From: Lysinibacillus sp. B2A1
GTDB lineage: Bacteria > Bacillota > Bacilli > Bacillales_A > Planococcaceae
Assembly (NCBI GenBank): GCA_002973635.1
Contig: CP027224.1
Span: 3,420,501-3,484,500, forward strand
Reading direction: 5' to 3'
Length of the DNA: 64,000 bases
The notes under the pieces are model-generated. The model was not told the origin of the DNA and did not search any database. It saw only the letters and a program-made list of their open reading frames with translations. Below, one piece after another: positions 1 to 64,000 of this stretch; position 1 is the first letter of the stretch; every line of letters starts with the position of its first letter. Both the position numbers and the translations under genes were made by a program.

Positions 1-880
1 CTAAACCTACAAAATTTAATGCACCAAAGCCTAAGAAAATAGTTAATGAGAAGAAAATAGCTGTAATCCAAGTAGTCCATGAAATAGAAGAACGGGCAGT
101 TTTAGCATCTTTAACAGTAAAGAAGCGCATTAAGATATGTGGTAAACCAGATGTACCTAAAACAAGTGCCATCATCATAGAAACAGAATCAACCGTACTT
201 GTATATTTAATCCCTGGTACAAGGAATTTTTCACCGTGATTAACAGCGATTGTATCAAACATCTTCATAAGAGAGAAATCAAATTTAGCTAATACTAGAG
301 TAGCTAATAAACCTGTCCCAAATAATAGAAGACTTGCTTTAATGATTTGAACCCAAGATGTAGCAGTCATACCGCCAAACAATACGTAAGTTGTCATCAT
401 TACACCTACGATTAACACAGCAATCCAATATTCAATTCCGAATAATAGTTTAATAAGAGCACCTGCACCTACTAATTGAGCGATCATATAAAGAATAACG
501 ATAATAATTGTTCCTGAAGCAGCAACTCCACGGATACGTTTTTCATTAAAACGTGCAGTCAGCATATCAGCTAATGTATAACGACCTAAATTACGCATTG
601 GTTCTGCAATTACATATAAAAGAACTAAGTTAGCTACTACATAACCAACAGAGAAGAAAAAGCCATCAAAACCTGTTAAAGCGATTGCACCAGATACACC
701 TAGAAATGCGGCTGCAGATAAATAGTCACCTGCGATTGCAAAGCCATTTTGCCAGCCTTTAAGACCTCCCCCAGCTGTATAAAAATCCGCTGCAGAAGAC
801 GTGCGCTTTGCTGCGATATAGGTAACAACAAGTGTCAAACCAACGATTGCTAAAAAGAAACCAACAGATACCAAGTTCAT
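1..880 (-). CDS. actP: Cation/acetate symporter ActP, 3' part outside window
   Basis: This is a sodium:solute symporter family permease that takes up acetate and similar short carboxylates with a cation. About 293 N-terminal residues are visible. They start at ATG 880 with a hydrophobic first helix and continue through the family pattern of a GGGLKGWQNG loop, GDYLSAAAFLG and FGGMTATSWVQ, then several more membrane helices. The family is usually over 500 residues, so the C-terminal part lies left of base 1. The start codon directly abuts the stop of the upstream DUF485 gene, the same pairing as yjcH-actP in E. coli, so the two are almost certainly one operon. Family and partner are clear; the exact substrate is inferred. 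Confidence 0.9.
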   Translation of the reverse strand, partial: MNLVSVGFFLAIVGLTLVVTYIAAKRTSSAADFYTAGGGLKGWQNGFAIAGDYLSAAAFLGVSGAIALTGFDGFFFSVGYVVANLVLLYVIAEPMRNLGRYTLADMLTARFNEKRIRGVAASGTIIIVILYMIAQLVGAGALIKLLFGIEYWIAVLIVGVMMTTYVLFGGMTATSWVQIIKASLLLFGTGLLATLVLAKFDFSLMKMFDTIAVNHGEKFLVPGIKYTSTVDSVSMMMALVLGTSGLPHILMRFFTVKDAKTARSSISWTTWITAIFFSLTIFLGFGALNFVGL

Positions 881-1216
881 TTATTTTCCACCTTTCGCAT
901 GATATTCTGCTAGCACAGCTGCTGCAGCTTTATCGAATGAAGAAGCTTTTTTTACATATACTGTACAAAGTACGATTGTCATAATGAATAATCCTGCTGA
1001 ATAAACCCATACACCTGTAATATTTCCGATGAATTTTTGTTGTAGTACAGGCTGGAAAGCAAGGATTGGCAGCAAGATATAAAGAATTAAAAATACTGCT
1101 GTAATCGAGAAAAGGAAGGTATTTTTCTTTTTCACGAAGTTGTTGAACGATTCCATAGCTTCAATTGCACTATAATCAACTGATTCTACATTTTTGTTAC
1201 CAGAAATGTTTGCCAT
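881..1216 (-). CDS. DUF485 membrane protein (YjcH-like)
   Basis: This small inner-membrane protein of about 111 residues has two hydrophobic segments (roughly residues 28-52 and 65-90), as expected for DUF485. Family members are encoded next to acetate symporters and are thought to support them; the mechanism is not known. I chose ATG 1216 over a longer upstream start because a strong AGGGGGAA ribosome binding site sits just before it. The stop touches the actP start codon with no spacer, so translation is probably coupled. Confidence 0.85.
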   Translation of the reverse strand: MANISGNKNVESVDYSAIEAMESFNNFVKKKNTFLFSITAVFLILYILLPILAFQPVLQQKFIGNITGVWVYSAGLFIMTIVLCTVYVKKASSFDKAAAAVLAEYHAKGGK

Positions 1217-1805
1217 TATTATTCCCCCTAAAGTGTTATATTTCTGTTTTAAACGACATATTTCTTTTTCAATCGCCGTTATATTCACTTATTTTATGAG
1301 GTATATTCCTATAATGCAATACTAAATTTTGAGTTTTTATAATTTTTAGTCTCTTTGTGTTTGTGGAAATAACATAGAAATAATAAGGATTTAATAGAAT
1401 TATTCCGTATGAAAGAGAACCGAATTACCTATTAGAATAATATTATTGAAATAGTTTGGTGATAATAATTCTGAATGTAGGAGAATATTTAAACACAAAA
1501 GAGAATTTTAATGAATTTATTATTGTGCTATCAAATAATGGAAGATTTAAAAAAGCATAAAAACTTTGTTATATAACAATTATCTGATGTCTTGGGAAAT
1601 AACCAAAATAGTAAAAAACAGCTTTAAAAAAAATTTGAAAAAGCGAGAATTATTTGGAATATACAGGATATTTATATGGCAAAATCATACAATATACAAA
1701 GATTAGACATATAAAATAGTAAGGTTAAGACCATAATCTTGTATTTCAAGGTTAGAATTTATACAATAAAAAATAGTGGTAAATTGAAGGGAAGTGGGCA
1801 AATTA
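1217..1805. other. AT-rich intergenic region between divergent genes
   Basis: This gap of nearly 600 bases holds no convincing ORF. It must contain the promoters of the leftward DUF485-actP operon and the rightward SCO1 gene. I could not pick out either promoter with confidence because the whole stretch is very AT-rich. Confidence 0.5.
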
Positions 1806-2393
1806 ATGAAAAAGAAAAGTACAATGCTTGTATTGATACTAGCATTAAGTAGCATTTTAGCTGCTTGCGGTAGCTATAAATTTGAGCCAGAAATGAATAT
1901 AGAGGTACAGGATTTTTCGGTAACAAATCAACACAATGAAAAGGTTAATCTAGAGAATTTTAAAGACAAGCCATGGCTGGCGATGTTTATTTTTACAAAC
2001 TGTAATACCATATGTCCACCAATGACGTTTAATATGACAGAGGTCCAAAAAGCGCTAAAGGATAAAGGCTTGGAAGACTATCAAATTGTAGCTTTTAGCG
2101 TTGATCCAGAAGTTGATAAACCAGACGTTTTAACGAATTATTTAAAAACGTATTCAGTCCCGGATGAAAGCAAATGGCAGCTATTAACTGGCTATGATCA
2201 AAAGTTTATTGAACAGTTTGCAATGAAATCGTTTAATTCACACGTAAAAAATGATCCAAATTCTGACCAAGTTATACATATGGGAAGATACTACTTAGTC
2301 AATGCTGATGGTACAGTTGTTAAAGATTATGATGGCACAACAGATGTACCAGTTGATACAATTGTGGCGGACATAAAGGCTTTAACAAAATAA
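1806..2393 (+). CDS. SCO1/SenC family lipoprotein (copper chaperone for cytochrome oxidase)
   Basis: This thioredoxin-fold, membrane-anchored copper chaperone of the SCO1/SenC/PrrC family is used in assembling the CuA centre of cytochrome c oxidase on the outer face of the membrane. The N-terminus is a lipoprotein signal ending in the lipobox LAAC (cysteine 21). The family copper motif CxxxC is present as CNTIC (cysteines 66 and 70), and the third ligand is the histidine in VIHMGRYYLV near residue 150. Length (195 residues) is normal. ATG 1806 was preferred because GAAGTGGG lies 7-8 bases upstream; a GTG at 1794 would add four residues. It is followed at once by a terminator, so it is monocistronic. 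Confidence 0.88.
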   Translation: MKKKSTMLVLILALSSILAACGSYKFEPEMNIEVQDFSVTNQHNEKVNLENFKDKPWLAMFIFTNCNTICPPMTFNMTEVQKALKDKGLEDYQIVAFSVDPEVDKPDVLTNYLKTYSVPDESKWQLLTGYDQKFIEQFAMKSFNSHVKNDPNSDQVIHMGRYYLVNADGTVVKDYDGTTDVPVDTIVADIKALTK

Positions 2394-2433
2394 GCAATCA
2401 ATAACAACTTAGACGTATAGAAGACTTCTGATT

Positions 2434-2465
2434 AAAAAAGACAAGAAATTCTTGTCTTTTTTTAA
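2434..2465 (+). terminator. Terminator after SCO1 gene
   Basis: A 12-bp perfect stem (AAAAAAGACAAG with CTTGTCTTTTTT) around a 5-base loop, followed by T residues, sits 40 bases after the SCO1 stop codon. Confidence 0.85.
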
Positions 2466-2539
2466 TTAGAAAGGATACTGTATGTAAAGAAACTATAATT
2501 TTTAATAAACTATTTAAGCAAATCTACAAAATTTATGGC

Positions 2540-2580
2540 AAAGGAGTTGTCCTAAGAAATTTCTGGACAACTCCTTTTTT
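2540..2580. terminator. Second strong hairpin with T tail
   Basis: Perfect 13-bp arms (AAAGGAGTTGTCC and GGACAACTCCTTT) around a 12-base loop are followed by TTT. Read leftward it also has an A/T tail, so it could end transcripts from either side. The rightward reader would be SCO1 read-through. Confidence 0.7.
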
Positions 2581-2951
2581 ACTCATCCAGCCAATTATTA
2601 ACTTCTTTCTTGCTAACAATGCTTTACCTTCTTTACTAATTAAATCAATAGGAAGAAACATCATTTTAAATAAGTTGGTGTTTCAAAAACTGACATAGGT
2701 TTTACATGAAGTCTCTTAACTGTATTTTGTCACTATAGTTCTTACTAGATTGGAAAATATCTTATGCATCTTAAGTTCATATTGAATTATTTGATCCTTA
2801 TCGAAGCTTGTCGTTATATTGAATAATTAATCAAATTTTTAATAGCTTATTGCATGTATATTTTCGTACAATATAAATACTAATAGCCTTTTTTGCAATA
2901 TATATACTATACGGCCTAATTATTGAAATTAATTAGGTGAGGAGGATATAC
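2581..2951. other. Gene-poor stretch before the defence-like operon
   Basis: No supported gene. A leftward open stretch of about 44 codons at 2540-2675 has no recognisable content. The last 100 bases are very AT-rich and probably hold the promoter of the following operon. Confidence 0.4.
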
Positions 2952-4081
2952 GTGGGTGACCAATATTTAGAAGAAATTGAACTACATTTTACAAAGAAAC
3001 ATTTTCCAGAGGTGTTTCAAGCATTTGCGGGCACAATGTTTGAGGCGCTGCACCATTATTTAATTGACGAATGGAAGGACGAAACGTTTTTAGTCGCATA
3101 CCAATTAGCTCAGACAAGCTTAGTAAAACAAGTGGCCGCAATTTTAGAGGAGTATGAGCCTTCTATGCCCTGTTTTCAGCTTTCTAATACTGAGCAACTT
3201 GATCTAGCGATAGATGCATTCATTGATTTAGGGGGATATGTGCACAATTTCAAAAAGATGTTGCACAGCTTTTAAGTGAGCATTTTCCTAAAAAATATCC
3301 AATGTTTTTTTATGATATAACGAGTCAATTACAGCCGCTTCAACAGGAAGTTGAAGCGTTCAAAGCAGAAATAGAGTTGTTGAAGGAAAAGCTTGAGAAG
3401 AAGGAAGAACATTTAGAGCACTATCGTCTTACAGCACAGGAGTTAAAAGTTGAAAAGAAACTGCTTATAGATCAGCAAGTGGAAACACAACACAATCTAA
3501 ATAAAGAGACTGAACGCTATCAACGCTTAAAAAAATCACATGATACGTTGGAACATACTATAAAAATATCGAATGAGAAAATAGAAGAAGAGCAAACAAA
3601 GCGGGAAAAAATTCAAACAGATTATATTGAGTTTCAAAAAAAGGCTCGAAATACGATTAGATTTTTACAAAGTAATCAAACAGAGACAACGACTGAGGCA
3701 AAGCATATAGGGTCTCAACAGCTGATAGAGCAAGTTAATGAATTAAGGAAGCAAAATACTGCGCTGCATCAGCAAAATGAAGCAATACGACGAGCAAGCA
3801 TTACGGATGCTAAAAGAATGTCTAGTTATAGTCAAACAATTCGGGACTTAAATGAGCAACAAAAAAAGCTATTGACGGAAATTGAAGTGTTAAAGAATCA
3901 GTTACAGTCAAAAAATGAAGCAATTAGTCAACTTGTGCAAAAAACAACAAACATGTCGCCACAAAAAAGTAGTGGTGCGAGCGAGCGAAAAGAAGATGAT
4001 ACGAAAAAACTACGGGAATTACTGAAAAAATATCGAAATGAAAATGCCGTGCTAAAGCGTAAGTTGAAGGGAGATTCATAG
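2952..4081 (+). CDS. Coiled-coil protein of the McrBC-like operon, frameshifted
   Basis: First gene of a five-gene operon. Translation from GTG 2952, 7-8 bases after a GAGGAGG site, gives an all-alpha N-terminal region of about 100 residues with no family I recognise. The frame then closes at 3275. The -1 frame is open across the break and continues as DVAQLLSEHFPKKYPMFFYD into about 260 residues of heptad-rich coiled coil. Adding one A to the run at 3252-3256 joins the two parts into one protein of about 376 residues. Either the gene carries a 1-base deletion, or the sequence has an indel error, or there is a frameshift at CAAAAAG. The stop is 1 base from the helicase start. The coiled coil suggests a scaffold role beside the coiled-coil NTPase four genes on; this is inference. 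Confidence 0.7.
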
Positions 4082-4082
4082 T

Positions 4083-7000
4083 ATGTATCGTGTGAAGAGC
4101 AATGGCTTAGATGTTCAATTATCTATCTATACAGAAAGTGAACAGAAGGAACATATTATTCAGAAGCAAGTGTTATTTCGAAAGGAACAGAGTCAAATTG
4201 TTGTCTATTGCAATGGGGAGAGAATTGGTGATGTTCGTATTCGAAAAGAAATCGCAACAATCCAGCATATCCTTGAACACCATCTACCGTATTATGCATT
4301 GGTGCAATCAATTAATAGGAAAATCGTGCAAATTTCTGTTGTAAGACCCACGGAAATTGTCACAGGAGTCGAAAAAATCGCTATTAATTTATCGAAATTA
4401 GATGGTTCATTAAATCGAGAATTGTATATATCAATGCCTCATAGCCCGTTTCCACATCAAATCGGTTTAGTTTATATTGCATATGATGAACAAAATAAGC
4501 GATATTACCTCTTCAGTAATGAACCAAAAAAAGGCTCAGCTAAAGTATTAGTACTCATATGGGAGCAGGATCAATTATTTGCGGTTGCAGAAGAGCCCAT
4601 TACGTATAAGCCAGAGGAGAAAAAACGTTTATTAAAAAAAGCAAAGTTGTTTGATACGATGCTTATCTTGCGTGATACGATACAGGGTGAGCAGCTTGAA
4701 ACGGAACTAAATTTCCATGAGCATTTTAGCTCTGTAGATAAATATTTAGATGCATGGAAGCAATATATGAACTATGAGCGAGATTTACTTACTCAAAAGC
4801 AACAACAATGTAAATTACTTCAATATAATGATTATGATTATGTATATGGTAAGCTAACGTTTTACTTAGAGGGAAAAAATGATATATCTGGCTGGCTCGA
4901 TCAGGTAGAACAAGTATCTGTTGAAATTCCGAGCAGTGAAGAGGCGTTACAGGTGGGAGTATTAAAATATATTAATGGATATAAATTAGAAGTCGATTTC
5001 ATGTTAGATGACACAGCAGATCGTCTTCGATTTCCGAAAAAAGGTAACTTGCAAGTGAGTACATTAATGAACGAAGTGGCACAACGTCGGCGTGATATAG
5101 CATTGCAAAAAACGATGGCAAGCTTATCGGTTATTTCTAATTTAGGTACATATTTAAGCGAGCCTGAAAAAGTACCACCAATGGGGGCTATTCATTACCG
5201 TTTCCCATCTGCTGATGTGCCGACCCTTGTAAATGGTCGTGATGCCGATATCCAGCAGCGACTAGCAATTGAAGCAGCATTGAATACAAATGATCTAGTG
5301 CTAATTCAAGGGCCACCAGGAACCGGCAAAACATCAGTAATTCAAACGATTATGAAAAGTTTAATTGCTTTAGGAATGAATGATATTTTACTAACATCAT
5401 ACCAGCATTTAGCGGTTGATAATGCAATGGAGGGGCTAATTGAGCATGGAATGTCTGCACATCGTTTTGGTGGCGAGAAATATGTTGAAAGCGAGCTGAA
5501 AACATATCGTCGACTTGTGAATGAAATGGCAAGTCGTGTAACATTTGATGATGTCGACATTCAACAAAACATGCCGTATTATGAGAAACTTTTGGAAGAT
5601 GTTCGTGATTTTTTAGCACAAGCTCCGTTTACACCAGCGACTTTGACGACACTACGTCAGTATATGGAAGGGCTTGAGGGAGATGAGGAGCTGCCAATTT
5701 CACTTATCTTAACCTTAGATGAACTATTAGCCTTATTGAAGGAAGAACAATATGCGGATGTCCATGTAACTGTAGACATTGACCCAATACTTCAATCGCA
5801 GTTTGACAAGTTGCCTAAAGCAGTAGCTGGAATTAGGAGTACAAAGGATGTAGAGCAATGGCAAGTATTTTTAAAGAACATTGCTCTCCTACAATCAAAG
5901 GAGCGACATAAGCAATGTGACATCTTAATAACAGACATTAAAAAGACACGCCAACAGCTCGTTATTCGTAAAGATAGTAAAGCGTTACAAGAAAACCTTC
6001 AGCAGAAATTAGATGAACTTGTTGTGCTCGTATCATACTTATTTACACAACAAGCCCCTACATCGTTTTCAAGCGATGAGCTAGTTGGGCAACTACAGAG
6101 GATTATTGTTGAGGTTGAGATGCTAATAGAGGAATCACAACAAGTCGTTGTACTGGCCGAGCAAGCAGTTATTTCAGAGTTTATGCGTCAAATTAAGGCG
6201 GATCCATTAGAACTTGCTAAATGTATTCGTCAATATGCACAAGTAAAGGGAACCACTTGTCAGCAAACCGTCGCACAACGTCATAGGCTGTATGATGTCA
6301 TTTTCGATGCGGTTATTATCGATGAGGCTGCACGTGCCAATCCATTAGACGTTTTAATTCCGATGACTCTCGGTAAAAAAGTCATTTTAGTCGGAGATCA
6401 TAAGCAGCTACCTCATATTTTAGAGCCAGCCTTTGAAAAGGAAGTCGATTTACCTCCAGATGAATTTGACAAAATGTATGCCCAAAGTCTATTTGAACGG
6501 TTGTATCAAAACTTAGCAGTTGGTAAAAAGGTGATGCTTAATAAGCAATTCCGTATGCACGAAGACATTGGTGAGCTTGTGAGCCAGCTTTTTTATCCAG
6601 AGGGCTTTACCATGGGCAGCCAGCTGGTGCATTACAAAATGATACTTCCTTATACAATGGCAAGCATTTAGCATGGATAGATGTATCATTAAGGGGACAG
6701 GGTGAGCAAGGACGTTATGTCAATGAACACGAAGTGGATGTATTGATTGAACAGGTGAAAAAGTTATTAAAAAGTAGTCCGCAATATAACGGTCATATTG
6801 GCATTATTTCATTTTACAATGAACAGCTTGTGTTGCTAAATAAAAAGCTGAAAAATGTGGGGCTTGAACAGGCTGTCCAAAGTGGAACGGTCGATGCATT
6901 TCAGGGGAAGGAGTTTGACATTGTATTCTTAACAACCGTACGAAGTAATCGTTATCAAGGCGAGGCGCGTGCACTTGGTTTCTTACGCTCACCAAATCGA

Positions 7001-7132
7001 TTTAACGTTGCTTTATCTCGAGCACGTAAGTTGATTGTTATCGTTGGGGATGCAAAAACGCTTTGCCATTCAAATATGTTCCAGCATGCTTATGATTATG
7101 TGAAGGAGAGAGGATATATTGAGCATTATTGA
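4083..7132 (+). CDS. UPF1/DNA2-like superfamily 1 helicase, frameshifted
   Basis: A large superfamily 1 helicase of the UPF1/NAM7 type (AAA_11 plus AAA_12 halves), about 1016 residues when joined. Visible motifs in order: Walker A QGPPGTGKTS near residue 411; an inserted helical region; Walker B VIIDEAARANP; motif III LVGDHKQLPHI; FRMHEDIG; then, after the break, motif V VDAFQGKEFDIVFLTT and motif VI NRFNVALSRAR. The first frame ends at 6671. The second frame reads NDTSLYNGKHLAWIDVS, a typical helicase stretch, upstream of its first ATG at 6734. One extra A in the run 6636-6639 restores a single protein. As sequenced, the product lacks motifs V and VI and should be inactive. UPF1-like helicases act on RNA or RNA/DNA, which fits an RNA-directed defence system. 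Confidence 0.85.
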
Positions 7133-8627
7133 TTTAACACGTACTCAGCGCACAATGCGTCAGCAAGATCAGCCCAATAGTTTGTTCGTTTATTATCCAG
7201 TTGCAGTTGTGCCAGTGGAATATTGGAGTGTACAAAAAATTGACCATAGCATAATTGCTCAAACACTCTTAAAGCTTGGGGATATCGCTCCTTTCCGACT
7301 AGATGAAGTATGTGAAAAGCTTGGTTTCCCAGTGGAATTTCATTTCATCGTTGATCAAGAAATTCAGCAATTATTAAAGGAGCAACAGCTTCAGGAGGTA
7401 ATGACTGGGAAATATAAAACAGCAAAAAAACAGGTAGCTGTTAGCTATGAATATAAAAAAGGTTACATGATGTATGATGAAATTCGAGGACAATTTTTTA
7501 CCTATATTCATGAAAAGGAACTGTTAATGAGTCATGATACTTACAATATGGAAATGCTAACCAGCAACATTCCACTTACACTTGAGTTGTATCAACAAAC
7601 GTCGTTTGAGACACTTCTGAAGCTTGCGGTCAATCAATTTAATCTATATCAAGAAAAGCGTTTTACAGAAGGAGTAGCCGATACAGACATTGTATTGTCT
7701 AGCCATCTTGAGGATGAAGTTAATGAAGAGATTAACACCATGATTCGTGTTGAAAAGCAGCCATACCCTTTTGTAAAACGTGGTTATATTGCTGTGCAGC
7801 TTACAGGGATGATTATGCAATCGCAAAGTGGTGAGCTGTATACGAAAGTGAGTGCCATTTCCCCCTTTACAGATGATCACTCTGTGCAGTTATATGAGCT
7901 GATTAAAGGCCAAGACGTTGGCGAGGAGGCAATTCGTTTAGTAGAGCTAATGGCAAAAGAAGCGGAATTGCAGAGTTTTGGCTCCTCTCCAAATGAGCAG
8001 CAAGATACACTTGCAAATATTGAAACGATGTTACAGGGAGCGCAAGTATCAGATGCCTTATATGAGTATTTACAAACGTGTGAACGCGATTATCTACGCT
8101 ATAAAAATGGCAATGGTGAAAAAGGAGATCGTGCAAGTAGCTTAAATACATTTGGTTTAATGTCGGAGGCACTATTACAGGAACATTTAGAGCCGTACAT
8201 TCAAATCGAGCCGATTCTAGTAAAGAAAAGCTGGTTATTAAATGGCCATGTGAATCGTAAGGCGCTAAAGGCAGACTTTTTTACAATTAGTGACCATATA
8301 CCACAAGCAATCTGGTGTAATCTTGAAAAACTTGTTGAAAAAATGAATCGATACGGTTCTATTCAAAATGTCCATTATTATGGAAGCCGTGACTACGTTG
8401 CCGTAATGTTAATAAGTGATTATTTAGGAGAAAAGAGTTTTTATGAAAAAGTCCTCCAGCACCCACAAGGATTAACATATGTCGAAGATATTGTCGTAAT
8501 TCGAAATAAGCTAGCAGGACATCATAGTGGCTGGTTAATGGAAATGCAAAATAAAAAATTCATAGAATTGTTTACAGAGCTACGTGAAAGCATGTATGCG
8601 TTTATTCGATTTATGGAGGAGAAGTAA
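7119..8627 (+). CDS. Uncharacterised 502-aa protein with C-terminal HEPN motif
   Basis: Third gene of the operon, starting at TTG 7119 after AAGGAGAGAGG and overlapping the helicase end by 14 bases, so it is translationally coupled. I do not recognise the full-length family. The N-terminal 90 residues look like a winged-helix fold (LLKLGDIAPFRLDEVCEKLG). The C-terminus contains VIRNKLAGHHSG, in which R-N-x4-H fits the catalytic motif of HEPN ribonucleases, within a helical segment (about residues 440-502) of the right size for the end of a HEPN domain. A toxic or effector RNase role is therefore a reasonable inference, not shown. The gene is intact, unlike the two before it. Confidence 0.75.
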   Translation: MSIIDLTRTQRTMRQQDQPNSLFVYYPVAVVPVEYWSVQKIDHSIIAQTLLKLGDIAPFRLDEVCEKLGFPVEFHFIVDQEIQQLLKEQQLQEVMTGKYKTAKKQVAVSYEYKKGYMMYDEIRGQFFTYIHEKELLMSHDTYNMEMLTSNIPLTLELYQQTSFETLLKLAVNQFNLYQEKRFTEGVADTDIVLSSHLEDEVNEEINTMIRVEKQPYPFVKRGYIAVQLTGMIMQSQSGELYTKVSAISPFTDDHSVQLYELIKGQDVGEEAIRLVELMAKEAELQSFGSSPNEQQDTLANIETMLQGAQVSDALYEYLQTCERDYLRYKNGNGEKGDRASSLNTFGLMSEALLQEHLEPYIQIEPILVKKSWLLNGHVNRKALKADFFTISDHIPQAIWCNLEKLVEKMNRYGSIQNVHYYGSRDYVAVMLISDYLGEKSFYEKVLQHPQGLTYVEDIVVIRNKLAGHHSGWLMEMQNKKFIELFTELRESMYAFIRFMEEK

Positions 8628-10628
8628 TTGGAAACAGAAATCATTTCACTACAAGAGCAGTTAGAGATGCTGCAGGCAGATTATGAATCTATGCTGAAGC
8701 TGTACGAAACCAGCAAAGCGACAGTCCATACACAACGTAAGCAAATTGCTATTTTAATGGAAGAAGCAGATGAGAGAGAAACGGAGGTAACAAACAAATA
8801 TAAAGATGAGCTCAAGGTTTTAAAAGGTAAGATGGAGGAGCTAAAGGAACAGCTCGAAGAACAACAGACAGATTATGAAAAGCAAACAAAGGCTTTGAAA
8901 CATGAACAGAAAAAACAGCTGGATTCGTTAGCAGAACAGCATGCTGAAGAGATGCGAGTATTGGAGGATACTGTAGTATCTCAGCAGGAAGCATTAACGG
9001 AAGTAAGTGATGAGCTGGATGCAGAACGAGAGGCATTCGAGCAAGAAAAGGCAATATTTAATATTGAGGATGCTCATCAAACAAAAATGGAGCTTGAACG
9101 TATACAGGAGCGTTATGCACAGCTTCGTCCATATGTTGACGAATTAGAGCGTACCAACAAACAGTTAAAAAATAACCTAGATGATGTAGCCTATATATCA
9201 GAAAACGTAACATTTTTACAGCAACAGCTACAACAAAAGCAGGAGCTGATACAACAATATAAAGAGGCAGCATTTCAATGGGAGCATTTACAGTCACTCC
9301 GTGATGAATATGATGAAATTTCAATACAAAATAAAGCAATCAAAGCTGAAAATTTGAAGCTGCGTGATTCGTTACAACAGCTTCGTATAGAGCTTGAGGA
9401 AAAACAGGAAAAGGCAGAAATCCTAGAGCATGCCGAACGACAGCGTGCATTTTACTTATATCGTACACGCAATTTAGAACGAGAAATTCAGCGTTATCAA
9501 AAGCGTGAACAAGAGGCAGTATCAGATGAAAATCGTGTATTTGAGAGCTTCCAGATGTTAATAGAAACTAGTCAAAAAACGCCTAACCAGGTAGATAATT
9601 ATCCAGGAGATCAAGTAATTAAGCAACGAATTATTGAGACAAGCGAAGCAGGAAACTATGAGTTTTCATTGGATATGGTAGAAGGATTTTTAGCAGCCAT
9701 GAGGAGTTCACGTTTTATTATTTTAAAGGGTTTATCTGGTACAGGAAAAACAAGCCTTCCCAAAATTGTTGCACACGCATTAGGCGGTGTATGTGAAACA
9801 ATTGCTGTACAGCCCAATTGGAAAAGCAAAACGGATTTAATTGGATTTTATAATCATTTCAATGAGCGCTTTATGCCAACACCTTTTACAGAGGAATTAT
9901 TTAAAGCACGCTTACCTGAGAATCGTGATAAGTTTTACTTTATTGTGCTTGATGAAATGAATTTAGCACGTGTGGAATATTACTTCTCAGACTTTAACTC
10001 AAAGTTAGAGTTGGAGGAATCGAAGCAAGTAATTGAATTGTTTGATACAATGGGGCGCACATCAGGCACATTATCAGAATATATTGATGGAGGCAATAAG
10101 CTGAAAATTCCTTCTAACGTATTCTTTATCGGGACAATAAATGAGGATGACTCTACATATACACTGAGTGACAAAATATATGATCGTGCACAGGTATTAG
10201 ATTTCCAAGCAGTATTAAGCGATAAAATTGGTAATATGGAAAAGGTGAAAGAGCATGCTAAAATGCCAGCAGTTAGCTTTGTAGGCTTTAAAAAGCAGCG
10301 TGAAGTAATTGAGGAACAAAATGTGGATCGTGAAATGCAGCGCATTGAAAAGGTATTGAGTATTTTAAGTGAAAACTTAGATCTTCAAATTGGAAATCGT
10401 CCACGCCGTCATATCCGTGCTTTCTTGCAGGCATATGCAGCAAACAATTGGAATAAGGATGTTGCGATTGATTTACAAATTGTTTCTAAAATCGTACCAA
10501 AAATTATGCCAAGCTATGACGATGCCTTTGTTGAAACAATGGATAAATTAGAGGGTGTAGTAGATACAATTCGCAAACAGTCGTTAGCGAAAAAAGCATT
10601 CCAAAAGGTGAAGCGAAATGCAAGATAG
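8628..10628 (+). CDS. Coiled-coil McrB-like AAA+ NTPase
   Basis: The first 310 or so residues are almost continuous coiled coil rich in E, Q, K and L. The C-terminal half is an AAA+ NTPase of the McrB (AAA_5, dynein-related) type: Walker A LKGLSGTGKTSLPK near residue 365, followed by PNWKSKTDLIGFYN, a family hallmark, Walker B FIVLDEMNLARVEYYFSDF, and sensor region FIGTINEDDSTYTLSDKI. McrB proteins form GTP- or ATP-driven rings that deliver a McrC partner to its target. An N-terminal coiled coil fused to McrB is characteristic of CoCoNuT-type (CnuB) proteins. It starts at TTG 8628, right after the upstream stop, with GGAGGAG upstream. The end overlaps the next gene (ATG inside the last codons). 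Intact. Confidence 0.88.
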   Translation: METEIISLQEQLEMLQADYESMLKLYETSKATVHTQRKQIAILMEEADERETEVTNKYKDELKVLKGKMEELKEQLEEQQTDYEKQTKALKHEQKKQLDSLAEQHAEEMRVLEDTVVSQQEALTEVSDELDAEREAFEQEKAIFNIEDAHQTKMELERIQERYAQLRPYVDELERTNKQLKNNLDDVAYISENVTFLQQQLQQKQELIQQYKEAAFQWEHLQSLRDEYDEISIQNKAIKAENLKLRDSLQQLRIELEEKQEKAEILEHAERQRAFYLYRTRNLEREIQRYQKREQEAVSDENRVFESFQMLIETSQKTPNQVDNYPGDQVIKQRIIETSEAGNYEFSLDMVEGFLAAMRSSRFIILKGLSGTGKTSLPKIVAHALGGVCETIAVQPNWKSKTDLIGFYNHFNERFMPTPFTEELFKARLPENRDKFYFIVLDEMNLARVEYYFSDFNSKLELEESKQVIELFDTMGRTSGTLSEYIDGGNKLKIPSNVFFIGTINEDDSTYTLSDKIYDRAQVLDFQAVLSDKIGNMEKVKEHAKMPAVSFVGFKKQREVIEEQNVDREMQRIEKVLSILSENLDLQIGNRPRRHIRAFLQAYAANNWNKDVAIDLQIVSKIVPKIMPSYDDAFVETMDKLEGVVDTIRKQSLAKKAFQKVKRNAR

Positions 10629-12711
10629 TGTTCAGCTACTGTATAAAAATCGTTGGTTACAAGAGGCCTACTTGTCATATAAAGGTGAGCATCTGGATCA
10701 TCCATATCAATACGATTTTAGGTTAACATGGGGCGCGCAGTGTATCCCACAAAAAGTCCGCATTAACAATCAAATATTGCATACATTTTTTGATGATCGT
10801 CATATCTATGAATTTACTTTGCCGTTTATGCAGCCAATCGTTACGGTCGAACTACAGTATATTTTGGATAAAGAGATTTTATACGAATCATTTAACATTA
10901 TCGGTACTAAAACGTTTAAAGTTGTTCCTGAAATGCTACACGATGTGCAAACTTTATATAGGGACTGGAAAGATAATTTTAAAACAGCGTATGACATCTA
11001 TGAGGAGAAATATATAGAGTTTGCCGACTTTTATACAAAAAAAGAAAAGCAAGATTTATGGAGCCAGCTAAAGAAAGAACTTGAGGAGTGTGGAGAACAT
11101 TCACCTTATTGGTTTTATCATTATCGTCAGGACATTTTAAAACACTTGCAATTCATTACTCGAAAACCGAAGCTAAAGCTAGAGAGTGAGCATTATTTAG
11201 TAAATGCGGAGGAATTAGACGTTGTGACACCACAAACTGTTCAGTATTTTATGAAAGATACAACGACATGGCGCCGTACTACTTTAAATCGACCAGTGCC
11301 TCAACAATTATTAAAGGAGTCGTATATTGAATCTCTTGATGTACACGAAAATCGTTTCGTCTTTACATTTGCCTATATGCTAGAAAAAAATGTACGTCAA
11401 TTTTTAAAGCTGTTACGTGAGCACATTCAAAACATTCAACGTGAAATGAACAATACAAACAGTCTAATTGAACTCAATATTTTACGGGAAGAGGCAGAGT
11501 GGAAAAAGCTAGATGTTGAACAATACCTTGAATTTTTTAACTGTGTCTATAGGCAAATGAAGCCACTTCATGCATTATTGCGTGAGGCACTGCGTTTATT
11601 CAGGGGACTTCAAAAACTACATGGCTACATTCAACCAAATCAGGTGCTATTATATAACCGAGATTACAAGACACTATACAAGCTATACAATGAGTTTCTT
11701 AATAAAGGGGAACCAAAAGAGCAAAAATGGCATGATCATATTGATTATCAGACGTATTATGTAGATAGTGTATTTATTGATATTCTTCAAATGATTGTGG
11801 AAACGAAGCTATTTACAGTTGCGAGTGAGCCGTTGAAACTTCCGATTGGTGATTATTTGGATGATTATATTTTTCCACGTAAGGATATGGTCGTAGAATT
11901 TACACACTCAGATGTTTTGCTTCGTGTAACACGTGTTCAAAATGAAAATTTTGAAGCGGAACGGTCTGTTATTTTACTCGAAATGATTAGACATGATATT
12001 AATAAAGTAATTACGTATCGCCTAGTTCCAACTTTTGTACAGTTCCATGAGGGGTTAAGTAAGGCTGAACTCGAGGGACTATATAAATATCCAGTAAATG
12101 GTGTATCAACATTTATTATTCATCCATCCAAGGAAGAGGATTATAGTAAGCAACTAACATATAATGAACTACATCGCTTATTTAATCTAGGAATGAATTT
12201 TTTAGAGGATGAACATTATGAACAATTTGGAAATATGAAATACGGTGCATTTTCATCCGCTGTAAATATGGCTGAAAATATTAAACGGTTATTACGTCTA
12301 CAACTCTTTACGTTAGGTGTTCGTCATGTGTGCTTTATTTGTGGAAACCACGGTAATGCAATAAAGCAACAAAAGGGTGAAGAAGAGTATGTCTGTTCAA
12401 ATGTGAGATGTAAAGTTGAATGGGGAGTACGTTGCTGTAGTAAATGTGGAACTGAGATATACAAAATGCAGAAAAAAATAGAAGCAACCTTTTTAACCGA
12501 AGAGCAAATTGAAGAAATAACAGCAAAAAGAGATATTGCCTGGTTATTAGACGCAGAAAAGCGTAATGGTGATTTTGCCTTAGCTAATTTTTGTGAAAAT
12601 GCACATCTAGGTAATAATTTCTTTGCGATTTGCCCAAACTGCGGCGATTGCCAGCAAAAAACAAAAAAAAATCGTCTTTGTCGACGCTGTGATGTAAAGT
12701 CTATGTTGTAA
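10618..12711 (+). CDS. DUF2357 / McrC-like protein with C-terminal zinc ribbons
   Basis: Last gene of the operon, overlapping the NTPase by 11 bases. The first 250 residues match the DUF2357 layout (an N-terminal beta-rich part followed by helical segments such as SYIESLDVHENRFVFTFAYM), which is typical of McrC-type partners of McrB GTPases. The family normally carries a PD-(D/E)xK nuclease after this; I could not find a clear D..ExK signature here. The C-terminal 130 residues carry cysteine pairs CFICG, CSNVRC, CCSKCG, CPNCG and CRRCD, that is two or more zinc ribbons likely to bind nucleic acid. Normal role would be the effector/nuclease of the complex. A terminator-like hairpin follows at 12780. 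Confidence 0.8.
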   Translation: MQDSVQLLYKNRWLQEAYLSYKGEHLDHPYQYDFRLTWGAQCIPQKVRINNQILHTFFDDRHIYEFTLPFMQPIVTVELQYILDKEILYESFNIIGTKTFKVVPEMLHDVQTLYRDWKDNFKTAYDIYEEKYIEFADFYTKKEKQDLWSQLKKELEECGEHSPYWFYHYRQDILKHLQFITRKPKLKLESEHYLVNAEELDVVTPQTVQYFMKDTTTWRRTTLNRPVPQQLLKESYIESLDVHENRFVFTFAYMLEKNVRQFLKLLREHIQNIQREMNNTNSLIELNILREEAEWKKLDVEQYLEFFNCVYRQMKPLHALLREALRLFRGLQKLHGYIQPNQVLLYNRDYKTLYKLYNEFLNKGEPKEQKWHDHIDYQTYYVDSVFIDILQMIVETKLFTVASEPLKLPIGDYLDDYIFPRKDMVVEFTHSDVLLRVTRVQNENFEAERSVILLEMIRHDINKVITYRLVPTFVQFHEGLSKAELEGLYKYPVNGVSTFIIHPSKEEDYSKQLTYNELHRLFNLGMNFLEDEHYEQFGNMKYGAFSSAVNMAENIKRLLRLQLFTLGVRHVCFICGNHGNAIKQQKGEEEYVCSNVRCKVEWGVRCCSKCGTEIYKMQKKIEATFLTEEQIEEITAKRDIAWLLDAEKRNGDFALANFCENAHLGNNFFAICPNCGDCQQKTKKNRLCRRCDVKSML

Positions 12712-12779
12712 AGAAGTGATTAACAACAAATTGTAGATTTGAAATAAAGTCACGACGTTTATAAAAAGATTTGATTAAA

Positions 12780-12808
12780 AATCCTGTGTTGTTATACAGG
12801 ATTTTTTC
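12780..12808 (+). terminator. Terminator of the five-gene operon
   Basis: AATCCTGT and ACAGGATT pair around an 8-base loop and are followed by TTTTT, about 70 bases after the DUF2357 stop. Confidence 0.75.
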
Positions 12809-13666
12809 TTGTTCCTCAAACGGGTCATATTCTTGAGGAACGTTTTCGTTCACTTTAAGGAAACATTTATCGATGGGTCACTTTCCTCGGTTGTGTATGT
12901 GATATGTAGTACATTAATGATATCTAATATCATATTTGCAATTGTCTATCTTACTCATACAGGTTTTCATGATGGTGAAGAACTTACGGTCCTCCTACCG
13001 CAAATTAGCTTTTTATCATTATTATTCTTATATATCGCAAGGTTGAAAGATTCCCTGAATCATTTTCTTGATAGCCAGAATGAAAAAGAGGCAGAGGACA
13101 ATAATAAATTCATTTTATTTCTCTACAGAATATCTAATAACTATCAAAGGATGTCAAAAATATGAGCAATATGTTTATTTCCAATTTTGGTCATCATCCA
13201 ATTGATTTTGGTCCTGTTTGGACAACGACCAGATAGCTTTATCCGGGTGTTCCTTGAGACAAGCTCTTTCAACTATTCAAATATCCCTGCGCCAAAACCA
13301 GTGATAATAGAGGGTGACGGGCATTATTTGTGTACGGTCTCTGCTAAAGGGCATAAAAACTTGGTCAAACCGAGCAGAGCTGGCATTAGAAGAGGACAAA
13401 GAATTCCCGTGAACCGCCAGCTGCTGATTGCTAACGCATTTGAGAACATTCTAGAACAATATATGCCAACCTTCCATAAAGTCATCCGTAACTTTTACAA
13501 TCGATATGGCTATCCAATTAGTAGGCATATCAATTCAAAATGGTCCGCAGATATCATGTATCACTTAATGAAACCTTTAGAATGGTTCTTTCTTGTTGTG
13601 CTATATACAGTTGACAAAAAACCAGAAGACAGAATTCATATACAATATAGTGAGTTGAGAAAGTGA
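12809..13666 (+). pseudogene. DUF6688-type membrane protein broken by an in-frame TGA
   Basis: Two open stretches, 12809-13165 and 13187-13666, lie in the same frame and are separated only by TGA at 13163-13165. Reading through gives SKI-stop-AICLFPILVIIQLILV, which continues a hydrophobic segment without a gap. A TGG (Trp) to TGA change explains it. The second half carries the conserved part I associate with DUF6688 (PDSFIRVFLETSSFNYS, then a GDGHYLCTVSAKGHK segment and a C-terminal WSADIMYHLMKPLEWFF). The first half has two to three membrane segments. The 5' end begins abruptly inside the upstream terminator with only a TTG and no good ribosome binding site, so the gene is probably also truncated at the start. 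Function of the family is unknown. Confidence 0.7.
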
Positions 13667-13841
13667 AAAAAATAAAATGGTTCACATTGTGGTATTTGCT
13701 TTTCAGATAATCTCAATATCGAATCTTCAAGAAAAGGGCGCAATTATTGAAAAAGAATAGGCGCCAATTTTTCATTTAAGAGCCATTTAATTTAATAGGG
13801 AAAGAAGATATTATACCTGCAAAATAAACATTTACATTTTT
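13667..13841. repeat. Dispersed GCGC-ATTATTGAA motif
   Basis: GGGCGCAATTATTGAAAA at 13737-13754, continuing to GAATAGGCGCC, resembles ACAATTGCGCACGATTATTG at 35744 and AATTGCGCCATATTGTTGAA near 35549. It looks like a degenerate short repeat found in several intergenic places here. Confidence 0.35.
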
Positions 13842-15210
13842 GGCTCAACACCAAAATCTGTTCTTGCTAAAAAAGAATACAAAAAAACATCTGTATCCGC
13901 TAGAGTTGAGAGTACGACCAAACAACACAGCGAGGTATACAGATGCACTCTTATTCTATCAAGGATTTATGGGATTTACCAGAACTAAAAATTATCGCAA
14001 CCACTAAAATAAATCACCAAATTTTCATTGATGTCATGCCAATTAAATCTAAACAGGCCTGTCCCATTTGTGCATTTGAAAATACGACTCGTCGCGGAAT
14101 CGGCTATGTTCGAAAAGTGCGTCATCTCGAAGCGTTTGGTTGCCCTGTTTATTTGAATTTACCTGCCATTCGTATGTCATGTACAGCTTGTTTTGCACAT
14201 TTTGTATGGGCATATGAGTGTGTGGCACCGAAAAAACGATACACAAAGGCATTTGAAGCCACGCTGCCGAAGCAGGCAATCGGCTCTACCATCACGCATA
14301 CATCACGTGTGGCAAACACACCCGCTACAACCGTTGCGCGTATCGTCCGTTCATGGAAAATGGAGGAAGCCACACGTGTCCAAAAAATTTGTCAGAAAAA
14401 AGCATTGGCGTGTCACAATCTCGTGCTAGGCATTGATGATTTTGCCATTCGTAAAGGGCATACGTATAACACGGGTCTCCACGATTTACGTGGTGGCACA
14501 TTTTTAGATGTTATTCCTGGACGAAGAATCGAGGAATTACACGCCTATTTCAATACACAATCTACTCTTTGTGCGCTAAAGCCTGTCGCGATTGTCATGG
14601 ATTTGGCAAAGGCCTATCATACGTTTGCGAAAAAGATGTATCCGGAAGCGATTCGTATTGCGGATCGTTATCATGTCAATCGTTACGTAACTGAAGCGCT
14701 TCAAGCCGTACGAAAATCCGTTCAAAAGCAGCTAGCACCGTATGCTAAAAAGGACCTTAAGCAACACTTCCGAATTCTTGGTAAACGACGTGATCAATTG
14801 AAGAATGATGAAAAAAATAGCCTACACCGACTGCTTCAATACGCTGAAATCCTCCATCAAGTCTACAGTTGGAAAGAAGCCTTTATCGAATGGTACGACT
14901 GTAGCTCCACGTATGAACTGGCGAAAAAAGGCTTCGAACGTTGGTTGACGCAAGGTACTACCATCAAGCATCCAGCCGTGGAATCCTGTCTGTTAACGAT
15001 GCGCAATTGGCAAGAAGAAATCTGTAATTATCATCAATTACGCTTTACTAATGCGGCAGTAGAAGGGAAAAATAATCTCATTAAAGCGCTGCAAAGACGC
15101 CATTTTTTCACGCGCAATCCGCAGCACTATAAAGAGGCAATTTTACTAGAATGCAATGCCGAATGGATTCAGTATGGCTCTTAGTCAAGCACATGTTTTG
15201 GTGAAGAGCC
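13842..15210 (+). mobile_element. ISL3-family insertion sequence, copy 1
   Basis: The element is bounded by imperfect terminal inverted repeats: GGCTCAACACCAAAATCTG on the left and the complement of GGCTCTTCACCAAAACATG on the right, giving about 1369 bp. Its single gene is an ISL3 transposase. The copy at 36734-38102 is the same length, in reverse orientation, and differs in the protein by one residue only. The 8 bases left of this copy (ACATTTTT) do not match the 8 bases on its right (ACAAAACA), but they are the exact reverse complement of the 8 bases left of copy 2. Confidence 0.92.
13943..15184 (+). CDS. ISL3-family transposase
   Basis: A 413-residue DDE transposase. The N-terminal zinc-binding part has CPIC and CTAC pairs (about residues 36-80). 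The catalytic core includes LGIDDFAIRKGHTY, the first acidic region of the family, VAIVMDLAKAYHTFAKKMYP with the second, and VEGKNNLIKALQRR with the final glutamate. Full length for the family and apparently intact. A glycine in VIPGRRIEE is arginine in copy 2. Confidence 0.95.
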   Translation: MHSYSIKDLWDLPELKIIATTKINHQIFIDVMPIKSKQACPICAFENTTRRGIGYVRKVRHLEAFGCPVYLNLPAIRMSCTACFAHFVWAYECVAPKKRYTKAFEATLPKQAIGSTITHTSRVANTPATTVARIVRSWKMEEATRVQKICQKKALACHNLVLGIDDFAIRKGHTYNTGLHDLRGGTFLDVIPGRRIEELHAYFNTQSTLCALKPVAIVMDLAKAYHTFAKKMYPEAIRIADRYHVNRYVTEALQAVRKSVQKQLAPYAKKDLKQHFRILGKRRDQLKNDEKNSLHRLLQYAEILHQVYSWKEAFIEWYDCSSTYELAKKGFERWLTQGTTIKHPAVESCLLTMRNWQEEICNYHQLRFTNAAVEGKNNLIKALQRRHFFTRNPQHYKEAILLECNAEWIQYGS

Positions 15211-15420
15211 ACAAAACAAATAGGTTGTTCTATTAATTTATAGTCATGCTGCTTTTTTACGTTAAGATGAAGTAATTTGAAATACTTTGATGATTGTTGT
15301 GCTTTAAAATGTGAACGTTAGTGTTTTATTTAATAATTGTTAATATTCAAAGCAGAAGAATTGCTATAATGAATCTATAATTTTGTTGAAATTTTACATA
15401 TTCATTAAGGAAGTGGTATT

Positions 15421-16725
15421 ATGGGGATTTTCAGTAAACTACTTAAGAGTAAAAAGAAAGAAGTAGAACTTGGTAAGCAGAAAAAGTTTGAAGGCGTGAA
15501 TGCTAACCAAAAGCAAGTTTCAGAAAATACAAACTCAAATAAATTAGAATACACAGGTGGTCTAGGACTTTCAATAGGACTTAACAATGAAGGAGATATA
15601 AATTTAACATCATTACCCGTAGGAGTATCAACCGGAAGTACTGCAAAAGATTTTTATGTGTATGAATGGTTTATTAAAGAAACAGGAGAAATATTCTATG
15701 TTGGTAAAGGACGTGGTAATCGTTTTAAGGAGTTCCATCAGCGAGCATACGAAGCTGAAAAAATTCGAAAAAATTTCGAAACAGATAATCGTTTTGTTGC
15801 GATGGGGTTAACTGAAGATGAAGCGATTGAATTAGAAAGCAAAGAGATAACTCGTATTTTAAATGAAACCAATGATAGATTAACGAATCGTCAAATCCCC
15901 TTGTTTACAAAACGTGGTAATGGTTTTGATCGAAGTCCAAGTACAACAACAATTCGGTTTGAAACCGCTCCAGTTTTATTTGCCAGTGAAATAGAAGAAC
16001 ATTATTTTGGTAAACAGCACCGAGCTTTTGATCAAGTTCATTACGATAATCTTAAAGCTGTAGCATTTATTACACGAAGTATGCGAGATGAAATTAGTGT
16101 TATATACGCTAGTAATTTAGAAAAATATAAAGATGAGGTTACAAACACGTTAATAGCTAATGGGAATAAGGTATTGAAAAGTAAGTTTGCTAAGTCCATA
16201 ACAGCATGGATATACATTGGTGATGATTACGTCACTAATTACAATAATGATCAAGAGAAAGCCTTAAATGAATTAGGACGTCAAATTCCAACGTATCATA
16301 TGATAGATGTATGGAAACATTTAAAGAATAAGTTCGAGGAAATTGCATCTGTTTCGAATGAGGAACCAATAATCAACGCTATTCATAATCGTGTACCTTT
16401 AAATGAAATTAAAAATCTAAATAATTGGGAGAGAGGCTTTGATAAAGGTTATCCTTTTTACGAAGAAGGTGATAAAGAGCGCAAATCTGGCAACATTTTG
16501 GGCGCTATAAATTTATTCGATAAGGCACGTTTTAACGGATATAATGCTCCTGCCTTGTACAGTTCTTATGCTATGGCTTATCGTAAAATAAAAGATTATG
16601 ATAATGAAATCGCAATTCTTGATGAAGCAATTGAACGTATGAAATCCGAACAAGGTAATTATGAAACACGTATTATGGAATTTAACGAGCGCCGTGCAAA
16701 AGCATTAGCATTAAAGTGTAAGTAA
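15421..16725 (+). CDS. GIY-YIG-like nuclease domain protein
   Basis: A 434-residue protein. After a low-complexity N-terminal 75 residues it has a GIY-YIG-like core: FYVYEWFIKETGEIFYVGKG gives the two tyrosine motifs, followed by GNRFKEFHQRAYEAEKI with the conserved arginine and an acidic ESKEI segment for the metal-binding glutamate. The middle part is unassigned. The C-terminal 90 residues look like TPR-type helical repeats (AINLFDKARFNGYNAPALY and a second copy). GIY-YIG domains cut DNA in homing, repair and restriction enzymes. Its job here is unknown. It lies alone, with AAGGAAGTGG before the ATG, next to an ISL3 copy, so it may be accessory cargo. Confidence 0.65.
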   Translation: MGIFSKLLKSKKKEVELGKQKKFEGVNANQKQVSENTNSNKLEYTGGLGLSIGLNNEGDINLTSLPVGVSTGSTAKDFYVYEWFIKETGEIFYVGKGRGNRFKEFHQRAYEAEKIRKNFETDNRFVAMGLTEDEAIELESKEITRILNETNDRLTNRQIPLFTKRGNGFDRSPSTTTIRFETAPVLFASEIEEHYFGKQHRAFDQVHYDNLKAVAFITRSMRDEISVIYASNLEKYKDEVTNTLIANGNKVLKSKFAKSITAWIYIGDDYVTNYNNDQEKALNELGRQIPTYHMIDVWKHLKNKFEEIASVSNEEPIINAIHNRVPLNEIKNLNNWERGFDKGYPFYEEGDKERKSGNILGAINLFDKARFNGYNAPALYSSYAMAYRKIKDYDNEIAILDEAIERMKSEQGNYETRIMEFNERRAKALALKCK

Positions 16726-16960
16726 CTAAAACAGCCAAACACTTGCTTAGACTTAATAAACTGTACTACGTATTCATGTCTTATAGGTGTCTTGAGTTCA
16801 TTTTTTAAAATTGTTTGCCCAATATTTTCAAAAGAAATAAACACCAGTTTTCTTTCTTTTCATTATCTATCCTAGTAATCCAATTAGATTAGACTAGAAA
16901 AAGTAATTACACTATTCTGAAATGTGTGTTATAGTAGGAACATAATTGAATATTGTGTAA

Positions 16961-17112
16961 GACTTGGTGCCAAATGAAAGTTTGGCTTAAAAGGGAAGTC
17001 GGTGTAAATCCGACGCTGTCCCGCAACTGTAATTCGGAGCAAATCACAAATGCCACTGGGAAACTGGGAAGGCTGTGATGCGTGTTGATGAAAAGCCAGG
17101 AGACCTGCCAAT
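16961..17112 (+). ncRNA. Cobalamin riboswitch upstream of metE
   Basis: The conserved core is clear: GGTGCCA, AAAAGGGAAGTCGGTG, AAATCCGACGCTGTCCCGCA, CTGTAA, then GCCACTGGG and the B12 box AAGCCAGGAGACCTGCC at 17093-17109. Binding of adenosylcobalamin should favour the terminator at 17248, switching off the downstream B12-independent methionine synthase when B12 is plentiful. Confidence 0.95.
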
Positions 17113-17247
17113 TTCTAGTACACACCAAATACCTACGTGGAAATAGGTGGTGAAAGGTGACCAAATAGGCACTGTGCGATAATTAATGAATTATGCGAAA
17201 GTAAGTATTTTTTTCGTAATGTTTTAGCATTAGTATTTTCAACATCC

Positions 17248-17286
17248 AGCCATTTTCCTTCGAGGAGAATGGCTTTTTATTTTTTT
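17248..17286 (+). terminator. Riboswitch-controlled terminator before metE
   Basis: AGCCATTTTCCT and AGGAGAATGGCT form a 12-bp stem with a 3-base TCG loop, followed by a broken T tract (TTTTATTTTTTT). It lies between the riboswitch and the metE ribosome binding site, the expected place for an expression platform. Confidence 0.85.
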
Positions 17287-17303
17287 AAAAAGGGGATATT
17301 AAA

Positions 17304-19601
17304 ATGAACTATACAAGCACACTCATTGGTTATCCATATATAGGGGAGAATCGAGAATGGAAAAAAGCATTAGAAGCATTTTGGCGCAATGAACTTTCTG
17401 AAGAGGATTTTGAGGAAAATTTAAAGAAAATTCGTTTGGCTAGAATCGAAAAGCAATTACAACTTGGTATTGACATGGTGACAGTGGGAGACTTTACGTA
17501 TTACGATAGAATGCTAGATATGGCATTAATGTTTGGTTTAGTTCCAGAACGCTTCAACTGGAAAGGTGGAAAAGTAGATTTAGCCACTTACTACAGTGTA
17601 GCAAGAGGAAATAAAACAGCAGTAGCAAGTGAAATGACGAAATGGTTTAATACAAACTATCACTATATTGTTCCTGAATATGAGGGACAATCCTTACAAC
17701 TAACAGAAAACCAAGTGTTAGCAGACTTTTTAGAAGCAAAGGAAGCGTTTGGTATTATTGCGAAGCCGACTTTGATTGGTCCCTATACTTTTTATAAATT
17801 ATCGAAAGGGTACAACAAGTTAACACAGGTTGAATACTTATTAGCATTAATACCTCTCTATACGCAAGTATTAAAAGAATTAGTGGATGCAGGAGCAACT
17901 TGGATTCAATTAGAAGAGCCGGCCCTTGTGACAACCCTTGATTCGGCAGAAATCAAGCTTGTAAAAGAAATTTATGACCAATTAGCCGTTGCAGTTCCAG
18001 AGGCTAAGGTAATGCTGCAAACTTATTTTGAAGCATTATGTGCCTATGAAACATTAATTACTTTACCTGTACAAGGTTTTGGCTTGGATTTTGTTCATGG
18101 TCATAAAGAAAATATGGCGTCCCTTCGTCAATATGGTTTCCCTCAAGATAAAGTATTGGCAGTTGGGATTGTCAATGGACGTGATATTTGGCGTTCCAAT
18201 TTAGCAGAGGTAAACGCTACGATTCAGGCTATTGAGCATTTAAGCAATGCGTCAGAGCTATGGATTCAACCATCAAGCAATTTACAACACGTACCGATTA
18301 CAACTGCTCTAGAAAGTGAGATTAACCCTGTTCTAAAGCATGCCTTAGCCTTCGCGGATGAAAAAATCGTTGAAATTATTAAGCTGACAAAATATAGACA
18401 AGATAAAGAAGGTAACTTACAACACAATTTTTCAGAAAGCATGAAGGCAATTGAGGCTCTGAAAAATCATCCAATCCGTCAAAATAAGGAAATCCAACAA
18501 GCCATTCAAACCGTGTCAACGCAAGATTTTGAAAGACATCGTGAGTTTACTCAACGTCAAAAATTGCAACAACAAGCTCTAGCGTTACCACTTTTCCCGA
18601 CGACAACAATCGGAAGCTTCCCACAATCAGATGAAGTGAAAAGGAACCGTAATGCTTGGCGTAGAAAACAATTATCGAATGAAGCCTACGAAACGTTTAT
18701 TGAGCAGGAAACAAAACGCTGGATTACGATACAAGAGGAACTTGATATTGATGTTCTAGTTCATGGAGAATTTGAACGTACAGACATGGTCGAGTACTTT
18801 GGGGAAAAGCTGACTGGTTTTGCATTTACTGAAAAAGCATGGGTCGTTTCCTACGGCTCACGTTGTGTTAAGCCACCAATTATTTATGGAGATGTTTCAT
18901 GGGCTTCACCAATTACTGTGAAAGAGTCAGCCTATGCTCAAAGCCTAACAACACGCTTTGTAAAGGGAATGCTAACAGGACCAGTGACAATATTAAATTG
19001 GTCATTTGTGCGAGATGATTTGTCACGTAAAGATGTTGCTTATCAAATTGCATTGGCACTTCGTAAAGAGGTTGAAGCATTAGAAAATGCGGGAATCTCC
19101 ATTATTCAAGTGGATGAGCCTGCTCTAAGAGAAGGTTTACCGCTTCGAAAAGAAGAATGGGGAGCTTATTTAGATTGGGCTGTCAATTCCTTCAAGCTTG
19201 CTACTTCTGGTGTTAAAGATGAAACACAAATTCATACGCATATGTGCTACTGCGAATTTAACGATTTCATTGAGCCTATTAGTGCTCTAGATGCAGATGT
19301 GATATCCATAGAAACATCAAGAAGCCATGGAGAGTTAATTTCTTCACTACAAGTACAACCTTATCAAAAAGGTATTGGCTTAGGTGTTTATGATATTCAT
19401 AGTCCTCGTGTACCGAGCAAAGAAGAAATGCTCACTATTATGAGAGATAGTTTGCAGGTGCTGGACCGTCATCAATTTTGGGTGAATCCCGACTGTGGCT
19501 TGAAAACAAGAAAAGAAACAGAAACTGTTGCGGCATTAGCTAATATGGTTGCTGCAACAAAAACATTGCGCCAGGAAGTACAACAATCTATTTCAAGATA
19601 G
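17304..19601 (+). CDS. metE: Cobalamin-independent methionine synthase MetE
   Basis: 5-methyltetrahydropteroyltriglutamate-homocysteine methyltransferase transfers the methyl group of methyl-tetrahydrofolate to homocysteine without B12. At 765 residues it has the usual two-barrel architecture. The catalytic C-terminal barrel shows FPTTTIGSFPQSDEVK, the substrate and zinc region HTHMCYCEFND (His and Cys zinc ligands) and NPDCGLKTR with the last zinc cysteine. The N-terminal barrel has GYPYIGENREWKKALE. It starts at ATG 17304 after AAGGGGA. A cobalamin riboswitch plus terminator lies directly upstream, which is the classic arrangement: MetE is made when B12 is short. Confidence 0.97.
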   Translation: MNYTSTLIGYPYIGENREWKKALEAFWRNELSEEDFEENLKKIRLARIEKQLQLGIDMVTVGDFTYYDRMLDMALMFGLVPERFNWKGGKVDLATYYSVARGNKTAVASEMTKWFNTNYHYIVPEYEGQSLQLTENQVLADFLEAKEAFGIIAKPTLIGPYTFYKLSKGYNKLTQVEYLLALIPLYTQVLKELVDAGATWIQLEEPALVTTLDSAEIKLVKEIYDQLAVAVPEAKVMLQTYFEALCAYETLITLPVQGFGLDFVHGHKENMASLRQYGFPQDKVLAVGIVNGRDIWRSNLAEVNATIQAIEHLSNASELWIQPSSNLQHVPITTALESEINPVLKHALAFADEKIVEIIKLTKYRQDKEGNLQHNFSESMKAIEALKNHPIRQNKEIQQAIQTVSTQDFERHREFTQRQKLQQQALALPLFPTTTIGSFPQSDEVKRNRNAWRRKQLSNEAYETFIEQETKRWITIQEELDIDVLVHGEFERTDMVEYFGEKLTGFAFTEKAWVVSYGSRCVKPPIIYGDVSWASPITVKESAYAQSLTTRFVKGMLTGPVTILNWSFVRDDLSRKDVAYQIALALRKEVEALENAGISIIQVDEPALREGLPLRKEEWGAYLDWAVNSFKLATSGVKDETQIHTHMCYCEFNDFIEPISALDADVISIETSRSHGELISSLQVQPYQKGIGLGVYDIHSPRVPSKEEMLTIMRDSLQVLDRHQFWVNPDCGLKTRKETETVAALANMVAATKTLRQEVQQSISR

Positions 19602-19656
19602 CAAAAACTATTCTAAAATCTATTACACTAATACATTTACTCTCCTAAATATTATG

Positions 19657-19687
19657 AAGACCAGGTCAAGTATCTGGTCTTTTTTAG
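19657..19687 (+). terminator. metE terminator
   Basis: AAGACCAG and CTGGTCTT form an 8-bp stem with a 9-base loop and a run of T, 55 bases after the metE stop. Confidence 0.8.
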
Positions 19688-19784
19688 TACATTCCTTCTT
19701 AGATTTTTATTATATTCAGAAAATAAAATTGACGTGATTAATCGAGCATGTTATGTTTAATACTAATTTCATAGCAATTATTAC

Positions 19785-19955
19785 AAGTTTGAGTGAAGAA
19801 TCTTTCATTCAATTAAAAGGAAAATGGGTGGAAATCCCATGCTGTCCCGCAGCTGTAAATGAGGAGCTTTGTTTCGAATACTACTAAGTGATTACTTAGG
19901 AAGGTGGAGCAAAATGTTGATTCATAAGCCAGTATGCCTGCTTGTAAGAAGATTC
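19785..19955 (+). ncRNA. Second cobalamin riboswitch, upstream of metal ABC transporter
   Basis: Core elements are present in order: AAAAGGAAAATGGGTGGAAA, TCCCATGCTGTCCCGCAGCT, GTAAATGAGGAGC, ACTTAGGAAGG and the B12 box AAGCCAGTATGCCTGC at 19925-19940. The peripheral P2 region differs from the metE copy, so it is not a simple local duplication. It is followed by a terminator at 20018. Confidence 0.93.
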
Positions 19956-20017
19956 ATTGATGATCTACGAAAGATAGGGAGATGGATGAAGACTTACTTA
20001 TTTGTATGTTTTTCTAT

Positions 20018-20047
20018 CCTTATTCTTTTTTAGAATAAGGTTTTTTT
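20018..20047 (+). terminator. Riboswitch-controlled terminator before the ABC operon
   Basis: CCTTATTCT and AGAATAAGG pair around TTTTT and are followed by seven T residues, between the riboswitch and the first gene of the transporter operon. Confidence 0.85.
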
Positions 20048-20110
20048 ATGCCTTCTCTTCTTTTTCAAGTAGATTCTTTTTGTACCACGAATAGAGATAG
20101 GAGACAGGAA

Positions 20111-21724
20111 ATGAAATTGACAAAGTATATACTTCCTTTTGTGCTGATGTTGACTTTCAGCATACTTGCAGGTTGTACAAGCGCTGATCAAGAAAAGGGA
20201 AAGACAGCAACAAAGCAAACTGATGAAAAAATGATAACGATTGGATGGCCTTTAGATGTCGGTCCATTAAACCCTCATACATATTTACCTAATCAAATGA
20301 CTGCCCAAGCAATGGTCTATGAATCTTTGGTGGAATACAACGATGACGGAACTATAACCCCGAAACTAGCAGAAAGTTGGGATATTTCAGAGGATAAAAC
20401 TACGTATACTTTTCATTTAAGAAAAGATGTTACATATTCAGATGGAACAGCTTTTAATGCTGATAATGTAATTCGTAATTTCGATGCCGTATTAGCGAAT
20501 CGGGACATGCATTCTTGGATGGGTATGGTCAACCATATGAAAGAGGTTGTGAAAGTGGATGATTATACCATTCGTTTGCAATTGGATGAACCTTATTATC
20601 CTGTCTTAAATGAGCTTGCCTTTGTAAGGCCATTCCGTTTTTTAGGGGATGATGGATTCCCAGCTGGAGATGCAACGCAAGATTCTATCAAGGCGCCTAT
20701 TGGAACAGGTCCATGGGTATTAACTGAATACAAAAAAGATGAATATGCACTATTTAATCGTAATGAAAACTATTGGGGTGAAAAACCTCGCGTAGAACAA
20801 ATTAAGGTGAAGATTATTCCTGATTCCGAATCGATTTCGTTGGCATTTGAAAACGAAGAATTAGATTTAATTTATGGCCGTGGCATTATTAGTTTAGATA
20901 ACTATACGTATTTAAAAGATAGTGCTAAATACAAAACTGCTACCTCTGAACCATTGTCTACGAAAGCACTGCTATTCAATACGCAGTCAGGTCCATTAGC
21001 TGAATTAAAAGTACGTCGAGCCATTCAATATGCTATCAATAAGGAGCAAATGGTTGACAGTATTACACATGGAACAGAAAAAGTAGCTAACACACTATTC
21101 TGGGATGCAATTCCATATGCCAATATTGATTTAACGCCAATCTTGTATAATCCAGAAAAAGCGCAACAGCTACTAGATGAAGCAGGTTGGACGTTACAGA
21201 AGGGCGAACAAATTCGTTCGAAAAACGGACAACCCTTATCATTAGATTTAATCTATATCGCAACAGATGCGATCCAAAAGCCAATGGCTGAGTTAATGCA
21301 AGGTGAACTAGCAAAAATAGGGATACAGTTGAATTTAGAAGGGGCAGATGTAATGGTGGGCCTTCAAAAATTAATGGATGATCAGGTGGATATTAATTTC
21401 TGGCGAACAAATGGACCCCCAACTGATCCTCACAGCTTTGCAAATGAATCAGCCACACCAAATGCTAGTGGTGTGTATGAGGCGAAATTAGGCTTACCAA
21501 ACGCTAAAGAAATCGATACGAAAATTCATCAATTATTAGTGGGTACAGATGAAGGGGAACGAGTGCAGCTTTATACGGACATCTTAACCATGTTCCATGA
21601 TCAGGCACTATTCTACCCTATATCTTACGAAACAAACAATGTGATTTATCAACCTTATTTGAAGGATTTTGCGCCACGTGCATCTGAATATGATATTCCC
21701 TATGCACAAGTGGGAAAAGAGTAG
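20111..21724 (+). CDS. NikA/CntA-type metal-binding lipoprotein of ABC transporter
   Basis: Extracytoplasmic solute-binding protein of the SBP_bac_5 family, 537 residues, with a lipoprotein signal (lipobox LAGC). I start at ATG 20111 because AGGAGACAGG precedes it; an upstream ATG at 20048 overlaps the terminator tail. The sequence follows the nickel/cobalt subgroup: GWPLDVGPLNPH, DGTAFNADNVIRNFD, GTGPWVLTEYKKDEYALFNR, and LAFENEELDLIYGRG. Downstream genes supply two permeases and two ATPases, a complete importer. Because a cobalamin riboswitch precedes it, cobalt is the most likely cargo, possibly bound to a metallophore as in CntA; nickel or a peptide cannot be excluded from sequence alone. 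Confidence 0.88.
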   Translation: MKLTKYILPFVLMLTFSILAGCTSADQEKGKTATKQTDEKMITIGWPLDVGPLNPHTYLPNQMTAQAMVYESLVEYNDDGTITPKLAESWDISEDKTTYTFHLRKDVTYSDGTAFNADNVIRNFDAVLANRDMHSWMGMVNHMKEVVKVDDYTIRLQLDEPYYPVLNELAFVRPFRFLGDDGFPAGDATQDSIKAPIGTGPWVLTEYKKDEYALFNRNENYWGEKPRVEQIKVKIIPDSESISLAFENEELDLIYGRGIISLDNYTYLKDSAKYKTATSEPLSTKALLFNTQSGPLAELKVRRAIQYAINKEQMVDSITHGTEKVANTLFWDAIPYANIDLTPILYNPEKAQQLLDEAGWTLQKGEQIRSKNGQPLSLDLIYIATDAIQKPMAELMQGELAKIGIQLNLEGADVMVGLQKLMDDQVDINFWRTNGPPTDPHSFANESATPNASGVYEAKLGLPNAKEIDTKIHQLLVGTDEGERVQLYTDILTMFHDQALFYPISYETNNVIYQPYLKDFAPRASEYDIPYAQVGKE

Positions 21725-21732
21725 TAAAAGCA

Positions 21733-21772
21733 AAAGAGAGAGTATGTCTTGCAAAGACAGCTCTCTCTTTAT
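21733..21772 (+). terminator. Intra-operon attenuator hairpin
   Basis: Perfect 10-bp arms AAAGAGAGAG and CTCTCTCTTT surround an 18-base loop, 8 bases after the binding-protein stop, with little T tail. Likely an attenuator or mRNA stabiliser that keeps the binding protein in excess over the permeases. Confidence 0.6.
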
Positions 21773-21798
21773 CATAGGATTAAGTAGGAAGTGACTAC

Positions 21799-22752
21799 AT
21801 GTATGAATCTACATGGATATTTTGTTTAAAAAGAATTTTGACTTTACCGTTCGTCTTACTAGGAGTATCCATCCTAACTTTTATTTTCATTCGTTTCGTA
21901 CCAGTTGAGCCTGCTGAGGTCATGCTGCGATTGGCACGAGTTGCCCCAACCGAGGAAGCCATTCAGACACTGCGTGAAGAACTGGGGACGGACAAGCCTT
22001 TTATAATTCAATATTTGCTATGGGGAAAGGGCGTTTTACAGCTAGATTTTGGCACATCTTTTGTTAGTAAATTACCAGTGGCACAAGAACTATTTGCGAA
22101 ATTACCTTCAACCATTGAATTAGCTTTTGCTGCATTTGTCCTCATTCTAGGATTCAGTATTCCTTTAGGAATCATAAGTGCATTGTTTAAGCATTCCATC
22201 ATTGATAAAATCATTCGATTCTTTTCTATCTTGAGTGTATCGATTCCTACATTTTGGTTAGGTTTCTTACTACTCTATTTATTCAGCTTGAAATTAGGTT
22301 TCTTTCCGACAAATGGCAAGGACACACTTACTCATTTAGTTCTACCAGCATTTGCCCTTGCATTACCAACCATCGGGCTCTTTGTTCAGTTTATTCGTTC
22401 AACGATTCTCGAAGAATTACGACAGCAATATGTTCAATATGCACAGCTAAGAGGGCTAAAAAGCACTGTGATTCTTTTCCGTCATGTGTTGCGAAATGCT
22501 GCTATACCATTGACTTCTTTGTTAGGAATGACACTTGGTAGTTTACTAGGCGGTGCTGTAATTGTGGAACAGGTTTTTAGCTGGCCAGGACTTGGTAGGT
22601 ATTTAATCGAATCCATCGTGAACAGGGATTACCCAGTTGTACAATGCTATGTTTTAATCATTGCTGTGATTTATGTGCTTGCCAATATATGTACGGATGT
22701 ATTACATCGTTTATTGGACCCACATCTGATGATGATGAACGGGAGAGATTAA
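21799..22752 (+). CDS. ABC transporter permease, NikB/CntB type
   Basis: A 317-residue inner-membrane permease of the BPD_transp_1 (DppB/OppB/NikB) family with about six membrane segments. The N-terminal helix KRILTLPFVLLGVSILTFIF and the C-terminal EAA-loop region (RQQYVQYAQLRGLKSTVILF) that docks the ATPases are clear. It pairs with the next gene to form the channel. Its stop and the next ATG are separated by one base, so they are cotranslated. ATG follows AGGAAGTG. Confidence 0.92.
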   Translation: MYESTWIFCLKRILTLPFVLLGVSILTFIFIRFVPVEPAEVMLRLARVAPTEEAIQTLREELGTDKPFIIQYLLWGKGVLQLDFGTSFVSKLPVAQELFAKLPSTIELAFAAFVLILGFSIPLGIISALFKHSIIDKIIRFFSILSVSIPTFWLGFLLLYLFSLKLGFFPTNGKDTLTHLVLPAFALALPTIGLFVQFIRSTILEELRQQYVQYAQLRGLKSTVILFRHVLRNAAIPLTSLLGMTLGSLLGGAVIVEQVFSWPGLGRYLIESIVNRDYPVVQCYVLIIAVIYVLANICTDVLHRLLDPHLMMMNGRD

Positions 22753-22753
22753 A

Positions 22754-23563
22754 ATGACCCTATTTCGAAAAAGAATAGATCATATTATAGCATTAGTTAG
22801 TTTATCGCTCCTTGTGCTCATTGCCTTATTGGGGCTGTTTGCGCCAATTTTAATGCCACATGATCCTTTAGCTGTCGATATAACCAAGAAATTTTTAGCC
22901 CCTTCCATTGATTATCCTTTCGGTACAGATCATTTAGGAAGATGCGTCTTTTCTCGGATGCTTTTAGGTATTCGTTATTCATTAGGATCCGCACTTGTCA
23001 TTCAGCTCGTTGCCATTGTTTTAGCTATCCTGCTAGGTGCTTTAGTAGCGTTGAAAAGAGGCTTAATCGATGTACTATTCATTCGCATATGTGATATTTT
23101 ATTAGCATTTCCTACTCTTGTGCTTGCATTTGGACTGTTAGGTGTATTAGGCCCTAGCTTAAAAAATATCTTAATAGCCTTGATTTTTACACAGTTCATT
23201 TATTATTCAAGAATGGTCAGAGGTTTGTGTATTGGGGTGAATGAAAAAGACTTTATTCAAGCCGCTAAAATTACTGGCACTACAGGAATCAACTTAATCA
23301 TTCGCCATTACATCCCTAACATCTTGCCAGCTATTGTCACGATTGTTGCACTAGATATTGGGAAAGTAATTTTAGAAATAGCAGGCTTTTCCTTTATAGG
23401 ACTTGGCGTACAGGCACCTACTCCAGAATGGGGCATGATGGTGAATGAAGGCAAACAATACATTCGTCAGCATCCTGAATTAATGCTTTATCCTGGACTA
23501 GCTATCGTCCTTGTTGTGTTATTGTTTAATCATTTAACAAATCGTTTAAATAAGTTTGACTAG
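22754..23563 (+). CDS. ABC transporter permease, NikC/CntC type
   Basis: A 269-residue second permease (DppC/OppC/NikC family). It starts with a short cytoplasmic tail and a membrane helix, then the family loop LFAPILMPHDPLAVDITKKF and FGTDHLGRCVFSRMLLGIRY. The EAA loop is GVNEKDFIQAAKITGTTGIN. Together with the preceding permease it forms the membrane pore of the predicted cobalt/nickel importer. Confidence 0.92.
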   Translation: MTLFRKRIDHIIALVSLSLLVLIALLGLFAPILMPHDPLAVDITKKFLAPSIDYPFGTDHLGRCVFSRMLLGIRYSLGSALVIQLVAIVLAILLGALVALKRGLIDVLFIRICDILLAFPTLVLAFGLLGVLGPSLKNILIALIFTQFIYYSRMVRGLCIGVNEKDFIQAAKITGTTGINLIIRHYIPNILPAIVTIVALDIGKVILEIAGFSFIGLGVQAPTPEWGMMVNEGKQYIRQHPELMLYPGLAIVLVVLLFNHLTNRLNKFD

Positions 23564-23576
23564 TAAAGGGGAAGTT

Positions 23577-24347
23577 ATGGAGAAAGTTTTAGAAGTGAAA
23601 GACTTAAGCGTCAAGATTGGGGAGAAAAATGTATTAACCTCTATCAATCTGGCTGCCTATAAAGGACGTGTTTTAGGAATAATAGGGGAAAGTGGTAGTG
23701 GAAAGACCATGCTTTGCCATGCCATCATGCAAACATTACCCTCTTTAGCACAGGTGACTCAAGGGGAGATTCTCTATCAACAAGAAAATTTATTGAACGT
23801 TTCAAATACCAAATTAAGAGCTTATCGTGGTCGGCATCTTTCGATGATTTTGCAAAATCCTTCTACTGCATTAGACCGTATTCAAACAATTGAAAGTCAT
23901 TTTCGAGAAACATTAAAAGCCCACTTTAAGCTGACAAAAAAAGAAATGAGACATATTGCCCTTGATGCTATGAATAAAGTTCATTTACCTCATCCAGAGC
24001 AGCTATTGCACTATTATCCGTTTCAATTAAGTGGAGGAATGCTACAGCGAGTGATGATTGCCTTGTCATTAGCCATACAAGCCTCTATATATATTGCAGA
24101 TGAGCCTACAACAGCTCTTGATACGATTAATCAAAAACAGGTATTAACACTATTTGATTGTATTCGCTTAGAAACAGAGGCTGCTTTAATCCTCGTTACA
24201 CATGATTTAGGTGTCATTGCTGAGCTAGCAGACGATGTGGTTGTGATGTATCAAGGGGAAATTATAGAGCAAACGAATGTCTTTGATTTCTTTGATGCGC
24301 CTCAGCACCCTTATACAAAAAAACTTTTGCAAGCAAGAATTCTATGA
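23577..24347 (+). CDS. ABC transporter ATPase, NikD/CntD type
   Basis: A 256-residue ATPase with Walker A GESGSGKTMLCH, signature LSGGMLQRVMIA and Walker B IYIADEPTTALD, followed by the switch histidine in LVTHDLGV. The start is ATG 23577 with AAAGGGGAAG ahead of it; a TTG at 23556 inside the upstream gene would add seven residues but has no site. It energises the importer as a heterodimer with the next gene product. Confidence 0.92.
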   Translation: MEKVLEVKDLSVKIGEKNVLTSINLAAYKGRVLGIIGESGSGKTMLCHAIMQTLPSLAQVTQGEILYQQENLLNVSNTKLRAYRGRHLSMILQNPSTALDRIQTIESHFRETLKAHFKLTKKEMRHIALDAMNKVHLPHPEQLLHYYPFQLSGGMLQRVMIALSLAIQASIYIADEPTTALDTINQKQVLTLFDCIRLETEAALILVTHDLGVIAELADDVVVMYQGEIIEQTNVFDFFDAPQHPYTKKLLQARIL

Positions 24348-24360
24348 TAGAGGTGAAAAA

Positions 24361-25167
24361 ATGGCGCTGCTAGAAGTGAAAAATATTGGGATGCATTATG
24401 CGCAAATACCGTTTCTATTTAAACGTGGACAGCAATCTCCTGTATTACAAAAGGCAACATTTTCACTTCAAGAGGGTGAATGTCTTGGAATCGTCGGTCA
24501 AAGTGGTTCAGGAAAAAGTACATTGGGCCGCATTATTTTAGGAATCGAGAGACCAACAAACGGTGAGGTGCTCTTTCAAGGTGTCAATTTATATCAAGCA
24601 ACCAGCAAGCAAAAAAAAATGATACGTAGAGATTTACAAGCTGTCTTTCAAAATAGCTATCATTCATTTAACCCTAAACAGACGATTTTTGACATATTAG
24701 AAGAACCGTTCCTGAATTTTGACCATTTCAGCAAATCTGAGAGACAACAGAAAGTAAGAGAATTACTAGAAAGTGTAGAGTTAGAGTGGACAATGGCCCA
24801 AAACTATCCTTCACAGCTAAGTGGGGGTCAACAGCAACGAGTCAATATTGCTAGAGCTCTTGCGTTAAATCCAAAATTGATTGTATTAGATGAAGCCATT
24901 AGTAGTCTTGATATGATTTTGCAAAAGACGATTATTCAGTTACTACAAACACTACAAAAAGAGCGACAACTTGCTTATATATTCATTTCGCATGATTTAC
25001 AAGCAACACGTTTTATTTCAGATCGTATCCTCGTCATGCAGCAAGGTCAGCTAGTAGAGGAGATTGGGAAAGATGGAGCGTATCATCACCCTGCCTCACA
25101 AGAACTATACAATGCTATTTTGCCATCGCACCCGCGAGAAAGAATAATTAAAACGAAACATATATAG
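24361..25167 (+). CDS. ABC transporter ATPase, NikE/CntF type
   Basis: A 268-residue ATPase with Walker A GQSGSGKSTLGR, signature LSGGQQQRVNIARAL and Walker B LIVLDEAISSLD. The N-terminal LFKRGQQSPVLQKATFSLQE is typical of the NikE/DppF partner subunit. ATG 24361 follows GAGGTGAAAA; an earlier ATG at 24277 lies inside the previous gene and is unlikely. It is the last gene of the operon. No clear terminator follows directly; the next 100 bases hold a gene remnant. Confidence 0.92.
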   Translation: MALLEVKNIGMHYAQIPFLFKRGQQSPVLQKATFSLQEGECLGIVGQSGSGKSTLGRIILGIERPTNGEVLFQGVNLYQATSKQKKMIRRDLQAVFQNSYHSFNPKQTIFDILEEPFLNFDHFSKSERQQKVRELLESVELEWTMAQNYPSQLSGGQQQRVNIARALALNPKLIVLDEAISSLDMILQKTIIQLLQTLQKERQLAYIFISHDLQATRFISDRILVMQQGQLVEEIGKDGAYHHPASQELYNAILPSHPRERIIKTKHI

Positions 25168-25224
25168 TATGAGAGAACTTTTACAGTGATCAAGAAGGTA
25201 AGGGATACGATAAGAACGAATTCG

Positions 25225-25283
25225 ACCAGTTAGTAGATGTCAAAGCGCAGGATTGTACTGAGGTAAAGGTAATACTAAAATGA
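25225..25283 (+). pseudogene. Tail fragment related to the gene at 35063
   Basis: LVDVKAQDCTEVKVILK-stop is readable at 25232-25283. It closely matches the C-terminus VDVKAKDGTEVKVRL-stop of the small protein encoded at 35063-35344. Only this tail remains, so it is a decayed paralogue end or a recombination scar. Confidence 0.55.
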
Positions 25284-25499
25284 CCTCATATAAAATATAA
25301 TTAGGGGATGTCAAATAAGTCAAAAGAAAAAAAGATAGAAGTATTCTTTGAAAAACGAGATATTGTAACACACACTTTGCCGCTGCCTCTCCGTTACACT
25401 TCACTTCGCGTAAAAGAAAGAAAGGGAGTGTCTCAAAAATGACTTATGAGACACTCCCTCTATAAATGTTGATATATCAATGGTTCACGCCACTTTTAC
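25284..25499. repeat. Gene-free stretch with a long hairpin
   Basis: GGGAGTGTCTCA (25424-25435) and TGAGACACTCCC (25447-25458) form a 12-bp perfect stem with an 11-base loop. It could be a terminator for the ABC operon or the end of a small mobile element. No gene seen. Confidence 0.5.
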
Positions 25500-25854
25500 G
25501 TGTCAAAAAAATTTTTTTCGACACATCCATCTATCGTTATTTTGTATTTCTTTCTTTTTCTTACAAACTATCCGTATGCTTCGCTAAAAGAAAGACCATT
25601 AATTGGTAATAATCTTCCTGATTTTATGCGTTATAGCGATGCACTGTTGGATCTCTGCGTTGCTTATGATGACGGACCCTCCCATATCTCTAGGCGTCTG
25701 TTTGCGCGTACATTCCTTCGTTCGGTCTAGTCATAAGGCAGAGGCTGGCGATGCTCCCTTAGGGACTCATTTCAGTTGTTTGAATGGTCGGATGGTGAAA
25801 ATAGTGCCGGCTTCTCCATGTCATCCTCTTGATTTTGACTTCTGATGGCGGCGC
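25500..25854 (-). other. Long non-coding 3' flank of IS110 element
   Basis: About 350 bases downstream of the IS110 transposase are richer in GC than the neighbours (for example CGGACCCTCCC and GGCGTCTGTTTGCGCG) and carry no gene. In the IS1111 branch of IS110 the recombinase-guiding bridge RNA lies in the 3' non-coding end. This stretch is therefore a candidate for that RNA, but I have not folded it. Confidence 0.4.
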
Positions 25855-27132
25855 TTAGGCAGTCATCTGAAGATGGGCGAAATCCTTCATCATTTGATGT
25901 TCATCAAACATCGTTTTCTTTTTGCACAAGGCATGTAAAATCTTTACTAACTTGCCACATAGCACAACGATCGATTGCTTTTTACGCAGTGGATTGTTGG
26001 CACGTGTGGTGTAGTATTCGTGTAACGCTCGAAAAGCTGGGTTATGTTTGATTAACGGCATCATTACGCGGAACAGGAGCGCACGTAATTGACGACGACC
26101 TCGCTTGGAGATGCGCTTTTGTCCTTTTTGCTGACCAGAGGAGTTTTCACGCAATGTGAGTCCCGCTAATTTGATTAATTGGCGTGGATGCGCATATTGT
26201 GTGAGTGAACCGACCTCTGAAAGTAAATCGACTATCGTGATATCACCAATTCCAGGAACAGATGCTAAATAGTCATAATCCGTCATTTGTTTGGCTTGCT
26301 CAATGAGCTGTGCCGTTAATTTTTCAAGTTGTGTCTGCATCAATTGGATTTGAGAGAGGAGTGTGGCAATTTCAAAACGTGCCATCACAAGACCTTCTGT
26401 CACTCCAATGGAGCTTTCTGCTACCTCGCCCAATTGCTTTGCCTTTGGTAGTTGGGGACTTTTCATTCCCTCTACTTGGCGATAAAGGAAGAGCAGTTCT
26501 TCCGGTGTTTTTCCATTGATATCCGATGGTAGAGGTGTTTTTTCAAGCACCGCATAGGCCATCTTCCCAAAACTTTTAAATACTTGAGTAAATTCAGGAA
26601 AAAAGCGATCGAGCCAACGAATGATCCGATTTTGAAGCGCATTTAAGTCTTCTTGTATTTTGGCACGCAATGTCGCGCCGTTGCGAAGTTCTGCTTCTAC
26701 ACCCGCTAAAATACGTGGATAGCTGAAGCGTCCATCGCGCATTAGACGAGCAATCACTAGTGCATCCTTTTGGTCATTTTTCGTTTGTAGGTTATCATCG
26801 AGTTCCTTCGAGCGATTGACGTGCATCGGATTCACCATCACAAAAGGAATGCCGTAGTTTGTTAAAAACGCAGCTAAGTTCATCCAGTAGTGACCTGTTG
26901 GCTCGAAACCAACGAGGATTTCCTGTTTATCATGTATCGCCTTTAACGCAAGTAATCGTTCATAAAAAGCTTCAAATCCCATGTGTGATTGAGCAATCGG
27001 AAATGATTTTTGAAGCACACGACCACGATCATCGATGGCACATGCAAAATGTTTATACTTCGCGATGTCAATACCGATGACAAGCGTATTTTCAGAAACT
27101 TGATTAATTTTTTCATTCGTATTAAAATTCAT
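25855..27132 (-). CDS. IS110-family transposase (DEDD recombinase)
   Basis: A 425-residue recombinase. The N-terminal DEDD domain begins VIGIDIAKYKHFACAIDD, with QKDALVIARLMRDGR further on, and the C-terminal transposase_20 domain shows LASVPGIGDITIVDLLSEVG. Both halves are present, so it appears intact. ATG 27132 follows GAGGACTC; an upstream start exists at 27192 without a better site. IS110 elements have no classical inverted repeats and I could not fix the ends; the element should run from roughly 25.5 to 27.2 kb. Confidence 0.92.
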   Translation of the reverse strand: MNFNTNEKINQVSENTLVIGIDIAKYKHFACAIDDRGRVLQKSFPIAQSHMGFEAFYERLLALKAIHDKQEILVGFEPTGHYWMNLAAFLTNYGIPFVMVNPMHVNRSKELDDNLQTKNDQKDALVIARLMRDGRFSYPRILAGVEAELRNGATLRAKIQEDLNALQNRIIRWLDRFFPEFTQVFKSFGKMAYAVLEKTPLPSDINGKTPEELLFLYRQVEGMKSPQLPKAKQLGEVAESSIGVTEGLVMARFEIATLLSQIQLMQTQLEKLTAQLIEQAKQMTDYDYLASVPGIGDITIVDLLSEVGSLTQYAHPRQLIKLAGLTLRENSSGQQKGQKRISKRGRRQLRALLFRVMMPLIKHNPAFRALHEYYTTRANNPLRKKQSIVVLCGKLVKILHALCKKKTMFDEHQMMKDFAHLQMTA

Positions 27133-27257
27133 TGTTATAGAGTCCTCTCTGTAGATGTGCGAGTCAATTGTCTGTTGATACTCAAGCATCATACAAGAGG
27201 GCTTTTTTTATTTCAAGTCCCCGAAAACGTTTCTAACAGGAATGCTCCCTTTGCTAT

Positions 27258-27731
27258 TTAAAGAGTATCATTCCTTAATTTCCACCAATTATCCCCAAGG
27301 TGATCTAATAACATTTTAGTTCTGTTCTCAAGATGATTTGGTAGCTCATTTTTACCAAAATATGTAAGTTTTAAACTTTCACCATCCTTCATTTCTAGTA
27401 CACCACTGACATTTTTCGCTCTATAAAGATGAATGACGGTATAGATTTCATCCCCATTTGGATATTGAAAATAAAAGTTTGGTCCTGAAAATACACCAAT
27501 CAGGTTAAATTCATCAGCTACGAGTCCTGTTTCTTCATGAAGTTCACGAGCAGCTGCTTCTTCTAACGTTTCATTTAATTCTAATGAACCGCCAGGTAAT
27601 CCCCAATCCAACGTATCGGAGCGATATTGAAATAGAATTTTCTTTTCATCGTTAACTACAAGTATTGTCGCCCCAATGCTGATTATCGGTCTACTACCGA
27701 TATGTTTCCTTAATTCTGAAATATATCCCAT
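27258..27731 (-). CDS. Nudix hydrolase
   Basis: A 157-residue hydrolase of nucleoside-diphosphate derivatives. The Nudix box is complete: G-GSLELNETLEEAAARELH followed by EETGL, fitting GX5EX7REUXEEXGU. ATG 27731 follows AGGAGGGTGAAA. An upstream ATG at 27752 was rejected because it precedes that site. The true substrate cannot be told; the N-terminal RKHIGSRPIISIGATILVVN is common in Bacillus MutT/ADP-ribose-like members. Confidence 0.92.
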   Translation of the reverse strand: MGYISELRKHIGSRPIISIGATILVVNDEKKILFQYRSDTLDWGLPGGSLELNETLEEAAARELHEETGLVADEFNLIGVFSGPNFYFQYPNGDEIYTVIHLYRAKNVSGVLEMKDGESLKLTYFGKNELPNHLENRTKMLLDHLGDNWWKLRNDTL

Positions 27732-28012
27732 TTTCACCCTCCTAAGTAACATTAAAAAACTATTCGCCTATCTTACTATAAAAACCTCTATTTTCCAAGT
27801 GATTTATGATAATGGATTTATTGGTATAGATGAACAATCATTTTCTACGAAATAGTGCTAAAAAACGAAGAATAGTTCATCAAAGATAAAAAATAGCTTT
27901 TCTCAATATTTTTTTCTGAATTTTACATATATTTAATGTTTTGAAAACTCTATGTTAAGGTAAAAAGACAAATTGAATATGCTAAATTTTGGTGGTTCAA
28001 ACTGGTTTGATT

Positions 28013-28652
28013 GTCGCATGGAGAAATAGCAACTACTGAGCAACGGGCTGACTTACAGACCAAAGTGAAATCTCATTTTCAGGTCCCACAAGAGATACTT
28101 CAAATTTTCAAGCTTGTGCTTAATGAGTAACATGCGATGGATGGACTGAGAACAGGTATTTCTGTTTTAGCTGGCTATGATCAGCACATCAATGATCTCT
28201 CTACTGAAATGAATTTATCACGTGCATATAGACTTTTAGGTGTTATACCCAGCACTGTAGCAAATAGCTATCGCGTATTAAATGGGCAAGAATTTATTGA
28301 GTCAGATAGTCAACTTTCCTATAGTGGCAATTTTTATTACATGATTACTGGCAGGATGCCATCTATGTTAGAGAAAGAATTTTTTGATCAGTCATTTGTG
28401 TTATATAGTGAGCATGAGTTGTCAAATTCAACTTTTGCGGCTCGTGTCATAATCTGATTTGTATGGCACGTTAACCGGAGATGTCGCATCGTTTTGAATT
28501 TACATGGAGGGGCAAACGAGGCAGATATGTACATGCTTCTTGAAGCCAATACAGTAGAAGGCTTTGAAACAATGTTGAAAAGCAAACTACAAAATAAAGA
28601 AAAGATTTTAGGCTTTGGTCACCGTGTCAATATGACCTTTTACAATTGGTAG
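28013..28652 (+). pseudogene. Citrate synthase remnant
   Basis: Fragments of one citrate synthase are readable in shifting frames: QVPQEILQIFKL, then MDGLRTGISVLAGYDQHIND (open 28137-28457), NSTFAARVI, SDLYGTLTGDVAS in another frame, LHGGANEADMYMLLEA and GFGHRV near the end. Stops and at least two frameshifts separate them, the N-terminal quarter and the C-terminal third are missing, and part of the middle is altered. It is a dead copy; the order and motifs match citrate/2-methylcitrate synthase. Confidence 0.85.
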
Positions 28653-28758
28653 ACATACTAATTCTCAATGATGAAAGATGCAATTGCATTGAATGAAAAA
28701 ACTTTATAGACGTCTATATATAATGATAAGATTTTTATAGATAGGTGAGGAGTATGTT

Positions 28759-28998
28759 ATGGAAACAAACGACATCGTAAAAAACAAAATGATTAAATGG
28801 TTAGAGGACGAGGATAAATATTATCAATTGTTAGCTGAACAATTAGGGGTAAGTAAAGCAGTTGTAGTATTTATGTTAAAAGGAGAACGTACTCTAAAAT
28901 CGGAACGTATTGAACAATTTGCTAAGATGATGAGGATCACGACAAAAGAATTGGTTCATTCAGATGCAATAAATAATAGAAGACCAATTGACTGTTAA
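28759..28998 (+). CDS. Small XRE-family HTH protein
   Basis: A 79-residue protein with one helix-turn-helix: YYQLLAEQLGVSKAVVVFML, then KGERTLKSERIEQFAKMMRI, a lambda-repressor-like fold with no added domain. ATG 28759 follows GTGAGGAG. No neighbour is an obvious partner; the gene upstream is dead. It could be the solitary antitoxin or phage-type regulator of a lost system. Target unknown. Confidence 0.7.
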   Translation: METNDIVKNKMIKWLEDEDKYYQLLAEQLGVSKAVVVFMLKGERTLKSERIEQFAKMMRITTKELVHSDAINNRRPIDC

Positions 28999-29265
28999 TT
29001 TGATAAGTGGATTATCTTATCTTTGCTCTAAGAGAGAGCTGGATTCTTTTTTATTTGCCATCAAGGACTATTTTGGAATAAAAGAGCAGGTGGAATGATT
29101 GTGGCTTTAGTTGAATAAGGCTCATTTATTTGATTAAAAAATGGAGATTTTACATTAAAGTATAGAAGGTTTTGAACTTAATAAACTAAAGACTTCAAAA
29201 TTTAAAATACTTTAGCTTTGAGGTCTTATTTTTTAAACTTTATGTCTTTTCTACATGTTCATAAA

Positions 29266-29432
29266 AATAAAATGTCTAAAAGTTCTTGTCTCATAAAAAA
29301 ATAAAGTGTCTAAAAGTTCTTGTCTCATAAAAAAATAAAGTGTCTAAAAGTTCTTGTCTCATAAAAAAATAAAGTGTCTAAAAGTTCTTGTCTCATAAAA
29401 AAATAAAGTGTCTAAAGGTTTTTGTCCAAAAT
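29266..29432 (+). repeat. 34-bp tandem repeats with core TGTCTAAAAGTTCTTGTC
   Basis: Four near-identical 34-bp units (starts of AGTTCTTGTC at 29281, 29315, 29349, 29383) are followed by a diverged fifth. Each holds the 18-base core TGTCTAAAAGTTCTTGTC and an A-rich spacer CATAAAAAAATAAAG. Looser copies of the core occur at about 29472 and 29546 and once more at 38108. Spaced direct repeats of this size are typical of protein-binding arrays such as transposon ends or iterons. No recombinase or Rep gene is adjacent. Confidence 0.9.
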
Positions 29433-30365
<933 letters not shown>

Positions 30366-30854
30366 ATGGAAGAATTAATAGTAGAAAAAGCAATTCAAGA
30401 TATTTATCCAGATGATTTCGCTTGGTGTTATGGGTGTGGCCGACTGAATAATGATGGTCATCACCTTCGAACTGGATGGCAAGGAGAAAATACTATTACA
30501 ATCTATACACCTGAATCAAAATACATGGGTATTCCTGGATTTATTTATGGTGGTTTAATCGCATCATTGATTGATTGTCATGGATCAGGATCTGCAGCCC
30601 TTGCTCTGCATCGTAAAAATGGACACGAAATTGGTGATGGTGCAGTGCCACCTCGATTTGTAACTGCTAACCTTAATGTAGATTTCCTAAAACCAACACC
30701 ACAACATGTCCCATTAAAAGCTATTGGGACTGTTGAAGAAATTCATCCGAAAAGATGGAAGGTTGAAACCGAAGTTTACGCACAAGATACTCTATGTGCT
30801 CGAGGTACAGTAGTTCTTGTTGTAATGCCTAGTACTTTTCAAAAAAATGATTAG
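30366..30854 (+). CDS. PaaI-type hotdog thioesterase
   Basis: A 162-residue single hotdog-fold protein of the PaaI/YbgC-like acyl-CoA thioesterase class. GFIYGGLIASLIDCHGSGSA is the central helix, with the conserved glycines and an aspartate at the active-site position, and NLNVDFLKPTP is the following strand. The N-terminal CYGCGRLNNDGHHLR is common in this subgroup. Normal length. ATG follows GAGGAGAGGAAAGA. It stands alone, with a terminator after it. Substrate unknown. Confidence 0.82.
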   Translation: MEELIVEKAIQDIYPDDFAWCYGCGRLNNDGHHLRTGWQGENTITIYTPESKYMGIPGFIYGGLIASLIDCHGSGSAALALHRKNGHEIGDGAVPPRFVTANLNVDFLKPTPQHVPLKAIGTVEEIHPKRWKVETEVYAQDTLCARGTVVLVVMPSTFQKND

Positions 30855-30870
30855 CACTTCCCTTTCATCA

Positions 30871-30906
30871 AACAAGTTAGCCAACGAAGGTTAACTTGTT
30901 TTTTAA
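30871..30906 (+). terminator. Terminator after the thioesterase gene
   Basis: AACAAGTTAGCC and GGTTAACTTGTT pair with one mismatch around AACGAA, followed by TTTTT. Confidence 0.8.
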
Positions 30907-31236
30907 AGCTTATTATTATCTTTATTCCTGTACTAACAAATCATTTGGGAGACAAATCAATTTCTAAGTTTAATTCTTCTGCTTGTAAGTTTAAGAATAA
31001 TTCTTCTATCTCCACCAAAAACCAAAACTATTTGTCTTAAAAATGGTCAAATAGTTTTGGGCACTAAAATTTAACAATTCTTATAAATCAAGCATTTATG
31101 AGACTTTTGGTTTTACAGTGAATACCAAAGTCTTCCCTAACTGTCCACAGTACATCTTGCCTCCCCATTGATTTTTTTCATCTTGATTATCTGAATCACT
31201 ACAACCTTTGGTTATTATTCTGCCATCTCAATCTCT
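30907..31236. other. Intergenic region with hairpin and leftward coding remnant
   Basis: CCAAAACTATTTG (31022-31034) and CAAATAGTTTTGG (31048-31060) form a perfect 13-bp stem. On the minus strand about 31105-31225 reads GGKMYCGQLGKTLVFTVKPK ending in a stop, which looks like the tail of a lost gene of unknown family. Confidence 0.45.
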
Positions 31237-31557
31237 CTAATCTATATGATTTGCACATTTTGCAACATCAGTTTGAACATCTTCTAAAACGTTATCAAAC
31301 ATATCAAGAAGCTCATGAATACGTTCATTCCTCAAACTATAGTAGCAGTATTTCCCTTCATTTCGACCAACTATAATGCCACAACCTTTTAAACAGGATA
31401 AATGTTGTGAGATGTTAGACTGATTTCCTTCTAGTTCCTCAACAATTTGAGATACAGTCTTTTCCTTCTCTTTAATACACTCCAAAATCTGAAGTCTTAC
31501 CTTATTTGAAAATCCATGTATCATTTTAATTTTTAAATCAAACAAATTATCTGTCAC
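31237..31557 (-). CDS. ArsR/SmtB repressor, CmtR-like metal sensor
   Basis: A 106-residue winged-helix repressor. The recognition region NQSNISQHLSCLKGCGIIVG contains a CxxxC pair in the DNA-binding helix, the position used by mycobacterial CmtR to bind Cd/Pb, and the C-terminus supplies another cysteine in VAKCANHID, matching the third CmtR ligand. Metal binding should release DNA and derepress the target. A strong palindrome lies 66 bases upstream at 31623. The gene is transcribed leftward with no other gene behind it, so the regulated gene is probably itself or the rightward genes from 32024. Confidence 0.85.
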   Translation of the reverse strand: MTDNLFDLKIKMIHGFSNKVRLQILECIKEKEKTVSQIVEELEGNQSNISQHLSCLKGCGIIVGRNEGKYCYYSLRNERIHELLDMFDNVLEDVQTDVAKCANHID

Positions 31558-31622
31558 AAAATCTCCTCCAATTCACATTAGACTTTGCTAATATGTTTTG
31601 TTATTATCATATTCGATATTAC

Positions 31623-31645
31623 TAATATGTGTGTCACACATATTA
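31623..31645. promoter_or_regulatory. Palindromic operator of the CmtR-like repressor
   Basis: TAATATGTGTG and CACACATATTA are perfect 11-bp arms around one T. It lies in the promoter region upstream of the repressor. A related half site ATATGTGTCA occurs 20 bases to the right. Confidence 0.75.
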
Positions 31646-32023
31646 ACACTATCTAATTATATGTGTCAAAATTTTTAAAAAATAAGTTCATTGGAGGTCA
31701 GAATCATGTTTGCATAGATGTAATAACGCTTACTATCATTTTTTTCGTAACCACTTTTAGGTCTTAGATTTACATTTTTGATGTTTCTATTAATAATGCT
31801 TACGCAACAACAAGTATTACGATCTACTAGTTTTCCCAGTTTTGCAAACTATTTTAGTTCCCAACGAAAATTAGATTTTTACAATTTATTAAGGCTTGAA
31901 TTGTTACATATTTCATTTCCAATTTTTTATTCACTCCTATTTTTGGTGGGTTCACAGGATTTAAGTACTTTTAAGCAATTCAAAAGTTCTGGAAATTAAT
32001 TTAAAGTTAAGAGGTTGTAAATT
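31646..32023. other. Gap between repressor and methyltransferase
   Basis: A 73-codon open frame at 31778-31999 has no ribosome binding site and no family features. In another frame VITLTIIFFVTTF near 31710 resembles the start of a membrane protein but stops soon after. I regard the stretch as a decayed gene or plain spacer. Confidence 0.4.
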
Positions 32024-32641
32024 TTGAATAATACATGGAACAAGATTATATATAAAATCGGCTCTTCCTTCTATGATAAATTTTTTAACACAGGTATTTT
32101 TTTGAAGGCTAGAAAGAAGGTTTTTCAAGAGATTCCTTTTAAAAACGAACAAAAAATTTTATATGTAGGTATTGGTACTGGCGCAGATTTAGAATTAATC
32201 GATTTTGCTGATTATGATATAACAGCAATTGATTTTTCACCTGATATGCTTGCTATAGCTAAAAGTAAATTCAAGCACTCTGCAATAAATTTTTTCGAGA
32301 TGGATGCTCAAAAATTAATATTTGAAGATGATACTTTTGATTATATTGTAGCTAGCTTAATACTATCAGTCGTCCCGGATGAAAATAAATGTTTTCAAGA
32401 GATGATACGTGTTCTAAAAAAAGATGGTAAAATTCTAATCTTTGATAAATTTGCTCTTAAAAATCAAAAAAGCACATTGCTAAAGAAACTGTTTAGACCA
32501 TTTATTAGCATGATAGGAACCGATATTGGTCGAAGTTTTGAGGAGCTGATTAATCAAAATAAACAAAGAATAAAAATTGAAAAAGATGACAATGTAATGT
32601 TAAACGGAATGTATAGATATATAGAAGTAATTAAACTATAG
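32024..32641 (+). CDS. Class I SAM-dependent methyltransferase
   Basis: A 205-residue methyltransferase with the Methyltransf_11 fold: motif I ILYVGIGTGADLELI, acidic ITAIDFSPDMLAIAKSKF, and later FDYIVASLILSVVPD and EMIRVLKKDGKILIFDKF. It resembles phospholipid- or quinone-type methyltransferases, but the acceptor is not identifiable. The start is TTG 32024 with AAGAGGTTG upstream. It is followed by a hairpin at 32655 and probably stands alone. Confidence 0.82.
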   Translation: MNNTWNKIIYKIGSSFYDKFFNTGIFLKARKKVFQEIPFKNEQKILYVGIGTGADLELIDFADYDITAIDFSPDMLAIAKSKFKHSAINFFEMDAQKLIFEDDTFDYIVASLILSVVPDENKCFQEMIRVLKKDGKILIFDKFALKNQKSTLLKKLFRPFISMIGTDIGRSFEELINQNKQRIKIEKDDNVMLNGMYRYIEVIKL

Positions 32642-32654
32642 ATTTAATTCATAA

Positions 32655-32692
32655 ATAGGCATGGTTGTTATAATTAGCACTATGCCTATTAA
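32655..32692 (+). terminator. Hairpin after the methyltransferase
   Basis: ATAGGCATGG and CTATGCCTAT pair around a 14-base loop, followed by a T-rich tract. Confidence 0.6.
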
Positions 32693-32925
32693 ATTTTAGG
32701 CTGTACTTCTTTTTTCTCTTGTATTTCCAAACTAGTTTAAACTAACAAGATATGGTACTCTTGTATAGGAATTTTGCTGATTCATAGTGGATTAAAAGTT
32801 AATTAGCTTGGCGAAGCGTCACAACCAACTGACAATGTGTTTATACGATGAAAAAGTATTTGATCCCTTTAAAAACCGGGTCAAATTGTTGATAAACCAA
32901 CAATTATAGAGGGAGTTATCTAATA

Positions 32926-33888
32926 ATGATTTCTAGAGAAAAATTAGAAAATAACCAAATTTTCCTGTATGTAATTGTTTTGTTGCTAGCCACAGCAGTA
33001 GGATTATTTGCCCCCACTATCGGAAAGCAGTTAGACGTTACGATTTCATTTGTAATTGCTATATTAATGTATAGCATGTTTTCACAAATCCCATTTACAT
33101 CTTTAAAAGAATCATTTTCTAACCGACGTTTTATTTGGGCTCTACTAACTGTCAACTATATTGTTGTGCCTATTATTGTATGGCTGTTAACAATGCTATT
33201 ACCAGATCATCCACCTTTATTACTCGGTGTCTATTTAGTTTTACTTACACCATGTATTGACTATGTGATAGTATTTACGGCACTCGGGCGTGGTAATGAA
33301 AAAGCTATGCTTATTTCCACACCCATTCTCTTCATCAGTCAAATGCTATTACTACCTTTATATTTATGGTTCTTCATTGGTGATGAAGCAGCAAATATTG
33401 TTGATCCACAGCCGTTCTTAGAGGCATTTTTGGAACTTATCGTTATACCACTACTACTAGCTATTGCCCTGCAATTATTTGAAAAGAAATCATCTGCTGG
33501 AAATAAATTAATTAATCTTTCTGCGTGTCTTCCTGTTCCATTTATGGCGTTAACTCTTTTTGTTGTTGTATCCTCTCAAATAGGAAAATTATCTACATCC
33601 ATTGATTGGATTATAAGGGTCATCCCCATTTATATTGCCTTTATGATTATTATGCCTTTTATCTCTAGATTAATTGCAAAATGGTTCAAACTTGATATTG
33701 AGTCTGGTAGAGCATTAATTTTTAGCGGTTCTACACGTAATTCACTTGTTGTGCTTCCACTAGCTTTATCTTTGCCAGATCACTTAAGTACACTAGTAGC
33801 CGCCATTATTGTCACACAAACCATTGTTGAAATTATTGGGGAAATAATTTATATTCGTGTAGTTCCGAATCTAATTTTACGCAAATAG
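32926..33888 (+). CDS. Arsenic-resistance-type permease of the BASS superfamily
   Basis: A 320-residue permease with about ten membrane helices, in the bile acid:sodium symporter/Acr3-like superfamily as usually annotated arsenic resistance protein. Typical features are LTPCIDYVIVFTALGRGNEK around residue 106 and FSGSTRNSLVVLPLALSLP near residue 265. It is not the same subgroup as the acr3 at 55 kb, which has the NNFE motif. ATG 32926 follows AGAGGGAG. A terminator follows at 33908. Substrate (arsenite, organic anion or bile-acid-like) is open. Confidence 0.75.
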   Translation: MISREKLENNQIFLYVIVLLLATAVGLFAPTIGKQLDVTISFVIAILMYSMFSQIPFTSLKESFSNRRFIWALLTVNYIVVPIIVWLLTMLLPDHPPLLLGVYLVLLTPCIDYVIVFTALGRGNEKAMLISTPILFISQMLLLPLYLWFFIGDEAANIVDPQPFLEAFLELIVIPLLLAIALQLFEKKSSAGNKLINLSACLPVPFMALTLFVVVSSQIGKLSTSIDWIIRVIPIYIAFMIIMPFISRLIAKWFKLDIESGRALIFSGSTRNSLVVLPLALSLPDHLSTLVAAIIVTQTIVEIIGEIIYIRVVPNLILRK

Positions 33889-33907
33889 AAATAATATTAT
33901 TCTTAAA

Positions 33908-33952
33908 AAGAACGTGTTTGAAAAAGCTTATTTCAAACATGTTCTTTCTTTT
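33908..33952 (+). terminator. Terminator after the permease
   Basis: AAGAACGTGTTTGAAA and TTTCAAACATGTTCTT pair with one mismatch around a 6-base loop, followed by a T-rich tail. Confidence 0.85.
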
Positions 33953-34283
33953 TATTTCACCAGACAAACTCTCTAGTAGCATCTATTACACGAATTATGA
34001 TAACAATCCTAAACTTTTATGCAAATTCCCCCCTCTTTATTTTTTAATTCTAAACCATTCACTAATATATCAATGCTAATTGCTGCGTAATCAGCAACTC
34101 AAATTCTAAGAATCGTACTTTCATTAAGAGGAATGATTATTTCAACACAAGTAATAAAAATCAATAATTTTAATTTAATTATTAACATTATCAATTTTTC
34201 ATTTTTAAAAAATTAAATATTATCATTTAAATTTTCCATTCCTTAATGTATAATCAAATCAACCAAAAGAAAGGAATTTCATT
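33953..34283. other. AT-rich spacer before DUF2089 operon
   Basis: No gene. Very AT-rich, with runs such as TTTTAATTTAATTATTAAC. It should hold the promoter of the following operon. Confidence 0.4.
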
Positions 34284-34649
34284 ATGGCTTATAAAGTAAT
34301 CACCAATTGCCCTGTCTGCAGTCAAACATTGAATATTACAAAGTTACAGTGCTCCCATTGTCATACTACGATTGAAAATGAGTTTGAATTAAGTAAGCTG
34401 GCAACCTTATCAAAGGATCAGCTTCATTTTGTGGAAGTATTTTTAACATGCAGAGGGAATATTAAAGATGTTGAAAAAGAGCTGGGGATTTCGTATCCAA
34501 CAGTTCGAGGTAAGCTAACAGACATCATTTCTTCCCTTGGATATGTACAAAAGAAGAAAAATGAAGTAGATGAGAAAAAGGTTGTAACCATGTTGGAGAA
34601 TGGCGAAATTACCCCCGAAGAAGCCATTAAGCTTTTAAAAGAAGAATAA
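34284..34649 (+). CDS. DUF2089 family protein
   Basis: A 121-residue DUF2089 protein. An N-terminal zinc ribbon (CPVC and CSHC pairs, residues 9-32) is followed by a sigma-4-like HTH: FVEVFLTCRGNIKDVEKELG then ISYPTVRGKL. The C-terminal helix MLENGEITPEEAIKLLKEE is a SHOCT-like motif shared with the next gene. Likely a small DNA-binding regulator of its own operon. ATG follows AAAGGAATT. Two more genes follow at once. Confidence 0.85.
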   Translation: MAYKVITNCPVCSQTLNITKLQCSHCHTTIENEFELSKLATLSKDQLHFVEVFLTCRGNIKDVEKELGISYPTVRGKLTDIISSLGYVQKKKNEVDEKKVVTMLENGEITPEEAIKLLKEE

Positions 34650-34662
34650 GGAGGAGCTTATC

Positions 34663-35052
34663 ATGAAAGAGGAAATTACAAGAGTATTAACGATGATTCA
34701 GGAAGGGAAAATTGATGCAGATAAAGGATCCGAACTGATTCATGCATTACAAGAGAAAGAAAAAACAGGTAATAAGTCTTTTGAGAAAAAAACAGCCTAT
34801 TTAGATAAAACATTAAAAGTTCGTGTGGTCTCAGCCGAAAATGATAACGTCACAGTCAATTTGCCTATCAAGCTTGTTAAGGTAGTATTAATGGCTGGAC
34901 ATAGCATCGCAGCGAGTATTCCACAATCAGAAAAATACGTGAAGGATATAGACATAAACCTTATTATTGAGGCAATCGAAAATGAATTAGATGGTCAAAT
35001 TGTTGATATTAAATCCGCAAATGGGGATACCGTTTCGGTCTTCATTGAGTAG
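34663..35052 (+). CDS. SHOCT-like domain protein
   Basis: A 129-residue protein with an N-terminal SHOCT-like helix pair (VLTMIQEGKIDADKGSELIH) and a beta-rich domain ending VDIKSANGDTVSVFIE. It is preceded by AAGGAGGAGC and lies 13 bases after the DUF2089 gene. The terminal motif V-D-K-A-x-G-x-x-V-V recurs at the end of the next protein, so the two share a small repeated domain. Companion of DUF2089 in Bacillaceae; possibly envelope-stress related, by analogy with yvlB-type genes only. Confidence 0.75.
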   Translation: MKEEITRVLTMIQEGKIDADKGSELIHALQEKEKTGNKSFEKKTAYLDKTLKVRVVSAENDNVTVNLPIKLVKVVLMAGHSIAASIPQSEKYVKDIDINLIIEAIENELDGQIVDIKSANGDTVSVFIE

Positions 35053-35062
35053 TGATTTGCTT

Positions 35063-35344
35063 ATGATATATGTAAAAGTAAAAGCAAAGGATGTTCGGTT
35101 TACTATTCCAGTTCCATATGCTATTTTGAACATTGTACTTGCTATTTTGTCTTCGAATTTTTTTCAGAAATATGTAAATAGATGGACCAAAGATTACTTC
35201 GAAAGAAAAAAACTGGACCTTAGCTTGCCTTATTTAGACAAAAAAATGCTAATGCCTATTGTCAAGGAATTGAAAAATTATAAAGGGATCGTGCTTGTAG
35301 ATGTCAAAGCTAAGGACGGTACTGAGGTTAAGGTTAGACTATAG
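35063..35344 (+). CDS. Small protein with one hydrophobic segment, third gene of DUF2089 operon
   Basis: Translation from ATG 35063 gives 93 residues: IPVPYAILNIVLAILSSNFF is a hydrophobic segment, and the tail GIVLVDVKAKDGTEVKVRL matches both the preceding protein tail and the orphan fragment at 25.23 kb. It begins 10 bases after the preceding stop. A longer upstream start overlapping the previous gene was rejected. Function unknown; probably works with the SHOCT-like protein. Confidence 0.7.
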   Translation: MIYVKVKAKDVRFTIPVPYAILNIVLAILSSNFFQKYVNRWTKDYFERKKLDLSLPYLDKKMLMPIVKELKNYKGIVLVDVKAKDGTEVKVRL

Positions 35345-35432
35345 AATATACCTACTACTGACATTTCGAAGAAAAAGCCTATTTTCTCACCTATAATATC
35401 GAGATAATTGTAATATAAAAGCTCACATACTT

Positions 35433-35462
35433 AAACCCCGCTCTAAAATTAGCGGGGTTTAA
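35433..35462 (+). terminator. Terminator of the DUF2089 operon
   Basis: AAACCCCGCT and AGCGGGGTTT form a perfect 10-bp GC-rich stem with an 8-base loop. Confidence 0.85.
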
Positions 35463-35660
35463 AATATAGTTGTATAATTTATGATATAGGTACATGACTA
35501 TACAAAAAAAATATAACAATAACAATAAAATCGTTTAAGTTCTAATTAAATTGCGCCATATTGTTGAATAACATGGACGTTCTATGATTAATTTGTGTAG
35601 CCCTGGAATAAAGTTTGATTAAAAACACCTCACAAACCCATATTTTACGATAAATTAAAA

Positions 35661-35698
35661 AATCCCTTTTGAAAAAAGATTGATCAAAAGGGATTCTT
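35661..35698. terminator. Bidirectional hairpin
   Basis: AATCCCTTTTGA and TCAAAAGGGATT are perfect 12-bp arms around 11 bases. For the leftward remnant at 35789 it would be a terminator. Confidence 0.6.
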
Positions 35699-35788
35699 AT
35701 TCAGCAGATTTAAGTTTGATCATTTTCTACCTCTGTTCTTCCACAATTGCGCACGATTATTGAATAAACCTATACTCTTCTTTTATTC

Positions 35789-35950
35789 TTATACATCAGG
35801 ATTTTCACTAGAGGCTTTCCACTCCAATTCATTTAACAGATTCAATGCTTTTTGAGTTGAGTCAATCAATGAGAAATCTTCTTTTGTTTTTCTTAACTTC
35901 AATGCTTCTAAAAAACATTCTTCGGCTTCATTTTGCCTCGCTCATTTCAT
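35789..35950 (-). pseudogene. TPR-type protein tail, truncated
   Basis: Leftward frame reads QNEAEECFLEALKLRKTKED, then a second helix pair ending WKASSENPDV and a stop at 35789. It looks like the last repeat of a tetratricopeptide protein. A stop immediately upstream and no start codon mean only the 3' end survives. Confidence 0.55.
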
Positions 35951-36253
35951 AAGGCATTTATCTTTGTGTTGCTAGCCATACATGTGTATTTCTCCTTCTA
36001 TTTATCAGAAACCTTTTTCGATTTCCAATCTAACCTTTTCAAATAGAAAAAGCACAATTCTTGCTGCAGAAATGAGCACGATTGTTAGGTTACTTCATAA
36101 TAAAATTTACAATAATTCAAGTACGATTTCCACATAATAATCAAATCAATATTTAAAACAATAACAATATAATAAAAAACAAAATAAATTTATTGATAAT
36201 CGATAAATATTGTATTAAAATCATATAATCATTAAATCAGTGAGGTGCGTTAA
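35951..36253. other. AT-rich gap upstream of DUF2975 gene
   Basis: No gene. It contains GAGCACGATTGTTA and AAGCACAATTCTTG, distant copies of the dispersed GCGC/ATTATTG motif. Confidence 0.35.
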
Positions 36254-36727
36254 ATGAATAGTAAACTAGATTCAACTTTTTTCTTAAAGGTTGTTGCTTT
36301 TCTTATTGGAATTGCGATACTTGCCGTATGTATATTTTTGTTGCCTGAAGCAGCCACAAGAGATGCTATTGTGCATCCAGGAGATTACTCGATATATCCG
36401 TTGTTAATATGTGCTTATGGAGTATGCATTACGTTTTCTGTAGCTTTGTATCAAGCATATAAACTATTGAGTTATATCGATAGTAACAACGCTTTTTCCG
36501 AGTTATCCCTTAAATCCTTGAAGGTTATAAAAAAATGCGCTTTTACAATTATTTTCTTAATTTTATTAGTAATAGTTTACTTAAGGGTGTATGCCATGTT
36601 CACGGGTGATGACCCAGCAGGTCCAATAGCACTTGGACTAATTGGGATATTAGCAACAGCTATCATCGCTGCCATTATGGACGTACTTCAAAAGCCATTA
36701 AAAAATATCCTAGAAAAAAAGAAATAA
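36254..36727 (+). CDS. DUF2975 membrane protein
   Basis: A 157-residue protein with four membrane helices (about residues 10-30, 48-68, 90-110 and 125-147), matching DUF2975. Such genes are usually followed at once by a small XRE regulator of the YozG type. Here the stop codon lies only 6 bases before ISL3 copy 2, so any partner has been separated. ATG follows GAGGTG. Confidence 0.75.
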   Translation: MNSKLDSTFFLKVVAFLIGIAILAVCIFLLPEAATRDAIVHPGDYSIYPLLICAYGVCITFSVALYQAYKLLSYIDSNNAFSELSLKSLKVIKKCAFTIIFLILLVIVYLRVYAMFTGDDPAGPIALGLIGILATAIIAAIMDVLQKPLKNILEKKK

Positions 36728-36733
36728 AAATGT

Positions 36734-38102
36734 GGCTCTTCACCAAAACATGTGCTTGACTAAGAGCCATACTGAATCCATTCGGCATTGCATTCTAGTA
36801 AAATTGCCTCTTTATAGTGCTGCGGATTGCGCGTGAAAAAATGGCGTCTTTGCAGCGCTTTAATGAGATTATTTTTCCCTTCTACTGCCGCATTAGTAAA
36901 GCGTAATTGATGATAATTACAGATTTCTTCTTGCCAATTGCGCATCGTTAACAGACAGGATTCCACGGCTGGATGCTTGATGGTAGTACCTTGCGTCAAC
37001 CAACGTTCGAAGCCTTTTTTCGCCAGTTCATACGTGGAGCTACAGTCGTACCATTCGATAAAGGCTTCTTTCCAACTGTAGACTTGATGGAGGATTTCAG
37101 CGTATTGAAGCAGTCGGTGTAGGCTATTTTTTTCATCATTCTTCAATTGATCACGTCGTTTACCAAGAATTCGGAAGTGTTGCTTAAGGTCCTTTTTAGC
37201 ATACGGTGCTAGCTGCTTTTGAACGGATTTTCGTACGGCTTGAAGCGCTTCAGTTACGTAACGATTGACATGATAACGATCCGCAATACGAATCGCTTCC
37301 GGATACATCTTTTTCGCAAACGTATGATAGGCCTTTGCCAAATCCATGACAATCGCGACAGGCTTTAGCGCACAAAGAGTAGATTGTGTATTGAAATAGG
37401 CGTGTAATTCCTCGATTCTTCGTCTAGGAATAACATCTAAAAATGTGCCACCACGTAAATCGTGGAGACCCGTGTTATACGTATGCCCTTTACGAATGGC
37501 AAAATCATCAATGCCTAGCACGAGATTGTGACACGCCAATGCTTTTTTCTGACAAATTTTTTGGACACGTGTGGCTTCCTCCATTTTCCATGAACGGACG
37601 ATACGCGCAACGGTTGTAGCGGGTGTGTTTGCCACACGTGATGTATGCGTGATGGTAGAGCCGATTGCCTGCTTCGGCAGCGTGGCTTCAAATGCCTTTG
37701 TGTATCGTTTTTTCGGTGCCACACACTCATATGCCCATACAAAATGTGCAAAACAAGCTGTACATGACATACGAATGGCAGGTAAATTCAAATAAACAGG
37801 GCAACCAAACGCTTCGAGATGACGCACTTTTCGAACATAGCCGATTCCGCGACGAGTCGTATTTTCAAATGCACAAATGGGACAGGCCTGTTTAGATTTA
37901 ATTGGCATGACATCAATGAAAATTTGGTGATTTATTTTAGTGGTTGCGATAATTTTTAGTTCTGGTAAATCCCATAAATCCTTGATAGAATAAGAGTGCA
38001 TCTGTATACCTCGCTGTGTTGTTTGGTCGTACTCTCAACTCTAGCGGATACAGATGTTTTTTTGTATTCTTTTTTAGCAAGAACAGATTTTGGTGTTGAG
38101 CC
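36734..38102 (-). mobile_element. ISL3-family insertion sequence, copy 2
   Basis: Same 1369-bp element as at 13842, in opposite orientation, with identical terminal repeats GGCTCTTCACCAAAACATG at left and the complement of GGCTCAACACCAAAATCTG at right. Left flank is AAAAATGT, right flank ATTTTAAA. The left flank is the exact reverse complement of the left flank of copy 1. Confidence 0.92.
36760..38001 (-). CDS. ISL3-family transposase, copy 2
   Basis: A 413-residue transposase identical to the one at 13943 except for Arg instead of Gly in VIPRRRIEE (GGA to AGA). The zinc-finger N-terminus and DDE core are intact. Near-identity of the copies means one derives from the other recently. Confidence 0.95.
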   Translation of the reverse strand: MHSYSIKDLWDLPELKIIATTKINHQIFIDVMPIKSKQACPICAFENTTRRGIGYVRKVRHLEAFGCPVYLNLPAIRMSCTACFAHFVWAYECVAPKKRYTKAFEATLPKQAIGSTITHTSRVANTPATTVARIVRSWKMEEATRVQKICQKKALACHNLVLGIDDFAIRKGHTYNTGLHDLRGGTFLDVIPRRRIEELHAYFNTQSTLCALKPVAIVMDLAKAYHTFAKKMYPEAIRIADRYHVNRYVTEALQAVRKSVQKQLAPYAKKDLKQHFRILGKRRDQLKNDEKNSLHRLLQYAEILHQVYSWKEAFIEWYDCSSTYELAKKGFERWLTQGTTIKHPAVESCLLTMRNWQEEICNYHQLRFTNAAVEGKNNLIKALQRRHFFTRNPQHYKEAILLECNAEWIQYGS

Positions 38103-38324
38103 ATTTTAAATGTCTAAAAGTTCTTGTCCATGTACAACAAAGATGTCTCAGTTTGGGACACAAAGTACGCACAATTACAATTTATTCGTAAACTTGAAAA
38201 ATCGGGACACAAAGAGTACACACTATTCATTTCGACATTTTTATACTTAGTATTAAGTCGCCTCTGTTTTACGGTAATATAAGGTGAATAAAAAATGTAT
38301 ATAGTGGATCTAAGTCAAGATTCC
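38103..38324. repeat. Junk stretch with one 18-bp core copy and two GGGACACAAAG boxes
   Basis: ATGTCTAAAAGTTCTTGTCC at 38107 is the same core as in the 29.3 kb array. GGGACACAAAGTACGCAC (38155) and GGGACACAAAGAGTACAC (38213) are direct repeats 58 bases apart. They look like binding sites at the end of a lost transposon. No gene. Confidence 0.6.
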
Positions 38325-38380
38325 GGACACATTAAAGTTAAGTTTTTGTTTTGTGGCAACCACCATTTATGGAGTGTTCC

Positions 38381-38436
38381 ACATCCCGAGTAGCCAGTCA
38401 AAGTGAAAAGAGCCTTTGACAGACTACTCGGGATGT
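38381..38436. repeat. Long hairpin inside the IS3 3' end
   Basis: ACATCCCGAGTAG and CTACTCGGGATGT are perfect 13-bp outer arms, continued inside by GTCAAAG and CTTTGAC, around a 10-base loop. It probably ends transcription reaching into or out of the element. Confidence 0.7.
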
Positions 38437-38504
38437 AGAGCGAGAAATCCATGGAGGTTGCGCATCAAAAATGTGAAGGGGAACATTTCTTGTATCCCAA
38501 AATG

Positions 38505-39320
38505 TTAAGCCATAGCTCGGCACATATCTTCACATTCAACAGGCGTTAGAAAGCCTATAGCACCGTGAATTCGTTTGCGATTGTACCAACCTTCAATGTA
38601 TTGAAATAGTGCAACTCTAGCTGTTTCATAATTTTCATAGCGTGTTCGATAGACTTCTTCTTTTTTCAATGTCGCATGAAAAGACTCGATACATGCGTTA
38701 TCATACGGGCATCCTTTACGGCTGAACGACGGAATCATTTCGTGTTTTTTTAGGTTTTCTTGAAATGTTTCACTCGTATATTGCGTACCTAAATCGGTAT
38801 GGATGATTAATCCTGAGGATGGATTTTGAGCTTGTACAGCGTGATCCAATGCCTCAACGACCAAATCTACGGTCATTTTTCGTCCGAATTTATACCCTAC
38901 AATTTTCTTCGAATGTAAATCAAGAACCGACGCCAAGTAGCACCATCCATCGCGGATTGTATGGATATACGTAATATCAGCTACCCATTTTTCATTAATC
39001 GTCGTTGTATGGAAATCTTGTTCAAGTATATTTTCACGTTCTTCCACGGGCTTTTGTGTTGGCGTCGGACGGTACTTTTTTGTGATGTTCGAGCGAATAC
39101 CAGCTTTTTTCATGAGTCGTTGTACGCGTTTAATACTAACTTTCACGCCTTCTTTGAGTAACTGTGCATGTATTTTCGGCGCACCGTATCGTCCATCACT
39201 TTCTTTGTGAATGGCACAAATACGTCCTGTAATTTTTTTGTTTTCAACTTCGTACACGCTTGGTTTCTTGTGGAAAGACTGATAATACGTACTTTTGGGT
39301 ACCTTTAAAACGCGACACAT
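38505..39320 (-). CDS. IS3-family transposase OrfB (catalytic part)
   Basis: From its first ATG (39320) it gives 271 residues, but the natural product is an OrfAB fusion made by -1 frameshifting. The frame is open upstream and reads GYDHIREKVTEQELIDHIE right after the slippery site in orfA. The DDE core is complete: WVADITYIHTIRDGW (first D), IIHTDLGTQYTS (second D) and NACIESFHATLKKEEVY (E). It ends with the RIHGAIGFLTPVE tail. Intact. Confidence 0.93.
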   Translation of the reverse strand: MCRVLKVPKSTYYQSFHKKPSVYEVENKKITGRICAIHKESDGRYGAPKIHAQLLKEGVKVSIKRVQRLMKKAGIRSNITKKYRPTPTQKPVEERENILEQDFHTTTINEKWVADITYIHTIRDGWCYLASVLDLHSKKIVGYKFGRKMTVDLVVEALDHAVQAQNPSSGLIIHTDLGTQYTSETFQENLKKHEMIPSFSRKGCPYDNACIESFHATLKKEEVYRTRYENYETARVALFQYIEGWYNRKRIHGAIGFLTPVECEDMCRAMA

Positions 39321-39379
39321 TAATTGAATAGGATAATGTTCGCTTTCGTTTTCAATATGGTCAATGAGTTCTTGTTCTG

Positions 39380-39640
39380 TTACTTTTTCGCGAATATGGT
39401 CATAGCCTTTTTTAAGATTTCAATCTCCTGCTTTAACCGAAGATTTTCTTTTTGAATCGAAGAAACTTCCGCTGCAGTTAATTCTTCTGCACCTTCGATT
39501 GGAGAATGTAACTTAATCCATTTATAAATAGTTACTTCAGAAACGCCATATTCGCTAGACAGTTGACTGACTGGTGTACCAGAGTGATAAAGCTCCACAA
39601 CAGTTTGTTTAAATTCTTTATTAAATCTTTTTTGACTCAT
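39380..39640 (-). CDS. IS3-family transposase OrfA
   Basis: An 86-residue HTH protein: RFNKEFKQTVVELYHSG, then GVSEVTIYKWIKLHSP and a leucine-zipper-like helix LRLKQEIEILKKAM. The slippery heptamer A-AAA-AAG lies at 39407-39413 on the minus strand at codons L-KK. Slipping back one base there continues into the OrfB frame. Confidence 0.93.
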   Translation of the reverse strand: MSQKRFNKEFKQTVVELYHSGTPVSQLSSEYGVSEVTIYKWIKLHSPIEGAEELTAAEVSSIQKENLRLKQEIEILKKAMTIFAKK

Positions 39641-39772
39641 AAAAAAGACACGTCCTCTCTTGGTTATAATAATACTTACTTAACCAGGATGTGTCCATGA
39701 CTCCATTCTACATTCATAGTATCAAATAAACATGCCTGATAAATGTCCTTTTACATCAAAGTCTAAACTTTA

Positions 39773-39835
39773 AAGACACCAAAATCTAAACTTTACTTAA
39801 TTGTCAAATAAGTTTAGATTTTGGTGTCTTCTTTT
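39773..39835. repeat. Long inverted repeat beside the IS3 element
   Basis: AAGACACCAAAATCTAAACT and its complement AGTTTAGATTTTGGTGTCTT form a stem of about 20 bp around an 18-base loop and are followed by CTTTTTTT. The sequence GTCTAAACTTTAAAG just upstream repeats part of the arm. It may be a terminator or the fused ends of a small mobile element. Confidence 0.65.
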
Positions 39836-40000
39836 TTTATTCCTCACAGAATTCACTCAAATGATTTAACTATAAAAATAAAAAGATAAAAATAACCCAT
39901 GAAAACATGATTGATAAAAAATGATTATTTTAATATCGAAAATATGTTTGGTACGTTTCTCACTTAATAATTACAATAATAATCAGATGTTTTCCCATAC

Positions 40001-40360
40001 TTATTTTCCCATTTTATTCCGAAAATGCTGAATGGTTAATGTTACATCATGTACTGTATATGGGACATTTTTAAAATAAATACCCTCACTTTTTATCCAA
40101 TCGACTGCGATAACTAATGCTTCTACATCTTCATTTAAGTATAGATCTTTTGACAAAAGAAACTTCTTAATGGATATCAAAATTTTCTCGTACATTACTT
40201 TATCAACAGTCGAAAAAGGTTTTCTCATTAAAGAATTTCTAAAATGATTGAGAACATATAATTTCTTATATACTTGTTTTAATTTTCGTTCTAGTTTTTC
40301 TGCTTCTTTTATCAATTCTTCGCATTTTAGAGCATCAAAATCTTGTTCGTAATAATCCAC
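40001..40360 (-). CDS. Uncharacterised 119-aa charged helical protein
   Basis: Starts at GTG 40360, which overlaps the stop (TAG) of an upstream leftward frame, so it is translationally coupled to it. The product is mostly helical and charged (CEELIKEAEKLERKLKQVYK at residues 13-32). I recognise no family. Upstream DNA is only a partial gene, so this may be the surviving end of an accessory operon. Confidence 0.5.
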   Translation of the reverse strand: MDYYEQDFDALKCEELIKEAEKLERKLKQVYKKLYVLNHFRNSLMRKPFSTVDKVMYEKILISIKKFLLSKDLYLNEDVEALVIAVDWIKSEGIYFKNVPYTVHDVTLTIQHFRNKMGK

Positions 40361-40676
40361 TAAGTCACTATAAATAACTTGCTTGGTGTAACATAGAGAA
40401 TGATAATTTTTAATATTGTAGGATCATTTGCTAACTCTTTAGGGATTTCCACTTCTTGCATTCTTCTAGCAACAATAACAGAACAAGGAATGTGATAAGC
40501 GCCGAATAAGATATCTATATGATTTTTATAGGTTTCCAGCTGAGAAGAGTCAAAATGAACAAATGTATTATTTATTTCCGCATATCCCGATTCAAAAATA
40601 GGCTTCCGTACTGCATTAACTATAAAAGGCTTTTTACGGTTGGAAGTTTGATCAAAATGAATGGGTTTTATTTAAA
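40360..40676 (-). pseudogene. 5'-truncated ORF coupled to the 119-aa gene
   Basis: About 100 codons are open on the minus strand with no plausible start. Readable parts include KKPFIVNAVRKPIFESGYAE and HIDILFGAYHIPCSVIVARR, ending VTPSKLFIVT-stop. The composition and length look like real protein, but no family is recognised. It ends by overlapping the GTG of the next gene. Confidence 0.45.
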
Positions 40677-40867
40677 TGCGAAATTATTTTTATCAAACTA
40701 TATTACAAAATATCAATCTTTTATAATCGAACTATATTATAAATGATCAATCTTTTTTACAAACTACAACTCTTTTTTTCTTCCATCATTGGGATATTAT
40801 TTTATTTAAGAAACAATTTTTCTCTCTTTACGAACAAATTCACATGTCCAAAAACCTAAAAATGAAT

Positions 40868-41824
40868 TTAAGCTTCTGTATATTGTCCAATCTTTCTGAA
40901 TTTCTCATAGCGATCTTCAATTAATTGTTCGCCATTTAGGGAATTCAATGCTTTTAGTGTGACGTTTATACATTCTTTTATATAAAATGCTTGCTTCGCA
41001 ACATTGCGGTGTGCTCCACCAGTTATTTCAGGGATTATTCCATCAATAACGTCAAGCTCTTTTAAGTCAGTTGCTGTTATCCGCATTGCTTCTGCAGCTT
41101 GCTTCCCTAGGCTACCATCTCGCCATAAGATCGATGCAGCCCCTTCAGGCGAGATAACCGAATACGTTGAGTTCTCTAACATAAAGACGCGATTAGCTAC
41201 CCCTAATGCAATTGCACCCCCACTTCCGCCTTCCCCAATAACAATACTAATAACTGGTACTGTTAGAATCGCCATTTCAGAGAGAGTTCTAGCAATGGCT
41301 TCACTTGGGCCGCGTTCCTCGGCTGCCTTACCCGGATAGGCTCCTTTTGTATCAATAAAACAAATAATTGGGCGCTTAAATTTCTCAGCTTGCTTCATTA
41401 AGCGTAATGCCTTACGATATCCTTCAGGGTGTGGCATACCAAAATTTCGTCGAATATTTTCTTTAGTTGATTTTCCGCGCTGATGTCCAACAATTGTTAC
41501 GGGCTGTCCTTCAAAGAGAGCAATTCCTCCAAGAATAGCTGCATCATCACCAAATGTACGATCTCCATGTAACTCAATAAAGTTTTCACACATAGCTTCT
41601 ATATATTGTAAAGTTGTTGGTCGTTCTGGATGTCTAGCAACCTGTACACGATCCCATGGCTTCATATTGGCATAAATAGATTGTTCTAGCTGTGTTAGAC
41701 GTGTTTCAAGCTTTTCGATTTCGCCTGTCATGTCTACATTTGCCTCTGTAGCAATCGTTTTTAATTCATCAATTTTTTCTCGTAATTGTACTACTGGTTC
41801 TTCAAAAGCTAAATTTTTAGACAT
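40868..41824 (-). CDS. accA: Acetyl-CoA carboxylase carboxyltransferase subunit alpha
   Basis: A 318-residue subunit that, with AccD, moves the carboxyl group from biotin to acetyl-CoA to make malonyl-CoA. Full length. Features are the N-terminal coiled helix, [40 protein letters not shown], and the glycine-rich [19 protein letters not shown] that forms the oxyanion site. ATG 41824 overlaps the accD end by 8 bases; a start 9 bases earlier is possible. In B. subtilis accDA is followed by pfkA-pyk, but here only orphan fragments follow. Confidence 0.96.
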
Positions 41825-42665
41825 GTTGCACACCGCCTTTTGTATGCATTTTTACAAGTATTGCTACTTGGTTTCGTAAATCCTTTCTATGGAAAACTGC
41901 ATCAAGCTGACCATGCGCTAGTAAAAACTCTGACTTTTGGAAATCGTTTGGTAATTTTTCCCTTAATGTTTCTTCGATTACACGGCGACCAGCAAAGCCA
42001 ATCAATGCTTGCGGTTCTGCAATATTAATATCTCCAACAGAAGCAAAGCTTGCTGAAACGCCACCGTATGTAGGGTGCGTCATGATCGAAATAAATAATA
42101 GTCCTTCTTCACTATGACGTTTTAATGCCACACTCGTTTTTACCATTTGCATTAATGATAGAATACCTTCTTGCATGCGCGCTCCACCACTAGCAGTAAA
42201 GATAATAACCGGTACACATAATTCAATAGCTTTTTCAACGGCACGTGTGATTTTTTCTCCTACAACGGAGCCCATTGAGCCCATGCGGAAATGAGAATCC
42301 ATAATGGCTACAACAATTTCTTCTCCATCAAGAGTACCTACCCCAGTCAGTACAGCTTCGCTTAATCCCGTTTGTTGTTTAGCCACTGAAATTTTTTCTA
42401 CATAATCAGGGAAATTAAGTGGATTACTTGTTTGTAAATGATCATCCATTGAAACAAATGAACCTTCATCTAAGAAATATGCTACGCGCTCCTGTGCAGT
42501 CATTTTGAAATGATGGTCGCATTTTGTACACACTTTATGATTTTTTTCTAATTCCTTTGTTAACTGAATGTGACGGCATTCTGGACATTTTGTCATAAGT
42601 CCTTCTGGAAATCCCTTTTCCTGTCCGTCCTCATTCTTTTTACTAAATAAGCTACGTATTGCCAT
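41817..42665 (-). CDS. accD: Acetyl-CoA carboxylase carboxyltransferase subunit beta
   Basis: A 282-residue subunit. The N-terminal zinc finger [20 protein letters not shown] plus TKCD is complete, followed by the crotonase-type carboxyltransferase core with [19 protein letters not shown] and [23 protein letters not shown] follows AGGAGG. It forms an operon with accA. The gene upstream is a dead FadR-like regulator. Confidence 0.96.
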
Positions 42666-42700
42666 GTTTTACTCCTCCTATGTTTGTCTAAATGCCTTGT

Positions 42701-43311
42701 TCAGCATTTATGTTCGTAAGCTTTTAATGCTTCTTTTTCATAGCCAAGCTGCATCAATTTCAACATAGTTTGAATGATTAATTTTTCTTCTTCTGTTGAG
42801 TTTCGATTTAAACGGTCACCGGCATAAACTGCTAATTGAAACCAGACTTTTAGTAAAAAACGATTTCTGACGTGATGACTATTTCTCGTAAAACATCCAG
42901 ACAATTAATCGTACCTCTATCTCTAGCTTTACAAAAAAACTGTCCCACATAGGTAGTGTTCGCAGAGTCACTGTACAACTTATAACGCGAATGGCTTCCA
43001 TTTCATGAATTTGTCGCGTTAATTCGACATCCTTTTTTTGATTTTTCATCTTCTAATATAAACATCGACAATTTTTCTACGAGCGGATGCTTTTGTGTAG
43101 AAGCTAGAAACGTACCTCCCCCATGTTTCGTTTCAATAAGACCTAACAACTCTAAACTTCGCAATGCCTCTCTCACAGAGGATCGCCCGACACCCAGACG
43201 TTCTGAAATGACTCATTCGGAAGGTTACTTTTCACCAGCCTGTATTTTAAGTTGTCGTAATTGTTGGACGATATCTAAAAACACTTTCTTTTGTTCGGTT
43301 TTTTTATCCAT
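42701..43311 (-). pseudogene. FadR-like GntR/FCD regulator, degraded
   Basis: From ATG 43311 (site GAGGAG) the frame reads MDKKTEQKKVFLDIVQQLRQ, then GEK-stop-PSE-stop-VISERLGVGRSSVREALRSL, the classic GntR winged helix with two in-frame stops (TAA for Leu, TGA for Arg). It continues to HGGGTFLASTQKHPLVEKLS. A frameshift follows near 43025 within a run of A. The C-terminal part, open at 42701-42904, ends EEKLIIQTMLKLMQLGYEKE, compatible with an FCD-domain tail. It sits directly upstream of accDA, so it was probably their lipid-responsive repressor. Confidence 0.8.
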
Positions 43312-43488
43312 ACGATCAACTCCTCGGTCAATCTATTCGCCTTGGAATAATTATCGCTGTCGCTTTCCTTTCGCGCAGATAAACAATGCATCCAAAGGCT
43401 TTATCTTCATTCAGTAGGTGTTTGGATACCTACTATAAAGAAACAAAATCCACCACCTTCAGATGATGGCGTCTCTTACTGAATGAAT

Positions 43489-43513
43489 TCAAAAGTGGTC
43501 TGGCCACTTTTGA
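43489..43513. promoter_or_regulatory. FadR-type operator palindrome
   Basis: Perfect 10-bp arms TCAAAAGTGG and CCACTTTTGA surround TCTGG. The centre AAGTGGTCTGGCCACTT closely resembles the E. coli FadR site pattern TGGTCnGACCA. It lies about 180 bases upstream of the dead regulator. A second inverted pair, TTCATTCAGTA (43410) and TACTGAATGAA (43478), flanks the region. Confidence 0.65.
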
Positions 43514-43556
43514 AGTTGGCTTTATCTTACAAAATAATTATTTGAAAGTAAAGAAA

Positions 43557-43582
43557 AAACTGCATAAAAATTTATGCAGTTT
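43557..43582. terminator. Hairpin upstream of the FadR region
   Basis: AAACTGCATAAA and TTTATGCAGTTT form a perfect 12-bp stem with a 2-base loop. Likely a terminator of genes entering from either side. Confidence 0.6.
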
Positions 43583-43904
43583 CTAAAATTCCCTTCAATT
43601 TCATATTCTTTTCGTCGTTTGTGTATGTTTTACTTTCACTTGAGGTCTACCAAAGCGCTGTTCAAGCGTTCTCTCACTTGAACTTCAAAGAAATGCTAAT
43701 TAAATAAGTGCTGTAGATTCAAATTTACAGCACTTCAATTTAATCAGACAAGAGATATTATTCACCTCGAATATTAATTGGAATTTTCGAAAATTTTTGC
43801 ATATATAAACAAATTTAGGACTTTAAACAAAAGCCATCGAGAATGACTCTCTCGATGGCTTATACTCTACTTAATGGTTAAATGATGTATCAAAAATAAT
43901 CAAA
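43583..43904. other. Gene-free region with two further hairpins
   Basis: AAGTGCTGTA (43706) and TACAGCACTT (43726) pair, and GCCATCGAGA with TCTCGATGGC at 43832-43858 forms a 10-bp stem that would terminate the leftward HTH remnant. A 27-codon leftward fragment (EQRFGRPQVKVKHTQTTKRI) near 43610-43690 has no start. Confidence 0.5.
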
Positions 43905-44157
43905 TTACTTTTTTTCATACGTAGCAAAAACTTCACTCGCTATATTTAAAATTAACCGAACTTCAGATTCATTTCTATCCTCAATTAGATTTTTTAAAAT
44001 CATAATCAACTCTTTTTTTTCAAAGTACTTATTATCAAAATTTAGAGTATTAAATTTAAAAATACTACTTGGAGTTTCTTCTAAGCCTTGAGTAATCTTT
44101 TCTAAGGTCTGTATGGTTATATTTCTATCCCCTCTTTCAACCCCAGCCAAATATGAA
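43905..44157 (-). pseudogene. XRE regulator, N-terminus missing
   Basis: Leftward frame reads TSYLAGVERGDRNITIQTLE and KITQGL, the last two helices of a lambda-repressor-type HTH, followed by a 55-residue C-terminal tail. Helices 1-3 are absent: a stop lies just upstream at 44160. A 5'-truncated regulator, probably non-functional. Confidence 0.65.
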
Positions 44158-44536
44158 GTTATTCAAGCCCCTCAGTCCATTTAATTAGATTATACCAAAA
44201 TAATCCAAACCCTTGTTGAACTATTCTCCCCCTTAGCCATCCATGTCGCGTACAATCAACACAACACCACAGTAAATGAAAGATTATTACGTTCTTTCAT
44301 GGGAGTTTAAGTATATTTCTTCACAAGGTGATTACATGCCATGCGTAAAGAGCAATACTTTGTTCAATTCGCATTTTACTACCTCAGGATACTGATATGT
44401 ACGCTGTAATTGATTAGCTGTTAGATTCAAAAGTAAATATATCCAGCGTTCATGTAGACAATCTTTTTTCAAACAGTACGACTTTATTTCAAAGACACAA
44501 CGATCTTACTACACGCTTTTTATTTATCCCACACGC
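44158..44536. other. Mobile-element debris
   Basis: No intact gene. Rightward VAYNQHNTTVNERLLRSFMG near 44240-44300 reads like a transposase C-terminus cut by a stop. The rest is unreadable. Confidence 0.35.
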
Positions 44537-46393
44537 TCATCTGCTAGTACTACTATTTTTTATTACCAAATTAGCCGTTTCACTCGGATGGTTAAGAGGA
44601 AAATGATGACCATATGGAACAAAATCAACCTTACCCAGATGTGAAGGAGCAGAATAGCCTCTGTCAGAATCCCCCCAAATAATGTGAAGATTATACATTG
44701 TTACTTCATTGAAATCACCTTGAACGTTTTTCGATAGTAAACTGTTAAGCTGAACCGTAGTATTTAAAATTCTAGGAGAAGTAAAACTTTTACTTATTTT
44801 TTCAATATAATGTTCAGGGATGCTCTCTATACTTTCAAATAAACCATTACTTAATAAATATCGCTCTATCAAATTAGTAGTTGCCAATTTCAATGTCCAT
44901 TTGTTCATAAATTGAGGAACATATATCGATTTAGCATTTTTTTTAGCAATAGGTGGCTGAAGTAAAGTAATTGTATACTTCTTATCTATGTACTTTTGTA
45001 CTAATGCTTCCAAAAGAATATACGCACCAAATGAATGGCCAATTAGATGGGCACCGTTAGTAGCTTTCTCCAATAACTTTTTTAATACATTCAAATAGAT
45101 ATTTAAAAGATTTTTCTCTCGTTTAAAAGGAGAACGTCCCAAACCTGGAAGATCCAAGATCCATACAGGTTGACCCGTTTTTTCATGAAGCTCATGCGCT
45201 AAAGGAAATAAATCCTCTCCATCACTCAATAAACCATGTAATAAAATAAACGGTTTCCCCTCTCCTTGTAATTGGTAAAGGGTATTGTTATCGCATAATG
45301 TTCGCTCAAATAAATGATGATGCTCACCATCTTGATACATCAATCGATAATCCAGATCAGCTACTACGGCAGGGAAAAAGTTCATGACACTCATCTTCTT
45401 AAACCAATCTCCCCCCCTCATGTTTTTCACCGAACCATTTGAAAATGTTCGTTTTGTGATAAAATTCAGTCCATCAGAAGGAATGTTTGTTATTTTACTT
45501 ACTCCACTTTTCATTATTGTTTTCATAAGCGGCATTGGAACAGAGATTTTTGGTGCCCTCATATTCATACTTTCCGACATAACACTTAATAATTCAGCAA
45601 TGTTCGGATCGTTCTCTTTGTCATCAACAAGTGTATATGTTTGAATAGCCGGCTGCTCCAATTTGAAAACCTGCACAATAAACTTCGCAAACTCATCGTT
45701 TGAAATCAGTGGCAACCTATATCCCTTACCTCCAGGAATCACTGGCATGAGCCCTCTTCGCATACTTGTCACAAGCAAACCTAATCCTGCTATCTGCTCT
45801 GTACTCCCTGTTTTACTACTACCAACCACAGTTGGCGGATTAATGACAGACAGCGGATAACCTACTGCTGATGCCTGTTGACGGATATAAAGATCTGCTA
45901 AAAATTTTGTTTTCTCATATGGATTTTTTATTTTTAAAAATTTGTTTCCTTCTTTAAATACATCTATCGCAACCTTGCTATTATTATCATCAAAGGGACT
46001 CATATAACCTACAACATGAATAAATTGCTGCAAGCCCTTCAATTGATGAATACTTTTAGCGAATTCACTAATATGTTTGGCGCCATTCAAAAATACAGAA
46101 GTTGCCTCTTTGTTTGTCGCTTGAATATCCATGGAGCCTCCTGCGTGAATAATCACATCCGTTTTCAATACCAACTCCTTATCTTCAGCACTTAGACCTA
46201 AGTCTATTTTCGTTAAATCACCTTCAATAAAGTGCATATTTTCCTCTTTTAAGATGCCTCTTTCCTGAAAAATGTGTGTTGCTTTACTTTTCGACCTCAC
46301 TAAAAGAAGAATGTTCACATCCTCTTTGACTAATTCATTCACTAATTGCTTTCCAATAAAACCTGTTCCACCCGTTAAAAATACTGTTCTCAT
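44537..46393 (-). CDS. SDR/epimerase fused to alpha/beta hydrolase
   Basis: A 618-residue two-domain protein. Residues 1-340 are an extended SDR (NAD-dependent epimerase/male-sterility type): FLTGGTGFIGKQLVNEL is the dinucleotide fold and NPYEKTKFLADLY supplies YxxxK. Residues 370-618 are an alpha/beta hydrolase: FILLHGLLSDGEDLF, nucleophile GAHLIGHSFGAYILLEAL and a histidine near YGHHFPLNHP. The combination suggests work on a lipid- or polyketide-like substrate, but none is identifiable. ATG follows AGGAGGATTTTT. A TetR-type palindrome overlaps this upstream region and the tetR gene lies 58 bases upstream in the same direction. Confidence 0.85.
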   Translation of the reverse strand: MRTVFLTGGTGFIGKQLVNELVKEDVNILLLVRSKSKATHIFQERGILKEENMHFIEGDLTKIDLGLSAEDKELVLKTDVIIHAGGSMDIQATNKEATSVFLNGAKHISEFAKSIHQLKGLQQFIHVVGYMSPFDDNNSKVAIDVFKEGNKFLKIKNPYEKTKFLADLYIRQQASAVGYPLSVINPPTVVGSSKTGSTEQIAGLGLLVTSMRRGLMPVIPGGKGYRLPLISNDEFAKFIVQVFKLEQPAIQTYTLVDDKENDPNIAELLSVMSESMNMRAPKISVPMPLMKTIMKSGVSKITNIPSDGLNFITKRTFSNGSVKNMRGGDWFKKMSVMNFFPAVVADLDYRLMYQDGEHHHLFERTLCDNNTLYQLQGEGKPFILLHGLLSDGEDLFPLAHELHEKTGQPVWILDLPGLGRSPFKREKNLLNIYLNVLKKLLEKATNGAHLIGHSFGAYILLEALVQKYIDKKYTITLLQPPIAKKNAKSIYVPQFMNKWTLKLATTNLIERYLLSNGLFESIESIPEHYIEKISKSFTSPRILNTTVQLNSLLSKNVQGDFNEVTMYNLHIIWGDSDRGYSAPSHLGKVDFVPYGHHFPLNHPSETANLVIKNSSTSR

Positions 46394-46407
46394 AAAAATC
46401 CTCCTAG

Positions 46408-46425
46408 TAGTACTATGTAGTACTA
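46408..46425. promoter_or_regulatory. TetR operator 1
   Basis: TAGTACTA-TG-TAGTACTA, two copies of an 8-base palindrome 2 bases apart, just upstream of the ribosome binding site of the SDR-hydrolase gene. The same arrangement recurs at 47040. Confidence 0.8.
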
Positions 46426-46450
46426 ATTTGATGTAAAAAAAATGCTTCTT

Positions 46451-47035
46451 TTACCGAAGCAAGTTAAACAAATGATCTGCTGTTTTCATGATTACAGTTG
46501 CATCCTCCAGTGTTTCTGAAATAAATAGCGCTCCTTCAAGATTTGTAATAAAAAGAGATGCAACCTCGTCAATATTTATTGTCTTTCTAAATTCACCATT
46601 CTCTACCCCTTGTTTAAGGAATAGAGAAACTTTCGTTTGTAAGCCTTTAAAAAAAAGACCAATTTTTTCTTTTACTTTCGTGGCATTTGTAGGACTTTGA
46701 ATATAAAGCGTAATAAATGGACAGCTCCCCTTATATTCTCTCGTCTGAACTCCTTGTGATATTTGCTTTAAAAACAGTTGGATACGATCTTCAACTAATA
46801 AATGGTTTTGAGATAGTAAGTCATCTATTGCAGATTGATACATTTCAATCCAATAATCAACGACCCCTTCCAACAATTCTTCCTTATTAGAGAAGTGATA
46901 ATACACATTAGACTTTGAAACTTTGCTTACACGAACTAATTCATCCATGCTTGTATAAGCAAACCCTTTTTCTAAAAATAATGTTGCAGCTACTTCAATC
47001 ACACGTTTTTGATTCATTAATTTTACCCTTGTCAT
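46451..47035 (-). CDS. TetR/AcrR family repressor
   Basis: A 194-residue TetR regulator. The N-terminal HTH is VIEVAATLFLEKGFAYTSMD, then VSKVSKSNVYYHFSNKEELL. The C-terminal ligand domain resembles the TetR_C members near AcrR/YxaF. ATG 47035; an ATG at 47017 is an alternative. It lies directly upstream of the SDR-hydrolase gene, and matching palindromes sit before both genes, so it very probably represses itself and the enzyme until a small ligand binds. Confidence 0.92.
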   Translation of the reverse strand: MTRVKLMNQKRVIEVAATLFLEKGFAYTSMDELVRVSKVSKSNVYYHFSNKEELLEGVVDYWIEMYQSAIDDLLSQNHLLVEDRIQLFLKQISQGVQTREYKGSCPFITLYIQSPTNATKVKEKIGLFFKGLQTKVSLFLKQGVENGEFRKTINIDEVASLFITNLEGALFISETLEDATVIMKTADHLFNLLR

Positions 47036-47039
47036 AATT

Positions 47040-47057
47040 AGTACTATACAGTACTAC
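47040..47057. promoter_or_regulatory. TetR operator 2
   Basis: TAGTACTA-TA-CAGTACTA, 5 bases upstream of the tetR start codon, with the same 8+2+8 geometry as the site at 46408. Sites before both genes point to autoregulation. Confidence 0.8.
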
Positions 47058-47339
47058 AATGGGTGTTGCAAGTATTTTTGTTAGTTTAATAAAAGTGGCT
47101 ATCCTATTGTTTGTGTGTGGATAAAAAACTTTAGCCTTTATTGTACAGGAAATTCTAGGTTTTTTAATTTCTTAAGCCAGAAAATTTTAGAAATAACGCT
47201 ATGAGGCATATCGAGATTCAGTTACACGTACCGTTGCCCATCTCGATCGCTCTCACAGCGCATAATAAAAGCCTTCCACAATGATGTTGAAGCTTATGCT
47301 TGCTTGTGATTTTGTTCAACTTTAGTTAATTAAACCTTT

Positions 47340-47490
47340 TATTTAACAGCTTGAATAATAGCTAAGACAATATAATTTTCTTTCCTTTTAAAAAAAGAGA
47401 ATAGATTCTATTAATAAATTCTTTGAACTTTTATCTAAAAAATCACTTATTAATTTAATACTATAAAGCATAATATAACAAGAATATTTG
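47340..47490 (-). pseudogene. Fragment of an arsM-like C-terminus
   Basis: Leftward frame near 47345-47385 reads ENYIVLAIIQAVK-stop, nearly identical to the arsM end ENYIVSAIIQAVKKTNE at 54184. Upstream, DKSSKNLLIES in another frame parallels arsM DESKEFIREW. Only a degraded tail is left. Confidence 0.6.
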
Positions 47491-47595
47491 ATACGAATCA
47501 TACATATATTGATTTTAGTATTTCATTATAACAGAAGACTATTATTATCCTAAGATGGATTTATAATATATGCGAAAATTATCTATAAAGATAGG

Positions 47596-47871
47596 ATGAT
47601 GACAATTATTGAAAAATCGGTTCTTGCTATGGTTATTTTACGTGTATTGTCTGGAAGTATTGAAGTAAGTGCTGGATTGTTGATGCTAAAGTTGAATAAT
47701 TTAGAAAAAGCATTCTATATTAATACAATGCTTGCATTGGTTGGTCCAACAGTTTTAATCGTAACGACAGCAATTGCATTATTTGGACTAGCTGATAAAA
47801 TTCCTGTGACGAGAATCATTTGCCTATTTACAGGAATTACACTTATTATTATTAGCTCACATGTTAAGTAA
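47596..47871 (+). CDS. yqhV: YqhV family small membrane protein (DUF2619)
   Basis: A 91-residue protein with three hydrophobic helices. VLAMVILRVLSGSIEVSAGL and TRIICLFTGITLIIISSHVK match the YqhV/DUF2619 family found in sporulating bacilli. ATG 47596 or 47599; the ribosome binding site is weak. Function unknown. Confidence 0.8.
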   Translation: MMTIIEKSVLAMVILRVLSGSIEVSAGLLMLKLNNLEKAFYINTMLALVGPTVLIVTTAIALFGLADKIPVTRIICLFTGITLIIISSHVK

Positions 47872-48094
47872 TATGGACATACCATTCTTAATACTTGTTA
47901 AATTCTTTATTATAAACCTCACATTTATTAGCCATAATTTTTCGTCCTTTCTGAACAATATCTTTTGATTATTCTCCTAATAATAATGTTCATTAGTTTG
48001 CTGTAGCCTGTGACGACACTGCGCCTGCAGACTGTCGCACTTAAAGGGATAGTCAGATAAACTCCCCCAATCATAACTAATCTATACTATTAAA

Positions 48095-48136
48095 AAAGAT
48101 GTTCAAAAAGGCTCTCCTTTTTGAACATCTTTACTT
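48095..48136 (-). terminator. Terminator of the sigma/DUF4179 operon
   Basis: A perfect 17-bp stem, AAAGATGTTCAAAAAGG with CCTTTTTGAACATCTTT, around CTCT. A run of A on the plus strand gives a T tail for leftward transcripts. Confidence 0.9.
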
Positions 48137-49383
48137 TATTGTAGTGGAATCTTCAGTTCAATATTCTTTCCAATAGGGTTGAAGAAATAGTTGATATATA
48201 TTTTTGCTTTGCCATCATAATCCTCAAATTGCGTCGTTTCAATATTGTACTGTTCATCTTGTGAAACAGTGATACCTTTAACGTCTAACTCCGTACCATC
48301 TTCTTTTACAGCATCAGTTAGCAATACAAATCTACTTTCAGCCTGTTTATTAATAGCAACTGATACATCTTGTTGCGCTACGGAAATGTCCATATCGAAA
48401 TAATCGGGCTTCGTAAGTACTTCTTTTGTGCCAAAATCAACTTCGATAAAATCCTTACCCTTTGGAACGGCATGAACAGCTCCAATTATAATTTTGAGTG
48501 CATCAGGATTATAGAAATAATTGCTCTCCAAATATAGCGTAAATTTGCCGTCACGAATATTTTTGGATATTGGTCGATGTCTACTGCTTTCTCTTCGCTC
48601 TCCATCTTGCATCTCGACCGCAATATCATCAAACGATAATATTTCCATCGTATTCGCTTTGTCTACTTCAATATCGAGAGCCATTTCTAATGGGGAACGA
48701 CGAATTTGTGTAATCGTAAATTTCTGACCATCAACATTTACAGTACGATTTAGAGTGAAAATTTTCTCCTTTGCGATTTCATTTTGTAGTGTAAACGGTA
48801 CCGTAATTTCAATGTTCCCCTTATCTTTATCATTAAAATGAAATACTGCTTTAAAATCTTTTGAAATATACGCGAAAGACTCTAAAAAATCAAATTCTAC
48901 TGAAGAAGAGATGTGCGTTTGATTTCTTATGCTTTGAAATGAACCATTACCAATAATTTCGTCCCCTTGGAACAACTGAATTTCCTCTAGGTTTAATTTC
49001 GGACTATCATATGAGGCATCGGCGTCATAGAAAAGTACTAATCCAGTACGATCTGCTATCACGCCTTGCAATGTAAGCGATAGACCCTTTTTAGACTTCG
49101 TCACATTGATTTCTTCATAGTATGCATTGTCGACAATATCTTGTATCCCTTTATCTCTTGCAACCGCTGATACAAGTACTTCAAAGCCAGGTATTTTTGC
49201 GACTTGGCTAGCAATGGTAGGAGAAACGCGAATTGAAAATAAAAAGCTTAGGCAAAACAAAGAAACTATTGCAACCGAAAAAATGCGCTTCTTTGTTCTT
49301 TTTTCTCGTTGAACTTTACGAAACATATCCATCCGAATTTGTTGAAGTTTCTCCTTTGGAACATCAATAGGTAGTTTACTCAT
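48136..49383 (-). CDS. DUF4179 domain protein (likely anti-sigma factor)
   Basis: A 415-residue protein with a cytoplasmic N-terminus of about 32 residues, one membrane helix (IFSVAIVSLFCLSFLFSI) and a large extracellular beta-rich domain starting with the DUF4179 signature VSAVARDKGIQDIVDNAYYE. DUF4179 proteins are encoded beside ECF sigma factors and probably sequester them. It overlaps the sigma gene by 4 bases (ATGA), so their synthesis is coupled. The signal sensed is unknown. Confidence 0.88.
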   Translation of the reverse strand: MSKLPIDVPKEKLQQIRMDMFRKVQREKRTKKRIFSVAIVSLFCLSFLFSIRVSPTIASQVAKIPGFEVLVSAVARDKGIQDIVDNAYYEEINVTKSKKGLSLTLQGVIADRTGLVLFYDADASYDSPKLNLEEIQLFQGDEIIGNGSFQSIRNQTHISSSVEFDFLESFAYISKDFKAVFHFNDKDKGNIEITVPFTLQNEIAKEKIFTLNRTVNVDGQKFTITQIRRSPLEMALDIEVDKANTMEILSFDDIAVEMQDGERRESSRHRPISKNIRDGKFTLYLESNYFYNPDALKIIIGAVHAVPKGKDFIEVDFGTKEVLTKPDYFDMDISVAQQDVSVAINKQAESRFVLLTDAVKEDGTELDVKGITVSQDEQYNIETTQFEDYDGKAKIYINYFFNPIGKNIELKIPLQ

Positions 49384-49880
49384 AGCCAGTCCTCCTTTTC
49401 TCCAGCGAAGTTTCTAAGCTTCTTTAGTATGTGATGAAGCTTAGACTTTACAGTACCCTCAGGAATTTGATTTAGCTCTGCAATTTCTTTGTTTCTTAGT
49501 TGCTGAAAATATTTCATATAGACGAGTTGCTGCTCTGACAAGGATAAATGTTCCAATAACTTCTCTATATCAGAGTAGATGACCCAATCAACTAGATGAT
49601 GTTCCTCAATTGAAACGGTTGGTTGGCGTTTTCGTAAATGGTCTTTACAACAATTGATTAAGACGCGCACGAGCCATGTTCTGGCATATTCGTGCTGTTG
49701 AACGGTATGCATTTTTTTCAGTGCCTTGTAAACCAGCTCCTGCATCACGTCTAAAGCGTCTTGCTCATTTTTCAAGTATGTAAAAGCCATGCGATATAAA
49801 ATTTCTTCATCCATTTCAATAAGAGAAAGTATCGCTTGATGATCCCCACGAATAGCACGCTGTACGATTTCAAATTCCAT
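49380..49880 (-). CDS. ECF RNA polymerase sigma factor
   Basis: A 166-residue group 4 sigma factor. Region 2 is MAFTYLKNEQDALDVMQELV and WLVRVLINCCKDHLRKR; region 4 is LSLSEQQLVYMKYFQQLRNK followed by EIAELNQIPEGTVKSKLHHI. It is cotranscribed with the DUF4179 gene and probably autoregulated. The upstream bases contain TGAACGAAAC, a possible -35 element, but no clear -10. ATG follows AAGGAGG. Confidence 0.93.
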   Translation of the reverse strand: MEFEIVQRAIRGDHQAILSLIEMDEEILYRMAFTYLKNEQDALDVMQELVYKALKKMHTVQQHEYARTWLVRVLINCCKDHLRKRQPTVSIEEHHLVDWVIYSDIEKLLEHLSLSEQQLVYMKYFQQLRNKEIAELNQIPEGTVKSKLHHILKKLRNFAGEKEDWL

Positions 49881-50110
49881 CCATTTCGCCTCCTTCCTTA
49901 ATTAGACTCAACGTTGCTCCGTTTCGTTCAAAAATTTTAAAATTATTTAGGAAGCCGTCATAAAAAATATAAACTTCAGGAAACATATGACGATTAGATG
50001 TAGCTGTTGGATTATTTGCATGTATCATGACTTACTTCGAGGCGTTTTCTTAGAGGAAATGGGGTACGTAGAATAAGTACAAACAAAATTAACCAATTCT
50101 AAATGATTCT

Positions 50111-50638
50111 ATGGAATACTCTGAATCTGGCTATAATTGTATGAGCAAAGCACCTTTAGATGATGCTGTTAGACATGCAAATCCACATCATTGTATTGTA
50201 GGAGTACAATCGTCTTTACTTGTTGATGCTGCAGGAAATCGTTGGAATGGCTTGAGGGTGTATGCACATGGAAACCTCATCGTAGATTTATTAGATAATT
50301 TAGTTCTTGAGTTAACTGGTGTACTTCAAAGAACAAGCATTTATAAAATGAGCTGTAATCATACATTAGGTAAAGCATTAGAAACCTAAGACGTAGATTG
50401 GAGCAAACTATTCCCTGTACCAAACTACGATATCAATAAATATCCTGAGTGTAGGAAGTTCGTTGAAATAGGCTATCATGCTCAATTTAACTTTAGATTA
50501 GATCGAACATGTAACGGTGAAATCTAAAAAAGAACAAACTCCAAGTAGCAATGGCGGAGGACTAAATGAGACTCCTACACCACCAGAAGGATTCCTAGTA
50601 CCAGTTGTATCCAATTTACATCTAAGCTGTATCATGTG
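50111..50638 (+). pseudogene. Degraded gene, unknown exported protein
   Basis: The frame from 50111 is open to a TAA at 50387-50389 and continues in frame as DVDWSKLFPVPNYDINKYPE to 50527. A frameshift then gives KSKKEQTPSSNGGGLNETPT and PPEGFLVPVV, a Pro/Thr/Ser-rich linker. The pieces read as one protein of about 175 residues with histidine-rich HANPHHCIVGVQSS near the start. No family is recognised. One nonsense and one frameshift mean it is not functional as sequenced. Confidence 0.55.
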
Positions 50639-50713
50639 AAAAAGATTTGGTATATAAAAATTTACATACTAAAAGCACCTTCTGGACAAACTAATTTCAG
50701 GAGGTGATTTTCA

Positions 50714-50992
50714 ATGGCTAACAACAATCAAAATTTTAACTCAAATATTCCCAATGCAACACCAAATGCAATGAACGAAGAATTTGGAAATGAGACTGAT
50801 GTTAATCAAATTAGACAACAAATTCAACAAGCGGAAGCTAACAAAAAATTTGCTTCTGGTTCACTAAACTCGATGAATGAAGAATTCGGGACCGAGACTG
50901 ATGTTAATCAAATTAGACAACAAATCCAACAAGCAGAGGCTAACAAAAAATTTGCTTCTGGTCGATTTGCAAACGAAAACAATACAAAATAA
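50714..50992 (+). CDS. sspE: Gamma-type small acid-soluble spore protein
   Basis: A 92-residue gamma-SASP, an amino-acid store made in the developing forespore and degraded on germination. It carries two tandem repeats of about 35 residues with the core ETDVNQIRQQIQQAEANKKF; the repeats begin NEEFGNETD and NEEFGTETD, the second matching the EFxTE site cut by the germination protease. It is rich in N, Q and A with no Cys or Trp, as typical. ATG follows CAGGAGGTGA. Proof that the host forms endospores. A short hairpin follows. Confidence 0.95.
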   Translation: MANNNQNFNSNIPNATPNAMNEEFGNETDVNQIRQQIQQAEANKKFASGSLNSMNEEFGTETDVNQIRQQIQQAEANKKFASGRFANENNTK

Positions 50993-51008
50993 TTTTACTA
51001 CCACCCCC

Positions 51009-51037
51009 AACCGGCAATCTTTTTTGTCGGTTTTTCC
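51009..51037 (+). terminator. sspE terminator
   Basis: AACCGGCA pairs imperfectly with TGTCGGTT, followed by TTT, 17 bases after the stop. Confidence 0.6.
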
Positions 51038-51110
51038 CAATTCACTCATCTTACCCTAACTTAGATTAACCCAGCATTCGCTTCAACAGTGTAGCCATCC
51101 TGCACAGTGA

Positions 51111-51269
51111 TTAAAATTCAATGGCTACCTTTCTACTTAAATTGATTTCTCCTATAGCTTCTCTAGCTGTAGTTCTTGGACCAAAGCTAGGCTGAATTGT
51201 AATTTGATTTTTATATTCTCCAAGTATCCTCTGACAAGCTTCATCATTTTTGGCTAGTGAGAATTTCAT
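51111..51269 (-). CDS. Short ORF, probably a gene fragment
   Basis: ATG 51269 to TAA 51111 on the minus strand gives 52 residues: MKFSLAKNDEACQRILGEYK, then ITIQPSFGPRTTAREAIGEI. It reads like natural protein but has no ribosome binding site. Family not recognised; it may be a truncated gene end. Confidence 0.35.
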   Translation of the reverse strand: MKFSLAKNDEACQRILGEYKNQITIQPSFGPRTTAREAIGEINLSRKVAIEF

Positions 51270-51298
51270 TTTACAATCTTCTTGCAAAACGCACCTGG

Positions 51299-51562
51299 TT
51301 ATTGCTCAAATAGATATAATATTGGAAGCAAAATTAAGCCTAATAGAAAAAGCATTGGAATCGAGGAAACAATTAAAGCAAAAATTCGTAATTTACCCTT
51401 TTGGCTAAAAAATGCAGTTAGAAATGATGCTACAATTAATGAAATGACCACAATGTCCCCAATTTCCGAGGTTCCATTCACTACGATTGGTGTAATAAAA
51501 GCAAATATAATGAACAAAGTAAACAATAACAATGAAATAATACTCAAATATCTTTTTATCAC
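51299..51562 (-). CDS. Small three-helix membrane protein
   Basis: From GTG 51562, 7 bases after AGAGGGGGAG, it gives 87 residues: helices at YLSIISLLLFTLFIIFAFIT, IGDIVVISLIVASFLTAFF and IFALIVSSIPMLFLLGLIL. An ATG at 51610 would add 16 charged residues but ignores the strong site. No family recognised; resembles small Bacillus membrane proteins of unknown role. Confidence 0.65.
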   Translation of the reverse strand: MIKRYLSIISLLLFTLFIIFAFITPIVVNGTSEIGDIVVISLIVASFLTAFFSQKGKLRIFALIVSSIPMLFLLGLILLPILYLFEQ

Positions 51563-51904
51563 AATTACTCCCCCTCTTCTCTCTTTTCTACAATTGACTA
51601 TATTTAACATAAAAAGTTTCCTTTTGTTAAATTAAACTTCATTTTTAGTTTAGTACGTTTCTCTACAATTTGAAAATCACCTCACCACTAAGAAATCAAT
51701 AGAGGTAAGATGATTTTGATCAAACTTTATAATATTTTATAAATAACACATAATTAAGCTGCTGTTTCTAACATTGCTTCAAATCAATCGTATCTTGGAT
51801 TTCTTCATTAGCTAGGCTTTTTAGTGCATTTGTAAATCGATTTTTTGAGCATTGGCATTTCACATCAAATAACTAGATTTTGTTTTATGCATTAAAAGCT
51901 ACAA
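51563..51904. other. Gap with no gene
   Basis: AT-rich. Nothing recognisable; it includes the promoter of the leftward membrane protein and the 3' side of the MFS gene. Confidence 0.4.
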
Positions 51905-53104
51905 TTATACTCTCTCATTATTGAGTTCGTAACGTTTGTATTTGACCATCGAGAAAATTCCTAGAATAGGTCCAATTGCTAAAATTGAAAAACCCCACTC
52001 CCAACCAAGGAGCTTCTGAATAATAGGGATGAGATTGATAGAAAATATAGTAATTAGGAAACCAATACACATTTGAAAAGTTAGGGCTGTACCTACATAT
52101 TCAACTTCTGCTATTTCTGAAACTGCTGCAGAAAATTGGGCGGAATCGGATATGACAGACATCCCCCAAATCATAGAAATGATTAGTGTGAACCAAATAG
52201 ATTGTCCAAATGTAAAGCCTATTACTATAGAACAGCTAGCACTGATTATCATAGAAATAATCGTTAAATTGGCTCTTCCGATTTTATCTGAGATTAGTCC
52301 ACCTACGACACACCCTATCCCTCCTGCAATTCCTATTGAAATAAATGACGATAATGCAATGAACCAATGCGGAGTTTCTGAAGAATAGGTTAAAAAACTA
52401 GCTGTCAAAAAAGCGGGAAGCCATGTCCACATCGCGTATAATTCCCACATATGGCCGAAATAGCCGTAGTTTGCAAGCATTACTGGTTTATTCACTACTA
52501 CCTTTTTTATTAATTGAAACGAGAAAGGCACTTTTTGTGATATTACTGGAGCATCGTCTAAAATAGTAGTGATGATAATAGCTGATAATAGAGCCAAAAC
52601 TGAACTACAAACTATCACGAATTTCCAACTTAATGAAGAAAAGAACATCACAACAAAGTGGGGTAATGATGAGCCTAATGTTAAAGCTGCTATTAAAATT
52701 CCAATTGCCAAACCACGTTTTTGGGGAAACCATTGGGATAAAATCTTTACAGCTATTGGGTATACACCAGCAAGGGTTATGCCAGTTAAAATCCTTAATA
52801 GAATACCAAAGAAGCTGGAATTGACTAGAATGAGTAGGGCATTCAATATTGCACCTAGAAATGCTGATATTGCAAAAACTTTTCTTGGATTAAAGCGATC
52901 AGCAATCCCAAAGTATGAACTAAATAATGCTCCTATTACAAATCCAATAGGAACAGATGCAGAAAGCCATGCTTCCGAATTTGAGCTCAGATTCCAAATT
53001 GTAATTAACTCAGGCGCAATCACTGATGCACTATACCATAAGCTTAAAGCACATAATTCTGATAAACCTATCCATAACAATGCTCTCCAAGAACCTCGAA
53101 CCAT
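51905..53104 (-). CDS. MFS transporter
   Basis: A 399-residue major facilitator with 12 predicted helices. The cytoplasmic loop 2-3 motif is FGIADRFNPRKV, and IGGLISDKIGRANL-like sequence (CVVGGLISDKIGRANLTIIS) is the matching loop 8-9 motif. The first helix is LLWIGLSELCALSLWYSASV. I chose the second ATG of an ATGATG pair (53104) because AAGGGGGA lies 5 bases upstream. Similar to CynX/NarK-type or sugar-acid MFS permeases; substrate unknown. Confidence 0.85.
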   Translation of the reverse strand: MVRGSWRALLWIGLSELCALSLWYSASVIAPELITIWNLSSNSEAWLSASVPIGFVIGALFSSYFGIADRFNPRKVFAISAFLGAILNALLILVNSSFFGILLRILTGITLAGVYPIAVKILSQWFPQKRGLAIGILIAALTLGSSLPHFVVMFFSSLSWKFVIVCSSVLALLSAIIITTILDDAPVISQKVPFSFQLIKKVVVNKPVMLANYGYFGHMWELYAMWTWLPAFLTASFLTYSSETPHWFIALSSFISIGIAGGIGCVVGGLISDKIGRANLTIISMIISASCSIVIGFTFGQSIWFTLIISMIWGMSVISDSAQFSAAVSEIAEVEYVGTALTFQMCIGFLITIFSINLIPIIQKLLGWEWGFSILAIGPILGIFSMVKYKRYELNNERV

Positions 53105-53232
53105 CATATCCCCCTTGAAGAATAAATTCTTTTGATTCATTTTTTGGAGCACTTATATTGTTAAAAAATGGAATAGAATCCTTTGCTTAGATAAGCCATT
53201 TTAAACTTTGCATTTATCTGTCTATATTAAAT

Positions 53233-53799
53233 TTAGACCTTTAGTGAGCCACGGAAGCCCCTAGCAGCATAGTAGGAATCTGCTCCATTATGGTATACAA
53301 AGACAGTATCGTAACGATAATCACAAAATATGGCCCCACCGAGATTTCTAATATTTTCAGGTGTTTGGACCCAGCTAGACGTTTTCATATCGAAGTTTTC
53401 AAGTTTCTGCAACTCCCGGTATTGTTCTTCTGTTAAAAGTTCAATACCCATGTCAGTTGCCATATCAATAGCGTTATTTTCTGGTTTGTGTTTTTTCCTT
53501 GATTCCAATGCTTCACGATCATAACAAACACTTCTGCGTCCTTTAGGACTTTCCACTGAACAATCATAAAAAATGTATTCGTCCGTCTTATTATCATGGC
53601 CAACTACATCTGGTTCTCCACCAGTTACTTCCATTTCATTGAGTGACCATAGTTTTTCAGTATTTGCTTCAAGCCTAGCTTGTATTTTATCCCATTCAAG
53701 TCCTTTATGACGATTCATGTTTTTCTCAAAACGGGCTTCCAAAGTTCTTAGTAGTTCCTCCCGTTGTTCTAGTGACAACTCCATCTTGCTCTTTGTCAT
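53233..53799 (-). CDS. DUF4256 family protein
   Basis: A 188-residue soluble protein matching DUF4256: EARFEKNMNRHKGLEWDKIQ at the start, FYDCSVESPKGRRSVCYDRE in the middle and AIFCDYRYDTVFVYHNGADS near the end. ATG follows AAGGGGGA. Function unknown; intact and of usual length. Confidence 0.85.
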   Translation of the reverse strand: MTKSKMELSLEQREELLRTLEARFEKNMNRHKGLEWDKIQARLEANTEKLWSLNEMEVTGGEPDVVGHDNKTDEYIFYDCSVESPKGRRSVCYDREALESRKKHKPENNAIDMATDMGIELLTEEQYRELQKLENFDMKTSSWVQTPENIRNLGGAIFCDYRYDTVFVYHNGADSYYAARGFRGSLKV

Positions 53800-54183
53800 G
53801 TAATTTCCCCCTTATTGTTTTTCCTCATAAAATTCCGATAGCAAAAGAAAATTCTAGTTTTTTCAGTTACCTCTCTTCAATATTACATTATTTTATTTTG
53901 GAGATTCAGTGTTTTCTTTAAAAATAATAAATTTCTATGATGAACGTACATGAGAACAACTAAAAATCAATTCATCAATACAGAAACTTTCCTTTTTATA
54001 ATAATTTTAATCAATTCCTACTATTATTAATCACAATAAATTTGTTCTGAAATGCTTCACATTTTTAAAATACGAATAAGGGATTATGGATTTAATTCTA
54101 AAAAACTCCTCTTCTTGACCCTTTGCCTACTATAAAATTTATTAAGATTCTAGTTAATTCTGTTTTCAAATTTTCAATTTATG
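53800..54183. other. Gap with no gene
   Basis: An AT-rich spacer. No ORF or RNA signal seen. Confidence 0.4.
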
Positions 54184-54999
54184 TTACTCATTTGTTTTTT
54201 TTACAGCCTGGATAATAGCTGAGACAATATAATTTTCTAAATCATAATGAGGTTCCCATTCACGAATAAATTCTTTTGACTCATCTTTTAGTATGATTGT
54301 GATATTTGTAAAGCCTGCATCTTTTAATAGTGCCTCGTACTCTTCAATCGAAATGGCACCAGAGACACAGCCCGAATATAGATTCATATCTGATAAATAA
54401 CTCTCTGATAAGGCTGCCGTTAACACTACATCTGAAATTGCTAAACGACCGTCTGTTTTTAAAATACGGTAGGCCTCTTTAAATACCTGAGGTTTGTTTG
54501 GCGATAGATTGATCACACAATTTGAAATGATAATATCAGCGGTATGATCTGCAACAGGCATATGCTCAATTTCACCTAAACGAAATTCTACTTGTTCATA
54601 TCCAGGCTTTTCCGCATTACGACGTGCCTTGGAAATCATTTCAGGTGTCATATCAATGCCAATTACCCTACCGTCTTTCCCTACCTTTTGGGCAGCCAAG
54701 AAGCAATCGAAGCCACCACCTGACCCTAAATCAACAACAATTTCTCCAGGCTTCAAGTCCGCGATAGCTTGTGGATTGCCACAGCTAAGCCCCATATTAG
54801 CCCCGTTTGGGATAGAAGCTAGTTCCTCTTTTGTATAGCCCATTTTTTGCGAAATCTCTTCAATAGAAACATTTTTATTCTCTTTTGGATTACAGCAGCT
54901 AGGAGCTGGCGTACAGCATCCCTGTGTACTTTCTAATTTCAATGCTACCTTCGTATAACTTTCACGTACATTTGCACGAATATCATCTTCTCTTTTCAT
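54184..54999 (-). CDS. arsM: Arsenite methyltransferase
   Basis: A 271-residue SAM-dependent methyltransferase that methylates As(III). The N-terminal cysteine cluster TQGCCTPAPSCCNP is followed by motif I IVVDLGSGGGFDCFLAAQKV, VIGIDMTPEMISKARRNAEK, ADIIISNCVINLSPNKPQVF and the family motif GCVSGAISIEEYE. The cysteines in GLSCGNPQA, NCVINL and GCVSG fit the three arsenic-binding cysteines of ArsM. ATG directly follows the natural stop of acr3 (TAA-ATG), so the three genes arsR-acr3-arsM form one operon. Confidence 0.94.
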   Translation of the reverse strand: MKREDDIRANVRESYTKVALKLESTQGCCTPAPSCCNPKENKNVSIEEISQKMGYTKEELASIPNGANMGLSCGNPQAIADLKPGEIVVDLGSGGGFDCFLAAQKVGKDGRVIGIDMTPEMISKARRNAEKPGYEQVEFRLGEIEHMPVADHTADIIISNCVINLSPNKPQVFKEAYRILKTDGRLAISDVVLTAALSESYLSDMNLYSGCVSGAISIEEYEALLKDAGFTNITIILKDESKEFIREWEPHYDLENYIVSAIIQAVKKTNE

Positions 55000-56064
55000 T
55001 TAAAAACCTCCCTTAATGGTTTTAAAATATTTTTTCTGCCAGCGTAATGCAACCCATACAAGTCCAATGAGTACTGGTACTTCAACAAGAGGTCCAATAA
55101 CAGCAGCAAAAGCCACACCACTGTGGAGTCCAAAAACACCTACAGCTACTGCAATGGCTAACTAAAAATTGTTACTAGCTGCTGTAAAAGATAGGGCTGC
55201 TGTAACAGGATAAGATGCACCTGCTTTACGAGAAGAGAAGAATGAAACAGCGAACATCACCACAAAGTAAATAAATAATGGAATAGCAATTCGTATTACA
55301 TCGAGTGGTAGTTCAACTAATTGCTCACCCTTTAATGCAAACATCATCACAATTGTGAATAGAAGTGCTATTAAAGTAAGTGGTGAAATTTTTGGTAAGA
55401 ACTTTTCCTCATACCACTGTTTGCCTTTTGTTTTCATACTGATCCATCGTGTGAGGAACCCAGCAGCAAATGGTATGCCTAAGTAAATAAGTACACTCTT
55501 GGTAATCTCCCACATGGAGATGGATACATTAATTTTCTCTAAACCAAACCAACCAGGTAATATATTTAAGAAAAAGTAAGCAAAAATCGAATACGTCACG
55601 ATTTGAAAAATGGAGTTAAAAGCAACTAAACCAGCTACATATTCACGGTCTCCACGAGCTAAATCATTCCATACAATCACCATTGCAATACAGCGAGCTA
55701 ATCCAATCATAATGAGCCCAGCCATATACTCTGGATAATCACGTAAGAAGATGATCGCTAAAAAGAACATCAAAAATGGTCCAAGTAACCAGTTTTGAAA
55801 AAGTGAAAGTAGAAGCACCTTCCAATCCTTAAACACTCGCCACATTTCCTCATATTTCACTTTCGCCAATGGTGGATACATCATCACAATTAACCCTATA
55901 GCAATCGGTATCGATGTTGTGCCAATAGACATGGACTCTAATGCTTCACCAATATCGGGCATGATGACACTCAATAAAACCCCTATTCCCATTGCAAGGA
56001 ATATCCAAAGCGTGAGGTAACGATCTAGAAAAGATAGCTGTTTAGTTAAGGGTTCATTATTCAT
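55000..56064 (-). pseudogene. acr3: Arsenite efflux pump Acr3 with premature TAG
   Basis: Ten-helix Acr3-type arsenite exporter. The protein reads from ATG 56064 through [20 protein letters not shown] to SFTAASNNF, then hits TAG at 55162-55164. Beyond it the same frame continues [20 protein letters not shown] to [15 protein letters not shown] and ends at TAA 55000, so without the stop it is a normal protein of 354 residues. The stop replaces the residue after NNF, which is an essential Glu in Acr3 proteins (NNFE). The truncated product lacks the last helix. The gene starts 1 base after the arsR stop. Confidence 0.9.
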
Positions 56065-56382
56065 TTATTTCTCTCCTTCATGGCAACAATCAGAAACACA
56101 ATTACATCCATTTAAAGGCTGAATTTGGTCTAAAATCCCCTTCATCAGTGGGGTTTGATCTTCCACTAAACGATAATGTTTCCATGTCCCTACTTTTCGC
56201 TCAGTAATAATGCCTGCCTCCTTTAATTTTCGTAGATGCTGACTAACTGCGGGTTGTGAAATGCCTAGAACATCTACAAAATCACATACACATACCTCCC
56301 CATATTTCATACATGCAAGTAATTTAATGCGATTTAAGTCAGCTGCTGCTTTTAATTGTTTTTCAATGAGTATATTGTCCAT
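56065..56382 (-). CDS. arsR: Arsenic-responsive repressor ArsR
   Basis: A 105-residue ArsR repressor. The recognition helices are GEVCVCDFVDVLGISQPAVS and QHLRKLKEAGI; the pair CVCDF is the As(III)-binding site of ArsR proteins, with further C-terminal cysteines in GCNCVSDCC. Arsenite should release it from DNA and induce acr3-arsM. The stop abuts acr3. A palindromic operator lies at 56457. ATG follows GGAGGAAG. Confidence 0.95.
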   Translation of the reverse strand: MDNILIEKQLKAAADLNRIKLLACMKYGEVCVCDFVDVLGISQPAVSQHLRKLKEAGIITERKVGTWKHYRLVEDQTPLMKGILDQIQPLNGCNCVSDCCHEGEK

Positions 56383-56456
56383 GTTCTTCCTCCATTTATA
56401 TAATCATTTACTTATATACGATTTAAAAAAACACCACATAATTGTTTGTTAAATAT

Positions 56457-56472
56457 GTATATAACTATATAC
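56457..56472. promoter_or_regulatory. ArsR operator
   Basis: GTATATA-AC-TATATAC, perfect 7-bp arms, about 75 bases upstream of the arsR start codon. ArsR-family sites are AT-rich palindromes like this. Confidence 0.6.
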
Positions 56473-56734
56473 TTATATTATGAGCCAGAAATCAAAATTG
56501 CAATAGGAAATTAATTTTAATGATATTACCAATTAGCTACTTAATGTACCAGACTTCCTGTCAGCTAGCAAATCAGGTTAAATACATCATTGACAGCTAT
56601 TCAAACCCATCTCAGAAAAGGTTTAAGGTATGATTTATCCCCTCCTCTAAAGCTATAAGTTTTGTTTCTGACAGTAAATAAGTTATCTAAAAGTATCATT
56701 CAGAAAAAATATTGGGATTTGTCTTTGCCTCCCC

Positions 56735-58156
56735 TCACTTATAAAGAGATTGTGCCACTGCAACTAACCTTTTTACCCCTTCCCTTAGTTGTTTTTCATT
56801 TACATAAGAATAGCTTAAACGTATCCAGGATGATAGTTGTTTTAATGGATCACAAACTTGACCTGGCACAAAGGATATAGATTGCTCGATACTTTTGGTT
56901 AATAATAATTCAGTTGGAAGTGTATCTGGGAGCTGCACCCATAAATTAAGACCACCTTTCGGACTGATCCATTTCCAATCTGTTACTGCTAGCTCTTTCT
57001 CCATGATTTCCTTTCGGATCTGTAGGGCAATCCGAATTTTCTCCAAGTGCTGCTGCAATCTTAGTGATGAAAAGTAATGGAGAAAAATTTTTTGATTGAG
57101 AAGCGGTGAACCATTATCAGCTAACGATTTTACTGCTAGTAGTGAATTCATTAATGATGATGATTGACAAATAACAGCCGCAATTCTCAAACCAGGTGAG
57201 ATATATTTGCAAAAGCTCCGGATATAAATGACTGTCCCAGTAGTATCATATGTGTAAATTGGTGGTGGCGGGGCATGATCAAAATAGATGTCGTGATAGG
57301 CATCGTCCTCAATTAATAGACATCGATACTGTTCAGCTAATTCTACTAATTTTTTGCGCTGCTCGACAGAAACAGTATAACCAGTCGGGTTATGGAATGT
57401 GGGATTGAGATAAAATAGGCGTGGCTTGTATTGTTTAATATAGTATTCAACCTGCTCTAAATCGTACCCGTCTGGATGGATATCAACCGTTACAATCTGC
57501 GCTCCCTGTGCTTTAAAAATATCAATCGCAGCACTATAGCTTGGACGTTCGAATAAAACGACATCTCTTGGCTTAATAAAGGTTTGAGCGATTAAGTGAA
57601 TCGCTTGCTGTGAGCCAGAAGTGATTAACAGATCGTCTGCACCCAGATGAGTTTTATACTGATTGATAAAATATTGAGTGAGTGTTTCACGTAGCTCTAA
57701 ATCACCTTGCACAGTTGAGTAGGTTGCAAGTACTTTTGGATAAAAATCAAACACTTTCTTCACGTAATCTGAAAAATAATGATTAGGCAAAAGATTTGGA
57801 TCAATTAACGCCTGAGAAAAATGATAGGAAACAGGTAATTGATGGATTTCAGATAAATGATTATTCTGTACGTATGCAGAAATAATTGGATTGTCCAGAT
57901 CTAGATATTCAAGGTTTTTCGTCATATTGGATTGGACAAAATAGCCTGCTTTATCTTTTACATAAACTTTGTCATGCTGTTTCAGTAATTGATAAGCCTT
58001 TAAGACAGTTAATCGATGAACATTCATTTCAGATGCTAATTGCCGAACAGAGGGAATCTTTTCATGTTCTTTCCATTCTTTACGTTCTATTCTGTGAAGT
58101 ACATAATCGTATACTTTCTTAAAAAGGTAGTCTCCATTTTGAATCGCTTTGCTCAC
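56735..58156 (-). CDS. MocR-family regulator (GntR HTH plus aminotransferase fold)
   Basis: A 473-residue PLP-dependent regulator. The N-terminal GntR HTH is IPSVRQLASEMNVHRLTVLK. The C-terminal part is a fold-type I aminotransferase domain with LITSGSQQAIHLIAQTF, YLNPTFHNPTGYTVSVEQRK, LLIEDDAYHDIYFD and the PLP-binding lysine in SFCKYISPGLRIA. MocR proteins sense an amine or PLP-linked metabolite rather than acting as enzymes. It is divergent from an EamA exporter, its likely target. Direct repeats lie between them. ATG follows AGGAGGAATTG. Confidence 0.92.
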   Translation of the reverse strand: MSKAIQNGDYLFKKVYDYVLHRIERKEWKEHEKIPSVRQLASEMNVHRLTVLKAYQLLKQHDKVYVKDKAGYFVQSNMTKNLEYLDLDNPIISAYVQNNHLSEIHQLPVSYHFSQALIDPNLLPNHYFSDYVKKVFDFYPKVLATYSTVQGDLELRETLTQYFINQYKTHLGADDLLITSGSQQAIHLIAQTFIKPRDVVLFERPSYSAAIDIFKAQGAQIVTVDIHPDGYDLEQVEYYIKQYKPRLFYLNPTFHNPTGYTVSVEQRKKLVELAEQYRCLLIEDDAYHDIYFDHAPPPPIYTYDTTGTVIYIRSFCKYISPGLRIAAVICQSSSLMNSLLAVKSLADNGSPLLNQKIFLHYFSSLRLQQHLEKIRIALQIRKEIMEKELAVTDWKWISPKGGLNLWVQLPDTLPTELLLTKSIEQSISFVPGQVCDPLKQLSSWIRLSYSYVNEKQLREGVKRLVAVAQSLYK

Positions 58157-58199
58157 ATCAATTCCTCCTATTCAAAACGATTGTACCATGATCCCGTCT

Positions 58200-58229
58200 A
58201 ATCTGTTCTATCTTTTTCAATCTGTTCTA
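58200..58229. promoter_or_regulatory. Direct repeats between mocR and eamA genes
   Basis: AATCTGTTCTA occurs at 58200-58210 and again at 58219-58229, a 19-base period. Paired direct repeats between divergent genes are typical MocR binding sites. Confidence 0.65.
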
Positions 58230-58269
58230 CTGTCTGTCTTTTATGATAGAAAAAGAGGAGGAGTTTTCT

Positions 58270-59193
58270 ATGGTTATTATTAATTATTTCTTTATGTGTT
58301 TGATTTTTGGAACGACATTTTTAGCGATTAAAATTGGTGTTGATGCAGGCGTGCCCCCATTTTTATCAGCTGGACTTCGTTTTTTCATTGCTGGTTTGCT
58401 GCTATTTAGTTTTATGGTTTGGAGAGAAAAAACGACAATAGGGTTACTATTTCGGAAAGAGATGTTTTTTACAGGAATAGGTTTAACCTTTGGGACGTTT
58501 GCCACATTATACTGGGCAGAACAGTATGTGACATCAGGGGTCGCAGCTGTCTTATCTGCTACAGGTCCAATGATGATTATCGTTATTCAGACATTCATCT
58601 TGAAGCAAAAAGGAAATCGGAAATCATTTATTGGTTGTGTCGTCGGAGTCATTGGTGTCATGCTCTTGATCTTACCTAGTTTTTCAATTGAGATTAGTCC
58701 CTTCTGGATGATTGGTTGTTTCGCGATTATATTGGGTGAAGTTTTTTACGCATCTGGAACGATTTATACCAAGTATGTCATCCGAAAATTTGAAACGACA
58801 TCACCGATTGCTTTAAATGCAGCGCAAATGATGCATGGTGGGATTTTATTAATCATTTTGTCACTTTTTACCGAGAGCATTCAGCTTGAGTATCTTTTAA
58901 GCCCAGCTTCAATTGGCTCTCTACTTTATTTAACTATTATTGGTTCAATGATTGGGCATAGCATTTATTATTGGCTTGTTTCACGGACAAATCCTATTTT
59001 TCCTTCTACATGGCTGTATATCTCACCATTAATTGCCGTTATACTAGGTGTTACCTTTTATCATGAATATATTTCTTGGGTAACAGGCATAGGAACTTTG
59101 ACGATTATTGTAGGAACGGTTTTAGTCAATTTCGAAACATTACAGAAGCTGTTTTGGAGGAAGAAGACTGTTCTTCAGGATATTAAAAATTAA
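58270..59193 (+). CDS. EamA/DMT family transporter
   Basis: A 307-residue drug/metabolite exporter with ten helices in two EamA repeats (residues 4-137 and 150-290). LIFGTTFLAIKIGVDAGVPP and LSAGLRFFIAGLLLF start the first. ATG 58270 follows AAGAGGAGGAG; an ATG at 58243 upstream of that site was rejected. It is divergent from the MocR gene. Substrate is probably an amino acid or amine; unknown. Confidence 0.9.
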   Translation: MVIINYFFMCLIFGTTFLAIKIGVDAGVPPFLSAGLRFFIAGLLLFSFMVWREKTTIGLLFRKEMFFTGIGLTFGTFATLYWAEQYVTSGVAAVLSATGPMMIIVIQTFILKQKGNRKSFIGCVVGVIGVMLLILPSFSIEISPFWMIGCFAIILGEVFYASGTIYTKYVIRKFETTSPIALNAAQMMHGGILLIILSLFTESIQLEYLLSPASIGSLLYLTIIGSMIGHSIYYWLVSRTNPIFPSTWLYISPLIAVILGVTFYHEYISWVTGIGTLTIIVGTVLVNFETLQKLFWRKKTVLQDIKN

Positions 59194-59482
59194 TCTGCTA
59201 GATTTTGTTCTGGTAAATTATATGAGTTTAATATTAAATAGGATAGCATAAAATCTCGGAATTGGACCAGATTGTCAAAGGACAGCAGTAACTTTTATGA
59301 AGCAAGTCAATGTTAATAGCATGTTTATGCTATTCAATTAATTTGTAGGTTAGTGTGTTAATGAGTAATTAGTGTACTACGTAATTTATTATATTACGTA
59401 CTAAATAAGCTTTATTCTTTCGACTTTCTTATATAACTAGTTATATCAATAAAATTTAATTTTAAAAAAGGAGACTAAAATT
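59194..59482. promoter_or_regulatory. Regulatory region upstream of MBL gene
   Basis: Holds two palindromes: TACGTAAT (59378) with ATTACGTA (59393), and the perfect 16-base ATATAACTAGTTATAT at 59431-59446, 37 bases before the start codon. Both could bind a dimeric repressor. No repressor gene is adjacent. Confidence 0.55.
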
Positions 59483-60145
59483 ATGGAAATTTCTAAGGGC
59501 GTAGAGATGCTTCAGCTTGATTTTCACGGAAAAATTATTCATCCCACTCTTTTATGGGATCAAGAAATGGCTGTATTAATAGACACAGGGTTTCCTAGTC
59601 AATTTGAAGATTTACGCGCAGCAATGGAAAAGGTAGGAGTGTCGTTTGACAAACTAAAGGTTATCATTTTGACGCATCAGGATATAGATCATATAGGTAG
59701 CCTTCCTGAGATATTACAGGAGTGTGGAAGGCATATTAAAGTTTATGCTCACGAACTAGATAAGCCCTATATTCAAGGAGACTTACCTCTTTTGAAAGAT
59801 GGGCACATAGAGAATCCACCAAAGGGAAAAGTGAATGATACCTTGATTGACGGTCAAGAACTGCCGTATTGTGGCGGAATTCGTGTCATTCATACTCCGG
59901 GGCATACTCCAGGCCATATTAGTCTCTATTTGAAACAAAGTAAAACACTGATTGCCGGGGATTCGATGTACAGTGTCAACGGAATAATTGAGGGAATTCA
60001 TGTCCCAACCGTACTGGATTTAAAAGAGGCTCAACTCTCTTTGAAGAAATACCTAGACCTCGACATTGAATCTGTGGTTTGTTACCATGGGGGATTAAGT
60101 ATGATAAATATTAATGATCAGATACAAAAAGTAATTTTATATTAA
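59483..60145 (+). CDS. MBL-fold metallohydrolase
   Basis: A 220-residue metallo-beta-lactamase-fold hydrolase, glyoxalase II-like or YflN/YqgX-like. The metal motif reads LTHQDIDHIGS: the usual HxHxDH has Asp in place of the second His (H-Q-D-I-D-H), a variant known in this family. HTPGHTPGHISLY gives the next His, IAGDSMYS the bridging Asp and VCYHGG the last His. ATG follows AAAAGGAGAC. Substrate unknown. Confidence 0.88.
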   Translation: MEISKGVEMLQLDFHGKIIHPTLLWDQEMAVLIDTGFPSQFEDLRAAMEKVGVSFDKLKVIILTHQDIDHIGSLPEILQECGRHIKVYAHELDKPYIQGDLPLLKDGHIENPPKGKVNDTLIDGQELPYCGGIRVIHTPGHTPGHISLYLKQSKTLIAGDSMYSVNGIIEGIHVPTVLDLKEAQLSLKKYLDLDIESVVCYHGGLSMININDQIQKVILY

Positions 60146-60259
60146 GTTAAGGGGTATTCAATAATGAAAAATGGCGAGACAAGACCTAGATGGTTCATGA
60201 TTCAACTAATTCGTCGTCTTGAAACTACCTTATTCTGCTTTACCAGTTCTTTTTTATTT
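60146..60259. other. Gene-free stretch after MBL gene
   Basis: No gene; it leads into an IS3 orfA remnant. Confidence 0.3.
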
Positions 60260-60405
60260 TACGTGTCTTGTAATTATTACGGCTTTGTTTGAAGATGACA
60301 TAAATAGCCACTTGTAACTTGGCTTCTTGTGCTGGTTTTTAATCCAATGATCCATTGCAGATGGTGTAATATCATACTCTCTCGCAATATCTGCATGAGA
60401 ATTAA
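60260..60405 (-). pseudogene. IS3 OrfA remnant
   Basis: Leftward frame reads HADIAREYDITPSAMDHWIK N, the HTH of an IS3-type OrfA, followed by a few unrelated residues and a stop. The start and the catalytic gene are missing. Confidence 0.6.
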
Positions 60406-60448
60406 AATAGAGGTTTAATCTACACTATTCGTAGATTAAACCTCTATT
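60406..60448. repeat. Perfect 18-bp hairpin
   Basis: AATAGAGGTTTAATCTAC and GTAGATTAAACCTCTATT flank the 7-base loop ACTATTC. It directly abuts the IS3 remnant and may be a terminator or insertion scar. Confidence 0.75.
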
Positions 60449-61062
60449 CTTATTTTACATCTTAATAGCAACAGCCTTTTTTAAAAAAAGGATTACTTTA
60501 TCGCATCGGTTTTATCTTCATTCAGCAAAAGTTGTTTGTATCGAAAGCAGAGTGGCAGATGTTTTATGCGCGTAAGCGTAGCGGCAGCGGCAGATACAGA
60601 AGACTCCCCCCTTTACAGCTGGTGAGATGAATGCAGTTTTGGTTCCTTTTCAGTGGGCGTCCAAGTTCTTTGATAAAAACAGTATGTTCTTTTTCTTGGT
60701 GTATCCAAAATTCGGCTTCATCCTCTTTTTAATTTCTTCTACATCTCTTTCTAAGAGGCTCTCCCCCATGATTTTTCATAAATAATTGTAAAATATGTTG
60801 ACCTATAAACATATGAAACTTATTCATCTAAAGTTGGAGGGAATATAAAAAATAAACCATATTTCCCTGTATATCTATTTATTTCATATATTTTTAGTAA
60901 ATTTACCCATGATTATTGCAGATATTTTACACAGATAAAATTAAGGTTTCAAATTCACTATGAAGGAATAATCAGTAATATTAATGAAAAATCATACTTA
61001 TATTTTTCATGTTATTCTTACTCTAGTCAAAAGCAAAAGCTATTTGAAAGGAGTAAATTTAA
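60449..61062. other. Gene-free region upstream of the wall hydrolase
   Basis: Contains TTTTATCTTCATTCAGCAAA near 60507, shared in part with TTTATCTTCATTCAGTAGG near 43401, and a GC-rich patch (GCGTAGCGGCAGCGGCAG). The last 250 bases are AT-rich and should hold the promoter of the following gene. Confidence 0.4.
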
Positions 61063-61977
61063 TTGAAGAAAAAATGGTTACTACCAATTTTTGCTTCCTT
61101 TGCACTCTTTACAGGAATGGGTATAAATGACGCAAAAGCAGCGACAATAACAGATTTATCGAATACAGCAAAAGCATATATTGGCACTCCCTATAAATAT
61201 GGAGGTACAGATATTAAGACAGGTGTAGATTGCTCAGCATATACACAATTGGTTTTTTCTAAGTTAGGAATTTCATTAGAACGTACATCAAAAGCTCAGT
61301 ATCAACAAGGTTCTTCTATATCAAAAGACAATTTACAGACGGGTGATCTTGTATTTTTTAATACATCAGGAGACGGTGTTTCACATGTTGGAATATACAT
61401 AGGTGATAGCAATTTTATCTCTGCAACTACAAGTTCTGGGGTTAAAATAGATAAAATTAATGACCCATACTACTGGGGATCTCGTTACATAGGGGCAAAA
61501 CGTATTGCAAGCTTCTCTGAAAATGACAATGGTGAAGTAAAAAACGCAGAAATAGACTGTAGTATTTATGCGTCACGCGGAGAGGCTGCTCTTCGATTAG
61601 CTGAAATATTACATTTAGATACAAGTGATACAAATTCAAGTTTCCCTGATGTTAAACCATCATCTAAATATGCAGGTGCTGCTGGAGCATTAAAGAAAAT
61701 TGGCGTCTTTACTGGTGATGAAAATGGAAAATTTAATCCAAGCTCCTCTATTACACGTGGTCAATTATCAAAAGTTTTAGTGGAAGCTTTTAAACTTAAA
61801 CAACAAGGAAATGCACAGGAATTCAATGATGTTCTCAGTACACATTGGGCCTCTAATTATATAGCTATTCTTTCTTCTAATAAAATTACAGTAGGTAAGG
61901 GGGATGGTACTTTTGGGGTAAATGATAATGTAACATTGGTTCAATTAGATACTTTTATCCAACGATTAGACAAATAA
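61063..61977 (+). CDS. NlpC/P60 peptidoglycan hydrolase with SLH domains
   Basis: A 304-residue secreted hydrolase that cuts the D-Glu-diaminoacyl bond of wall peptides. It has a Sec signal with cleavage near DAKAA (residue 26), an NlpC/P60 domain (residues 30-150) with catalytic Cys in GVDCSAYTQ and His in SHVGIYIG, and two SLH motifs (FPDVKPSSKYAGAAGALKKI and FNDVLSTHWASNYIAILSSN) that bind the wall polymer. Two SLH copies are fewer than the usual three. The start is TTG 61063 after AAAGGAG. Terminator at 61984. Confidence 0.9.
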   Translation: MKKKWLLPIFASFALFTGMGINDAKAATITDLSNTAKAYIGTPYKYGGTDIKTGVDCSAYTQLVFSKLGISLERTSKAQYQQGSSISKDNLQTGDLVFFNTSGDGVSHVGIYIGDSNFISATTSSGVKIDKINDPYYWGSRYIGAKRIASFSENDNGEVKNAEIDCSIYASRGEAALRLAEILHLDTSDTNSSFPDVKPSSKYAGAAGALKKIGVFTGDENGKFNPSSSITRGQLSKVLVEAFKLKQQGNAQEFNDVLSTHWASNYIAILSSNKITVGKGDGTFGVNDNVTLVQLDTFIQRLDK

Positions 61978-61983
61978 TTTATA

Positions 61984-62020
61984 AAATGGCGACTCATGTA
62001 TGAATGAGACGCCATTTCCT
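61984..62020 (+). terminator. Terminator after NlpC/P60 gene
   Basis: AAATGGCG and CGCCATTT form the outer stem, extended by CTCAT with ATGAG inside. Confidence 0.8.
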
Positions 62021-62044
62021 TTAGTATTCTACTTTCTAATTTGT

Positions 62045-62905
62045 TTATAATTTTAAACTTGTTACTCCCATACAATATAAAATGATTGCTTGTTGCACAT
62101 AAATCAAGTTCTTTTTAAATTGATATCCAACAAAATAATCTGATGCAATAGCGTCCTCACTAACCTCTTCATTCCTAAAAAATGGAGGACAAGGGTTTAA
62201 AATTGCATGTGGTTTAGCCTCTTTTATTCTCTTAAAAGTAATTTGATAGTTATTTATATAATCGTCTGTCCTTAAATCTTCTGGTAATGAATCCGTCAAT
62301 ATTACATCACTTGATACTAATACATTGTCTAGCTCTGTAAAAAATTTATAATTAGAGGAGTCCTTACATATTTCGTATCCAGATTTACAAACATGTTTGA
62401 ATTTTAGGTTCATTACTTTTGCAATACTCACCCACGATTTTGAGATATTACTTGCAGGTCCAACGAATGTATATACTAGATCTTTAGGATTTTCCTTTAA
62501 CTTACTTATAGAATAGAAGTCAGCTAATATTTCACAAGGATGATTTTGAGTCGTCATAGCATTTATAATGGGTATAGATGAATAGGTTGATAATTCGTAG
62601 ATTTTAGAGAAATCAGTATGTCTTACAATGACACCGTCCACCCAATTTTCGATATAATTAATAACATCTTCTAATGCCTCTCGCTTATCAAGACTTTCTG
62701 GAGGAAATAAAATACACTCTCCCCCCAAATCTTTTATCCCCTTCTCAAAGGTAATTCTCGTTCTAATACTTGATGCAGGAAAAAATAACACAAAAGTTTT
62801 TCCTTTTAAAGGTTTTATCCCTTTGTTTTTTATAAGCTGATCTGTTAAATGAAAAATCTCGGTTATTTGAGATTCTGACAAATCATCGATACTTAGTAAG
62901 TTCAA
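62045..62905 (-). CDS. Ornithine/aspartate carbamoyltransferase-like protein
   Basis: A 286-residue carbamoyltransferase. The carbamoyl-phosphate loop is SSIRTR (family STRTR; the first T is I), with NHPCEILADFYSI, the HPxQ/E site, and FVGPASNISKSW leading the second domain. It is shorter than ArgF (about 310-330 residues), and the SMG-type ornithine loop is not evident, so the amine acceptor is uncertain. No arg or pyr gene is nearby. Likely a specialised homologue rather than housekeeping ArgF. ATG follows GGGAGG. Confidence 0.8.
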   Translation of the reverse strand: MNLLSIDDLSESQITEIFHLTDQLIKNKGIKPLKGKTFVLFFPASSIRTRITFEKGIKDLGGECILFPPESLDKREALEDVINYIENWVDGVIVRHTDFSKIYELSTYSSIPIINAMTTQNHPCEILADFYSISKLKENPKDLVYTFVGPASNISKSWVSIAKVMNLKFKHVCKSGYEICKDSSNYKFFTELDNVLVSSDVILTDSLPEDLRTDDYINNYQITFKRIKEAKPHAILNPCPPFFRNEEVSEDAIASDYFVGYQFKKNLIYVQQAIILYCMGVTSLKL

Positions 62906-62980
62906 AATAATCCTCCCTACTTCAATCTTTTTGTATAATTATACATATTTAATAATTGTTATGCAATGAAGTTCTATAAG

Positions 62981-63012
62981 AAAAAACCTCCAAAGAGAAA
63001 AAATGGAGGCTT
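62981..63012 (-). terminator. Terminator of the DNA repair gene
   Basis: On the minus strand GCCTCCA pairs with TGGAGG around an 11-base loop and is followed by TTTTTT. Confidence 0.8.
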
Positions 63013-63018
63013 CTTTAT

Positions 63019-63726
63019 TCAACATCTTACATATTTACGTTTGAAACCCAGTCTCCCCTTATCTACTTCTTTCTGTATACTTTCGTATGCGTGTAGAATA
63101 GTGCTTTTTTTCTTGTCTCGTTTGAGTTCAACTGGACCTACTGCTTTGGCAATTTCGAGCGCTAAACCATGTAGTGGCACATATGAAATCCCAACAGTGT
63201 ATAGAAAATTATTCATAGCTGATTTCGTTCGCTCTGGAGCATCGTGAATCGTATTTTTCACTATTTCAAGCATGCTGGCAATTTTATTCTCTGAGAATTC
63301 AACATCTGAGCGATTTCCTAAAAGCCAACAATAGCAGCTCCAGCCAGCTGACATTCTTAGCTCTTCCCCACTAACAATCCATTTATCTGCAACTTCTTGC
63401 GCAATATCTGCTTCTGCCAATGTTACTGCTACCACGTAATCAGATAGCATATAAAAATATGCCGAATCCATCCAACGATTAAAATCTGACGCAGTCATTG
63501 CTTTTGGATCTGCAATAATGCCTGCAAAGTACATCGCATCGTAGTTGCCTGAGGCATAAAGCTCTTCTGCTAAAGCTTGATCAATTTTTATTTTCTTTGC
63601 TATCGGCTTCATTGCACCTGTTGCCACGCCAAAAAGTGGTTCATGTGCACCATTGGACATATACATTTTTTTAGTCCGTTCCTTACCGAGGGCTTCAAGC
63701 TCCTGCATAATCATTTCTACATTCAT
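63019..63726 (-). CDS. AlkD-like DNA alkylation repair protein
   Basis: A 235-residue HEAT-repeat-like protein of the AlkC/AlkD alkylation repair superfamily. ELEALGKERTKKMYMSNGAH and EPLFGVATGAMKPIAKKI are typical of the start, ELYASGNYDAMYFAGIIADP follows, and the aromatic helix WSCYCWLLGNRSD lies near the DNA face. AlkD glycosylases remove alkylated purines. This subgroup is less well studied, so base specificity is open. ATG follows AAGGAAGTG. Confidence 0.85.
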   Translation of the reverse strand: MNVEMIMQELEALGKERTKKMYMSNGAHEPLFGVATGAMKPIAKKIKIDQALAEELYASGNYDAMYFAGIIADPKAMTASDFNRWMDSAYFYMLSDYVVAVTLAEADIAQEVADKWIVSGEELRMSAGWSCYCWLLGNRSDVEFSENKIASMLEIVKNTIHDAPERTKSAMNNFLYTVGISYVPLHGLALEIAKAVGPVELKRDKKKSTILHAYESIQKEVDKGRLGFKRKYVRC

Positions 63727-64000
63727 CTTTTAGCACTTCCTTTTTTATGATTATCCTTAGTGCCTCATTCTTACTAAAATGAGCGTTAGGATGAACTCGT
63801 CAACATCTTCGCCACATGCTTTATCCCCTTTATTTTAAAGAAGATATTTTCTGACTTCAATGAATTTGTAGATTCTAAATCCTTTCTCTAATTCAATAAG
63901 ACTTCTTGTCCTCGAGTAAATTTTCCATTTATTATTTCAAGATTTAAAAAGTCAGTACTAATTGTCCTGAATTAAACTACACTTGCTGTTTCATCCTTTT
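63727..64000. other. Right edge, no gene
   Basis: Nothing recognisable apart from the upstream region of the repair gene. Confidence 0.35.

Follow-up and report, generated by a model that had tools for sequence, protein, structure and literature searches.

Between positions 2952 and 12711 of the window, the 64,000-nucleotide stretch of Lysinibacillus sp. B2A1 DNA analysed here, five coding units lie on one strand (+), each abutting or overlapping the next, as an earlier note on this DNA had described. In order, they encode a CnuA-like protein, CnuH, CnuE, CnuB and CnuC. The units and their main features are:

2952..4081, + strand: gene 1, CnuA-like protein with a helical N-terminal domain and a coiled coil; frame-broken here
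3233..3257 (about), + strand: frame-change interval of gene 1, where tblastn of the relatives' CnuA switches frame
4083..7132, + strand: gene 2, CnuH, a UPF1-type SF1 helicase (Pfam AAA_11/AAA_12, hhalign); frame-broken here
6590..6640 (about), + strand: frame-change interval of gene 2, from tblastn of the relatives' CnuH and three-frame reading
7119..8627, + strand: gene 3, CnuE (hhalign, AF2 model, Csm6/RnlA matches); open
8502..8522, + strand: HEPN-type motif R462-N463-x4-H468 of CnuE, aligning with the HEPN motif of reference CnuE
8628..10628, + strand: gene 4, CnuB, an N-terminal coiled coil and McrB-type GTPase (coil periodicity, hhalign, tree); open
9729..9752, + strand: Walker A motif GLSGTGKT of CnuB, invariant in 4/4 family members
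10140..10151, + strand: NxD GTPase signature of CnuB, N505-E-D507 followed by D; NED plus D or E in 4/4
10618..12711, + strand: gene 5, CnuC, DUF2357 McrC-like protein (Pfam, hhalign, alignment); open
12331..12690, + strand: zinc-ribbon cysteines of CnuC, C572 to C691, invariant in 4/4

Profile comparison showed that four of the proteins correspond to the CnuH-CnuE-CnuB-CnuC core of TerY-P-bearing Type II-like CoCoNuTs, in the same order. Matches to the reference CnuH, CnuE, CnuB and CnuC sets had hhalign E-values of 5e-104, 2.7e-11, 9e-61 and 5.7e-21, respectively; the CnuH alignment combined intact relatives with both window pieces as separate rows. The five genes also occur together elsewhere. 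The same order recurs in relatives with as little as 29–35% identity in CnuE, which argues that the operon is more than a chance arrangement, and all five genes are intact in two relatives. We conclude that the operon is related to McrBC and of the CoCoNuT type, and that it probably falls in the Type II-like branch, whose members bear HEPN domains.

The coil-GTPase fusion of CnuB is well defined. Heptad periodicity is strong over residues 1–320 (z 6.0; 0/500 shuffles) and absent from the GTPase domain (z 0.1). The separate coil of gene 1 is equally periodic (z 6.3; 0/500 shuffles), in agreement with the two coiled-coil proteins, one fused to a McrB-type NTPase, of the earlier note. The GTPase signature is NxD instead of NxxD, reading GTINEDD or GTINEDE in 4/4 family members. 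Among PADLOC models, PDC-M26A matches CnuB (1.7e-53) and also the CnuB proteins of two reference loci (L098 and L072); PDC-M26 is a named candidate only.

CnuC carries DUF2357 (PF09823, Pfam E 6e-9) and twelve cysteines invariant in 4/4 sequences (C572, C575, C593, C598, C607, C610, C659, C672, C675, C678, C688 and C691), which bears out the proposed McrC-like protein with zinc ribbons. A search against PDB sequences gave nothing meaningful. A degenerate D/ExK at MKYG was considered and set aside, as the block seems by eye to lie C-terminal to the nuclease region. CnuB and CnuC are homologues of McrB and McrC, and UPF1-like helicases also use single-stranded DNA (PMC11090510, section 9). On these grounds, DNA could be the main substrate and the operon an ordinary type IV restriction system, with CnuBC binding modified DNA and the helicase serving DNA translocation. 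However, no D, E or K is invariant across residues 401–503 in the four CnuC sequences, and thus no PD-(D/E)xK triad is conserved. We consider DNA restriction improbable.

Gene 2 was correctly anticipated to encode a UPF1-like helicase: its two pieces (4083–6671, then 6734–7132 in another frame) match AAA_11 (9e-32) and AAA_12 (2.9e-29). In relatives CnuH is whole, at 1010–1020 aa. The HLAVDNA and DEAARAN motifs are separated by 289–300 residues in 4/4 members, corresponding to a large insertion after Walker A. MkoA of Mokosh likewise matches the helicase (6e-62). The effector of Mokosh is PLD-type, whereas no PLD family is among the Pfam results shown.

Gene 3 adjoins CnuB and overlaps the end of CnuH. 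Sequence profiles and the predicted model indicate that it is a divergent CnuE, with a wHTH (residues about 42–105) and a single HEPN-like domain at the C-terminus (about 293–501). The alignment to reference CnuE reaches a probability of 97.3% over 430 columns with 16% identity, and the AF2 model has a pLDDT of 76.8. The HEPN-like region matches Csm6 and RnlA; the fold match is of moderate strength (Foldseek E 0.042, with no match at E 0.001), and helical bundles give middling Z-scores. CnuE against PDB sequences gave nothing meaningful. R462-N463-x4-H468 is the sole R-x4/5-H in the protein and is invariant in 4/4 family members, in line with the HEPN RNase motif proposed for a protein end. 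The suggestion of a possible new variant holds: what is new is gene 1, a CnuA-like protein with an N-terminal domain of its own, in combination with the absence of an adjacent TerY-P triad. Gene 3, which had been taken for an unrecognised family, does not contribute to it.

Gene 1 consists here of an ORF at 2937–3275 followed by 3302–4081 in another frame, with a GTG start at 2952 placed by eye from the ribosome-binding site. Its N-terminal domain occupies 2952–3275 and extends into the second frame, and the coiled coil spans 3302–4081. Intact counterparts occur in two loci (L034, 489 aa; L033, 608 aa). The N-terminal domain of about 115 residues is helical and not a recognised family; its model has four helices (pLDDT 71), and the best match against the PDB reached only E 1.0 (prob 0.41). 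A PYD/CARD-like label was not adopted, because CARD appeared only at E 9.7 (prob 0.02).

The locus shares with Type II CoCoNuTs a UPF1-like CnuH, a CnuE with wHTH and one HEPN-like domain, a coil-GTPase CnuB with NxD, a CnuC with DUF2357 and zinc ribbons lacking a conserved PD-(D/E)xK triad, and the order H-E-B-C with overlapping frames. This combination supports the CoCoNuT class assigned at first reading. In the parts of Bell et al. 2024 (PMC11090510) drawn on here, Type II comprises CnuH, CnuE, CnuB and CnuC, and the TerY-P triad is very frequent in Type II but is not regarded as a core feature. Type II CnuH is characterised by an SPB OB-fold and an RTL domain at its N-terminus, CnuE by an elongated wHTH and one HEPN domain, and CnuC by an IG-like N-terminus, an inactivated PD-(D/E)xK nuclease and zinc ribbons. 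There are also differences. The operon lacks an adjacent TerY-P and carries an additional upstream CnuA-like gene. CnuB is shorter (637–666 aa versus 788–813 aa in five references), and CnuE has only the 16% identity given above. No relation could be detected between the first ~190 residues of CnuH and the SPB-RTL region of the references (hhalign prob 0.4%), nor did these residues match PDB sequences in a meaningful way.

As in Types I-B and III-B, CnuA is a separate coiled-coil protein. According to the same parts of PMC11090510, Type I-B CnuA begins with a PYD/CARD-like region, ends in a REC domain and lies in CnuA/CnuB/CnuC operons, whereas III-B CnuA is a coil alone and TerY-P is never found in III-B. 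By comparison, the gene 1 protein shows no REC domain by eye, and a helical domain precedes its coil. Unlike Type I-B, the locus contains CnuH and CnuE; unlike III-B, it has a separate wHTH-HEPN-like CnuE and, by eye, no candidate gene for CnuD. Among loci examined for Type I-B CnuA N-termini, the whole upstream gene was present in 2/15.

The GTPase tree places the window locus and three relatives in one clade (support 100/99), sister to six TerY-P-bearing Type II-like loci (98/97); these references were typed from gene content by us, and the tree has no Type III-A row. Before the 68-row tree was built, repeat entries for a locus were removed, followed by four short rows (L058, L067, L070 and L084); three long branches are flagged (L079, L076 and L083). 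A locus typed I-B (L078) and two typed III-B branch elsewhere. Searching plasmids for Type III-A references (E 1e-40) returned just the five loci already in the reference set.

The clade is small and, in this analysis, has so far been seen only in one family of Bacilli. CnuE was found in 4/261 genomes of the family, in 1/32 species of the genus and in 1/398 of a class sample, the last being the window's own genome. In a protein database, the CnuE sequence and alignment retrieved only a 98% identical cluster with 12 member sequences. A contig profile scan with the CnuB alignment found only Kurthia huakuii and Caryophanon latum, two of the relatives. CnuE and CnuB scans of viral contigs gave no match, a plasmid megablast of the region found a transposase only, and tblastn of CnuB against phage records yielded two unannotated records that align with part of the protein at 32–34% identity. 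Of the 398 genomes in a phylum sample, 40 had CnuB matches at E ≤ 1e-30, the best outside the window genome scoring 162 bits versus 1152; these are distant NxD GTPases outside the clade.

No TerY-P triad was seen beside the operon, and VWA and kinase searches at E 1e-5 were negative in three genomes (G000, G164 and G052). In a fourth, G040, a different contig encodes a weakly TerY-like pair of VWA and kinase proteins, so that TerY-P may work in trans in that genome. The locus could be a Type II lacking TerY-P, an exception such as the authors noted, with the additional coiled-coil gene an unremarkable accessory. Kurthia huakuii and Caryophanon latum being public genomes would fit this explanation, which we regard as possible, if on the doubtful side. 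Yet sections 8 and 9 of PMC11090510 assign CnuA only to Types I-B and III-B, the CnuA N-terminal domain and CnuE occur in the same 4/261 family genomes (the window match in that domain search spanning query residues 92–135), and in the tree the clade stands apart from a Type II-like system of the same bacterial family that is preceded by TerY-P (G154/L098).

We tentatively propose, as a serious possibility short of an even chance, that the clade represents a distinct CoCoNuT subtype in which CnuA, with a new N-terminal sensor/adaptor domain, replaces the TerY-P phosphorylation switch in controlling a helicase-HEPN RNase. If this were true, CnuA (I-B, III-B and this clade) and TerY-P (II and III-A) would be mutually exclusive, interchangeable control modules.

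How might such a system work? CnuC and the coil-GTPase CnuB may together act as a GTP-driven sensor and switch for infection, which they would probably recognise via RNA or ribosomes. CnuH would then bind RNA and activate the CnuE HEPN ribonuclease, and RNA cleavage by CnuE would clear the phage or stop the cell. CnuA, through its helical N-terminal domain, would take over the role in regulation or assembly that falls to the TerY-P kinase-phosphatase triad in the usual Type II. We saw no experimental study of a Type I–III CoCoNuT; the functional reading is thus a prediction. A UPF1-like helicase, a HEPN RNase and zinc ribbons would also be compatible with RNA quality control, and hence with a housekeeping surveillance operon. 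The scarcity of CnuE in the family and class samples and the position of the operon in a variable region beside an SCO1-like gene speak against such a role, which we judge highly improbable. Taken as a whole, the locus is likely to be an RNA-directed, probably abortive antiphage Type II-like CoCoNuT with CnuA in the place of TerY-P, and the copy of this strain is probably inactive. As a class of predicted RNA-targeting defences, CoCoNuTs are large and essentially untested. The clade offers a compact form, with five genes, no kinase-phosphatase triad and intact copies in named genomes, Caryophanon latum among them. It would therefore be a convenient minimal system for studying whether a McrBC-type GTPase can trigger a HEPN RNase via a UPF1-like helicase, and the role of CnuA.

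The earlier note lists five genes and mentions no frame break; in the window genome, genes 1 and 2 are frame-broken, and CnuE, CnuB and CnuC are open. With the helicase and coil protein genes interrupted, the system is most likely inactive in this strain. Programmed frameshifting was rejected since relatives encode each of the two proteins in a single frame. The breaks may be recent, which would account for the three genes still being open. We lean slightly towards the copy being a dead remnant: frame changes would have destroyed genes 1 and 2 within a variable region in decay, leaving the three open ones as hitchhikers. Besides the two breaks, this is favoured by the DUF6688 gene just downstream, which has a truncated start and is split, by the ISL3 transposase that follows it, and by the presence of CnuE in a single species of the genus. 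Moreover, in G014, whose SCO1-like protein is the closest of 32, the SCO1-like gene is followed by a match to window 33.7–35.4 kb. On the other side, the reading frames of CnuE, CnuB and CnuC are uninterrupted for 502, 666 and 697 codons and keep their motifs, and the 98% identical CnuE cluster exists. The frame breaks could also be assembly errors, as frame changes can arise in sequencing; against sequencing error, the listed ORFs contain no frame-breaking gap in two stretches at least 90% identical to G014. In the scanned part of the flanks, PADLOC gave one weak match, to PD-T4-3 (3.7e-4).

The CoCoNuT operon (a predicted RNA-targeting relative of McrBC with coiled coils) occupies 2952-12711. 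As the earlier note had described, it comprises five genes whose ends abut or overlap. All are co-oriented, and ribosome-binding sites are recognisable by eye. They encode, in order, a CnuA-like protein, the UPF1-type helicase CnuH, the wHTH and HEPN-like protein CnuE, the coil-GTPase CnuB and the McrC-like CnuC. The last three reading frames are uninterrupted, at 502, 666 and 697 aa, but the first two genes are frame-broken as assembled in the source genome, a single contig of 5.51 Mb. Searches by tblastn with the relatives' proteins placed the frame changes as follows:

within 3233-3257, + strand, frame change in gene 1
within about 6590-6640, + strand, frame change in gene 2

Helicase domains are kept in both halves of gene 2 (AAA_11, 9e-32; AAA_12, 2.9e-29). 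In the two stretches where the close relative G014 matches the window at 90% identity or more, no frame-changing gap lies inside the listed ORFs, which is mild evidence that both breaks are real and not assembly errors. If the helicase break is real, the system should be disabled in this strain.

The operon is rare. A search of 261 genomes of the bacterial family with CnuB gave a match at E ≤ 1e-20 in 44, with identity of at least 52% in only four, the window's included. The operon is common to all four genomes. CnuE is present in 4/261 family genomes, and both in the genus (1/32) and in a sample of the class (1/398) the single match is the window's own genome. The N-terminal domain of CnuA occurs in the same four family genomes as CnuE, with a weaker match in the window (4e-5) that spans query residues 92-135, the portion past the frame break. 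In one of the other three genomes, taken as Kurthia huakuii, CnuA reaches the end of contig C20 and an apparent CnuA tail starts contig C38, directly before CnuH-E-B-C. All five genes are intact in the remaining two:

Protein lengths (aa) in the two intact relatives
L033 (genome G040, taken as Caryophanon latum): CnuA 608, CnuH 1010, CnuE 496, CnuB 649, CnuC 706
L034 (genome G164): CnuA 489, CnuH 1013, CnuE 497, CnuB 658, CnuC 714

Downstream in L034 (1-2739), a 229-aa membrane-like protein overlaps the end of CnuC; the next gene, which reaches the locus edge, encodes at least 679 aa and has no more than weak helicase/AAA matches. Neither gene was seen after CnuC in Kurthia.

We compared the family with five plasmid loci from Rhodoferax, Deinococcus, Nostoc, Pseudanabaena and Polaromonas, typed as Type II-like by gene content, a label that is not that of the CoCoNuT authors. 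In each, the TerY-P genes (a VWA/PP2C/kinase triad) are followed by the helicase gene and then by genes for a protein of 479-547 aa, a coil-GTPase (788-813 aa) and a protein in the CnuC position, which three of the five loci annotate as DUF2357. VWA is annotated in 5/5, PP2C in 4/5 (not Nostoc) and an adjacent kinase in 4/5 (hypothetical in Deinococcus). Profile comparison with hhalign matched CnuH (100%, E 5e-104), CnuB (100%, E 9e-61), CnuC (99.4%, E 5.7e-21) and CnuE (97.3%, E 2.7e-11, 430 columns, with the HEPN motif at the end of the alignment) to their reference counterparts; the N-terminal ~190 residues of CnuH gave no alignment with the references (probability 0.4%).

The GTPase signature of CnuB reads NED[D/E] in 4/4 members, and section 7 of PMC11090510 gives the NxD form as the mark of the CoCoNuT branch. 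In a GTPase tree of 68 rows, the four members form one clade (100/99), whose sister (98/97) holds the five references and locus L007 of the same-family genome G154. In G154, L098 has the order H-E-B-C, its helicase and GTPase assigned by Pfam, with VWA, PP2C-like and kinase-like genes ahead (named by eye). Forms with and without TerY-P thus both occur in one bacterial family. The TerY-P-preceded, Type II-like L098 system spans 884-13130, and a 775-aa coil-like protein comes next.

CnuC carries DUF2357 (Pfam, 6e-9) and, in its last 126 residues, twelve cysteines invariant among four sequences. Between residues 401 and 503 the four share no invariant acidic or lysine residue, so a PD-(D/E)xK triad is not conserved. 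Section 9 of PMC11090510 describes the CnuC of Type II CoCoNuTs as an inactivated nuclease, which the CnuC here, with no conserved triad, would fit.

No TerY-P gene was seen by eye next to the operon in the window or its relatives, and the VWA and kinase of L098 as queries (E 1e-5) had no match in the window's genome, G164 or the Kurthia genome; G040 has a weak VWA (2.4e-12) and kinase (2.0e-17) pair on a contig other than the operon's. CnuA consists of a coil, periodic in the relatives (z 11.9 and 6.7), and an N-terminal domain of ~115 residues, predicted as helices at modest confidence (pLDDT 71.4), whose model had no convincing match in the PDB. Two further relatives in the protein database are 86% and 95% identical to the CnuA of G164. 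Sections 8 and 9 of PMC11090510 assign CnuA to Types I-B and III-B only.

We propose that CnuBC would sense infection via GTP-driven assembly, and that CnuH would work on RNA and switch on the CnuE RNase; RNA would then be cut and the cell would go dormant or die. By way of its coil and N-terminal domain, CnuA probably gates or organises the complex, standing in for TerY-P. A literature search, supplementary files aside, found neither an experimental study of any CoCoNuT of Types I-III nor an account of the present variant. Druantia is a tested antiphage system. Passages of PMC12458937 name Druantia I and II 'Type IV CoCoNuT' and give them an inactivated CnuB homologue, unlike the operon here.

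On the left, the operon adjoins a gene that is SCO1-like by eye and is matched in 32/32 genomes of the genus. Similarity of the window to three close relatives (G014, G024 and G031) ends at about 2393-2432, and the next matching G014 block corresponds to 33.7-35.4 kb; the operon thus sits in a variable region. Upstream of the window (L036, 13401-16511), a sodium:solute symporter gene is apparently split by an inserted ORF (by eye). Downstream of the operon, where 13 window ORFs were scanned with Pfam and three with PADLOC, lie:

12809-13165 and 13187-13666, DUF6688-family pseudogene, split in two and truncated by ~100 model positions at its start
13943-15184, ISL3 transposase

The protein at 15421-16725 has a weak PADLOC match to PD-T4-3 (3.7e-4) and weak TPR matches. 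Cobalamin riboswitches precede a MetE-like protein (16948-17126, upstream of 17304-19601; named by eye) and a peptide/nickel-type ABC transporter (19768-19959, upstream of 20048-23560). Elsewhere in the same genome, a second McrBC-like pair with the NxD motif NIDETT lies at C1:4447812-4451538 (L099, 6813-10539); its neighbours, named by eye, are an HNH-like gene and ORFs resembling transposases and integrases.
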